Notes under the pieces: model-generated
Told to the model about the DNA's origin: nothing
Seen by the model: only the letters and a program-made list of their open reading frames with translations
The model's database searches: none
Position numbers and translations under genes: made by a program
Part shown: piece by piece, positions 1 to 39,966 of the stretch
Layout: each line of letters starts with the position of its first letter
How positions within the stretch are numbered: position 1 is the stretch's first letter
Source: a virus
DNA length: 39,966 nt
Virus record (IMG/VR): IMGVR_UViG_3300048839_000162
Coordinates: 1 to 39,966 of that record
Direction: 5' to 3' (one strand)

Positions 1-152
1 AAAACGCTTTGGATGCCCTCGTATGAGCCGTTACCGGCCGCGATGGCGTCCAGCACCAGCTTGTCTCTGAGCGAGTCAGAAAGCGGCTCGTTGGCCTTGC
101 GCCAGGTGGCACGAGCGTGGCCGTCACGGCAACGGTCAGCGTGGTCAGTCAT
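1..152 (-). CDS. Early protein, N-terminal fragment (runs off left edge)
   Basis: An ATG at 150-152 overlaps the TGA of the upstream methyltransferase gene (ATGA), and the frame stays open for 50 codons to the window edge. The protein starts MTDHADRCRDGHARATWRKA, and the last part (LRDKLVLDAIAAGNGSYEG) looks helical. A short helix-turn-helix is possible but not demonstrable from this fragment. It is the most distal early gene visible, and its coupling argues that it is translated. I do not recognise the family, and the C-terminus is outside the window. Confidence 0.6.
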   Translation of the reverse strand, partial: MTDHADRCRDGHARATWRKANEPLSDSLRDKLVLDAIAAGNGSYEGIQSV

Positions 153-1204
153 GCAACCTCCACACGGTTGAAGAGCGGTGCGTCGCCGTGGATGCGACGA
201 CGCGCGAGTTGGACGTATTCGGGATTCAGTTCGATCCCCACAAACGACCGCCCGTGCCGCAGCGACACGACGCCGGTTGTGCCTGAGCCGCAGAACGGAT
301 CGAGGACGGTATCGCCCTCTCGAGATCCGGCGAGAATGCACGGCTCGATTAGTGCTTCGGGAAATGTTGCGAAATGAGCGCCGCTGTATGATTGCGTTGG
401 CACATGCCAGACAGATCGCTTGTTCCGACCATCGACCGTGACGGCGGATTCTCCGCCGTCACGGTCAGCCATGCGGCCGTTCGCGCCCTTTGCCGCACCA
501 TAGCCCTCGCCGCGTGTCGGTTCACGCCGGACGGCCTTCATCGCGCCGTTGGTCTTGGCTCCACCGTTGGCGCGGAATGATCCCATCTGCATCTGTAGCG
601 TTGGCTGCGACAGACGTTCGATACTGGAGTCGGCAAGTGGTTCGAGAATCGCAGTTTGGTCGTAGAAGTAGCGGTCAGCTTTCGTCAACAGGAACAGATA
701 TTCGTGTGCTTTGGTTGGGCGATCAGTGACAGATTCCGGCATCGGGTTTGGCTTCGACCAGATCACATCTGACCGGAGATACCATCCGTCGCTCCGAAGC
801 GCGAACGCCAGCATCCACGGAATCCCTATCAAATCCTTATGCTTGATGCCGCTTCCGTTGAACGTCGCGGCGCTGCGATTGGCAGCGCCGCTCACCGGCG
901 TTGATCGCTGTTGACCGTTGCTGACTGTCTGAGGCACAACCCGGCCGTCGCGGAACGATGCGTAACTGTCACCGATGTTGAGCCACAGAACGCCGTCACG
1001 TCTGAGCGTGCGCCACACGCCACGGAAGACCTCAACCATTGCTTCGATGTATTCGGCCGGTGTCGCCTCTAGCCCGATCTGTCCGTCAACGCCGTAGTCA
1101 CGCAGGCCGAAGTACGGCGGCGACGTGACGACACACTGCACGCTCTCCGGTTCCAAAGACCGCAACACATCGCGCACGTCGCCGCAGTGAATCGTCGCGC
1201 TCAT
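149..1204 (-). CDS. Phage DNA methyltransferase (SPPY type)
   Basis: A 351-residue SAM-dependent DNA methyltransferase. The catalytic motif TSPPY is at residues 27-31 and the SAM-binding motif DPFCGSGT at about 302-309, so the motif order is that of beta-class enzymes (catalytic motif first). The SPPY form is typical of N4-cytosine enzymes, but close phage relatives are often listed only as generic modification methylases, so the target base is uncertain. A long central segment (about 190-265) would be the target-recognition region. The ATG overlaps the stop of the preceding gene (ATGA). No restriction endonuclease is nearby, so this is an orphan enzyme, probably protecting phage DNA from host restriction. 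Confidence 0.9.
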   Translation of the reverse strand: MSATIHCGDVRDVLRSLEPESVQCVVTSPPYFGLRDYGVDGQIGLEATPAEYIEAMVEVFRGVWRTLRRDGVLWLNIGDSYASFRDGRVVPQTVSNGQQRSTPVSGAANRSAATFNGSGIKHKDLIGIPWMLAFALRSDGWYLRSDVIWSKPNPMPESVTDRPTKAHEYLFLLTKADRYFYDQTAILEPLADSSIERLSQPTLQMQMGSFRANGGAKTNGAMKAVRREPTRGEGYGAAKGANGRMADRDGGESAVTVDGRNKRSVWHVPTQSYSGAHFATFPEALIEPCILAGSREGDTVLDPFCGSGTTGVVSLRHGRSFVGIELNPEYVQLARRRIHGDAPLFNRVEVA

Positions 1205-1572
1205 CGCAGCGCCGCCAGCTTCTCTCTGAGCCGTGACACTGGCCGATCTTGCGGCTCGGCCACCGGCACGCGCATCTCAGCAGGGATGACGACCGGCCGG
1301 ACTGGCGGCTTGCGCGTCCGCTTCGGGTTCCACTTGACGACGGGCGGATGCTCGATCACCGGCTCGGGTTCCGGTTCCACCGGCCGTGGATTCACCAGCC
1401 TGAGCGGGGATCGCAGCACACGCACGACCACACCCGGCCAGCAGGTCAACGCCACATCGACATAGAGGGGACCGAGTTCGGTGATTTTGCCGGTCATGCC
1501 GTCGAGGCAGCGGCCCCATTCGTCATCGCCAGTGACGCGGACCAGATCGTCAATGCGAAGGTCATCGCTCAT
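1201..1572 (-). CDS. Small KOW/SH3-barrel-like protein next to recT
   Basis: 123 residues. The first 60 (LRIDDLVRVTGDDEWGR, then GMTGKITELGPLYVDVAL) look like a KOW or small SH3-type barrel. A proline-rich linker (PRPVEPEPEPV) and a basic tail (KRTRKPPVRP) follow. ATGA overlaps couple it to the annealing protein gene upstream and the methyltransferase gene downstream, suggesting a role in DNA metabolism. The domain call rests on residue pattern only. Confidence 0.65.
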   Translation of the reverse strand: MSDDLRIDDLVRVTGDDEWGRCLDGMTGKITELGPLYVDVALTCWPGVVVRVLRSPLRLVNPRPVEPEPEPVIEHPPVVKWNPKRTRKPPVRPVVIPAEMRVPVAEPQDRPVSRLREKLAALR

Positions 1573-2510
1573 ACCGGCAACGCCCCCTGCCCCGCGTCAG
1601 CAGCGTCCTGCTTGCCTCTGAGCCGGTTGTACGCGGCGTTGTAGGCTCCCGTGACCTCGTCGTCGCTTTCGAGTCCTGCGGCCCGTATACGGGCTTTCAG
1701 CGCGGTCAGGTCGCGGCGATCGTCAACGGTTCGCAGTGCGTCGAGGATGTCCCGAATCTCAGCGTGCAGGTCGATCACTTCGACCTCATCCTGCATGGAT
1801 GGTTCGTAGGCGACCTCAATCTCGGTGTGACTGTCCACCACGCGCTCGTCGAGGTACGCACCTGCCTGCGCGCTGGTCAGCTCGTCGCTGGAATCGACGC
1901 CGAACGTCTCGGTCAACGCCTGATGCCGCGCCTCGCGGTCAATCCCGGCCTCGGCGTCGGCAGCGTGGATGGCACGCAACTGCGCCGCCGATGACCGCTC
2001 TTCGACGCCCGGCAGGTTGAGCGGGAACGCGGCCCGTAGCGCCCGGTGCATGGCGCGCTTCTGTGCGATCTCCGGCAGCCAGCGGCGTGCGACCGGGTTC
2101 TGCTCGGCGGGGCCACCAGCGCGCCCGAACGCTTTCGTCGGCCGGCTGCGATCCTTGCGGTAGACGACGCACTTCCAGACCGCCTCGCCCTCATGCGCGC
2201 CCAACGCGCGATGCTCGGCTTCGGTGGCCGGTTCGAGGTCGTAGCCGTCGAACATCGGGTGGTTGTCCGCGATGCGGATGCGGCCGGCGATGGTGACGTA
2301 GGGCTTGCCCTGGTACGGGATCAGCTCCTCCATGAACGGGTCGAGCTGGTAGGCCAGCGCCACCCGCGCCACATCGAGCGCCGTCTGCCGGTTGAGATCC
2401 TTCGGCCACTTCGGCAGCAGTTGCTCGGCAAGGGCCGTCATCTGCTGCCGGTCAATGGCGGTCACTTCATGGATGGTTGCCAGTTCGGTGCGTGGGTTGG
2501 TGTTGCTCAT
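1569..2510 (-). CDS. recT: RecT-family single-strand annealing protein
   Basis: 313 residues. The N-terminal two thirds carry the RecT/Bet pattern: an N-terminal helix region, then ALDVARVALAYQLDPFMEEL, YVTIAGRIRIADNHP, and a segment around AQKRAMHRALRAAFPLNLPG. RecT proteins anneal complementary single strands during phage recombination and replication. The last 90 residues are acidic and variable. The start is ATG 2508-2510, preceded by GAAGGG. No exonuclease partner (RecE or lambda exo type) lies in the visible early region; it may be beyond the left edge. Confidence 0.85.
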   Translation of the reverse strand: MSNTNPRTELATIHEVTAIDRQQMTALAEQLLPKWPKDLNRQTALDVARVALAYQLDPFMEELIPYQGKPYVTIAGRIRIADNHPMFDGYDLEPATEAEHRALGAHEGEAVWKCVVYRKDRSRPTKAFGRAGGPAEQNPVARRWLPEIAQKRAMHRALRAAFPLNLPGVEERSSAAQLRAIHAADAEAGIDREARHQALTETFGVDSSDELTSAQAGAYLDERVVDSHTEIEVAYEPSMQDEVEVIDLHAEIRDILDALRTVDDRRDLTALKARIRAAGLESDDEVTGAYNAAYNRLRGKQDAADAGQGALPV

Positions 2511-2562
2511 CTCGTGTTGCCCTTCCGTTCCGGCGCGACATCGCCGCGTCGGGTGGTGCGTG

Positions 2563-2859
2563 CTAGTCAGCTGCTATCGCGTCCCATGACGCTTGGTCGA
2601 GGTAACGTTCGCGCCAGTAGCGGTCGCGGTTCTTCTGCCGTCTGCACTCGCGACACTGCCGCTTGCCGTTGCCGTTCGGCGCGATGTAGGTGTTTTCAGG
2701 GGTGAACGCGTGACCGTGCTTACAGTGCGTCTTGTCGCGATTCACTTTGCTGCGCCGGATGGCATCGAGCGTCCCGTAGCGGCGCAGTCGCTGGTAGTGC
2801 ATGAAGCAGAGTCCGCGTGCCTGGATCGGGCGGTCGCAGCCGTTAGCAGAACAGGTCAT
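2563..2859 (-). CDS. Phage zinc-finger / HNH-like protein
   Basis: 98 residues with two cysteine/histidine clusters. The N-terminal one reads [20 protein letters not shown]; the C-terminal one contains [14 protein letters not shown] followed by CRECRRQ. This arrangement is common in actinophage-type proteins annotated as HNH endonucleases, but a full catalytic HNH signature is not obvious. The start is ATG 2857-2859, two bases after the stop of the preceding gene. Its N-terminal cluster resembles the product of the gene at 2862-3233, suggesting an old tandem duplication. Nuclease activity is only inferred. Confidence 0.7.
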
Positions 2860-2861
2860 CG

Positions 2862-3233
2862 CTAATCAGCCGCCAGTTCCAGCGCGACGGCTTCAGTCAG
2901 ATCCGGCTGCGGCGTCATCATCCATGCCGCGTGCTCGGCGTGATCGGCCAGGTATGCCGCGCTGTGCGTTCCGTCACGACGGGCATAGATGCGACCGGGG
3001 ATACTGGCAACGGAGGCGGTTGGGAGTCGCACCGCTGCCGGACGGTCTTCCTGTTTGACGGGACACGGCATCGACTCAACGTGGTTTCGGTTTGGCGAAC
3101 GCGACAACGTGATTGAAACTGGGAGACTTCGATCTTCCGGAGTACGCCAATACCACCGCTGGTAGTGGAGACTGCACCATCCTCGTGCAATGGCGTGTCG
3201 TCCGCATCCCTCAACTGCGCATGTCCGTTGCAT
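2862..3233 (-). CDS. Small zinc-finger protein
   Basis: 123 residues from ATG 3231-3233, which has a strong site (GGGAGGACAAC before ATG). A longer form starting at 3269 is possible but less well supported. The first 30 residues hold a CxxxxC..C..H knuckle ([20 protein letters not shown]), the type that usually opens phage HNH endonucleases. The remainder has no HNH core that I can see. It could be a decayed homing-type nuclease or a DNA- or RNA-binding protein. Confidence 0.65.
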
Positions 3234-3278
3234 GTTGTCCTCCCAGTGACCGGCGCGCTCGTGTGGCACGCGCCGCGA

Positions 3279-3422
3279 TTAGATAACCAGCCGTCCGATG
3301 CGATAGATCACGAGGGCGACGAGTCCGCCGAGCGTCCAACAGAGCATCGAGACAATCAGGTGCGCTGCCAGATGGCTGATCGGCAACACGTCCTCGTCGT
3401 TCCGGTTCCACGAGACGCCCAT
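3279..3422 (-). CDS. 47-residue single-span membrane protein
   Basis: ATG 3420-3422 overlaps the stop of the preceding gene by one base (TGATG). The protein has a charged N-terminus (WNRNDED) and one hydrophobic stretch (about residues 18-42, LAAHLIVSMLCWTLGGLVAL), then a short basic end. Small early membrane proteins of temperate phages sometimes act in superinfection exclusion or host takeover, but nothing here shows which. Confidence 0.6.
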   Translation of the reverse strand: MGVSWNRNDEDVLPISHLAAHLIVSMLCWTLGGLVALVIYRIGRLVI

Positions 3423-3796
3423 CACAGCTCCCCTTCCCCGCCGCACTTCGAGCACGCGAACGACGCCATCTCGACGTCTATGCCGTTCCACTGCGTACCG
3501 CGCACTTCCCACCAGTCATCAGCGGCCAGCGGCTCGTTGCACGCAGGACAGCGCAGCGCGTCGTCGTCGGCGTGGTCGTTGCAGTCCTGGGTAATCTCAT
3601 TCAGCGGGTCGTATCCGTGGGACGCAGCACGCGCCGCGTCGGTCGGGTGGATGGCGTGCCTCCACGACATCGCCCGCAGCGTCTCGATGCTCGGCAGTTC
3701 GACCGCAAAGACGCCATCGGCGGCGTCGAAGGATGCGGCCAGCGCAGCGGCTTGCTCGTCGGTCAGCAGCGCGTGGCCGGCGTCGGGGCGGTTCAT
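3422..3796 (-). CDS. Zinc-ribbon phage protein
   Basis: 124 residues. ATG 3794-3796 overlaps the upstream stop (ATGA). The C-terminal third has two knuckles, CPAC at about residues 83-86 and CSKC at about 115-118, forming a treble-clef or rubredoxin-like zinc ribbon. The N-terminal part is helical and acidic. Function unknown; a nucleic-acid-binding or structural zinc role is a reasonable guess. Confidence 0.65.
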   Translation of the reverse strand: MNRPDAGHALLTDEQAAALAASFDAADGVFAVELPSIETLRAMSWRHAIHPTDAARAASHGYDPLNEITQDCNDHADDDALRCPACNEPLAADDWWEVRGTQWNGIDVEMASFACSKCGGEGEL

Positions 3797-4530
3797 CGTT
3801 CGGCCTCCGCTTCCGGTGTCATCGCGTAGCAGCCGTATTCGTCACAGCCGACGAGCGGACACAAAGCACCGTGTGCTTTCGGAACCAGATCAGGGCGAGT
3901 GAGGTAGAGATTCGCAAGGAAAACGGCAGCGCCGAACGTGTTACCGCTGTGGCTCTCGTCCATCGCGGGACACGCCTCACGCTGCTGTTCGTAGGACATA
4001 TCGCGGAACGCGGTCAGCGCATCCTCGTCGGGGAATGCCTCAGCGAACGCGACTGCCTGCTCACAGGTGAACAGTTCGTAGGACTCGTGCTGCCAGCCGA
4101 AGTCGGCTCGGCGTCGGCGGAAGTTGTGAATGCGTTCTTGGAATATGGCAGGCAGTGCCGCAATGCGGAGGTCATGCTCCGGCTTGTCGCGCTCATACTC
4201 GGCGCGCTTCTTGGCGTCGCGTTCGGCCATCTCGCGCTCGAACCGCGCTCGGTATTCCTGTTCGGATTCGTAGCGGTACACGATGTCATCAACGGCAACG
4301 CCGCGCACCGTGTATCCGATGCCGCGCCCCCAGAGTGTGATCGTGTCGCCCGGTTGGGGAGTGTGGAGTGGCGTGAACGGATAGACGAACATGTTCCAGC
4401 CGTCATCCATCTTGATCGTCCAGCCGTCGCCGTCCCGCTCGACTTCGGTGATCGTCGGCGTCCATCGCTCAGGATCATCGAACGCACGCATGGCGAGTTC
4501 GGTCGCCGGAATGTGTTGGTTCTTGCTCAT
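3793..4530 (-). CDS. Conserved-looking phage early protein, unknown function
   Basis: 245 residues from ATG 4528-4530, which overlaps the upstream stop (ATGA); the longer frame to 4908 is read-through over neighbouring genes. An N-terminal beta-rich domain (about 20-85: TITEVERDGDGWTIKMDDGW, then PQPGDTITLWG) is followed by a charged coiled helix (about 90-125, EQEYRARFEREMAERDAKKR), a helical region and a C-terminal cysteine cluster (CPLVGCDEYGC). I do not recognise a named family. Confidence 0.65.
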   Translation of the reverse strand: MSKNQHIPATELAMRAFDDPERWTPTITEVERDGDGWTIKMDDGWNMFVYPFTPLHTPQPGDTITLWGRGIGYTVRGVAVDDIVYRYESEQEYRARFEREMAERDAKKRAEYERDKPEHDLRIAALPAIFQERIHNFRRRRADFGWQHESYELFTCEQAVAFAEAFPDEDALTAFRDMSYEQQREACPAMDESHSGNTFGAAVFLANLYLTRPDLVPKAHGALCPLVGCDEYGCYAMTPEAEAER

Positions 4531-4793
4531 GCTGGTTCCAATCCAGGCAGGTCGCGTTGCCCCATGGCCCGTTGCAGGTCTGCTGGAATCGCGACCCATT
4601 CCTTCATCTCGTCGATCAGTAGGCTCACCTGTCGTCGATCTAGTGCGCCGAACCGATGACCGAACCGTGTCTGGCAATGTGAGTCGAGCATGTGATCGGG
4701 CAAGTGCAGTTGTCGTTGCATCCCTCGCACGTAGTTGATCTGCGGCTCGGTTGGCAGGATCGGCTGGTCCCAGTCGTCCCACTCGTCGTTCAT
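4527..4793 (-). CDS. Small helical early protein
   Basis: 88 residues from ATG 4791-4793, overlapping the preceding TGA by one base (TGATG); a GTG three bases upstream is an alternative start. The pattern TEPQINYVRGMQRQLHL, followed by LDRRQVSLLIDEMKEW, resembles the short helical module at the ends of several phage recombination and SSB-associated proteins. That link is a pattern match by eye. Confidence 0.6.
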   Translation of the reverse strand: MNDEWDDWDQPILPTEPQINYVRGMQRQLHLPDHMLDSHCQTRFGHRFGALDRRQVSLLIDEMKEWVAIPADLQRAMGQRDLPGLEPA

Positions 4794-5014
4794 CACTCAT
4801 CAATCCGTTCCACGACGGTGCAGCCGGTCGTGTCGTACCGCTCGTACAGCCGTTCGCTGACCGCCCCGTACCCATGCGACGGGTGGAAGACCAGCAGGAT
4901 CGGCACATGCCGTCGCTGCGCGTTCGTGACCGCCCGTCGCCGCGCCCACCCGTGCGACTTGAACCAGCGGATCATGTCGAGACTGAGCGGTTCCCGTTGT
5001 GTGGTTGTGCTCAT
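4793..5014 (-). CDS. 73-residue early protein, unknown
   Basis: ATG 5012-5014 has an AAGGA site nine bases upstream. The basic N-terminal half (MIRWFKSHGWARRRAVTNAQ) is followed by a beta-type segment (VPILLVFHPSHGYG). No family recognised. It is the first gene after the palindrome and hairpin at 5045-5099, so it may open a sub-operon, and its stop is coupled to the next gene by TGATG. Confidence 0.6.
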   Translation of the reverse strand: MSTTTQREPLSLDMIRWFKSHGWARRRAVTNAQRRHVPILLVFHPSHGYGAVSERLYERYDTTGCTVVERIDE

Positions 5015-5044
5015 TTGGGTATCCTTCGTTCATCTCACTGGTGT

Positions 5045-5058
5045 GTTGTCCAGACAAC
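5045..5058. promoter_or_regulatory. Palindrome, possible operator
   Basis: GTTGTC-CA-GACAAC is a perfect 6-bp inverted repeat with a 2-bp centre, 31 bp before the start of the gene at 4793-5014. The size and symmetry suit a dimeric repressor. On the minus strand a TTGTCT is followed after 17 bp by GATGAA, a weak promoter-like pair overlapping the palindrome. Confidence 0.3.
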
Positions 5059-5075
5059 CAGCTCAGTTCCTCGCG

Positions 5076-5099
5076 AGAGCCGCTTTCCCGAGCGGCTCT
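5076..5099 (-). terminator. Intergenic hairpin, terminator-like without U-run
   Basis: AGAGCCGCT (5076-5084) and AGCGGCTCT (5091-5099) form a perfect 9-bp stem with a 6-base loop, directly after the TAA of the gene at 5099-5386. No T-run follows on the minus strand, so it may be a weak terminator, an RNA stability element or an attenuator. Confidence 0.45.
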
Positions 5100-5386
5100 T
5101 ACGCTGCCGTCGATTCGTCGCGGATGGCGCGCATCCGGCGCGGTCGCTTGCCGGTGCGAATCGTCGTCAGCAGCGCGGTTCCGACACTGACGACCTCGTT
5201 GATCTCTTCTTCGACCGCCGTGATCGCGCCCTGCGTCTCACGCATCGAGTCGAGCAACCGCTGCTCAGCCGGGGTGATCTGCGGCCCGCCCGCGCTCTCG
5301 GGGTCCGTCACCATCCGCATCGCCAGAATCTGATCGTCCATCAGCCGCTCGCTGATCTCCTGCGGCCAACCGGGTAGCTGTGGCAT
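5099..5386 (-). CDS. 95-residue early protein with coiled coil
   Basis: The start at ATG 5384-5386 is set by AAGGAG six bases upstream; the longer frame to 5473 lacks support. The protein begins MPQLPGWPQEISERLMDDQI. A central helix (TPAEQRLLDSMRETQGAI, continuing into AVEEEINEVV) is coiled-coil-like, and a basic end follows (RTGKRPRRMR). Family not recognised. Confidence 0.6.
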   Translation of the reverse strand: MPQLPGWPQEISERLMDDQILAMRMVTDPESAGGPQITPAEQRLLDSMRETQGAITAVEEEINEVVSVGTALLTTIRTGKRPRRMRAIRDESTAA

Positions 5387-5387
5387 C

Positions 5388-5642
5388 TCAGTCTCCTTGC
5401 CATTCACGGGAACTGACCGAACCCGTGCTACTGTCGTTGTGCTGGTCAGTACCAGCCTCGTGACCACCATCACAGCGGGGAGCGCGGGGGTTCACGTCCG
5501 CAGCGGTCAGCCTGACGATGGTCACGAGGCTGACGGCGGCTTTCACCGCACGCCAGCAGAAGAGGGAGGGAGAGGGTAGAGGTGTTCGGAGGTATTGCGG
5601 AACGCTGCCGTAGCAGGCGTCGAAAGTCTTTAGGGTCTTCAC
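5388..5642 (-). CDS. Doubtful 84-residue ORF
   Basis: GTG 5640-5642 overlaps the TGA of the preceding gene (GTGA) and has GAGGCGG upstream, which favours translation. Against it, the protein has no recognisable pattern, and the DNA holds a 12-bp inverted repeat pair (5454-5465 and 5520-5531) suggesting a regulatory spacer. Either a small fast-evolving protein or a non-coding leader for the gene at 5099-5386. Confidence 0.3.
   Translation of the reverse strand: MKTLKTFDACYGSVPQYLRTPLPSPSLFCWRAVKAAVSLVTIVRLTAADVNPRAPRCDGGHEAGTDQHNDSSTGSVSSREWQGD
5454..5531. repeat. 12-bp inverted repeat pair
   Basis: AGCCTCGTGACC (5454-5465) is repeated inverted as GGTCACGAGGCT (5520-5531), separated by 54 bases. 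An extra ATC/GAT match lies just inside if a three-base bulge is allowed. It could fold into a large stem in early-operon mRNA or bind a protein looping the DNA. Confidence 0.45.
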
Positions 5643-5827
5643 GCTGCCGCCTCGTTCGTCTTTGCAGCGTTCGCCTCACGAGCGATGCGCAACTGATCCA
5701 ACTCGCGAACCACATCGGCCCAGCGCGGGTCACTGAGGATCGCTTGCCACTCCGGCGAGTCGAGGTCGTCATGCCACTCCGGCAGCGGGTCGTCGTATGC
5801 CGTCGCGGTCAATCGCTTACGCGGCAC
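5639..5827 (-). CDS. 62-residue early protein
   Basis: GTG 5825-5827 is the likely start because AGGAGG lies six bases upstream; the upstream part of the open frame codes a low-quality sequence. The gene overlaps the end of the ribbon-helix-helix gene by 11 bases. The protein is charged and helical (PLPEWHDDLDSPEWQAILSD, then WADVVRELDQLRIA). Function unknown; as second gene of the early operon it may modulate the switch. Confidence 0.6.
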   Translation of the reverse strand: MPRKRLTATAYDDPLPEWHDDLDSPEWQAILSDPRWADVVRELDQLRIAREANAAKTNEAAA

Positions 5828-6041
5828 TGGTGGCCTCCTGATCGGGAGTAGTAGCACCAATGATAGCAGCGTCCCTGCTATTGACGGCCAAAAAAAGATC
5901 GACCGCTTCACGAAGCAGAACCGATCGATGTGTCCGACGATGCTTGACGATCAGATCGAGCTTTTCCAACTGGTCAGGATCGAGCGCGACCGAAGTCGGA
6001 ACCGCCGTCCGCTTGATAGGAGCTTGTCGCGTGGTTGCCAT
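5817..6041 (-). CDS. Ribbon-helix-helix (CopG/Arc-like) regulator, first early gene
   Basis: 74 residues from ATG 6039-6041, with a near-perfect AGGAGG site (CAGGAGGACAG before ATG). After a basic arm (TTRQAPIKRTAVPT), a beta strand (SVALD) and two helices (DQLEKLDLIVKHR; HRSVLLREAVDLFLA) match the RHH fold, which binds operator DNA as a dimer of dimers. It is the first gene of the leftward early operon, the place of cro in lambda, so it is a candidate counter-repressor or autoregulator. The in-frame extension to 6083 would run through the promoter and is rejected. Confidence 0.75.
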   Translation of the reverse strand: MATTRQAPIKRTAVPTSVALDPDQLEKLDLIVKHRRTHRSVLLREAVDLFLAVNSRDAAIIGATTPDQEATSAA

Positions 6042-6070
6042 CTGTCCTCCTGCTAGTAGCGTTACTACTA

Positions 6071-6099
6071 ATCCTAGCAGCACTAGCAGCGTGTGTCAA
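6071..6099 (-). promoter_or_regulatory. Early leftward promoter
   Basis: On the minus strand TTGACA (6099-6094) is followed after exactly 17 bp by TAGGAT (6076-6071). This is close to the sigma70 consensus and puts the transcript start near 6064, about 23 bases before the RHH ATG. CTAGCAG repeats overlap the spacer and -10, so occupancy by a repressor would block RNA polymerase. Confidence 0.7.
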
Positions 6100-6128
6100 T
6101 ACACTTTAGTAAACAGATGCGCTACTAT
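6100..6128 (+). promoter_or_regulatory. Weak candidate repressor promoter
   Basis: TACTAT at 6123-6128 fits a -10 element (4 of 6), but no good -35 lies 16-18 bp upstream (TACACT at 6100-6105 is poor), as is common for promoters needing activation by their own repressor. The start would fall near 6135, next to an in-frame GTG at 6136. Confidence 0.3.
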
Positions 6129-6177
6129 CGCCATCGTGCCTAGCAGTGGCGTTGATGGACGAAAGGGCTGGCTCTCG

Positions 6178-6828
6178 GTGGAGTTCGTCGGGCAGGTCAT
6201 CAAGCGTAAACGACTGGCGTTAAAGCTGACGCAGGAAGACCTTGAAGAGCGAACCGGGTTCACGCAGTCCTATATCAGCCAGGTCGAACGCGGGGAGACA
6301 CGCCAACCGAGCCGCGAACGTCTGCGCGCCTTCGCTGATGCGCTCAATCTCGATTACAACGAACTGCTCAGGATCGCGGACTATGCGCCGGAGTATGCCG
6401 GCGATCCACGGAAGGGAGTTGATGCCGGAGAAGAACGTACCTACCGAACGAAGGCGAAGGTTCCGGCAGATGCCGCGCGGTGGGCGGTCATGCTGGACGA
6501 GTACGAAGGGCGAGACGTGCAGGTACCAGTGAGTTGGATTGCCAGCGCGGCCTACCCACTCTTTGCCGTTGACGTGTCGGGGGATTGCCTCGAATCACTG
6601 CATATCGTGGATGGCGACATCGTGATCCTTGAGGAGTATCACGATCAGCCCATCGCAGACGGCAAAGTCGTCCTGGTTCAAGTCGATGGAGGATACACCC
6701 TCAAACGATGGTTTCAGCGTGACGGGGGTCACGCGGAACTGCGCGACGGCGACGATGCCATCGCCTACGTGTTGTCGGAGGCAGTGCCGTTTGAGGTGCA
6801 TGGGGTGTTCTACAGGCTGGTCAGGTAA
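6178..6828 (+). CDS. Phage repressor: HTH plus S24/LexA-like domain
   Basis: 216 residues from GTG 6178-6180, preceded by GAAAGGG; GTG 6136 is an alternative giving 14 more residues. Residues 5-65 are a helix-turn-helix of the HTH_3/Cro-CI type (KLTQEDLEERTGFTQSYISQ). Residues about 117-216 match the S24 peptidase-like fold of CI and LexA: VSGDCLESLHIVDGD at 133-147, then GYTLKRW with Lys176 at the general-base position. The usual GDSM nucleophile serine is Cys137, and I see no Ala-Gly cleavage site at the usual spacing, so RecA-driven self-cleavage may be lost or changed. It likely silences the divergent early promoter. Confidence 0.85.
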   Translation: MEFVGQVIKRKRLALKLTQEDLEERTGFTQSYISQVERGETRQPSRERLRAFADALNLDYNELLRIADYAPEYAGDPRKGVDAGEERTYRTKAKVPADAARWAVMLDEYEGRDVQVPVSWIASAAYPLFAVDVSGDCLESLHIVDGDIVILEEYHDQPIADGKVVLVQVDGGYTLKRWFQRDGGHAELRDGDDAIAYVLSEAVPFEVHGVFYRLVR

Positions 6829-6849
6829 GACGGGGGCCACACATGAAGA

Positions 6850-6870
6850 AGGCGTCCTGCACAGACGCCT
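6850..6870 (+). terminator. Hairpin after repressor gene
   Basis: AGGCGTC (6850-6856) and GACGCCT (6864-6870) form a 7-bp stem with a 7-base loop, about 20 bases after the repressor stop. It is followed by a C-run instead of T, so it would be a weak terminator separating repressor and integrase transcripts. Confidence 0.4.
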
Positions 6871-6890
6871 CCCCCACATCGGTATATTGG

Positions 6891-6953
6891 GTTGTTGCGT
6901 ACTTCGAGTCTGACAGAACTTGTGCAACACGTCAACACCTTTCTCGCAATAAC
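6891..6953. other. Candidate phage attachment site (attP)
   Basis: The 177-bp spacer just upstream of the integrase has imperfect inverted arms: GTTGTTGCG (6891-6899) against CGCAATAAC (6945-6953), 8 of 9 complementary. An inner pair is TGTTGC (6893-6898) and GCAACA (6924-6929). Large serine integrases usually use an attP of about 50 bp with inverted arms beside their own gene. The crossover dinucleotide cannot be identified here, and the region downstream of the integrase is an alternative. Confidence 0.3.
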
Positions 6954-6972
6954 ACAACCAGCGCGCCTGGTA

Positions 6973-6993
6973 CTTTCTGGCTAGCCGTGAAAG
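6973..6993 (+). promoter_or_regulatory. Hairpin covering integrase ribosome binding site
   Basis: CTTTC (6973-6977) can pair with GAAAG (6989-6993), the likely ribosome binding site of the integrase. The palindrome GGCTAGCC (6979-6986) lies in between and would extend the stem. Sequestration of the site could keep integrase translation low. Confidence 0.3.
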
Positions 6994-7005
6994 GCGCAGC
7001 TCGCC

Positions 7006-8508
7006 ATGCCTGAGTCTGCGATAGCCTACGTCCGCGTATCCGATCCGAACGATGAGGGCAGCGGCCTCGCACTGCAACGCGACCGCGTACTTGCCTATGC
7101 TGCCGACCGAGGGTACTTCATCGTTGACATCATCGAGGATAAGCAGTCCGGTGTCCTCTATCGGGAACGAACTGGCTTGCAAGCGGCTATCGCGGCACTG
7201 AAAGCCAAACGAGCGACGGTCCTGCTGATCGACCGGCTTGACCGCATCAGTCGCCGTCAGGCGCATGTGTACATCATCGACGAAGCCTGTCGCGACGCCG
7301 GTGGCCGGCTCGAAGCGGTGCAGGACCAGTTCGAGGATTCTCCCGAGGGCCGTCTCCTGTTCAGCGTCAAGGCGTTCATTGCCGAGATCGACCGCGAGCG
7401 CATCCTGATGCGCACGGTCGCGGGGCGGAAAGCACGCGTTGAGAAGAAGTTGCAACTCATTCCTGGTATCCGGCCGCTATACGGCTATGTCTGGCGAGAT
7501 GGGACCAAAGGTGCGTATGACATCGACCCGATCACTGCACCGATCGTCAAGCGGATCTTCGCGGCGGCACGAGCCGGACAATCGTTCCTGTCGATCGCCG
7601 GCGACCTGACAGCCGATGGCATCCCGACGCCGACCGGGCAATCGCGCTGGACGCAATCGTCAGTTGGCTACATCCTGAAGCATCCACACTACTGCGGCGA
7701 TGCCTGGGCGTGGGCATGGCGACCGCAGGACGGCTATGGGAAAAAGAATGCGCGCTTCGATCCTGAAGGTGGATTCCTGCTACCTGATGGAACGGTCCCG
7801 GCCATCGTCACTCGGGATGAGTGGGAAGCGGCCCAGCGAGTGATTGCCTCGAACCGCAACCGCAAGGCGCGCGATGGCACCCACGCCGAGGCGGCACTGA
7901 TGCGCGGCCGGGTCGTCTGCGCCCACTGCGGTCACGGCCTCTACGTCTCGCCCCGGCGCGGCAAGCTGGTCTACCGCTGTGAGTCGCGCTATCGCTATGA
8001 GACCGACTGCACCGTTCACAGCATTGACGTGGCCGAACTCGACATGCGGGCATGGGCCTTTGCAACCGGCATCATCGACAAGCCGCAGGCGTTCATGCGT
8101 GGCCGTGAAGCCGCCTCGCGAGTGCCGGATCGCTCGCGTGAGGTCAAATCCATACAAGCCGCCATCACGCGACTGGAGCGCCAGCAATCCACGTTGACGC
8201 GTCGTATCGCCGGGGAGGAGGATGATCTGGTTGTGACACCGATGATGGCTGAACTCCGGGCCGTCTCCGGCCGGTTGCACGCGGCCCACGAGCAACTGAC
8301 AGCGTTGACCGATGCCGTTGCTTCTGGCGCGATGCAGTCTCAGGCCATCACGGATTTCGTCGCATGGTGTCAGGGTATTGCAAGGGAACTGCCGTCCATG
8401 TCGTTCGCAGGGCGGCGTTCAGTGATCGAGATTCTGGGCGTTACCGCCACCGTCGCGCGGCGCAATGTGACGCCACAAGCGACGTTCGTGGCGCGGCCGA
8501 TGGCTTGA
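7006..8508 (+). CDS. int: Large serine integrase
   Basis: 500 residues. The N-terminal resolvase domain (1-150) has the nucleophile Ser12 in YVRVS and conserved arginines in LIDRLDRISR and the later IDRERI. The recombinase domain (about 155-280; IRPLYGYVWRDG, then WTQSSVGYILKHPHYCG) follows. A four-cysteine zinc ribbon (CAHCGHGLYVS, then YRCESRYRYETDC) and a coiled-coil region (about 385-450) come after it. This is the complete architecture of integrases that recombine attP with attB without a host factor and need a directionality factor to excise. The start is ATG 7006 with GAAAGG upstream. It stands on the strand opposite to the late and early operons, in the genome centre. Confidence 0.93.
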   Translation: MPESAIAYVRVSDPNDEGSGLALQRDRVLAYAADRGYFIVDIIEDKQSGVLYRERTGLQAAIAALKAKRATVLLIDRLDRISRRQAHVYIIDEACRDAGGRLEAVQDQFEDSPEGRLLFSVKAFIAEIDRERILMRTVAGRKARVEKKLQLIPGIRPLYGYVWRDGTKGAYDIDPITAPIVKRIFAAARAGQSFLSIAGDLTADGIPTPTGQSRWTQSSVGYILKHPHYCGDAWAWAWRPQDGYGKKNARFDPEGGFLLPDGTVPAIVTRDEWEAAQRVIASNRNRKARDGTHAEAALMRGRVVCAHCGHGLYVSPRRGKLVYRCESRYRYETDCTVHSIDVAELDMRAWAFATGIIDKPQAFMRGREAASRVPDRSREVKSIQAAITRLERQQSTLTRRIAGEEDDLVVTPMMAELRAVSGRLHAAHEQLTALTDAVASGAMQSQAITDFVAWCQGIARELPSMSFAGRRSVIEILGVTATVARRNVTPQATFVARPMA

Positions 8509-8816
8509 TAACGGCTAGAAGTGCGTGCAGGACTGGTTGCATCAACTCACACTATCGCATCCATACTGCCGCAAACCGCGTCTGGATAGCGAAAAATCGC
8601 CAGTGCCGCGCCGCGCCGAACAGCGAGAAGTCACGATGGTGATGTCGTGGGTTGTGGATAGGCTAGAGGAAGGGTGATGCATGGGTCTGAGCGGGTTTCC
8701 CTCAGATGGCTCTCGCGAGACCTTCAGTACCACCGACGTGTACAGCGCGTCGAAACGCGACTGCCTGAACATTCGGCACCACGCATCGCCGCTAGTCTAC
8801 GCCGAAAGGGGCCATC
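8509..8816. other. Non-coding spacer after integrase
   Basis: No convincing gene. An ORF from ATG 8681 has a good AGGAAGG site, but its C-terminal half has the Arg/Ala/Gly composition of a shadow frame and overlaps the better small gene at 8817. The spacer holds a hairpin at 8686-8706 (TCTGA and GGG pairing with CCC and TCAGA) and the perfect palindrome TCTCGCGAGA at 8711-8720. Both could belong to an alternative attP. Confidence 0.5.
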
Positions 8817-8996
8817 ATGCCAGAGCCGGTCAGTCTCGCCGTCCTGCGTTCATGGGTGCATGCGACGGCCGGTATCCTGCTCCATCTCGCCGCCGTGACG
8901 CAACTGCCGACGGTGCAGGCCGACCGGCTCAGGCTGGCCGCACGCGAGCTGCAGAACGTCGCGCTCAGTCTCGCTGATTCGCCGCGTATCGAGTAA
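8817..8996 (+). CDS. 59-residue protein downstream of integrase
   Basis: ATG 8817-8819 with AAAGGGG just upstream, TAA at 8994-8996. Third codon positions are strongly G/C, as in neighbouring real genes. The protein is helical and amphipathic (LAVLRSWVHATAGILLHLAA, then LRLAARELQNVALSLAD). Its place beside the integrase makes an excision (directionality) factor or a small regulator conceivable, but there is no motif evidence. Confidence 0.55.
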   Translation: MPEPVSLAVLRSWVHATAGILLHLAAVTQLPTVQADRLRLAARELQNVALSLADSPRIE

Positions 8997-8999
8997 ACA

Positions 9000-9027
9000 G
9001 ACAGGCCCGACCGAAGCCGAGCCTGTC
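9000..9027 (-). terminator. Strong intrinsic terminator of the late operon
   Basis: On the minus strand a 12-bp fully paired stem (two G-U pairs allowed) closes a UUCG tetraloop. The left arm starts GACAGGC at 9027, the right arm ends GCCTGTC at 9000, and TGTTTACT follows. This is a classic rho-independent terminator for leftward transcription and marks the end of the late block, just before it would run into the plus-strand small gene and integrase. Confidence 0.8.
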
Positions 9028-9282
9028 CGCTGAGGAAGGGGAGGAGGAGTGATTGATGTGAGCCGCCAGGAACGATGCGGGTGGGTGGCCCGCATCGCCC
9101 GAGACGGTTGGCGGTGACATCTGGGTCATGTCACCGCCGCGAGGAAGGGAAAGCAGACCCGCGCCCTTTCGGGCCTCGCGACATCTAGCCGCGCGTGTTC
9201 GTCCGTAGACGCCCTCGCAAACGTCCGCTCATGCACATAGACCGTACGCACTGAGCGGGGCGAGCAACCACACGGTAACTCC
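9028..9282. other. Structured non-coding region at end of late operon
   Basis: About 255 bp without a credible gene but with three clean hairpins. CGATGCGGG/CCCGCATCG (9073-9081, 9089-9097) has a 9-bp stem. GGCGGTGACAT/ATGTCACCGCC (9110-9120, 9128-9138) has an 11-bp stem. GCCC/GGGC (9163-9166, 9171-9174) closes a GAAA loop on the minus strand. With the terminator they could form a 3-prime UTR or a stable small RNA from late transcripts. Confidence 0.5.
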
Positions 9283-10170
9283 TTATGAAGCCCTGATAAT
9301 CGACGTGGGGTTATCCGCGTCGTCTAATGTCCACGTTGCGACCACAGTGCTTTCGTCCTCTGCGTAGCCTGTCAGTGTCGTTCCTGAGCGCACCAGCCGG
9401 TACACGCCGAGCTTGACGGCTGCCAGCGTTGCCACGTCCAGCAGGTCCGTCACATCGCCCTGGAGGGCTGTCACGGCGTTAGCGACCGTCGTCAGGTCGG
9501 TTGCCGTTGCCAGCGATGAACTGGCGACGTCGAGATTCGCCAGCGCGCCGAGTCCGGCCGGGTAGATGGTGTACACCGAGTCCGACGACGGGTTGGTGGC
9601 CCAGTCCGGCGCGACGGTGATGGATGGCGTCGAGGCGTGGAAGGTGCTGTCCACGATGCGCCGTGCCTGGCCGACGCCGGTTCCTGACTCGATGTAGACG
9701 ATGCTGCCGATGTAGTGATCGTCCGGTGTGTCGTCGGAGGAAGCCAGCACGAGCGTACTGGCGGTTGCGGACTGTGCCGTGCCGGAGGGGTAGTTGGCCG
9801 ACTCCCACGTCGCGCTCGTGTCCGTCGCGTCAGCACCTTCCCACTGTGTGACGTTCACGCGGATGTCGCCAGCCTTCTCCGGGTAGAGGATGATTGGCTC
9901 AGTCTTCGCACCGCTCGTCGATGTCTGGACGCGAACCGCGACCGTATCTGCATTCATCTCCGTCGCGGTCAGATCGAGGTAGTAGAAGCCGCTCGTCCCG
10001 ATCTCTGTCGCTTCGTTCGTGCAGTCCGCAAACGCGGCCCCGTCTTTCGATACCTCTGAGTCCAGGCCGGCTGCACCGGAAACCGGATCACCATCGGCGT
10101 CGAGGATGACAAACGTGTGCCGGTACGCGGTGTTCTTTTTCGGCACGGCCATCGCGTCAGTAGCTGCCAT
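9283..10170 (-). CDS. Phage structural protein with Ig-like N-terminus
   Basis: 295 residues from ATG 10168-10170, overlapping the upstream TGA (TGATG). Residues 12-110 (AYRHTFVILDADGDPVSGAA, then LTATEMNADTVAV) match the Ig-like N-terminal domain seen in many phage tail-tip and fibre proteins. The middle (about 120-215) is Ser/Thr-rich beta sequence, and the end has a short coiled region (LATATDLTTVANAVTALQGD) followed by a beta tail. Last gene of the late operon; probably a tip or fibre component. Confidence 0.65.
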   Translation of the reverse strand: MAATDAMAVPKKNTAYRHTFVILDADGDPVSGAAGLDSEVSKDGAAFADCTNEATEIGTSGFYYLDLTATEMNADTVAVRVQTSTSGAKTEPIILYPEKAGDIRVNVTQWEGADATDTSATWESANYPSGTAQSATASTLVLASSDDTPDDHYIGSIVYIESGTGVGQARRIVDSTFHASTPSITVAPDWATNPSSDSVYTIYPAGLGALANLDVASSSLATATDLTTVANAVTALQGDVTDLLDVATLAAVKLGVYRLVRSGTTLTGYAEDESTVVATWTLDDADNPTSIIRAS

Positions 10171-10877
10171 CAGGCGTTCCTTCCAAATCGGCGCACACCC
10201 GTCAGGCGACGCGCTCGTCTCGCTCGCATTGGTTGTCCACTGGATGCCACCCGTAGCTCGATCGCGATCCCGGCCGCTGTCCCGAGGTTGCCGGCATCGA
10301 CGCCCGTGTCCTCGCCCAACCGCCACTCGCTCAGGATGTTGCGCGGCGGTGTGCCGCTGCCGGATGTGCCCAGCAGCGTGAAGCCGGTCCCCGCCGTCGC
10401 CGCGCCGTTGGTCGTGCCGCCGAACGCCCCGTAGGCCGCGTGGTTGGTCGCATCGGCAAACGCGGCCAGCGTGACGGTCGAGTTGGCAGCCGTCACGATC
10501 TGTACGAACGGACTCGCCAGGTCAACGCCCGTCACCTCACTGATCGACCACTGTCCGCCGGTCGTGTCGCCGTCCGTCGTCAGCGTGATCGCCCCGCTGC
10601 CGGGACTGCCACCCGTGACGGCGTACCAGACGGAGAGGCGCTTGCTGCTGGAGTCCCAGAGCCGTGTCGCGTTCGTCACGCCGTCAGTCGCCAGTGCGAA
10701 CGACAGGCTCAGACCGGACGGCGTGAGTTGTGGCGTGCCGGTCGAGAACGCGACCGTCGTGGCGACGAGGAGCAGTGCGCCAGCGGTCGGGCTGATGCTG
10801 GCCGATGCGTAGGTCTGGCCGGTCGTCAGGTTGGCCGTGTCGCTGTTAGTGGTCAGGTGTGTTGCCGATATAGGCAT
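10170..10877 (-). CDS. Ser/Thr-rich beta structural protein
   Basis: 235 residues. ATG 10875-10877 directly follows the TAG of the small gene upstream, with GAGGTG as binding site. The body is beta-rich (TGQTYASASISPTAGALLLV, then NATRLWDSSSKRLSVWYAV), like a jelly-roll or lectin-type domain common in phage tip proteins. The C-terminus is strongly basic (MRARRARRLTGVRRFGRN), unusual for this class. A receptor-binding or virion-surface role is inferred from position. Confidence 0.6.
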   Translation of the reverse strand: MPISATHLTTNSDTANLTTGQTYASASISPTAGALLLVATTVAFSTGTPQLTPSGLSLSFALATDGVTNATRLWDSSSKRLSVWYAVTGGSPGSGAITLTTDGDTTGGQWSISEVTGVDLASPFVQIVTAANSTVTLAAFADATNHAAYGAFGGTTNGAATAGTGFTLLGTSGSGTPPRNILSEWRLGEDTGVDAGNLGTAAGIAIELRVASSGQPMRARRARRLTGVRRFGRNA

Positions 10878-11012
10878 CTATCGCACCTCGCAGGCGATTA
10901 TTTTCATGCGGCAGGCATGTCGACGACTTGATTCACTTTCGGCCTGTTTCGGCATCGTTTCCGCGACGGCATAGGTAAAATCAGTGTCGACGACTTTGAG
11001 TGATTCAGGCAT
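10878..11012 (-). CDS. 44-residue protein coupled to the glycanase
   Basis: ATG 11010-11012 overlaps the glycanase TGA (TGATG), and the TAG at 10878-10880 is immediately followed by the next ATG. The frame fills the 134-base gap exactly, which strongly suggests a real gene. Sequence begins MPESLKVVDTDFTYAVAETM; the second half is basic with two cysteines. Function unknown. Confidence 0.6.
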   Translation of the reverse strand: MPESLKVVDTDFTYAVAETMPKQAESESSRRHACRMKIIACEVR

Positions 11013-12352
11013 CACTGGTTCACCAACTTCGTTTCATACCCCGCCAGCGTGAACGGTGTGCCGCTGTTGATTGACACGTCCTTCGCGTAGTCGTCGCCAT
11101 TGACCAGCACGGTGTGGGTCGCGTTGCTGACCGCCTTGACGCGGCTGTCACTGCTGACGCCAACGTAGTAACTCGTCGACGGCGGGAAGCGTTCGCACCA
11201 GATCTGCTGCACCGCCGCGAACGGGCGCGCCTGACCGCCGCCGCTGGTTGTGGTTGTCCAGAGCGTTGAGGCCCGTTCCCGTGCCGCGCCGTTGTCCTCA
11301 GGCTTCCAGATGGCCGTGTATGCGCTGTTGCCCAACAGGTGATAGTAGAGGCCCACGCTGTAGCGGCTGATGACCTCGGGGATCTCCGCGTCGGTCGGCG
11401 TGGACTTTCCGGCGTACCACTCGCTCCACATGATCGGCAGGGCGCTGCCGAGGTCGCCGCGAATCCAGTCGTCCACGTCCTGATAGAGCTGCATCCGGTC
11501 CCACATCGGCGTGCCTGGGTTCGTGCCGTCGCGTGGGCTGGGCCGGCCGTCAAGCACGATGAAGTCCGTCTTGTCGGCATTGGCCAGCCAGTACTCGATC
11601 GTCTTCAGGTCGCGCCCGTCGATCTGCCCATAGGGCCCGATGACGTTGAACTCGCGTTCGTTGGCGTTGGCTGGTGTCCCATTCGGCGCGACCGGCGGGT
11701 ACGGCCCACCCAGCAGCGCCGTCGCGTCCTGCTCAATGATGGCGGCGGCAATCGTGTTGTAGTGGCTGGTGTAGAGCTCGTAATCCCAGCGGTTGTTTGC
11801 GGTGCTGAAATACCCTTTGAACTCGTTCCAGTAGACATACTTCGCGCCGGTCAGTCCGTGGTGTTCGGAGACACGCCGGACGATGCGCTTGCAGCACTCG
11901 GCCACGTTGTCGATCTGTGCGTTGGCCGGTCGCGAGGTCTGCACGTCCTGCTGGTGACGCATCCACGGCTGGCACAGGCCGAACACAAACACCGGCTCAA
12001 TCCCGGCCGTCTCGGCGTCGCTGATCTGCCGGTCGAGGGTGGCCCACGACATATTCGCGTAGGACTGCGACGGATCGGACCAGAGCGTATTGGCCGCGCC
12101 GAACGAGTTGATGGTGTGCTGGATCATGAAGCGTTGAGAGTCGCCGGCAATCGCCAGTGCATTGCTGACCGCCGTCGCGTTGCGGTTGATGAGCGTCTCC
12201 TGAATCCAGGCCGCGCCGGGGTTGAGTGCGCTGGTGCCGTCTGGCGTGACACGGCTGACCGTCACCGTCACATCGGGATCGGGCGGCGGGTCGGGTTCGT
12301 TCCCGGATGGTGCGCGGCGACGTGGCTTGGCGGCGACGGCGGTGACGGTCAT
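11012..12352 (-). CDS. Putative tail-associated glycoside hydrolase (GH-A-like TIM barrel)
   Basis: 446 residues from ATG 12350-12352 (ATGA coupling). A proline-rich N-terminus (about 10-28) is followed by a TIM-barrel-like domain. In clan GH-A the acid/base Glu sits after Asn at the end of strand 4 and the nucleophile Glu at the end of strand 7. Here YVYWNEFKG gives Glu177 and PIMWSEWYAGK gives Glu311, in the right order and spacing. A short beta domain ends the protein (about 405-446). No signal peptide is seen, so it is more likely a virion enzyme that cuts surface polysaccharide than a secreted one. The family cannot be fixed by eye (GH39- or GH5-like). Confidence 0.65.
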   Translation of the reverse strand: MTVTAVAAKPRRRAPSGNEPDPPPDPDVTVTVSRVTPDGTSALNPGAAWIQETLINRNATAVSNALAIAGDSQRFMIQHTINSFGAANTLWSDPSQSYANMSWATLDRQISDAETAGIEPVFVFGLCQPWMRHQQDVQTSRPANAQIDNVAECCKRIVRRVSEHHGLTGAKYVYWNEFKGYFSTANNRWDYELYTSHYNTIAAAIIEQDATALLGGPYPPVAPNGTPANANEREFNVIGPYGQIDGRDLKTIEYWLANADKTDFIVLDGRPSPRDGTNPGTPMWDRMQLYQDVDDWIRGDLGSALPIMWSEWYAGKSTPTDAEIPEVISRYSVGLYYHLLGNSAYTAIWKPEDNGAARERASTLWTTTTSGGGQARPFAAVQQIWCERFPPSTSYYVGVSSDSRVKAVSNATHTVLVNGDDYAKDVSINSGTPFTLAGYETKLVNQ

Positions 12353-12672
12353 GGATCGACCCACAATTCCAGCACCGTCACGGCGCTGATGTCCGGCGTG
12401 CCGTCCGTCTCGCTGGTGAACTCGATCCGCCACGGCACGAACTTATTGCCGCTGTCCGGCGTGTAGGTGAAGGTGTAGACCCCTTCGCTGGTCTTCGCCC
12501 ATTCGTCGTCGGTGCCGTAGACGTAGGACTCATCGGCCGTGCCGTCCGGTGGCGTGACGACGGCGGTCAACGTCGTCGGGTCAGCGACGTCGCCGTTGAG
12601 GTCCGTGGCCCGGACGGTGACGATCTTGCTTTGTCCAGCGTGGACATGTTTCTCGATAGTGATATGGCTCAT
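12349..12672 (-). CDS. Small beta-sandwich virion protein
   Basis: 107 residues, coupled by ATGA on both sides. The pattern GQSKIVTVRATDLNGDVADP followed by GVYTFTYTPDSGNK is that of a single Ig-like domain, often found as spacer or adaptor in phage tip complexes. It lies between the repeat protein and the glycanase, so an adaptor role is plausible. Confidence 0.65.
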   Translation of the reverse strand: MSHITIEKHVHAGQSKIVTVRATDLNGDVADPTTLTAVVTPPDGTADESYVYGTDDEWAKTSEGVYTFTYTPDSGNKFVPWRIEFTSETDGTPDISAVTVLELWVDP

Positions 12673-14297
12673 GCCACCTCCAGCGTGATCGTCGCGGCGT
12701 CCGCGACCGAGAGCGTCAGTGACGCGGCGTCACTGACGGCAAGCGAGAGCGTTGCGGCGTCGCGGACTGACAGCGACAGGCTGACGACGGCCAGCGCCGC
12801 CAGATCACGCAGCGTCGGCGCGTACAACGTCGCGGTACTCGCCAGGTGCGGAATCGTGATCGTCACGACGCCCGGCAGGATCACCGGGTCGTACAGCGTG
12901 TTGACGGCTGCCAGATGTGGGATCGCGATCGTCGCCACGCCGGTCATCGTCGGCGCGAAGAGCTGCGCCGCACTCGACAGGTGGCCGATCGTCAACGCCA
13001 CGCTGCCGGGAACGAACGACGGCGCATTGAGCGTGGCGGCACTCGCCAGATGGGGGATGACCAGCGTGTCGGCTGCGACGTCATCCAGCGATAGATCGTA
13101 GAGCACGCTAGAGGACGCCAGATGCGCGATGGAGAGCGCAACCGCCCCCGGTGTGATCGCCGGGTCATGCAACGTGCTGCTTGACGCCAGATGCGGGATC
13201 GTCAGGCTATCGGCTGTGACCGCATCCAGCGACGGCGTGAACAGTTGCGCGGCGCTGGCAAGGTGGTCGATCGTCAGCGCCACCGCGCCGGGATCGATCG
13301 TCGGGTCATGCAGCGTGGCGCTCGACGCCAGATGGCTGATCGTGAGGGCCATCGCTCCCGGCGCGATGCTCGGATCGTGCAGGGTGCTACTCGATGCCAG
13401 GTGTGCAATCGAGAGCGCCACAGCACCAGGAGTGATGGCCGGTGCTGTGAGCGTGGCGGCACTTGCCAGATGCGGGATGCTGAGCGCAACCGCGCCCGGT
13501 GTGATCGTTGGATCGTTGAGGCTGCTGCTGCTTGCCAGATGCGGAATCGTCAGGGTCGCCGTCGCGGTCAGGCTTGGCGCATTCAGGGTGCTGCTGCTGG
13601 CAAGGTGTGGAATCGTCAGGTCCACGCTGCCGGGTGAGAGCGTTGGCGCGTTCAGCGTGGCCGACGACGACAGGTGCGGGATCGTGAGGGCCACGTCGCC
13701 CGCACCCGGCGTGTAGTCGATGATCAGTTGCGGTTCAGAGGATGCCGTTGCGCTGTCCCAGGTATGCGTCTCGATAACCGGCGATGTGCCGGTCGTGGCG
13801 CTGGCGTCCTGATCGGACTGGTTGACGATGCCGAGCGCGTTGCCGCTCGTCCAGCCGCCCTGTGCCAGCACTTCGGCAATCGCAGCCGCCAGCAGCCCAC
13901 GAGCGGTCCCGCCGCCCGTTCCCGACGTTGATGGGAATGTGTAGCGCGTGCCTGACGTGCGGTTGGTGTCCTGACTCCAGACGGCGATGTTGGTGCTGAT
14001 CGGCCGTGAGCCTGGCCGCGACGCGTCTGACCAGACCGCCGTATTGGTTTCCAGAATAGCCACCAGCCTGGCCGGTGGTGCGTTCCAGACTGTCCCGGAC
14101 GCCATCAGCGACAGGTAGGCCGTGTTGATCGTGTCGGCGCTCGTCAACGTGCAGTTGGGAAAACGCCAGCCCTGACCGTGGCCGGTCCCGGCCTCGGACG
14201 GCCCGAAGCGCATCGTCCCTCGGGTGATCGTGAAGTTGCCCGAGAAGATCGCGCCATCGTCACCGGACTCAGCAACGGTCAGGGTCAGCGTCGCCAC
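12669..14297 (-). CDS. Tandem-repeat tail-tip protein (IPHLASS repeats)
   Basis: 542 residues from GTG 14295-14297. Residues 1-195 form a beta domain like the carbohydrate-binding-type (DNRLRE-like) modules, ending PQLIIDYTP. Residues about 201-500 hold 13 tandem repeats of 22-24 residues with consensus ALTIPHLASSSTLHDPTI plus a PGAV-type link; His-Leu recurs in every copy. Residues 506-542 hold a second series of 10-residue repeats (SLSLSVRDAA, TLSLAVSDAA, SLTLSVADAA). The regular repeats suggest a beta-solenoid or fibrous spacer. A fibre or tip component is inferred from late position and domain style; I know of no named family. Confidence 0.7.
   Translation of the reverse strand: MATLTLTVAESGDDGAIFSGNFTITRGTMRFGPSEAGTGHGQGWRFPNCTLTSADTINTAYLSLMASGTVWNAPPARLVAILETNTAVWSDASRPGSRPISTNIAVWSQDTNRTSGTRYTFPSTSGTGGGTARGLLAAAIAEVLAQGGWTSGNALGIVNQSDQDASATTGTSPVIETHTWDSATASSEPQLIIDYTPGAGDVALTIPHLSSSATLNAPTLSPGSVDLTIPHLASSSTLNAPSLTATATLTIPHLASSSSLNDPTITPGAVALSIPHLASAATLTAPAITPGAVALSIAHLASSSTLHDPSIAPGAMALTISHLASSATLHDPTIDPGAVALTIDHLASAAQLFTPSLDAVTADSLTIPHLASSSTLHDPAITPGAVALSIAHLASSSVLYDLSLDDVAADTLVIPHLASAATLNAPSFVPGSVALTIGHLSSAAQLFAPTMTGVATIAIPHLAAVNTLYDPVILPGVVTITIPHLASTATLYAPTLRDLAALAVVSLSLSVRDAATLSLAVSDAASLTLSVADAATITLEVA
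12798..13697 (-). repeat. 13 tandem coding repeats of about 69 bp
   Basis: The DNA encoding the IPHLASS repeats. Units share blocks such as GCCAGATGCGGGAT on the plus strand but differ elsewhere, so the array is old or under diversifying drift, not freshly duplicated. Such arrays can change copy number by recombination and alter fibre length. Confidence 0.75.
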
Positions 14298-14298
14298 G

Positions 14299-14871
14299 TC
14301 AGCCCTCCGGGTTCGGCAGTAACGGCGCGCTGGTGTCGATGGATTCGATCAGCCGCCCCGTTCGGTTGAGTGGCCGCGCTTTGTTGAGCACGCCGGTCGG
14401 GTCGGACTGCGACGCCACCAGTCTGGGGTCGCGCTGGTCGCCCAGTTGCCCCGCGACAGCGTGCCGCGTGACCGTCTCGCTGATGTGCGCCAGTACCGCC
14501 TGTCGCAGCGCGTTCGCGCTCAGTCCGGGGTCGAGCTGGATGGTGTGCGTGTTGCGGTACGGCGGACTGGCCGGGTTGGCGATGGCGTCCGCCTCGGACG
14601 CCCACACGTCATACAGGCACACCAACAGATTCGTCGCCGTACTGTGCGCCCCGGCGATCCCGACATACAGCCAGTAAGACGGATCGTAGCGCAACTCATA
14701 CCCGCCCCACTGGTCCTCAGGCGGCACCGGCGAGAGCGCACCGAGTGCCGCCTCCAGCGATCGGACGATGCCGGGGAAGCGCGCTACCTGCTGTGGCGGG
14801 TTGAAGATCGTCACGATTCCCCCGGCGTCGCGGCTGGCGGTGCGCACCAGCCGCGTCTGCGCGATAAACAT
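14299..14871 (-). CDS. Phage protein of unknown function
   Basis: 190 residues from ATG 14869-14871, preceded by a purine-rich GGGGGAA; the longer frame to 14973 overlaps the upstream gene without reason. The sequence (IVRSLEAALGALSPVPPEDQ, then GYELRYDPSYWLYVGIAG) suggests a mixed alpha/beta domain, with a helical centre (LSANALRQAVLAHISETVTR). Position suggests a tip or accessory virion protein. Not recognised. Confidence 0.55.
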   Translation of the reverse strand: MFIAQTRLVRTASRDAGGIVTIFNPPQQVARFPGIVRSLEAALGALSPVPPEDQWGGYELRYDPSYWLYVGIAGAHSTATNLLVCLYDVWASEADAIANPASPPYRNTHTIQLDPGLSANALRQAVLAHISETVTRHAVAGQLGDQRDPRLVASQSDPTGVLNKARPLNRTGRLIESIDTSAPLLPNPEG

Positions 14872-14884
14872 GGTGTTCCCCCGC

Positions 14885-15808
14885 TCAGTTGACCGGATCG
14901 ACGCTGCCGTCAGCTTCGTAGTCGCGCGACTTGATGAACGAGATGCGGCTGACGCCGAACTCGACACGGGCATCGTCAGCGAACAGCGCCCGCAGGTCTT
15001 CCGGCATCCGGTGCGGGTAGACGATCCAGTCCATCAGCCGGTAGCTGCCATCACCGCCAAGCACGCGTCCGTCGAACGCCTGATACCGCTGGCAGATCGT
15101 CCATCCGGTGTCGAAGATGCGGCTGCCGGGCGTCGAGTACCACGTTTCGCAGCCGTCGCTGGCGCTGCGTTCGCCCAGCACGATCGGCCGCTGGCCGTCG
15201 TCGTCTGTCATCTCACGGGTTGGCGCTGTGCAGGGTTGCGCGAAACAGAGCACGCCCTCCTCATAGTGGACATAGCCGGTATCGGGGTCGCGCAACCAGA
15301 GCTGGTAGTCGTGGTCGCCGTGGGATCGTGCGGCCTCGGTCGCGACAATGTGGGCGATGAAGTAGGACTCAACGCCGCCGGGCGACACGTCGTAGACGCC
15401 CTTGTAGCCGGTGTGCGACTCGCGGGTTTGGCTGAACGCGCCGGTCGCCCAGTCGGGTGGCGCGTCACCATGCTCGTGGCGATTGAGGCTATCGTGCGCG
15501 CCGGGGGCGTGCCATCCAGGTACGACATCTGGAGGTGTCGTTGGCATCGGCATATCGTGCGTCGGCGTTGCGGTCGGTTCCGCTGTTGCGGTTGGCGTGG
15601 CGGTAGCAACGGCGGCCGGGCAGAACACGTCGCGGCGGTTGGTATGGAGATGGTTTCTCGGCACAGAGCCATCGGCGCAGACGATCGGCTGCACGTCGCC
15701 GGGTGCCAGCGTCAGGGTCGGCTTGGTCGGTGCGTGGCTCGATGCCACCAGCAGTGAGCCGGAGAGCATCGCCAGCATTGCAAGGGTGATCAGGATGATG
15801 CGCTTCAT
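14885..15808 (-). CDS. Secreted phage-encoded protein with signal peptide
   Basis: 307 residues. A classical signal peptide (MKRIILITLAMLAMLSGSLL, cleavage likely after about residue 26) is followed by a short domain, a Thr/Pro linker (about 68-92, ATPTATAEPTATPT) and a C-terminal domain of about 200 residues. That domain has His-rich motifs (RHEHGDAPPDW; HGDHDYQLWL) and four cysteines. It resembles exported proteins of Chloroflexota in linker style and motifs. Carried inside the late operon, it could be an accessory gene altering the host envelope or coating released virions. Enzymatic role unknown. Confidence 0.6.
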   Translation of the reverse strand: MKRIILITLAMLAMLSGSLLVASSHAPTKPTLTLAPGDVQPIVCADGSVPRNHLHTNRRDVFCPAAVATATPTATAEPTATPTHDMPMPTTPPDVVPGWHAPGAHDSLNRHEHGDAPPDWATGAFSQTRESHTGYKGVYDVSPGGVESYFIAHIVATEAARSHGDHDYQLWLRDPDTGYVHYEEGVLCFAQPCTAPTREMTDDDGQRPIVLGERSASDGCETWYSTPGSRIFDTGWTICQRYQAFDGRVLGGDGSYRLMDWIVYPHRMPEDLRALFADDARVEFGVSRISFIKSRDYEADGSVDPVN

Positions 15809-16116
15809 GCTCGCCTCCGGTCATGCTGTTCGACAACGCGGCGCAGCTTCTCGATCTCGGCATCGGAGAGCGCGCCGTCAGGGACGAGGATCTGATCTGG
15901 GCCGGCGTCATCGCCACGCAGCTCGTAGCGTCGTTCGGCTGACTGCGCCTCGATGGCGTCGACCTGTGCGTGCAGGTCGGTCTTGCGGTCGCGGAGTTCC
16001 ACGATCTGCCGGTCAATCTCGGTCATCTCGGCATGGAGCGGTGCCTCTTCGGCAGCGGCCCACGCTTCGACCTCAGCCGGAGTGGTGCAGTCGTCGATCG
16101 TCTGTGTCTTCGCCAT
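15805..16116 (-). CDS. Coiled-coil protein
   Basis: 103 residues from ATG 16114-16116, with AAGGGA upstream. Almost entirely helical and charged, with a heptad-like stretch (EMTEIDRQIVELRDRKTDLH) at residues 30-60 and a second helix near the end (LSDAEIEKLRRVVEQHDR). Coupled by ATGA to the secreted protein gene. Could be a trimerisation or chaperone component for tip proteins. Confidence 0.6.
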   Translation of the reverse strand: MAKTQTIDDCTTPAEVEAWAAAEEAPLHAEMTEIDRQIVELRDRKTDLHAQVDAIEAQSAERRYELRGDDAGPDQILVPDGALSDAEIEKLRRVVEQHDRRRA

Positions 16117-16145
16117 GTCGTGAGTCCCTTTCAGGCTATGCCATA

Positions 16146-16568
16146 TCAGGCAAGGTCGAACCAGCCACTCGCATTGACACTTCCGGTCAGGTTGCCGCCG
16201 TTGGTCGCCTGGCTGAATCCGTCGTAATTGGCGACGAGTGGGCTGGTCGTGTCAGTGCCGGTGTGCTTGTACATCTGGAGTTGCGTGATCGTGTTGCCGG
16301 TCGTGACGCTGGTCCATGTCGCATCGTCACTGTCGAACGTACCGTCGGTGTCCACCGCCTCACCTGTGAGCGTGGCCGTGTGGCCGGAAGCCGGAGCGTT
16401 CGACGCGATAACGATGTCGTTCAGGAAGTCGTGAGCAAGGTTACGGGAGTAGCCACTTGTGAGCACGACGACTCTGATGTCGTCGGTGTTCATGTCGATC
16501 CCGCCGTTGCCATCCATGTTCGGATCGAGGATTCGTTGCAAAAACGGCGTGTTGAAGGCTGCTGCCAT
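16146..16568 (-). CDS. Phage virion-associated structural protein
   Basis: 140 residues, TGATG-coupled to the gene upstream. The layout (Asp/Asn-rich start with IDMNTDDIRVVVLTSGY, then EAVDTDGTFDSDDATWTSV, then SPLVANYDGFSQATNGGNLT) matches small virion proteins found near tail or lysis genes in many phages. It may be a tip, fibre-base or decoration protein. Confidence 0.6.
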   Translation of the reverse strand: MAAAFNTPFLQRILDPNMDGNGGIDMNTDDIRVVVLTSGYSRNLAHDFLNDIVIASNAPASGHTATLTGEAVDTDGTFDSDDATWTSVTTGNTITQLQMYKHTGTDTTSPLVANYDGFSQATNGGNLTGSVNASGWFDLA

Positions 16569-16879
16569 CAGTCTCGTCCTTTCAATGGGTCATAGGTGAA
16601 GCCGCGCCAGTGCGCGCCTCGTTCCAGCATCCATCTGAGAATCAGTCCCGTTGTCGCCTCCAATCGGCTCGTGTCGAGTTGTGATCGGTGAATCGTCATC
16701 ATCATCTCGGCAGGACTGTCCGCGCCCAGGAGCAGCAGCGTCCGTGTGTCACCGTCGTCCTGCCACGACAGGGTGAAGTCGTAGACCGCCGCGATGCGCT
16801 GGCACTCCATCCACCCCGCGTGCGCGAACCAGCGCGCTGCCGTGTTCTGCTGTGGTGCGGCCAGATGCGGGATGCTCAC
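16568..16879 (-). CDS. Unknown late protein starting with an IPHLA motif
   Basis: 103 residues, coupled by overlaps on both sides (ATGA with the holin gene, TGATG with the next). The N-terminus MSIPHLAAPQQ matches the repeat unit of the tip protein at 12669-14297, and the DNA shares a 17-bp identical block. The rest (VYDFTLSWQDDGDTRTLLLL) is alpha/beta. Function unknown. Confidence 0.6.
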   Translation of the reverse strand: MSIPHLAAPQQNTAARWFAHAGWMECQRIAAVYDFTLSWQDDGDTRTLLLLGADSPAEMMMTIHRSQLDTSRLEATTGLILRWMLERGAHWRGFTYDPLKGRD

Positions 16880-17298
16880 GCCGTTGCCTCCGAATCGGTT
16901 GCCGGTTTCCGTCGCGTCGTGCGCTTCGGCTTCGTCGGAACATCGAGGCCGGCCGCGTTCATCAGCCGCACCGCCTCTTCGATCAACTTGTCGGCGTCGC
17001 TCTTCGGCAAGTCGATGCCGCGCTCGTTCGCCAGCTTGTACAGCCAGGCTGCGGCCGCTTCGCGCTTGGCCTCACCCTTTGCGCCGGCGAACTGCTGTTC
17101 CGCCCACAACACCGCCGACTGCGCCAGTTGCTTCCCGGTTTCGACGTGGTTGGCGTGACCGGCCGCGATGGCCTTCTGCTCCTCTGCCGCCAGCCACGTC
17201 TTGACCTTCGGCGTCAGGTAGACGGTGACGAACGTCGTCGCCAGTGCGAGGACGGCGAGGGCAAACTGAACGAGCGCGCCGCTTAGTTCCTGGTCCAT
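16876..17298 (-). CDS. LL-H-type phage holin
   Basis: 140 residues. One N-terminal transmembrane helix (about 8-27, LVQFALAVLALATTFVTVYL) is followed by a long helical cytoplasmic part with Ala/Lys/Glu heptads, and NERGIDLPKSDADKLIEEAV with RLMNAAG near the end. This is the layout of the phage LL-H holin family, which permeabilises the membrane to time lysis. The ATG lies within the end of the 41-residue gene upstream. It sits downstream of the endolysin, so holin and lysin are separated by two tiny genes. Confidence 0.8.
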   Translation of the reverse strand: MDQELSGALVQFALAVLALATTFVTVYLTPKVKTWLAAEEQKAIAAGHANHVETGKQLAQSAVLWAEQQFAGAKGEAKREAAAAWLYKLANERGIDLPKSDADKLIEEAVRLMNAAGLDVPTKPKRTTRRKPATDSEATA

Positions 17299-17408
17299 TC
17301 TGTCAACCTGCCTCGTCTATACAGCCAGCGCAGCAACGTGAGTCGGAGCATCTGTCGTTCGGTGAACATCTCGCGATACGTGACCTTGCGGAACGTCGCC
17401 TTGCCCAT
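17283..17408 (-). CDS. 41-residue basic protein in lysis cassette
   Basis: ATG 17406-17408 overlaps the preceding TGA (TGATG), and the gene runs 16 bases into the holin gene. The sequence is very basic (MGKATFRKVTYREMFTERQM, then LRWLYRRGRLTEW). Coupling on both sides supports translation. It could modulate the holin, but there is no family evidence. Confidence 0.5.
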   Translation of the reverse strand: MGKATFRKVTYREMFTERQMLRLTLLRWLYRRGRLTEWTRN

Positions 17409-17500
17409 CACGCGGCTCCAATCACGATCGACACGAGTAGCGCAACGGTGAAGGCCACACCGATAATGGCGATGGCGATGATCGGCAGGCGGTCTCTCAT
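17408..17500 (-). CDS. 30-residue single-span membrane peptide
   Basis: ATG 17498-17500 overlaps the endolysin stop (ATGA); TGA at 17408-17410 overlaps the next ATG. The peptide is almost one membrane helix (RLPIIAIAIIGVAFTVALLV) after Met-Arg-Asp. Tiny membrane proteins here are typical accessory holin or antiholin candidates. Confidence 0.5.
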   Translation of the reverse strand: MRDRLPIIAIAIIGVAFTVALLVSIVIGAA

Positions 17501-19014
17501 GGCCGTATCCGCTCCAGACTCTCGCGACCCACCAGCCCGAGCGTCAGGCTGCCGTCTCTGTGAAGCTCATAGCGTTGTCTCTCTGTGAACTGCACCACCA
17601 GCGTCTCGCCGTGCTCGTTGACCCACCCGAACGCCTCCGAGATGACCCAGCCGGTCACTTCCAGCGGCAACCCGGCCATGTAGACCGCGAACTGCTTCGG
17701 CATCCAGAACTTTCCCTTTGGGTTGTCCTTGCGCGGGTCAGGGACGGTGCTGCCGGGCGGCAGGTTCGGCCAGTCATCGGCCGGTGGTGGCGGCTGTGGC
17801 GCGGGCTTCAACCCGAACCATGTCGCCAACGTGTCGGCAATCGCCGCCGATGCGTCTGAGACGAACGCAGGACGCCCCCAGAGCGCCATATCGGCCGGAC
17901 TGGTATGCGCCCCCACTTCGATGATGAAGCGCGTACAGGTGGCCTTGTGGCGCGCCGTGACGCTGAACACGCCGAGCCGGTGGCCCTGTCCACCCACGCC
18001 GGTCTGCTGTTCGCTCATCGTGCCGTTGCCGCGTAGCGGGATGCCGGTTCGATCACGGACGGCCTGCGCCAGTGCCGGACCCAACGTGTCGCGCACGTCG
18101 GTGTCAACGTCGTTGCCCCAGTCGGGGTAGATGACGAACACGCCACGGCCACGGTCGCTGGCGTTGTTGCCCTCGGTGTGGATCTCGAAGAACACGTCAT
18201 CATCGGCCGTGACCTGTGCGGCGACATCGGCCAGCCCACCGGGGTACTCGCCGCGTCCCTCGTCCGGAGTGATGACGCGGACCTCAAAGCCGCGTTCCCT
18301 GAGCGCAGCGGCGACGGCCGGCGTCAGTTTGCCGGTGTTGGCATGTTCGGTCGCGTTGCCGCCGCTCGTGTTGTGATGACCGGCGGCCAGCGCGATCCGT
18401 GGCTTCGGTGTTGGCATCGGCTGCCCTCCTGGTTGCGCGAGGACGCGGTTGGCCTTCGCGACACACGCACGCGCATAGCCGTTATCGAGCGTCCCAACCG
18501 GCAGCGAGAGCGTGTGCGCCCAGCGCCCATTCGTGAAGTCGCCCCACGTTTTGACCGTGCCGCCGTGACCGGCATCAAGCACGTTCTGGTGCCGACCGCT
18601 GGCGTTCACGTACTGGCGCAGATGCTCCGGCCAGTTGGCGACATCGCCCCATGTGTACGCGGCCTGATGTGCGCAGACGGCCAGTACGCCGGCGTCGATC
18701 GAGTCATAGCCGCGCCCGGTGACACCACCCGTCGCGCCGAGTCCCGCGAAGTTGTGAGAGCCGAACGGCACATCGCCCGTGTAGCGCAGATGGTTGGTCT
18801 CATGGTTGGCGCGGCCGATCTGTCCGGCAGTACGGAACCCGAACACGTCGGTCCAGTGAATCCACGACTTCGCGTACTGCACCAGTTCCGCGTCGGTGTA
18901 GCGCGTGCGTTGCGGCCAGTTGGGATTGACCGGCGCGTCAAGCACCGACGCGATGATCTGCGATGCGGTGCAGTCAACCGGGCCTTCGATGGTGGTGCTG
19001 AGTGCGTAGCTCAT
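17497..19014 (-). CDS. lysA: Two-domain endolysin (glucosaminidase-like plus amidase)
   Basis: 505 residues. Residues 1-150 look like a glucosaminidase or lysozyme-like domain with candidate catalytic Glu72 (NHETNHLRYTG) and the SHNFAGLGATG motif. After a Pro linker (about 196-205), residues 206-400 match zinc N-acetylmuramoyl-L-alanine amidase (Amidase_3): AGHHN (His213/214), EHANTGKL (Glu224), EIHTEG (His279) and IIEVGAHT (catalytic Glu366). A second Pro-rich linker leads to a C-terminal domain (about 415-505) that may bind the wall. No signal peptide, so export depends on a holin. TGATG couples it to the methyltransferase gene. Confidence 0.85.
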   Translation of the reverse strand: MSYALSTTIEGPVDCTASQIIASVLDAPVNPNWPQRTRYTDAELVQYAKSWIHWTDVFGFRTAGQIGRANHETNHLRYTGDVPFGSHNFAGLGATGGVTGRGYDSIDAGVLAVCAHQAAYTWGDVANWPEHLRQYVNASGRHQNVLDAGHGGTVKTWGDFTNGRWAHTLSLPVGTLDNGYARACVAKANRVLAQPGGQPMPTPKPRIALAAGHHNTSGGNATEHANTGKLTPAVAAALRERGFEVRVITPDEGRGEYPGGLADVAAQVTADDDVFFEIHTEGNNASDRGRGVFVIYPDWGNDVDTDVRDTLGPALAQAVRDRTGIPLRGNGTMSEQQTGVGGQGHRLGVFSVTARHKATCTRFIIEVGAHTSPADMALWGRPAFVSDASAAIADTLATWFGLKPAPQPPPPADDWPNLPPGSTVPDPRKDNPKGKFWMPKQFAVYMAGLPLEVTGWVISEAFGWVNEHGETLVVQFTERQRYELHRDGSLTLGLVGRESLERIRP

Positions 19015-19682
19015 CAGCCTGCCGCCATCTCTAGCGGCAACACCGCCTGCTGGAGTCGCTTGGCGGCGATCTCGCAGTAGCGTTCTTCCAGTTCGATGCC
19101 GATGGCGCGACGGCCCTCTAGATATGCAGCGAGAAGGGTCGAACCGCTACCCATGAACGGGTCGAGGATGACGCCTTCAGGGCATCGCTGGATCAGCGAG
19201 CGAAGCAATCGCAAGGGCTTCGTGTGGGGGTGTCCTGTCTCCTGGCAAACCTGTTTCATGCTTGTATGGCCGCTGGGGATGACCGAACTCCATCGAACGG
19301 GATGCTTCGGCCACGGCCCCACGAGGAAGATTGGCTCAACATCTCGACGGTATCCAGTCGTTGAACCTACGACTCCCGCATCCGGTGGTTTTTGCCAGAC
19401 CATGATGTGCTTGATGTTCGCAGGGAATGGTGCGTAGAACGAGCCGAAGACAATCGCCGGTAGATGCTGAAGCGCCAGCAACACTTCGTCGCGAACAGAC
19501 GTGTCCTTATCGTTGGCAATCCCCGGATGTGCCTTGCTCGCTCGCGCGGCGTTCACGCCGCGCGACCATCCGATGCCATACGGCGGATCAGTTACTATCA
19601 CGTCGGCTTGGATGCTCGACAACACCTCGCGACAATCGCCGTGGTAGATCACGATTCCGTCACGCTCGAAATACGGTTTCAT
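19014..19682 (-). CDS. DNA methyltransferase (DPPY type) inside the lysis cassette
   Basis: 222 residues from ATG 19680-19682 (ATGA overlap with the holin-like gene). The catalytic motif DPPY is at 32-35 and the SAM motif DPFMGSG at 174-180, a compact beta-class enzyme without a long target-recognition insert, likely N6-adenine. It is unrelated in detail to the SPPY enzyme at 149-1204. Late expression just before lysis would fit modification of progeny DNA before or during packaging, but it could also be an inserted accessory gene. Confidence 0.88.
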   Translation of the reverse strand: MKPYFERDGIVIYHGDCREVLSSIQADVIVTDPPYGIGWSRGVNAARASKAHPGIANDKDTSVRDEVLLALQHLPAIVFGSFYAPFPANIKHIMVWQKPPDAGVVGSTTGYRRDVEPIFLVGPWPKHPVRWSSVIPSGHTSMKQVCQETGHPHTKPLRLLRSLIQRCPEGVILDPFMGSGSTLLAAYLEGRRAIGIELEERYCEIAAKRLQQAVLPLEMAAG

Positions 19683-19831
19683 ATCGCCCCCACTCGAATG
19701 GCGACGATCAGCAGCGCGGCCACCAGCACGACGACGCTGTACACGCGCATATCCCTGCCGACGCCGGCAAGGCTCAGAATCGCGGCTGCCACGATGAAGA
19801 GCAGCAACAGGTTGATCGCCGAACCGTTCAT
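19679..19831 (-). CDS. 50-residue two-span holin-like protein
   Basis: ATG 19829-19831 overlaps the upstream TGA (ATGA). Two hydrophobic helices (about 6-22, INLLLLFIVAAAILSLAG; and 30-48, VYSVVVLVAALLIVAIRVG) flank a short charged turn (GRDMR). Size and topology match class II holins or antiholins, and it lies upstream of the endolysin. Confidence 0.65.
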   Translation of the reverse strand: MNGSAINLLLLFIVAAAILSLAGVGRDMRVYSVVVLVAALLIVAIRVGAI

Positions 19832-20139
19832 CGGTGCCGTTCCTTCCAGCGGTTGCGCCACTCCGCAAAGCCGATGTCGTGTGCCTCGATGACCGCCATC
19901 ACCAGCGCCAGCAACAGCAGCGCGGCGTTCGTCAGAATCGCGTTGGGATCGGTCACCCGCTCGAACGACCACAGCGACCACGAGCGGCCGGTGTAGAGCA
20001 ACGCGATCCGTCCGAAGTAGCTCGCCAGCACGACGCACAGCATCGCGGACGCCTTCTGCCCCATCTGCCACCGCTGGTAGCCGAAGAACACGAACCCGAA
20101 CGCGACGGCCCACTCAACAACAGCGATTGCAGCGTTCAT
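19828..20139 (-). CDS. 103-residue multi-span membrane protein, holin candidate
   Basis: ATG 20137-20139, two bases after the preceding TAG. Three likely membrane segments: about 4-20, 31-48 and 68-86 (TNAALLLLALVMAVIEAHD). The C-terminal end is charged and basic (EWRNRWKERHR), as in class I holins. Together with the neighbouring small membrane genes it makes the lysis cassette unusually rich in holin-like proteins. Confidence 0.6.
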   Translation of the reverse strand: MNAAIAVVEWAVAFGFVFFGYQRWQMGQKASAMLCVVLASYFGRIALLYTGRSWSLWSFERVTDPNAILTNAALLLLALVMAVIEAHDIGFAEWRNRWKERHR

Positions 20140-20141
20140 GG

Positions 20142-20582
20142 CTACCACCATCCCAGGATCTGACCGAGTGTTGAGAACAGCGTCACAATCGGGATGACCC
20201 ACAGCACGATCGCGCGGCCGGTCGTCATCACCTTGCGGAAGTCATCGACCCGTTCCTTGCGTGCCAGCGCGCGATCTTCGGCCAGCGCCTCACGGAACCA
20301 CTGCTTGCCCTCGTCGGTCTCGGTATAGGACTCGATCGCGATGGTGGTCGCTTCCTTGACGGCATCGTTGAACATGGCCTGCATCGTCTTCGTGACCTTG
20401 CTGAGAATGTCGACCGTCATCCGCTCCATGCGGGTCTCGAACGCCGCGACCGTTAGATAGGCCGACAGGTCGCGATGGGTGACGTACTGGCTGCCCTGAT
20501 CGCGCATGGCCTTCACCTCGTCGGCCAATGAGCCGACGACCTCGGTCAGATCCTCCAGTTTGCGTTCGATCTCATGATCCAT
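20142..20582 (-). CDS. Coiled-coil protein with C-terminal membrane anchor (XhlA-like layout)
   Basis: 146 residues from ATG 20580-20582. An N-terminal coiled coil (HEIERKLEDLTEVVGSLADE) and helical middle lead to one C-terminal transmembrane helix (about 124-142, AIVLWVIPIVTLFSTLGQIL). XhlA-type haemolysin proteins have this design and cooperate with holins, though they are usually shorter. An alternative is a membrane-anchored phage factor outside lysis. Confidence 0.6.
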   Translation of the reverse strand: MDHEIERKLEDLTEVVGSLADEVKAMRDQGSQYVTHRDLSAYLTVAAFETRMERMTVDILSKVTKTMQAMFNDAVKEATTIAIESYTETDEGKQWFREALAEDRALARKERVDDFRKVMTTGRAIVLWVIPIVTLFSTLGQILGWW

Positions 20583-20602
20583 CGTCGTCCCTGTTCGACA
20601 CG

Positions 20603-20624
20603 GGGCCGAAACCAGCGTCGGCCC
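20603..20624 (-). terminator. Hairpin before the lysis genes
   Basis: GGGCCGA (20603-20609) and TCGGCCC (20618-20624) make a 7-bp GC-rich stem with an 8-base loop, upstream of the gene at 20142-20582. No T-run follows on the minus strand; a partial terminator or processing site. Confidence 0.4.
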
Positions 20625-20647
20625 GGTCAGCTACCCTCGAAGAGCCT

Positions 20648-20758
20648 CTAGCAGCCGCTGAACAGCCGCAGGATGAACAGCATCACCAGCTCGCCCCGGT
20701 CGTAGCCGTCCAGCCCCCACTCGTAGGCGAGTTGGGCGATCCGTGCGCAGGTATCCAT
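20648..20758 (-). CDS. 36-residue peptide between tail and lysis genes
   Basis: ATG 20756-20758, with AAGGG about ten bases upstream; TAG at 20648-20650. The sequence starts MDTCARIAQLAYEWGLDGYD and ends in a hydrophobic helix (LVMLFILRLF). Codon third positions are G/C-rich as in real genes nearby. Hairpins flank it on both sides. Function unknown. Confidence 0.45.
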   Translation of the reverse strand: MDTCARIAQLAYEWGLDGYDRGELVMLFILRLFSGC

Positions 20759-20782
20759 GTCGAAAGTCCCTTCTATCTGCAC

Positions 20783-20800
20783 ACCCGGCTCGTGCCGGGT
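20783..20800 (-). terminator. Hairpin after the tail operon
   Basis: ACCCGGC (20783-20789) and GCCGGGT (20794-20800) form a 7-bp stem with a 4-base loop, 12 bases after the stop of the Tal-like gene. No U-run follows, so probably partial termination or mRNA stabilisation at the tail/lysis border. Confidence 0.4.
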
Positions 20801-20811
20801 CGATGCCTGAG

Positions 20812-22041
20812 TTACCGCACCCGCTGCCGGGTGTCGCCGTCGCCAAGCACGCGCAGGAGCAACGCGAACTGTTGCGCGATGCTGCCGCCCGACCCGTCCA
20901 GACCGGGACGCCAGGACGGACGCTGCCGCGCTCCCGCGCCACTGACCGCCGTCGAGACGACCGGCCGGACGACTTCCAGATCGAGCATCATCAGTTCGTC
21001 GCCATCGGCCAGCGACCGCGCCAGCACCCGGCAGCGATGCGTCCGGCCGGTGAATCCCGCACGCGGGACGGCCACCTGCACGAAGTCGCGTTCGCGGATA
21101 CTCCAGTGCTCGCTCGTCACGCCGCCGCGAATCGTGATCGTCTCCTGTGACCGGGCTTCGAGTTCACGTTGTGCCGCCGAGGCGCTGCCATCGATGGCGA
21201 TCTGCCCCGGCCAGCCGTCACGGGCCGCGTCACCGCGCCGCGCCGTGTACTGCTCCGGGCCGCTGCCGGCGACGACCTCACTGACGCGGTTCTCAATCGA
21301 GCCGCTGTAGCTCCAGCGATGGAAGTTGCCGTCGGCGATCAGCAGCGTGTCGTAGCGCCGCGCATAGGCCAGTGGTCCACACCAGTTGACCTCGCCGCCG
21401 TTGGTGACATGCACCTCACCGTCCGAGCCGTTCATCAACGCCATCAGGCCGGACCAGGCATCGCCGTTCGGGCTGAACGACTGACCGGCGAGGATGCCGC
21501 CCTCGAATGGTGCGTTCGGCATCGAGAGGTAGCGCACACGATCGACGACTTCACGCAGCAATACCGTCGCGGCGTAGCCTGCCGAGGTGTTGCGAATCTC
21601 GGCCACTCGTTCAACCTGCTGGCGTGTCAGCAACTTGCCGTACTGGTACGCAGTAATGACGATCATCTGTGGGTCGGAGTAGTCCGGTCTTACCGCTATG
21701 CCTGACCACGCGCCGCTGTTGCCTTCAGACAGGATGCGGATGAGACTGCCACCGGACGGCGCGAGATACATACTGTTAGCCGCAGGGCTGTTACGCGGCA
21801 GCCGAATCGTTGCGTCGCCAGACTCACCGGCAGCCAGCGTGACCCAGCGCCGTTCAGCAGGCGCATCCACAACGATGCTGTTCGTGCCTCGGGTGAATTG
21901 CACCCGCGTCAGACTCGTGCGTGCCAGCGGTCCGACCTCAGACGGAGCAGCGTCCATGAGGGCACTCAGGCCGCTGCCGAACAGCGCGTCGTCGCTGTCT
22001 TCCCCGATACCGAGTCCGATCGTGAGGAGTTGGCTGCTCAT
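20812..22041 (-). CDS. Tail-tip / baseplate hub (Tal-like) protein
   Basis: 409 residues, ATGA-coupled to the Dit-like gene. Its place after tape measure and Dit genes is that of the tail-associated lysin or hub protein of siphoviruses. The sequence is beta-rich throughout (ESGDATIRLPRNSPAANSMY, then RTHRCRVLARSLADGDELMM), with a flexible Gly/Ser end. No peptidoglycan hydrolase motif is visible, so a structural hub is more likely than an enzyme. Confidence 0.65.
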   Translation of the reverse strand: MSSQLLTIGLGIGEDSDDALFGSGLSALMDAAPSEVGPLARTSLTRVQFTRGTNSIVVDAPAERRWVTLAAGESGDATIRLPRNSPAANSMYLAPSGGSLIRILSEGNSGAWSGIAVRPDYSDPQMIVITAYQYGKLLTRQQVERVAEIRNTSAGYAATVLLREVVDRVRYLSMPNAPFEGGILAGQSFSPNGDAWSGLMALMNGSDGEVHVTNGGEVNWCGPLAYARRYDTLLIADGNFHRWSYSGSIENRVSEVVAGSGPEQYTARRGDAARDGWPGQIAIDGSASAAQRELEARSQETITIRGGVTSEHWSIRERDFVQVAVPRAGFTGRTHRCRVLARSLADGDELMMLDLEVVRPVVSTAVSGAGARQRPSWRPGLDGSGGSIAQQFALLLRVLGDGDTRQRVR

Positions 22042-23924
22042 CCGCTATACCCGTCCCGCCACTTGACCGTATCGGTCGCGGACAGGCCATCGGTGACGGT
22101 GTTGCTACCGGGGTCGAGGACGTACCACTGGTCAGGATCGGACCACGCGAACATCTGCCGGTCGTCCTCGTCGGGGCCGTAGAACGGGCCATCGACGCTG
22201 CTGGTGATCGAGCGCGCCTCGGCGTCGATCGTCAGCGTCCCATCCGGCACGCACAGATCGGTGAAGGTGATCGTCCGGCCGTTGATGGTGTAGTCGCCGT
22301 CATAGAAGTCGAAGTTCTCGGCATTGCCCACGACGACAGTTGGCGTGCTTGCCAGCGTCAGTTGCACCGGATCGGTTGACCATTCGATCGTCAGCGTCGC
22401 CGGGTCAGCCGTCGTGCCGTGATTCTCCAGTCCGACCGCAATCTCCACAGCATCGTCAATGTCGATGTCGCTCGTCACCGTCGCGTTGCTGGTGGTCGAC
22501 CAGACGGTTGTCCACGCCGAGGAGTTGGCGACACGCTTCTTGACGAAGGCGCGCGCGTTGCTGCCGTCGAGGTTGGCCGTCACTCGCCGGAGTCCGGTCA
22601 GGGCGCTACTGGTTCCCGCCTTCGCGCCGACGTGTAGCCGGATACTGTCGGCGCTGTTGTCATAGGTTCCGGCCGCACCGAGCGAGATGACCAGACTGGA
22701 TGCCGACTCGCTGGTGATCGCGTAGCTCGCGTTGGCCGTCTCGTTGTGCGAGCCGGTCAATGCCGGTCGCCACACTCCAGCGCGCAGGCCGTTACTGCTG
22801 ACGGTTGAGAAGTCATCCCATGCCCAGCGCGTGTTGCTGCTTTGCGCGGTGAATCCGGTCGTCGTCGTCGTGATCCAATGCGCCCAGCCCATGCCGCCGT
22901 CACTGAGGGTGTTCGCCAGCGGGTTGCTGATCCCTGAGCCATAGAGGATGTCCACGTCAGTTGCTAGCGAACCGTTCGATGCCGTATCCACCAACACCCA
23001 TAGCAGCGTCAGTACACCGTCATTCACGACGTAGATTCGGGCCGGAACGCCGTTGACGTAGGCCATGAAGTTACCCGGAACCAACCCCATAAACGTCGCC
23101 TCATGGCTTGACGACAGAATCCACGAGCCACCCGACCCGTTGCCATCTGGGGATCCATCGACCGGGATCGTGAACTGCGCCGCGCCCGTCACCGTCACTG
23201 TCCACGTTCCGTTGATCTCCGCGTCGTCGTGACCGGCGATGACGACCTGATTGCCGCTGGAGAGTCCGTGCGCGAACCGCGTGTTGACAACCGCTGGATT
23301 CGCGGACGTTGAGGTGTTGATCGGGTTTCCCGACTGCAACACGAACAGCACCGGATAGGCGATGACGCCACCCCCGGCCCCCGCGCCCGTGACCGTGCAG
23401 GCCCGCCGCGTGACGTGCGTCCCGGTCGTCAGTTCCACCCGTGGGTAGACCGGCGCGTTGCCGTCGTTCGTGACCGTCGCCGGACTGGCCGCGCTATCCT
23501 CAGACTGCGCCTCCCAGATGCCGAGCGGCGCGACACAGGACGCGATGTATTCGACCGACTGGATGACTCCGGCATCAGCCACCAGTTCCAGTGACTCGAT
23601 CAGCACATCCATCTGGACGGCGGTTCCATCGTGCCAGGTTGCCGCCAGCGTGCGTGTCTGCCTGCTGCCGGTAGGCGCGAACCACTGGCTCACGTTTTCA
23701 TGGAACTGCGCGTACGTCACGCCTGCCCCGGCGACGCCGCTAATGCGCAGCGGGAAGCGCCACGGCTGGCCGGTCATGCCGGTAAAGGTTGGGTGACTCG
23801 AACGCCGTTCCAGTAGCCCAAGTCCCGCCTGCCGTGGGATCGCGCGGCCGTATGGCATCCCGACGCGGTAGGCCGTCGTGCTGTTGAGCGTGTGGCCGTC
23901 AAAGCCGGTGATCGAGATCGCCAT
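22038..23924 (-). CDS. Distal tail (Dit-like) protein with large insertion
   Basis: 628 residues, more than twice a minimal Dit. The N-terminal 140 residues (MPYGRAIPRQAGLGLLERRS) and C-terminal 80 (ENFDFYDGDYTINGRTITFT, then WSDPDQWYVLDPGSNTVTDG) fit the two halves of Dit. Between them an insert of roughly 350 residues includes an E1-FCCH-like module (FAHGLSSGNQVVIAG, then INGTWTVTVTG, 218-252) and a further beta domain, likely carbohydrate-binding (evolved Dit). The start ATG overlaps the tape-measure stop (TAATG). Confidence 0.7.
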   Translation of the reverse strand: MAISITGFDGHTLNSTTAYRVGMPYGRAIPRQAGLGLLERRSSHPTFTGMTGQPWRFPLRISGVAGAGVTYAQFHENVSQWFAPTGSRQTRTLAATWHDGTAVQMDVLIESLELVADAGVIQSVEYIASCVAPLGIWEAQSEDSAASPATVTNDGNAPVYPRVELTTGTHVTRRACTVTGAGAGGGVIAYPVLFVLQSGNPINTSTSANPAVVNTRFAHGLSSGNQVVIAGHDDAEINGTWTVTVTGAAQFTIPVDGSPDGNGSGGSWILSSSHEATFMGLVPGNFMAYVNGVPARIYVVNDGVLTLLWVLVDTASNGSLATDVDILYGSGISNPLANTLSDGGMGWAHWITTTTTGFTAQSSNTRWAWDDFSTVSSNGLRAGVWRPALTGSHNETANASYAITSESASSLVISLGAAGTYDNSADSIRLHVGAKAGTSSALTGLRRVTANLDGSNARAFVKKRVANSSAWTTVWSTTSNATVTSDIDIDDAVEIAVGLENHGTTADPATLTIEWSTDPVQLTLASTPTVVVGNAENFDFYDGDYTINGRTITFTDLCVPDGTLTIDAEARSITSSVDGPFYGPDEDDRQMFAWSDPDQWYVLDPGSNTVTDGLSATDTVKWRDGYSG

Positions 23925-26900
23925 TATTGCGCCCTCCCGAGACCAGACCGAATGCCGCGCTCAACCGCGCGCTCGATGCGCGTCTCGAAGTCGCGATCGT
24001 CCCGACTCCGGTCTGCGCTGCGTGGCAGCGGTGCCGGTGTCTCCGTCGTCACAACCGGCGCCGGCACATCCGGCAAGCCCCAGCGCCAACCCGGAGACAC
24101 TCCGGCCAGATCCAACTCGCGCTGACTGATAATCCCGTCGCCGTTGCGATCGAGGCTGTCAAAGCCGGGATTGTTCATGCCGTCGGAAAAGCCGCCCGAC
24201 CGCCGCGTGCCGCTACCGCTGCCGGTGCCCCCCGGATTGGTCGTCTCGCTGATGTCTTCCAGCGCACCCTTGAGGTCGTCGCCGTAGACGCCCATCGACT
24301 TCCCGGCCTTGACGACGGTTTCAGCGGTCTCGACGGCCTTGTCGGCAAGCGAGTCCATCAGCATCTCGATGACGGCCAGGTTCTCTTCGATGGCGGTCGG
24401 ATCGGACCCCGTTGCCAGCGCCTCGGCCAGATCGACCAGCAAGGCCGTCTGCATCCGTTCGAGCTCTTCGAGGATCGCGTTGACCTCTTCGCCGGTCGCG
24501 TCGCCGTAGAGCGCCAGCGCCTCTTCGTAGGAGATGGCACCATTCGCGATCTGTCCCACCAGCGTATCGACCAGGCTGGCCCCGCCATCCTCCATCTGGG
24601 TCATCAGTTCCTGCAACTGCGCCAGCGAGGCATCGCTGATGTCGTTCCAGCCGGACTCGATCTCGGCCAGCGCACCGGCCCCGAACAGTTGGTCGTACAG
24701 TTGCTCGAACCAGACGCCGCCCGATTCGGTCAGCGCCTGCAAGGTCTCTTCGTCGATCAGCCCCCGTAGCAGCGCCTCTCGCAGCCCCTGGGTGCCTTCG
24801 TTCAGCAGCGTCTCGGCTTCGTTCAGGCTGGTGCCAAGCTCTTCCAGCACTTCGGGCGGGACGCCCAGCAGCCGCCCCATGTCGAAGGCGTCACGGGCCT
24901 CCTCGTACTGGCTGACAATGCGCTCGAAGAAGTTGCCGGTCGCGTCACCACCGGCCGCGATCCCTTCGACAGCAGCCAGCGTGGCATCGTGGATCATCTC
25001 GGCCAGATCCGCGATCCGTTCGGCCTCGGCCTCGGCCGCATCGGCTGCCGCTTCGGCAGCCTCAGCCGCCGCCTTCGCTGCGTCTTCGTTGGCCAGCCAC
25101 GCCTGCACCGCATCGGTGCCGAGCAAGGCCGTCAGCGCGTCGTATTCGCCCCGTAGCGCGGCGATCTGGGCCGTCAGGAGGTCAGCACCAGCCGTGTCGC
25201 CAAGTTCGCGTAGCGCGGCCTGTAGCGCCTCAAGGTTGGCGATCTCACCCAACAGGTCGGCCGAGTCGCCCATGATGTCCGACAGGTCGATGCCGCCGAG
25301 TTCGCGAGCCAGCGCATCACTGGCGCGTTCGGCGTAGTCCTCGGCTGCCGTGTCCAGTCCGACGAACAGGTACGACCAGTCGATCGACCCGATTCCGACA
25401 TCAATCGTCAACACCGGACGGCTGCCGGACCCGCCGCCGAATCCCGCCCCGCCGCCATCGGCCATCATCGGGAACCCGGCCTGGCGCAGCAGCTCGCGCA
25501 TCCGGTCGGGCCGGGTGAGGGGCAGCACCAGTTCCGGACCCGCTTCACCGATCATCGCGAAGGTCGGCCCGTTGACCAGCCCACCGTCAGCGAACGCCTG
25601 CCCGCCGCCTGGATCGCCCACCCCCGGCATGTACGGTGCGGCGTTGCTGCTGTTGATCTGGTTGATGAGTTCGAGAATACGTAGCAGTTCCCGCTCGGCC
25701 GCTTCCGTCGCCGCGTCGATCTGGATCAACCACGGCTTCGAGATGTACTCGATCTTGCGCGTCATGTCCTCGATGGCCGGGACCAGTTTGGTCGTGACGG
25801 TATCGGTCAGCGTGTTGATGCTGCCGATCATCGGGTCGGCATACGCCTGATCGCCCACCAGCGCCTTCGCGTCGTTCAATCGCTGGATATACGGGTCGAG
25901 GTTGCCCTCACCACGGGCGATGGCCGCGTTGAGCTCGTCCTGCGCGATCATCACCTCGGCGTTGGCCCCGGCGAACAGCGCCGCCTGCGTCGTGGCGTCT
26001 TCCTGCGCGCCCTCCAGCCGCCCGTAGAGTTCCGGGTAGCGGTCGAGCAGTTGCTGCTCTTCGTCGGTGAGCTTGACGCCCTCTTCCTGCTTCTTGAGGA
26101 CGATCTCATAGCCCTTTTCGAGCGTGCTTTGGATACCGGCGTACTCGGACGACTGCTGGTTGAACAGCTCCATCCCACGCAGGCCGTCCTGGTAGGCATC
26201 GGCCAGCAGTTGTTGCGCTTCGGCCACCTTCGCGACGTGGAACGCCATCTCAGCGGCTTTGCCGCTGCCAAGTTCGAGGGTGTGGAAGAACTCGGTGTTG
26301 CGCTCGTTGGCAAGCCCGGCCATCTCGGCTTGCCGGCCGAACGCGCCGCCGAACTTGTCGAGCGATGCGCCACCGGCCTCGGACTCGTTGCCAACCTTCG
26401 CCAGCAAGCCAGCGGCTTCGGAATACAGTTCGAGTGAGTCCTGAAACTCTTCACGAATCCGCGTGACAACCTGCTGGAAGATGTTGCCGGACCCGGTAGC
26501 ATCCCGCATCGCGTCCGCGACCGCATGGATGACCGGCACGAGTTCGGACCCGGATTCCCCGCCCCGATCAAGCCAGCCGGACAGCGTTTCCATGCCACCT
26601 GAGAAGGTGTTCAGGACGGGATTCGACGACTCAAACAGCGACTTCAACAGGTTGAACTCACCGCTGGTGCCGGGGATCGCGCCACCCAGCGTGTTGAACG
26701 CATCGGCCAATGTCGTGACGGAATCAGCCAGGATCGTCACCTGTTGCGCCCCCAGCGCGACAACCGGCGTCAGTCCGGTGCCAATGGAGGCTTTCAGGTC
26801 ATCGACGGACGCCTGCGCCGTCTTGAGGCTGTTGGCAGCCTCGTCGGCGTTGCGCGCGAAGTCACCCTGCGCGTTGGTGGTCTGTTCCAGAATCAGCGCG

Positions 26901-27625
26901 TAGCTGGCCTGCGCCTTGTCGGCGGCGGTCAGTTCCTTCGCCGTCTCGGCCAGCCCCATGTTGAGGGCTTTCTGCTGCACCATGACGGCGTTGATGTTGA
27001 CGCCCAGCGACCGCAGCGGTTCGATTTCGCCGACCAGACCGGCGCGGATTTTTTCCAGCGCCACATCCGTCCCGATGTTGTTGAACGAACCAAGATCAGC
27101 CGCTAGTTGCACGATCGAGCGCGACATGTTGGCCGCGACCGGCTGTGCCAGCCCCATCGACGTGAACAGGTTGCCGAAGGTGCCAGCCGCTTCGAGCGCC
27201 GCCGACTGGCTCAGGCCAAACGCCTCGGAGCTGTCCTCTGACCAGCCCACAATCGAATCCGAGGCATCACCGAAGACCTGTTCGACCTTGTTCATCGCCT
27301 CGGTGAAGTCGCTGGCGGCGTTGAAGCTGGACTTGCCGAAGTCGGCCATCATGCGCGGCGCGTCCGCGATCATGTTGCCGATGGCGACGCCGGCCGCTGT
27401 CTCACCAATCCGCCTGAGACTCCCGATCGTGCCGGTCGCGCTGGCGTCCATCGAACGCAGATCGGTTCCGGCCTTCTGCGCCGCTGTGCCGACCTGATTC
27501 AGTTCGTTCGTGGCAACGTCGGCAGCGGTTCCCATACCCTTGAGGTCATTGACGACCTTCTGGAACTCAGGAGTCGATAAATTGTTAGCGGTTATGACAA
27601 TCTGGACTTGGTGATTTTGGCTCAT
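23924..27625 (-). CDS. Tail tape measure protein
   Basis: 1233 residues, the longest protein in the window. It has typical N-terminal helices (NKVEQVFGDASDSIVGWSED, then SAALEAAGTFGNLFTSMGLA), long Ala/Glu-rich coiled coils (about 850-1120) and the FADGGLVNGPTFAMIGEAGP motif, which in most tape measure proteins lies near the C-terminus. It sets tail length and is threaded into the tail tube. Near the C-terminus residues 1159-1170 form a canonical EF-hand loop (DRNGDGIISQRE), unusual for this family. Start ATG 27623-27625. Confidence 0.92.
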   Translation of the reverse strand: MSQNHQVQIVITANNLSTPEFQKVVNDLKGMGTAADVATNELNQVGTAAQKAGTDLRSMDASATGTIGSLRRIGETAAGVAIGNMIADAPRMMADFGKSSFNAASDFTEAMNKVEQVFGDASDSIVGWSEDSSEAFGLSQSAALEAAGTFGNLFTSMGLAQPVAANMSRSIVQLAADLGSFNNIGTDVALEKIRAGLVGEIEPLRSLGVNINAVMVQQKALNMGLAETAKELTAADKAQASYALILEQTTNAQGDFARNADEAANSLKTAQASVDDLKASIGTGLTPVVALGAQQVTILADSVTTLADAFNTLGGAIPGTSGEFNLLKSLFESSNPVLNTFSGGMETLSGWLDRGGESGSELVPVIHAVADAMRDATGSGNIFQQVVTRIREEFQDSLELYSEAAGLLAKVGNESEAGGASLDKFGGAFGRQAEMAGLANERNTEFFHTLELGSGKAAEMAFHVAKVAEAQQLLADAYQDGLRGMELFNQQSSEYAGIQSTLEKGYEIVLKKQEEGVKLTDEEQQLLDRYPELYGRLEGAQEDATTQAALFAGANAEVMIAQDELNAAIARGEGNLDPYIQRLNDAKALVGDQAYADPMIGSINTLTDTVTTKLVPAIEDMTRKIEYISKPWLIQIDAATEAAERELLRILELINQINSSNAAPYMPGVGDPGGGQAFADGGLVNGPTFAMIGEAGPELVLPLTRPDRMRELLRQAGFPMMADGGGAGFGGGSGSRPVLTIDVGIGSIDWSYLFVGLDTAAEDYAERASDALARELGGIDLSDIMGDSADLLGEIANLEALQAALRELGDTAGADLLTAQIAALRGEYDALTALLGTDAVQAWLANEDAAKAAAEAAEAAADAAEAEAERIADLAEMIHDATLAAVEGIAAGGDATGNFFERIVSQYEEARDAFDMGRLLGVPPEVLEELGTSLNEAETLLNEGTQGLREALLRGLIDEETLQALTESGGVWFEQLYDQLFGAGALAEIESGWNDISDASLAQLQELMTQMEDGGASLVDTLVGQIANGAISYEEALALYGDATGEEVNAILEELERMQTALLVDLAEALATGSDPTAIEENLAVIEMLMDSLADKAVETAETVVKAGKSMGVYGDDLKGALEDISETTNPGGTGSGSGTRRSGGFSDGMNNPGFDSLDRNGDGIISQRELDLAGVSPGWRWGLPDVPAPVVTTETPAPLPRSADRSRDDRDFETRIERAVERGIRSGLGRAQ

Positions 27626-27663
27626 CGGCGCGCCTCAATCGTTCCACGCGACGAAACCTCTGC

Positions 27664-27669
27664 TACGAT
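27664..27669 (+). promoter_or_regulatory. Extended -10 promoter of the plus-strand moron
   Basis: TGC-TACGAT (27661-27669) has the TGN extension before a -10-like hexamer, 24 bp before the start of the plus-strand gene. No clear -35 is present, which extended -10 promoters tolerate. It would allow expression independent of the late operon. Confidence 0.5.
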
Positions 27670-27693
27670 GTGGAGCGAGCGAGGGAGTGACCA

Positions 27694-27936
27694 ATGCAGG
27701 AATGGGAATACAAGATCGTCATGCGCGAACGCGGACTGGTCCGCTCCGGTTCGAGCGGCGTCGGTGCTTACGTGGCCGGCGAGTTCCACCCGACCGGCGA
27801 AGAGATGCTGGCGCAACTGGACGCGCTCGGACGTGACGGCTGGGAACTGGTCAGCGTCACGGCGCGACAGGCCATGCACAGCAGCCCCGTCTCGAACGAG
27901 GAGGTCTGGATTTTCAAGCGTCCGCGTCGCGCGTAA
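27694..27936 (+). CDS. DUF4177-like moron on the opposite strand
   Basis: 80 residues, with GGGAG shortly before ATG 27694. The pattern MQEWEYKIVMRERG, GRDGWELVSVTARQ and EEVWIFKRPRR is the short DUF4177 layout (beta strands around a G-WELV motif). It lies between the tail chaperone and tape measure genes but on the plus strand, with its own promoter-like element. This is the hallmark of a moron: a gene expressed from the prophage independently of the lytic programme. Molecular function of the family is unknown. Confidence 0.75.
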   Translation: MQEWEYKIVMRERGLVRSGSSGVGAYVAGEFHPTGEEMLAQLDALGRDGWELVSVTARQAMHSSPVSNEEVWIFKRPRRA

Positions 27937-27940
27937 CTGC

Positions 27941-28677
27941 TCAGCCATCACCACTACCATCCGGTCGCGTCCGCGCCTTCCACGCATCCAGCGCCGCCAT
28001 CGCCTGTGCCTGCTCCTTGCGCCACTTCGTCAGGAACTGCTCGGCCCGGCTATAGATCGAACGGGTTGCCCACTGCCGTCTGATTCGTTCGCGCTGGCCG
28101 TCCGAGAGGCCGTCAATCTCGTCCAGTGTCCAGCCGTAGGTGCGCTGCATCGACTCGTCCTCAAGGTCGGTTTCCCAGCGTTCCCAGCCGGCCGGAATCA
28201 GGTCAGGCGGATCTTTCAGCCGCCCGTTGGTCAGCCAGTCGTAGAACTCGTCTCGGCTTTTGGGTTTGTCCAGATACTCCGGCGCGTGTTGATCTCGCCG
28301 ACCAGCCGCATCCCGTCACGCCCCGGCAACTCGAAGAACAGCGCCATCCCGAGCGGCAGCTTGTTGCCGTCGAAGTCGGTCAGGTTATGGTCAACCACCC
28401 GGTCAGCAACGAACGTCGCCAGTCCGGCGTTGTAGTCTTCCTGCGCCTGCTTGAACGCGGCCTCGTCAATCTCGTCGGCTTGCCGTCGCTTGACAGCCTT
28501 TGTCAACTGATCATTGAGATGGCGGATATAGGCTTGCTCGACCATCGTCGCGCCGCCCTTGACCTCGAACCAGTGCTCGCCGTCCGGCGACTCGATCCGT
28601 CTGACCGTCTCACTGGACGGCGGCGGCGCGTCGGCTGCCCGTCCGGGTAGCTCGAACGTCCACGTAAAGGCATCCAT
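27941..28677 (-). CDS. Tail assembly chaperone GT (by -1 frameshift)
   Basis: The second open frame (27941 upward) has no good start of its own: its first ATG is at 28150, yet the frame stays open to the slippery site at 28258-28264. A -1 shift after Lys140 of the short chaperone would continue with SRDEFYDWLTNGRLKDPPDL and add 105 residues, giving 245 in total. Lambda-type phages make G and GT from such a shift to chaperone tape measure assembly. The tail part (WTLDEIDGLSDGQRERIRRQ) is helical and basic, as is usual. Confidence 0.75.
28231..28677 (-). CDS. Tail assembly chaperone G (short form)
   Basis: 148 residues from ATG 28675-28677. Position between tail tube and tape measure genes, size, and the overlap with a second frame define it as the G-like chaperone. 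An N-terminal beta part (FTWTFELPGR) is followed by a helical middle (DQLTKAVKRRQADEIDEAAF) and LPLGMALFFELPGRDG near the end. The last eight residues after the slip site are specific to the non-shifted form. Confidence 0.75.
   Translation of the reverse strand: MDAFTWTFELPGRAADAPPPSSETVRRIESPDGEHWFEVKGGATMVEQAYIRHLNDQLTKAVKRRQADEIDEAAFKQAQEDYNAGLATFVADRVVDHNLTDFDGNKLPLGMALFFELPGRDGMRLVGEINTRRSIWTNPKAETSSTTG
28258..28264 (-). promoter_or_regulatory. Programmed -1 frameshift site CCCAAAA
   Basis: On the minus strand C-CCA-AAA (28264 to 28258) sits in the zero frame as X-XXY-YYZ, the canonical slippery heptamer. The shifted reading (CCC-AAA) enters the open downstream frame exactly as needed for a GT fusion; the other alternative frame meets a stop (TGA) soon after the site. 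Confidence 0.8.
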
Positions 28678-28702
28678 GCCGGTTCCCCTTCCATACCGCG
28701 CG

Positions 28703-28728
28703 GGGGCGACGGCCGGTTCCGCCGCCCC
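28703..28728 (-). terminator. GC-rich hairpin after tail tube gene
   Basis: GGGGCG (28703-28708) pairs with CGCCCC (28723-28728), with three further pairs inside after one mismatch. It lies between the tail tube gene and the chaperone gene. Without a U-run it would give partial termination or protect the tube mRNA, matching the higher need for tube protein. Confidence 0.5.
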
Positions 28729-28742
28729 ATGTCAGTGCGTGC

Positions 28743-29147
28743 TTACGGACGCCACTCCGGCTGGCTAGCAGCCACGAGCGTGTACTGGTTGTCGATGATG
28801 GCGTTGAGTCCACCGGCACTGATCGAGGAGAGCGTCATGTAGCCGGTACCGAACACGTAGTCGGTCGCCTCGTTGCGGTCTGGGTACCAGTACCACTTGC
28901 CGACCGTCCGGCTGAGGGCGGCTTGGCGCAGCGAGACCTCGTTGTGGTCGTACCACTTGGTCAGCGTCAGCGTGAAGTCGGTCAGTCCCGGCTTCTTGGT
29001 CTTGAACGTGTCCCCCCAGGCCGAATCCTCGGCGAAGTCGGTCGGCAGGCTCATCGAGACGCCGGTGCCCTCCGCGATCGGCGAGGCTGTGCCGGTGCCC
29101 CAGTAGAGGATCTGATTGACGGTATGAGTCGTTGTTCCGAGTGCCAC
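28743..29147 (-). CDS. Major tail (tube) protein
   Basis: 134 residues from GTG 29145-29147, with GGAGG upstream. Located just before the chaperone genes, the normal place of the tail tube protein. The beta-rich sequence (TGVSMSLPTDFAEDSAWGDT, then FTLTLTKWYDHNEVSLRQAA) suits the tube fold. Short compared with lambda V but in the range of other siphophage tube proteins. Confidence 0.7.
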   Translation of the reverse strand: MALGTTTHTVNQILYWGTGTASPIAEGTGVSMSLPTDFAEDSAWGDTFKTKKPGLTDFTLTLTKWYDHNEVSLRQAALSRTVGKWYWYPDRNEATDYVFGTGYMTLSSISAGGLNAIIDNQYTLVAASQPEWRP

Positions 29148-29156
29148 GGAAACCTC

Positions 29157-30284
29157 CTACATATCGGCTAGACAGGTGTCCAGCACAACGCGCATACGTG
29201 CCGCGACGGTGTGCGACTGGACGCGCTCGTGCGCCTCCGCTGCACACCGCTCCCGTTCCTCCGGGTGGGCCAGGTAGTATCGGATGACCCGCTCAAGGTC
29301 GGCGGGATCACGGTGGGAATAGGTGGGAATCGAGTTCCCGAAGATGTCGCGCAACTCGTCGCGCGAGTCATCGCAAATCTGGAAGCACTTGCCCGCCGCC
29401 AGTTCGTAGACACGCGGGTTCAAGCTGTCTGCCTCGTCCGGCGCGATCTCGGCGTCGAAGCCGTACCACTTGACCAGCCGGTGATGGTTGATGTTGATCT
29501 TCGCACCCGCGTAGTAGAGCTGCGCCTCCTCGTTCGGCACGTTATCCGGCAGCGTATGCAGCGTGTCCTCAAGGTTGCGTGTTGACCAGACACCCCGCGA
29601 CACGAAGTCGATACCCGTCCAGTCCACGCCCGAGAGCAACGCCTGCCGCTCCGGGAACGGTGAACCGATGAAGCAGACATCGCTCCGGTACTCGCCCGGC
29701 ACGTCCGTCCTCGGGTAGTGGCGCAGCGGGTCAAAGCCGTGCGGCAGGTAGTGGACCGCGCCCGGATACGGGTGGCCGTCCTCGATGCGCTTGGCGACGA
29801 TCCGGTCAACCATCAGCCGCTCGTTGGTGAAGGCGTACTTGTAGAACGACTGGACGGCGTACTCCCCCTCATCCTGGTAGGGCGATTCCGTCAGCCAGAC
29901 CGCCGTCTGCGTGTACTGTCCGAGCATGGCAGCCACGGCCGGCGGGAAGATCGTGCCGCTGATGAACAGGATCAGATCGGGCCGGAACGCCATCGCCATC
30001 GCGACCGCCCGGTGCGAGGCGTAGCTGGTCAGGTTGCCGAAGCGTGCCGCCTCGTCGCCCTCCAGTTCGCCCTCGATCCGGCCGGCCACCATCAGGTCGA
30101 AGTGATAGTCCAGCCCGAGCACGTCAACCGTTCCGAGCGAGCGCAGACCGGCCAGCGCGCCGTCGTACACGTCTTTGGTCGAGTAGTGGGGGCCAGGTGC
30201 CACCACCATCACCCGTGGCGTATCCGTCACCGGGACCGGCTCGGCGCGATGGTCGATCAGCATGGGGAGCGTCATGCCGGTCAT
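29157..30284 (-). CDS. CgeB-type glycosyltransferase
   Basis: 375 residues with a two-Rossmann (GT-B) layout. The N-terminal half (RVMVVAPGPHYSTKDVYDGA, then HRAVAMAMAFRPDLILFISG) and the C-terminal CgeB-like domain are both clear: CFIGSPFPERQALL, then NPRVYELAAGKCFQICDDSR, then YYLAHPEERERCAAEAHERV. It should transfer a sugar from a nucleotide donor. ATGA coupling to the methyltransferase gene and placement just before the tail tube gene suggest glycosylation of a virion protein, known in some actinobacteriophages. Modification of a host glycan or another acceptor cannot be excluded. Confidence 0.82.
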   Translation of the reverse strand: MTGMTLPMLIDHRAEPVPVTDTPRVMVVAPGPHYSTKDVYDGALAGLRSLGTVDVLGLDYHFDLMVAGRIEGELEGDEAARFGNLTSYASHRAVAMAMAFRPDLILFISGTIFPPAVAAMLGQYTQTAVWLTESPYQDEGEYAVQSFYKYAFTNERLMVDRIVAKRIEDGHPYPGAVHYLPHGFDPLRHYPRTDVPGEYRSDVCFIGSPFPERQALLSGVDWTGIDFVSRGVWSTRNLEDTLHTLPDNVPNEEAQLYYAGAKININHHRLVKWYGFDAEIAPDEADSLNPRVYELAAGKCFQICDDSRDELRDIFGNSIPTYSHRDPADLERVIRYYLAHPEERERCAAEAHERVQSHTVAARMRVVLDTCLADM

Positions 30285-30811
30285 GCGTCACCGTCCGGTT
30301 CCGGCTTGACGGCCCACGCATACACGTCGTCGTGGTAGGGCCGGTTGTTGCGCTCCACATGCACGCGGCTGAACCCGGCATCGCGTAGCCAGCGGCGCAG
30401 GTCGGATTCGCTGATGTTCGCGTAGTGCTCGCGCTCACCGCGCGCCCCGCCGTCCGAACCATGTTCGGGCCGCTCGGGACCAGCCGCCGTGATGATGACC
30501 GCGCCGCCTGGCTTCAGGATGCGGAAGGCGTTGCGAACGATCTCCTGCGGCTCCGGCGCGTGTTCCAGCGTCTCGGTCGAGACCACGATGTCGTAGGTGT
30601 TGGCGCGCCCGAACTCGGCACCATCGGCTACCTCGTCAACGCCGTCGCCCTTGCGGACATCCACGCCGGTGTAGTCCTTGCAGCCGTCGAACAGGTCGCG
30701 GATCGTGCCGTTGACGTTGTAGCTGCCGATCTCGCAGACCCGCGCATCGGTCGCGTCGACCTTGAGCGCATCAATGGCGCGAATGACGGCGGCGCGTGCA
30801 GCGTCATGCAT
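30281..30811 (-). CDS. SAM-dependent methyltransferase of small-molecule/sugar type
   Basis: 176 residues, class I methyltransferase. Motif I is VCEIGSYNVNG (25-35), the acidic ribose-binding residue is Asp51 (TGVDVRKG), and STETLEHAPEPQEIVRN plus LKPGGAVIIT follow, as in Methyltransf_11 enzymes. No DPPY-type DNA motif. Directly coupled to the glycosyltransferase, so it may O-methylate the transferred sugar. Confidence 0.82.
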   Translation of the reverse strand: MHDAARAAVIRAIDALKVDATDARVCEIGSYNVNGTIRDLFDGCKDYTGVDVRKGDGVDEVADGAEFGRANTYDIVVSTETLEHAPEPQEIVRNAFRILKPGGAVIITAAGPERPEHGSDGGARGEREHYANISESDLRRWLRDAGFSRVHVERNNRPYHDDVYAWAVKPEPDGDA

Positions 30812-30820
30812 GAATCAGCC

Positions 30821-31309
30821 TCACAGAACTACTTGGTCCGGTGCGGACACAACGATCTCGCCGTAGTGCGAGAGGACGCCGCCCTGACCGGGGTAGTGGA
30901 ACAGTCGATGCTCAACAGTCGTCACCTGCGCGTTGATGCGCGCCAAGCGCGGTGTCAGGTCAGCCATCATCGTCACGACGGCTTGCAGCGCATCCTCAAC
31001 CAGCGTCGCGAACGCCCGGCCGGATGCGTCGCCGTCATTGAGGGTGCGGAAGACCCGCACGCGGAAGGTCGTTGCCGCGTCATAGCGCCATGTCGTGGCC
31101 GTCGAGAGCGACGACAAGGTGTAGCCGAGACCGATCAGCGCGACATCCGCGAACTGGATCATCTCGACGCTACCGATTTGGTTCTTGAACAGTTCGTCAG
31201 CCTGCTCTACCTTCGTGACGTACCGTTCGTAGTCGTAGACATCCCCAATGTTGGGAACATCACCGAGCGCCGTCACAAGCGCCGTACGCAGCGCAGCAAC
31301 ACCGGCCAT
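30821..31309 (-). CDS. Tail terminator / minor tail protein candidate
   Basis: 162 residues from ATG 31307-31309 (TGATG coupling); upstream read-through to 31480 is discarded. The order connector, gp10-like protein, then this gene is where siphophages carry the tail terminator. Pattern: MAGVAALRTALVTALGDVPN, then TTFRVRVFRTLNDGDASGRA, an alpha/beta protein of the right size. Confidence 0.6.
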   Translation of the reverse strand: MAGVAALRTALVTALGDVPNIGDVYDYERYVTKVEQADELFKNQIGSVEMIQFADVALIGLGYTLSSLSTATTWRYDAATTFRVRVFRTLNDGDASGRAFATLVEDALQAVVTMMADLTPRLARINAQVTTVEHRLFHYPGQGGVLSHYGEIVVSAPDQVVL

Positions 31310-31782
31310 CAGACGATCCCGTCCAGGCTGCGGTTGAACGCGACGATGCGCGCGCGAACCTTCGGTAGCGCGTCCTGATAGCCCCGGTTGAACATGCCGT
31401 GTGCGCGCGTGCCACGGACGGCGATGGCCTTCTGAATCGCATAGGCTGCCTTCGGATCGCCAAGCTTGCGCGTTGACCACAGAATCAGCGGCCCGATCGG
31501 TGCCCAGTGTGGCCGCGCGCCATGCTCGACAGATGCGACCTTGACCGGCTCATCCTGCGAAAACACTCGCCCAACCATCGTCACGCCAGCACCAGTGATG
31601 TCATGCGTGATGGACCCGCGCAGATGGCCGGTTGCGCCAACCGGTGTCCGTGCCACGACCGCGCCCTCGAAGTCCACCGCCGCGAACGTCAGCAGTTGCC
31701 GCAGTTCGGCGTCAATGCGCTCAGGAGCCAATGCAAAGGCCCGGAGTGAGTTGGCAGCACTGATATGCACTTTGAGGCTCAT
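31309..31782 (-). CDS. HK97 gp10-like head-tail joining protein
   Basis: 157 residues from ATG 31780-31782 (ATGA). ARTPVGATGHLRGSITHDI and ASVEHGARPHWAP are the hallmark motifs of the HK97 gp10 family, which helps joining of head and tail. The extra upstream residues in the open frame are shadow sequence. Confidence 0.8.
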   Translation of the reverse strand: MSLKVHISAANSLRAFALAPERIDAELRQLLTFAAVDFEGAVVARTPVGATGHLRGSITHDITGAGVTMVGRVFSQDEPVKVASVEHGARPHWAPIGPLILWSTRKLGDPKAAYAIQKAIAVRGTRAHGMFNRGYQDALPKVRARIVAFNRSLDGIV

Positions 31783-32480
31783 ATGTGCCGTCCGCGATGC
31801 GTCAGCGCGCCGATACCGCCAAAGCGCGGCAGATCCCAATCGAGCACCATCGTCGTCGGCGCTTCACCGCTGGCGACGCCAACCTGCTCCTTGTAGCGAT
31901 TCAGCAGCGCCCCACCGATCCGGCGCGCCTCGTCCGGCTTCGAGCCACGGTCGACGCTATCGGCGTTCAGCGTCGACTCCTGCTCGTGCAGGAAGCGCGA
32001 CGCGAAGCGGAACATGCAGTGCGCCGCCACGAGATTGACGAACGCCCAGGTATGCCGCGCCGGAATCGTCGTGGCGTCCGCGCCGTCGAGGCCGTCCAGC
32101 GTGTGTGGGGTGGTGTAGAGCACCCGCACCGTCTCGCCGCTCCCCGGCGTGTCGTGCAGCAGCCGCAGGCTGGTCGTCGTCTCAGTCCGGTAGATCGTCC
32201 AGTGGTTGCCGTCGATGTAGAGCGGGGTGCGTTCGCCGGCCGGATACTCGACCGTGATGATGCGCGCGCCGTCCACGTACTCGGTCAGTGCGAGGTCGTA
32301 GGTCGTGCCGTCGCCGGCCACGTCTTCGATCACCTCCCGCGGTGCGTCGCTGCTGTAACGTTCGATGGCCTCACGAATCGCCATCTCGATCTCGCCGTCT
32401 TCGGCAGCACTCAGGAAGCCAGGGGTGTCCTGAATGACTGAGGCGACTTTCGTCTTCACGCTGGCAAGGTCTTCCGCCAT
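31779..32480 (-). CDS. Head-tail connector (adaptor) protein
   Basis: 233 residues, start ATG 32478-32480 with GGAAGGGGG upstream. The helical N-terminus (VASVIQDTPGFLSAAEDGEI, then IREAIERYSSDAPREVI) and central beta part fit adaptor proteins that extend the portal. Position after capsid and decoration genes supports the call. Confidence 0.65.
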   Translation of the reverse strand: MAEDLASVKTKVASVIQDTPGFLSAAEDGEIEMAIREAIERYSSDAPREVIEDVAGDGTTYDLALTEYVDGARIITVEYPAGERTPLYIDGNHWTIYRTETTTSLRLLHDTPGSGETVRVLYTTPHTLDGLDGADATTIPARHTWAFVNLVAAHCMFRFASRFLHEQESTLNADSVDRGSKPDEARRIGGALLNRYKEQVGVASGEAPTTMVLDWDLPRFGGIGALTHRGRHI

Positions 32481-32504
32481 CCGTACCCCCTTCCTTCCTG
32501 AGTG

Positions 32505-32532
32505 CTGCCGTGCTCGCGCTGGAACACGGCAG
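32505..32532 (-). terminator. Hairpin after decoration protein gene
   Basis: CTGCCGTG (32505-32512) and CACGGCAG (32525-32532) form a perfect 8-bp stem with a 12-base loop, in the 60-bp gap before the connector gene. No U-run. Probably limits read-through or stabilises the upstream mRNA. Confidence 0.45.
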
Positions 32533-32540
32533 GCGCGTGA

Positions 32541-32951
32541 CTAGTTGCCGCGATAGGTGATCGTGACGAGGTTCGCGCCGAGCGCGACACCGTTGCCGAC
32601 CTTCTCGTAGACGGCTTTGAGGACCGAACCAGCCGCCAGCGCCGTGCCGGTCGTGCTGCTGTAGACCGTCTGCGGCACGCCGACCGCTGCGTCCGTGCCG
32701 GTCGCGTAGTCGAGGTTGCCCAGTTCGGTCGTGCCGGTGCCGGCTGTGCCGCCGTTCTGGAGGTTGATGTTGGTGCGGTTGGTGTTGTCACCTGTCGCCG
32801 CCGCTGCCGGTGTCACGGTGACGCTCATCAGCTTGCAGGCGAACGGTGCAACGAAGATCGGGATCGACTCGGTGGCCGTTGCCGCCGCATGGGCAGGGAT
32901 GATGGCGAACGCCGTGTGATTCCCCGGCAAGTCGTGGATACTGGAAGCCAT
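32541..32951 (-). CDS. Putative capsid decoration protein
   Basis: 136 residues, with AGGAGG before ATG 32949-32951. Second gene after the capsid, bounded by hairpins as highly expressed structural genes often are. Beta-rich and Thr/Ala/Gly-rich (GDNTNRTNINLQNGGTAGTG, then GSVLKAVYEKVGNGVALGAN). Likely a head surface or stabilisation protein; named family not recognised. Confidence 0.55.
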   Translation of the reverse strand: MASSIHDLPGNHTAFAIIPAHAAATATESIPIFVAPFACKLMSVTVTPAAAATGDNTNRTNINLQNGGTAGTGTTELGNLDYATGTDAAVGVPQTVYSSTTGTALAAGSVLKAVYEKVGNGVALGANLVTITYRGN

Positions 32952-32954
32952 TGG

Positions 32955-33155
32955 TTAGCCCTCCTGTGTGCGCTTGGGATCGACAGTGAAGCGGTGGCCG
33001 TCGCGGCCGTCCGTGTCGGTCACGACCAGCACGACGCCGCGCTCGATGCGGTAGTCCGCGATGGAATCAGCCGCCATGCCGGACACGGCAACGACCCACG
33101 CCGGGATCTCCGGTTCAGTGGTTTTCGCTGTCGTGCGCTTGCGTGGGGTTGCCAT
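32955..33155 (-). CDS. 66-residue protein after capsid gene
   Basis: ATG 33153-33155 with GGAGA upstream. Basic N-terminus (MATPRKRTTAKTTE), then a beta-type core (DYRIERGVVLVVTDTDGRDG). Could be a minor head or connector component. Family not recognised. Confidence 0.55.
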   Translation of the reverse strand: MATPRKRTTAKTTEPEIPAWVVAVSGMAADSIADYRIERGVVLVVTDTDGRDGHRFTVDPKRTQEG

Positions 33156-33177
33156 CGCGGAATCTCCGTTCAGGGTT

Positions 33178-33203
33178 GGGTGAGGCCGTTGCCAGCCTCA
33201 CCC
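33178..33203 (-). terminator. Hairpin after capsid gene
   Basis: GGGTGAGGC (33178-33186) and GCCTCACCC (33195-33203) form a perfect 9-bp stem with an 8-base loop, 14 bases after the capsid stop. No U-run on the minus strand. Likely a partial terminator or 3-prime stabiliser of the abundant capsid mRNA. Confidence 0.5.
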
Positions 33204-33216
33204 CCTTTACTCAGGG

Positions 33217-35643
33217 TTAGTTGGCAACAACCATCCGGTAGGTGCCGCGATGGTCAATGATCATCACGTACCAGATGTGCCGGATCTTCCACGTCACCTT
33301 GTCGGCGGTGAACATGCTGCCGACGTTGGCCGCGTCCTGCACGAACAACTCCGGCTCTTCGCGGCCCTGATAGAAGCCGACTTCGAGGACCGGATTGAGC
33401 GACGGGTCAGCGAAGGCGTACCAGTCGGTCGCATCCGTCCAGGAGTCAACGACGATCACCTCATAGCGGCCCTGGAACATGTTCGGAACGGTCGCGCCGC
33501 CCGGAGTCATGCCGGTCACGGCCTGGTAGGCCACCACACGCAACTCGTTCGGAATCGCGAGAATGCGCGGCATGTTGGCCTCACCCAGCGGCAGGCCGGT
33601 CTGGTTGCCGTAGTCGAGCTGGTCACGCATGGCCGTTTCGACCGCCAGCAGGCCCGCGCCGGCGTTGTCGAAGGCGGTCGTGCCGGTGTTGGCGTGGTTG
33701 TTGTGGTAGAGCGCCGTCGTGTCGTAGGAGGCCGTCGCGTTGTCCTTGATCGTGACGTTCCAGACCTCGTTGTAGAGCGTGTCGACCGCTGCGTAGCCCA
33801 GCTTGACCGGGATACGCCGGACGAGGCCCATGTCGTCGTTGGCGATCGCCTCCAGCGTCAGATCCTCCAGACCGCCCCGCTTGTCGAGGCTGTCAGTGGC
33901 CTTCTCGTCACCAGGCGTGTCGAGCGGCTGGTAGGGCGCGCCCTCACCGACGACCGGCAGGAAGTCGTAGCCACCCCAGCGGGTGCGCTCGACGGTGCGG
34001 AAGTCGACCACCGGCGTGGTCGTGACGATCTGCCGCCACGTCTGCCGGTCAGGCCGCGCGTACTCCTGCAACATGCGCCGTCGAATCGAGTCGCCGAGCA
34101 CGTCGCCAAAGGTCGTCGTGGTCACGGACTCGGCCAGCAGCCGGTCGTCGCCGGTAAAGGTGCGCGCTTCCTGCAACACCCGCTGCGCCAGAATGCCGTC
34201 GATGTAGCTGTCGCGATAGTCGCCGGAGACCGCCTGATAGGCCTCCTTGAGCGTCAGGAACGGCTTCACCCCGTCGATGGTGCGTCCCCAGACGAGGCCG
34301 TCCATCGCCTTCTGATGCTTCTCGCGCTGATCCTCAGTCACGACGACCGCGCCCAGCCCGTGCGGCTTGACGGCGGCGGCTTCGGCAAACAGTTCCTTGT
34401 CGCGCCCGATACGCGCCTCAAGGTCGGCACTCTCGAAGATGCGCTCCTTGAAGTCGGCGCGAATCGCGTCCTGGAACTTCTGCGGCAGCTTCGACTCGGC
34501 CAGCAGTTCGGCCAGCGTCGCCTTGCACTCGGCCAGTTGGAAGCGGCGCTCGGCAGCGGCGGCAGCTTCCTCAATGCGACGAGTCGCCTCATCCAGCGGA
34601 GCGGTGTTCGGCGTGGCTGGTTCCGCTGGCGTCTCGACCGGCTTGGTCGGAATCGCCTCGGTCAGCAGTGCCGAGAACTCGTCGGCTGGTAGCGACTCTT
34701 GCAGGAACTTCCATTCGTCCTGCGTGAGCCTGTTGCCCGCACGATAGCGAGCGAGCAGTTCTGCAACGTTCACGATTGCCTCCTGTAATGGGTCGGGGAC
34801 GAATGAATCCTGCGATTCCGAAAGAGGATTGAGTAGCGCCCCGCCAGCGGCAGGCGTGACCACTACATCAACTGAGGACACCTGCGTGATCGCCTTGACG
34901 CGATAGCCGCGCGGCTTGATCGCCTCAACAATCGCCCCGCCAGCCGGAACGACGTGTGAGAAGCCAAAGGGGGATCGTCCGGTGCGCTGGGCTACGTCAT
35001 AGCCGTGCATGAATGCTTCGCGCATCTCCGGCTTGCCGCGATTGATCTCCAGCGTCGCCTCGATGCCGCGCGGGTTGGGTGCAGGGTCGGTGACGTATCC
35101 GGCGATGCTGTCAAAGCCGCGCTCGTTCGGGTTGTGATCGACCCCACGCCCGTAGAAGGCAGGGACGCCAGCATAGGCGTTGACGGCTTCATGCAGGACG
35201 TTCAATGGGTATTCGTTCCCATTGGCTGACCGGCCAGCCGCGATCACCTGTATCCGCCACTTCCACCCTTCGGTGTCGAGCGATTCGAGCAGCGCGCCGC
35301 CCTGCAAGCGGTCGCGCACGGCCTCGGTGACTGGCACGTACTTGGTCTCGACACGCACCGGCTGTTCATCGCCCAGCGTCACGTTGCCGTCGCCGTCGAT
35401 GGTGTAGCCGCGCCGGTAGAGCGCCTGCCCGGTCGGTGCCTCGATCTCGTAAATCACATAGTCATCGAAGACTTCACGCGGCCAGCAGTAGTAGTTGTCA
35501 CCCTTGCCAGCGCACAGCGCGGCCCTGAGCGCATCGCGAATCTGGTCGTGTGAGAGGGTGGATTCGGAGAGGTGGAACGCGCACACAGGCGGCGCTTGCA
35601 CCGATTCGAGGATGGGTAGAGGATTGCGGAAGAGTTCCGACAC
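33217..35643 (-). CDS. Capsid polyprotein: protease, scaffold and major capsid fused
   Basis: 808 residues from GTG 35641-35643. Residues 30-110 are a small N-terminal domain (GKGDNYYCWPREVFDDYVIY). Residues about 128-270 look like a prohead protease (AAGRSANGNEYP; candidate His170 in VDHNP; candidate Ser256/257 in QVSSVDVVVTPAAGG). Residues about 290-435 are helical and Glu/Ala-rich, scaffold-like. Residues about 460-808 are an HK97-fold-type major capsid protein (SYDTTALYHNNHANTGT, then EVGFYQGREEPELFVQDA, then TWKIRHIWYVMIIDHRG). Usually these are two or three genes; a fusion implies self-cleavage during maturation. Cleavage sites cannot be read by eye. Confidence 0.82.
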   Translation of the reverse strand: MSELFRNPLPILESVQAPPVCAFHLSESTLSHDQIRDALRAALCAGKGDNYYCWPREVFDDYVIYEIEAPTGQALYRRGYTIDGDGNVTLGDEQPVRVETKYVPVTEAVRDRLQGGALLESLDTEGWKWRIQVIAAGRSANGNEYPLNVLHEAVNAYAGVPAFYGRGVDHNPNERGFDSIAGYVTDPAPNPRGIEATLEINRGKPEMREAFMHGYDVAQRTGRSPFGFSHVVPAGGAIVEAIKPRGYRVKAITQVSSVDVVVTPAAGGALLNPLSESQDSFVPDPLQEAIVNVAELLARYRAGNRLTQDEWKFLQESLPADEFSALLTEAIPTKPVETPAEPATPNTAPLDEATRRIEEAAAAAERRFQLAECKATLAELLAESKLPQKFQDAIRADFKERIFESADLEARIGRDKELFAEAAAVKPHGLGAVVVTEDQREKHQKAMDGLVWGRTIDGVKPFLTLKEAYQAVSGDYRDSYIDGILAQRVLQEARTFTGDDRLLAESVTTTTFGDVLGDSIRRRMLQEYARPDRQTWRQIVTTTPVVDFRTVERTRWGGYDFLPVVGEGAPYQPLDTPGDEKATDSLDKRGGLEDLTLEAIANDDMGLVRRIPVKLGYAAVDTLYNEVWNVTIKDNATASYDTTALYHNNHANTGTTAFDNAGAGLLAVETAMRDQLDYGNQTGLPLGEANMPRILAIPNELRVVAYQAVTGMTPGGATVPNMFQGRYEVIVVDSWTDATDWYAFADPSLNPVLEVGFYQGREEPELFVQDAANVGSMFTADKVTWKIRHIWYVMIIDHRGTYRMVVAN

Positions 35644-35666
35644 GCCACGCTCCAGAGCAAACAGAA

Positions 35667-35703
35667 ACGCCGTCGCTGCCCCTCCTCAGGGCGGCTACGG
35701 CGT
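35667..35703 (-). terminator. Terminator-like leader hairpin before capsid gene
   Basis: A 15-bp stem with one mismatch and one G-T pair (left arm from 35667, right arm to 35703, 7-base loop) is followed on the minus strand by TTCTGTTTGCTC. This has the shape of an intrinsic terminator, yet it lies between the capsid promoter candidate and the capsid GTG. It may stop transcription arriving from the portal region, act as an attenuator, or protect the capsid mRNA 5-prime end. Confidence 0.6.
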
Positions 35704-35751
35704 CGTGCGCTCTTCTCGCGGCGGTAGCGTGCCGTCTATTCGGTTACGGGT

Positions 35752-35781
35752 ACTTTACATCGCGATATGCAGTTACGTCAA
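35752..35781 (-). promoter_or_regulatory. Candidate promoter for capsid transcription
   Basis: On the minus strand TTGACG (35781-35776) and TAAAGT (35757-35752) are separated by 18 bp. The -35 overlaps the end of the gene at 35773-36102. A start near 35745 would give a leader of about 100 bases containing the hairpin at 35667-35703. Confidence 0.45.
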
Positions 35782-36102
35782 TCGTGCTGGCTTGCCCTGA
35801 GAGACAAGCCAGTCGTTGAGCCGTTTGGCGTTTTCGGCCTTGCGCGCATAGTTGATGGCAACTTGATCGAGGATGCCGGTTATCAGCGTCGGGTCGTCAA
35901 GCCGACTGATGTTGAAGTCCATGATCCAGTTATGCTGCTCTGGTCGCACGCCGCCACGCGGGTAAACCCACGCATAGACAACGACCGTATCGGGCAGAAC
36001 CGTTGACCGATTCTTCACCGTGTAGTCATACACAAAGGGTTCGAGTGCCGGCTGCACTGGAGTAGATAACATCGTGCGTATGCGATCGAGGAGTTTCTTC
36101 AC
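35773..36102 (-). CDS. 109-residue head-region protein
   Basis: GTG 36100-36102 overlaps the preceding TGA (GTGA) and has GGAGAGGAC upstream; the further GTG at 36144 is less likely. Pattern VKKLLDRIRTMLSTPVQPAL, then DTVVVYAWVYPRGGVRP. No named family recognised. Confidence 0.6.
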   Translation of the reverse strand: MKKLLDRIRTMLSTPVQPALEPFVYDYTVKNRSTVLPDTVVVYAWVYPRGGVRPEQHNWIMDFNISRLDDPTLITGILDQVAINYARKAENAKRLNDWLVSQGKPARLT

Positions 36103-36311
36103 GCCGCCGTCCTCTCCGGTCGCAACACATTCTCGCAGCCGCACTTGCAGACCGCCAGCACGCCCTCGTCGGTGATCGGTGCCACCCAGCGCCGGTAGCC
36201 GTGCACGATGATGACCGAGCCGCTGATGATTTCACCGAGTCGCGCGTTGCACCGCTCACATGTCCACCAGTTGCGAATCGGCATCGTCTCAGTCTCGACG
36301 TAGGCCAGCAT
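36099..36311 (-). CDS. Com-like zinc-ribbon protein
   Basis: 70 residues; ATG 36309-36311 directly follows the MuF stop, with GGAGGAGG upstream. Two cysteine pairs (CERC at about 18-21 and CKCGC at about 55-59) with GVLAVCKCGCENVLRPE resemble the Mu Com family, a zinc-binding translational regulator of the DNA-modification gene mom. No mom-like gene is seen here. Similarity judged by eye; a simple structural zinc protein is also possible. Confidence 0.55.
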   Translation of the reverse strand: MLAYVETETMPIRNWWTCERCNARLGEIISGSVIIVHGYRRWVAPITDEGVLAVCKCGCENVLRPERTAA

Positions 36312-37136
36312 CTACACCTCCTCCGGTTCCGGTGCGACCAACCGCATTCGACAGCGGCAGGCGACGACTTCCTTCGCTGGCAGGACGGGATCGTGCGGGT
36401 ACATCGCCGTGATGCCGTTCCCGAGGTCGAACGGCGCATCGACCGGGATCGGGTTCGCGCTCGTCTCGCTCCACAGCCGGACGTGGTTAGGCCGCGACTG
36501 CCGCGCCTGAAACGTCGTGAAGCCTGGGCTGCTACTTGAGTGCTCCCAGACCTTGCGTAGGCCGGGGAATCGCTGTGCTGCCTCCAGTGATTGATCCGCA
36601 AACGCCATTGACCGCACCCGACTGACTTCCGTCCTCGCGATCATCTCTGCCCGTGTCGCGATCGTCCCGAACACGCTCGGATCGGTCAGGTTGCGGCCGA
36701 TGCGGTCGATCAGTTCCGTCGTGCTCATCCCGCCCAACGCCGCCAGCCGAATCTCGCGACTGATGCGCTGCCGTGCGTCGGACGCCAGCCCCGTGACCAA
36801 ATCGGCTACATAATCGGCCGCTGTCCTGACCAGCACCGGATCGACGCCCATGTACGAGAGCGGCGGCTGCAACCCACCGGCCCGGAGATCGTCTAGTACG
36901 GCCTCGTCACCGGCCGCTGCTGCCGTCTCGACGTGCCGCCCCATCGCGCCGGTCAACTCCCGCTGGAACGTCAGGATCTGCTCGTCAATCTCCCGTAGCA
37001 GCCCGAACAACGCACCGGACAGCGGCTCGGGAGCAGACGAGATGCTGCCGATGATCGACAGGCGTAGCGCGTTGAGCAGGCGCAGGGCTTCGCGGGTGGC
37101 GTCGGACGCCAGATCGTCCGGGTCGGCAGCGGCCAA
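36312..37136 (-). CDS. MuF-like minor head protein
   Basis: 274 residues from TTG 37134-37136, with AAGGAG upstream. The C-terminal region carries the Mu F / SPP1 gp7 motifs: ARTEVSRVRSMAFADQ, then RPNHVRLWSETSANPIPVD, then DPVLPAKEVVACRCRMRL. These proteins associate with the portal during head assembly and may act on DNA ejection. Position between portal and capsid genes agrees. Confidence 0.85.
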   Translation of the reverse strand: MAAADPDDLASDATREALRLLNALRLSIIGSISSAPEPLSGALFGLLREIDEQILTFQRELTGAMGRHVETAAAAGDEAVLDDLRAGGLQPPLSYMGVDPVLVRTAADYVADLVTGLASDARQRISREIRLAALGGMSTTELIDRIGRNLTDPSVFGTIATRAEMIARTEVSRVRSMAFADQSLEAAQRFPGLRKVWEHSSSSPGFTTFQARQSRPNHVRLWSETSANPIPVDAPFDLGNGITAMYPHDPVLPAKEVVACRCRMRLVAPEPEEV

Positions 37137-37142
37137 TCTACG

Positions 37143-37436
37143 CTACTCCTTCGGAACGTTCTCGAACGCAGGCTCAATCAGCGGTGGTTGCTCGTGTATC
37201 GGCACACGCTCGAACGTCTCGCTCTCGACAATGATGTCGATGGTCTCAACACCAACGTAACCCGACGACGCGAGCCACACCCCGACGATCTTGGCATCGG
37301 CCGGTAACGCATTCTCAGTCACGCGGTAGCAGTGCAGTTCCGTTGTCTTGCACATCGCAACGAGTAGCTCAGGCGAAACCCGTAGCACCTTGCGGCGCAG
37401 TCCCGGTGTCATGTCCATGTCATCTCCTAGTGGCAT
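37143..37436 (-). CDS. 97-residue protein between portal and MuF
   Basis: ATG 37434-37436 directly follows the portal TAG and has GGAGG seven bases upstream. A second ATG at 37416-37418 also has AGGAG, giving a 91-residue form. Alpha/beta pattern (SPELLVAMCKTTELHCYRVT, then VGVETIDIIVESETFERVP). Similar small genes occur in many phage head operons; function unknown. Confidence 0.6.
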   Translation of the reverse strand: MPLGDDMDMTPGLRRKVLRVSPELLVAMCKTTELHCYRVTENALPADAKIVGVWLASSGYVGVETIDIIVESETFERVPIHEQPPLIEPAFENVPKE

Positions 37437-38951
37437 CTAGTCGCCTCCAACCTGTCGTGCATCGTCCCGTTCACCCCGCGCCGGCAACGCCCGTAGCCCT
37501 GACCGCTGCATGGCCGCGTCCTGCTGTTGCTCGAACTGCTGCTGCTCTTCCTGTTCGCGCTGCTCCAGTTCCTTCTGCGCCGCCTCGATCTCGGCTGGGA
37601 TGTCGATGTCCACGCCCAGCGTCGTCGCCGTCGTCAGCCACAGCCGCGAGGCCGTCTCGTGCGTCACGAAGCCTTCGGTCTCGGCCAGCGCCAGCGCGCG
37701 GGTCAGCGTGTCGAGTGAGGTGATCGTCTGCGAGTTGTCGTCACCGCTCAGTTCCGGCAGGACCAGATCAACGGCGTCACGCGACGGGATCATCTCGTCG
37801 GTCGGCTTGCCGTCCTTCTCGACGGCGACCTCTTCGGGCAACGCACCGGCCAGCACCGCGTAGTCGATCTGCGCCTGGAGGATGTCGACCATGATGTAGC
37901 GCCATTCGCGCTGGAGCATCGTCAGGCGTTTCAGCGTCGGTTCGTCCATCTCGGAGGCCGTGGCGCGGTTCACGTCGCCGCCTGAGCCGAACCAGTGCTC
38001 CGGTAGGCCCATCGCGCCGCCTGTGTGCGTCCTGAGCGCCTCGATGCCGTTCCAGGCGTCGTAGGTGTCCAGTCGTGGGTTGACGGCCGTCCAGACCTCC
38101 TGCTGGTTGTGGATGCGCACGCTCCCCGGCTTGGGAGGTCCGTAGTTCGGGTCTCTCGCCTTCTTCGCAATTTCGTCAGGTTGCCCGTTGTTGATCGACA
38201 CATCCCAGACGAACGCTTTGAGCAGGAAGGTCCGTTCGATCTCCGAAAAGACGAACTGGTCCATGACATCCAGCAGGTCCGCGATGCTGTACAGCACCGA
38301 CAGGCCGCGTTCACCGAACGGGTTCCCGCGTGTCCAGAACAGCGCCGGGTTGGTCGCCTTCGTCAGTTCATCGCGGCTCTCCCGCGTGTTGACCGTCTGG
38401 TACAGCACGCCCTCGTCGCCGCCCGTGACTGACTTCATCCTGACCGATTCGACGATGCTCCAGTTGTCCGGGTCGGTGTTGACCGTCTTGATGTTCTCGA
38501 CCAGTTGCAGGCCACAGCGCAGATGGCCGTTGGCGGTGTTGGGGAACAGCGGGACCAGCAACTCCCCGAAGACCATCAGGTGCTGGAAGTAGAGCGACTG
38601 GCGACGGTCCCAGTCGTTGTACGGGTCGCGCCAGTGCCGCATGACGACCGCTTCGACCTCGCTATTCTTGAACGACGGGACGGCGCCCTCACCCAGCACG
38701 AAGTCGGTAAAGAGCGAGATGTAGCGGCTCCCGACCGGGTTGGCGCGGAACAGGTGCTTGGCGATGGCGAACATGCGCTCCTGCTGGAAGGCCGGGAGGT
38801 TGCTGCCCTTTTCGCCGGTAATCGGCCGGTACAGGTAGTCGTCGGAGTCGATCGAGACGCCGTTGAGCGCCGCGTCGAAGGCCGTCGCCTCGGTCAGTTG
38901 CTTGCGCTGCGTGATGCGCCGTGCGGGGGGTGCCTTACGTCGTCTGGACAT
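37437..38951 (-). CDS. Portal protein
   Basis: 504 residues from ATG 38949-38951 (GGAG seven bases upstream); the frame could start at TTG 38961 with four more residues. It forms the dodecameric portal at the head vertex. Seen: ANPVGSRYISLFTDFVLGEG, ERGLSVLYSIADLLDVMDQF, GGDVNRATASEMDEPTLKRL, and a Gln/Glu-rich C-terminal coiled coil (about 455-495). Placement between terminase and MuF genes agrees. Confidence 0.88.
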   Translation of the reverse strand: MSRRRKAPPARRITQRKQLTEATAFDAALNGVSIDSDDYLYRPITGEKGSNLPAFQQERMFAIAKHLFRANPVGSRYISLFTDFVLGEGAVPSFKNSEVEAVVMRHWRDPYNDWDRRQSLYFQHLMVFGELLVPLFPNTANGHLRCGLQLVENIKTVNTDPDNWSIVESVRMKSVTGGDEGVLYQTVNTRESRDELTKATNPALFWTRGNPFGERGLSVLYSIADLLDVMDQFVFSEIERTFLLKAFVWDVSINNGQPDEIAKKARDPNYGPPKPGSVRIHNQQEVWTAVNPRLDTYDAWNGIEALRTHTGGAMGLPEHWFGSGGDVNRATASEMDEPTLKRLTMLQREWRYIMVDILQAQIDYAVLAGALPEEVAVEKDGKPTDEMIPSRDAVDLVLPELSGDDNSQTITSLDTLTRALALAETEGFVTHETASRLWLTTATTLGVDIDIPAEIEAAQKELEQREQEEQQQFEQQQDAAMQRSGLRALPARGERDDARQVGGD

Positions 38952-39234
38952 GTGGCGCTCCAATCGTGACCGTCAGGACGCGGCCAGACTCTAGAGCCGC
39001 TGTCTCTGCGAGTTTGCCGTACAGGTACATCCGTTCCCGCGCGCCGTTCGCGAACCAGCCTTCACAGTCCCAGGCGATGACGCCCTCATGCGTGCCAACC
39101 CAGCCGCGCCCCATTGCGCGGAACTCGACAATGCCGGGGATCATGAATTGGAACACGCTCGGCGGCTGTGTGTAGTCGTCTGCGACGGCGACGCTTAGAA
39201 CCGCGGATTCGTCCATGCCCAGATGCTGGATCAT
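38935..39234 (-). CDS. 99-residue protein near terminase, unknown
   Basis: ATGA coupling at 39231-39234; the gene overlaps the portal start by 17 bases. Beta-rich (VFQFMIPGIVEFRAMGRGWV, then GVIAWDCEGWFANGARERMY). Not recognised. Confidence 0.6.
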   Translation of the reverse strand: MIQHLGMDESAVLSVAVADDYTQPPSVFQFMIPGIVEFRAMGRGWVGTHEGVIAWDCEGWFANGARERMYLYGKLAETAALESGRVLTVTIGAPHVQTT

Positions 39235-39434
39235 GCATCCATCCTGTCGTGCTGCTGCATCATCTCGGCCAGTCGCTCGTTGGTGACCTGTTCTTTCTGC
39301 TTGCGCCGTGCTTCGGCCATCGCCAGCGTGGCGACGATGATGGCCCGCTGCGCCTTGATGCGCGCCAGCCTGAGCCGGTAGAGCGCCAGTTGCCGTTGCA
39401 ATTCGGGTGTCAGTTGCTTGGGTTCACCGTTCAC
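39231..39434 (-). CDS. 67-residue helical protein, unknown
   Basis: GTG 39432-39434 overlaps the upstream TGA (GTGA), with GGAGG as binding site in the repeated block described in the findings. Entirely helical and basic (LTPELQRQLALYRLRLARIK, then MAEARRKQKEQVTNERLAEM). Could be a small packaging accessory. Confidence 0.6.
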   Translation of the reverse strand: MNGEPKQLTPELQRQLALYRLRLARIKAQRAIIVATLAMAEARRKQKEQVTNERLAEMMQQHDRMDA

Positions 39435-39658
39435 CGCACGCCTCCCGGTTCCACCACGAAGGCACCGTACAACGAGACGCCATAGCCGCCGGTCTCGTCG
39501 TTGTAATCCACGGTGATCGCGTCAACCGAAACCCTGCCGAACGGTTTGGCCTCCTGCTCACACAGCCACTCGGCGGCTTGTGCGAGCGCTTTCCCAACCG
39601 TGTCCAGTGGACGCCCACCGAACTGCACCACAGCGACCGCCGTATAGCCATCGTTCAC
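39431..39658 (-). CDS. 75-residue protein next to terminase, unknown
   Basis: GTG 39656-39658 overlaps the terminase TGA (GTGA), with GGAGG upstream. Alpha/beta: VGKALAQAAEWLCEQEAKPF and YNDETGGYGVSLYGAFVV. Not recognised. Confidence 0.6.
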   Translation of the reverse strand: MNDGYTAVAVVQFGGRPLDTVGKALAQAAEWLCEQEAKPFGRVSVDAITVDYNDETGGYGVSLYGAFVVEPGGVR

Positions 39659-39966
39659 CGCACGCCTCCAAACCGGCTCATGCTGCGTCGTGACGCGCCG
39701 TAGGTGTCGAGGATGCTGCTCGTCTCGGCACTGGCGGCGGCGGCTTCGGGGATCTCCAAGCCCTGCGAGACGTACCTGAGCGCGTCCAGCCGGTGAAACG
39801 TCTCCTTGTTCTTGATCTTCTCGGTCGGCTGGTTCATGTCGTCCAATTCCCGCGCATAGGTGCCGATCTCCGACAGCGTGCCGATGCAGGTATCGAAGAT
39901 GTACAGCCGGTCGGTCTTGAACAACGCGATCACGCGGTCGATGCCAGCCTCCACGTCCGACACTTC
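39655..39966 (-). CDS. terL: Terminase large subunit, C-terminal fragment
   Basis: Open from the right edge to TGA 39655-39657, about 103 residues. The sequence is the end of the nuclease domain: VEAGIDRVIALFKTDRLYIF, CIGTLSEIGTYARELDD, then the HRLDALRY motif with its conserved Asp. The enzyme pumps and cuts DNA into proheads. The ATPase half and any small terminase lie beyond the window. Confidence 0.88.
   Translation of the reverse strand, partial: EVSDVEAGIDRVIALFKTDRLYIFDTCIGTLSEIGTYARELDDMNQPTEKIKNKETFHRLDALRYVSQGLEIPEAAAASAETSSILDTYGASRRSMSRFGGVR

Follow-up and report, generated by a model that had tools for sequence, protein, structure and literature searches.

Why would a phage carry two sugar-type enzymes inside its late structural operon, directly ahead of the gene for its tail tube? 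We addressed this question in a viral genome of 39,966 nt, which is an entire IMG/VR record (IMGVR_UViG_3300048839_000162) and is referred to here as the window. A methyltransferase (MT) and a glycosyltransferase (GT) had been described there as two open reading frames joined by an ATGA overlap, and both were found with this junction on the minus strand (Table 1). With the ATGA common to both genes, translation begins with MT, and the start codon of GT lies over the MT stop codon; the order of transcription is MT, GT and then, directly after, the tail tube gene. Judging from sequence comparisons and predicted structures, the pair is probably a virion-protein glycosylation cassette, in which GT would modify the adjacent tail tube and MT would methylate the sugar.

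Table 1. The MT-GT pair and neighboring late genes in the window
Feature	Coordinates	Strand	Basis and remarks
SAM-dependent methyltransferase (MT) of 176 aa, leading the pair	30281..30811	-	ORF; PF13489; phrog_32762
Glycosyltransferase (GT), GT-B fold, 375 aa	29157..30284	-	PF13524; AlphaFold model; invariant residues
ATGA stop/start overlap of MT and GT	30281..30284	-	Sequence
Tail tube (major tail) protein of 134 aa, starting with GTG; proposed acceptor	28743..29147	-	Fold; PHROG matches of homologues
Probable tail terminator (gpU-like)	30821..31309	-	Position; 29% identity to a Mae-JY22 gene in the same position
HK97 gp10-like neck/tail completion protein	31309..31839	-	phrog_5, 3.6e-7; true start probably inside the ORF
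Tail assembly chaperone	28231..28677	-	Position; probable -1 frameshift product to 27941
Protease-fused major capsid protein	33217..35643	-	PF25209, 4e-38; phrog_29592, 8e-129; no GT adjoining
Tape measure protein	23924..27625	-	phrog_1535, 1e-27

The genes around the pair, including a portal, a MuF-like head protein, the protease-fused capsid and the tape measure, form a siphovirus-like late operon. The preliminary description placed the two enzymes between the tail-terminator and tail-tube genes. The tube side of this placement is borne out by fold and by PHROG matches, while the terminator is assigned by position: no PHROG or Pfam model matched the product of 30821-31309 above cut-off, and isolates have a gene here, or close by, whose annotation reads "minor tail protein U" or "tail tube terminator". 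Downstream of the tube, the chaperone gene contains an in-phase slippery CCCAAAA at 28264-28258, near the gene end, has an open -1 frame as far as 27941 and likely yields a G/GT-type frameshift product. The tail operon also holds a small DUF4177 protein on the opposite strand (27694-27936, +; PF13783, 2e-6), and an ORF of the tail region (12669-14297, -) is made of repeats, with LTIPHLASSSTL-like units. Elsewhere in the window, a CI/LexA-like repressor (5860-6828, +) and a serine integrase (7006-8508, +) suggest a temperate phage.

Comparison with the near-twin contig L002 shows purifying selection on both enzymes: dN is about 0.016 and dS 0.175 for GT, and dN is 0.049 and dS 0.260 for MT. MT, GT, tube and chaperone are 93-100% identical between the two genomes, and the tail terminator and the neck protein share 32% and 46% identity, respectively. 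A mosaic boundary lies just upstream of MT (window 28743-31309 compared with L002:6468-9022).

We then examined what GT is. It matches PF13524 (Glyco_trans_1_2; 8e-20, 71.7 bits against a curated cut-off of 25), with DUF3880 below threshold, and all 74 aligned members of its family match PF13524 at E ≤ 0.001. The enzyme had been called CgeB-type. This label rests on the broad PF13524, since NCBIfam gave no GT match above its cut-offs, and no CgeB-named model was matched in NCBIfam or Pfam. The AlphaFold model (pLDDT 92.4) predicts a two-domain GT-B fold by structure comparison; its nearest folds are PimA (Z 24.7 over 306 residues) and BshA (Z 24.3), along with sucrose-phosphate-synthase-like enzymes. 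T4 alpha-glucosyltransferase (AGT) also matches the model (Z 22.3), the GT-B fold being common to small-molecule, lipid and DNA glucosyltransferases, and the GT profile had no match among the sequences of solved structures. Across the 74 sequences, E133, P135, Y179, R213, N251, R269, P290, R291, E294, R308 and E310 are invariant, and our reading of this alignment places S287 where classical GT4 enzymes have the initial Glu of EX7E.

MT belongs to Methyltransf_23 (PF13489; 7e-15, 55.5 bits against a cut-off of 27), that is, to the class I SAM-dependent methyltransferases, and matches phrog_32762 (3e-26); G29, D59, E83, H84, H117 and Y130 are invariant in the MT alignment. Together, the two enzymes suggest a plausible sequence of adding a sugar and then methylating it. 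GT would move a sugar from a nucleotide-sugar donor onto the product of the tail tube gene that follows it directly, presumably by retaining transfer as in GT4 enzymes, and MT would then O-methylate the tube-borne sugar or, less likely, the tube itself.

We further investigated how GT is placed in related phages, a comparison that the preliminary description had proposed. For the relatives of GT, the best 80 of 299 viral stretches were kept. Among 143 distinct GT genes, a tube homologue starts less than 300 nt after the GT end in 128 (less than 100 nt in 120) and 600-920 nt after it in five more, so that 133 of the 143 have a tube within 1 kb downstream. Eight of the remaining GTs are capsid-side copies, and the last two are L093 and L187; most GTs away from a tube are thus linked to the capsid, the other main virion protein. 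L187 is a partial view of the first GT copy in the L033 contig. L093:4462-5625 is the sole GT with no recognized tube or capsid neighbor, the next open frame there being of about 500 aa. The neighbor itself is well identified as a tail tube: the window tube model (pLDDT 81) is predicted to resemble monocin MttP (TM 0.82) and lambda gpV (TM 0.79), and 47 of 63 tube homologues match major tail protein PHROGs. One relative carries two tube genes in tandem (L009:4346-5425 and L009:5535-5918). The first is longer by a C-terminal extension of about 230 aa, lectin-like on visual inspection, and could be a decorated minor tube subunit.

The same association was seen from the tube side. A profile built from GT-adjacent tubes was searched and the closest 80 tube-derived contigs were kept; GT lies upstream of the tube in all 67 distinct viral contigs among them, and in all three further contigs obtained from an alignment of window-type tubes. 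The GT-side and tube-side searches overlap in part, as about 15 of the 80 contigs had already been found via GT. More distant tubes without GT occur in five isolates (CRP-406, CRP-811, DSL-LC06, phi3LM21 and S-H1) and in 33 viral contigs that extend 1.5 kb or more upstream of the tube. In the five isolates, the interval from the terminator region to the tube has no annotated enzyme gene, and no GT or MT lies upstream of the tube in the 33 contigs. Since such GT-free tubes exist, the cassette is an addition to the tail module, not a tail component, and it is stable within the clade of GT-paired tubes. The absence of GT loss among the 67 close-tube contigs raises the possibility that the modification serves tail building or stability and is not an optional decoration. 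In a broader and more tentative reading, which we hold to be possible, the GT family would consist of dedicated enzyme-substrate gene pairs, a tube copy and, after one duplication, a capsid copy, with the modification possibly needed to build or stabilize the tail.

The capsid-side copies speak most directly to the nature of the acceptor. Six phages carry two GTs (L003-L006, L033 and L191). In these the first GT comes after a 317-aa major head protein (phrog_1005, 7e-55), at a gap of 3-22 nt in five phages and 823 nt in L006, and the second GT precedes the tube. Two other contigs, L026 and L027, have a capsid-side GT only, 1,020 nt and 36 nt after the capsid gene, respectively; both end or diverge before a tube, and no tube was found in them. 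The eight capsid-side GTs group together in a single clade (support 99/96) among the tube-side GTs, in a tree rooted at its midpoint only. One duplication followed by a lasting stay beside the other main virion protein means that gene position likely follows substrate. This clade offers the strongest indirect support for a virion-protein acceptor. That the sugar goes to the neighboring virion protein, and that MT then acts on this sugar, are our inferences. Tube and head proteins had both been put forward as acceptors. The conserved adjacency, together with the same habit in the capsid-side clade, favors the tube, and the head protein comes into question only for phages with two GT copies.

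We also compared 126 GT-paired with 31 GT-free tubes for candidate acceptor residues (window numbering). Position 15 is Tyr in 115 of the 126 paired tubes, the other 11 having no Tyr15, and Lys in all 31 GT-free tubes; position 86 is Tyr in 106 of the paired tubes as against Glu in 26 of the 31. The aromatic set of the paired clade comprises Y15, Y86, Y99 and W/Y103, where GT-free tubes have K, E, S/T and I/L. Tyr88 is invariant in paired tubes and common in GT-free tubes too, and no site was both invariant in and exclusive to paired tubes in this comparison. Because clade and GT status are confounded, these aromatic residues are a lead, not a site assignment.

MT is less constant than GT. A homologue is present in 55 of 129 GT-tube loci, lying within 100 nt upstream of GT in 40; it is missing from the other 74, more than half, so that methylation is either optional or carried out by other genes. 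Members of the MT family also keep company with other GTs: in Pontimonas phage phiPsal1 and Synechococcus phage S-CBS4 their neighbors are GT4 and GT2 genes, and in Streptomyces phage Zuko the gene is flanked on either side by an annotated glycosyltransferase. In L196 a single ORF spans MT and GT; this could be a genuine fusion or the result of an indel in the assembly. Given this company of other GT families and the single ORF with GT, the glycan is the most likely substrate of MT. Other genes occur near GT as well: GT2-type genes occupy the same slot in about 31 of 124 relatives' loci, and a radical SAM/SPASM protein is encoded upstream of GT in nine relatives (L108:2803-3918 and eight other loci), where it might add a further change to the sugar or the tube.

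The conserved gene order could have other causes. GT adjacency can persist through common descent and operon constraint, the lineages being related, and GT might act on a different virion protein, such as the capsid, the tail tip or a fibre, with its place next to the tube inherited as part of a late-operon block. Gene order in late operons is generally conserved and capsid-side paralogues do exist. Block inheritance is, however, at odds with the break in identity to L002, where the terminator and neck genes have diverged and the stretch from MT to the chaperone has not, and with the fact that GT keeps to the tube across different capsid types. The capsid-side copies, moreover, are one separate clade and not the same gene moved repeatedly, and we consider this explanation unlikely. 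The same capsid-side duplicate fits poorly with a role at the host surface, in which the enzymes would alter host glycans during infection or lysogeny and thereby mask receptors or cause seroconversion. That idea draws on the apparently temperate nature of the phage and on known serotype-altering phage GTs (cited in PMC12619734), but the genes sit in the late structural operon, away from the repressor and integrase, which makes it quite improbable.

Least probable of all is a role of GT in DNA modification, with glucose added to modified bases of the phage genome. Although T4 AGT does this with the same fold, many GTs that do not act on DNA match the model equally well or better, no gene resembling a hydroxymethylase or thymidylate synthase was noticed when reading the window ORFs (by eye, with no profile scan), and GT is in fixed linkage to the tube. 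For the MT half of the proposal, a separate alternative is that MT is independent cargo whose target, a protein or a small molecule, has no relation to what GT makes. Its patchy occurrence, including two loci where it lies downstream of the tube, gives this some weight, and the ATGA overlap with GT, the apparent fused ORF and the recurrence of the family next to other GT families in unrelated phages go against it; we find it doubtful, though less so than the alternatives for GT. A glycosylation cassette acting on the tube accordingly remains our preferred reading of the pair.

We next asked in which phages and hosts this GT occurs. The window GT had no match among 50,697 isolate phage records, and the GT of L069, a central family member, gave three partial weak matches only (22-35% identity over part of the query). 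Among 84,980 bacterial and archaeal genomes, a scan with the VDWTGI motif found no relative; a second motif set found one contig of a Chloroflexi bin (L193) and a distant Brocadia protein. L193 has the order of the window (MT, GT, tube, chaperone and the start of the tape measure), its MT, GT and tube being 45-48% identical to those of the window. A set of 400 Chloroflexota genomes added one further phage-like contig, L196. The near relatives in cellular genome sets are thus two short contigs only, and these two metagenome bins hint at Chloroflexota as the setting. The actinobacteriophage frame of the preliminary description finds no footing here, as no isolate phage record carries the window GT and its near relatives in cellular sets are confined to Chloroflexota bins. 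The link to immune recognition drawn in that description likewise gains no support from these results, which have no bearing on virion stability either. Weak cellular GT relatives include proteins of Priestia and Peribacillus plasmids (25-27% identity) and profile matches in Chloroflexota genomes; no tube lies beside these weaker Chloroflexota matches.

How does this cassette compare with known systems? Virion glycosylation is described for the mycobacteriophages Che8, Corndog and Myrna (Freeman et al., 2023, as cited in PMC12363180 and PMC12619734), and the two citing papers report that phage-encoded GTs glycosylate the mycobacteriophage capsid and tail tube. Che8 gp108 combines GT2 with a TylF/Methyltransf_24 domain and so likewise joins a GT to a methyltransferase. 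The enzymes themselves differ: Che8 gp108-110 are a GT2 with a TylF-like MT, a GT2-like and a GT25-like protein, whereas the window GT is a PF13524 GT-B enzyme, and BLASTP found no similarity between gp108 and the window GT, whose Pfam families are distinct. Their settings also diverge, since gp108-110 are encoded amid small genes at the right genome end, while the window GT is fixed beside the tube gene. The cassettes of phiPsal1 and S-CBS4 have an MT of the same family (39% and 32% identity, respectively) beside GTs near head genes, but these GTs are of GT4/GT2 type, not PF13524, and do not precede a tube. Cellular PF13524 enzymes of the CgeB/DUF3880 type share the C-terminal domain family and the NPR..E signature, from which the phage subfamily is set apart by its own signatures, VDWTGI and TESPY, and by its genomic habit. 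PimA, BshA and MshA share the GT fold over residues 20-375 (Z 23-25); they are only 5-14% identical to GT and their acceptors are small molecules or lipids.

No paper in the literature covered brings CgeB, glycosyltransferase and phage together, and the papers retrieved contain no description of this phage GT family, of a fixed tube pairing or of a capsid/tube paralogue split. In that literature, phage virion glycosylation has been shown in only a few mycobacteriophages, where different enzymes carry it out. In the present case, the GT family is widespread and virus-borne, and its likely substrate is legible from the genome because GT is paired with the tube gene and its duplicate with the capsid gene. 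The pairing amounts to two small genes, is directly testable and provides a natural system for the role of tail tube sugars. Altogether, the principle of virion glycosylation is known; the enzyme family, its fixed pairing with the tube and the split into capsid and tube paralogues appear to be new.
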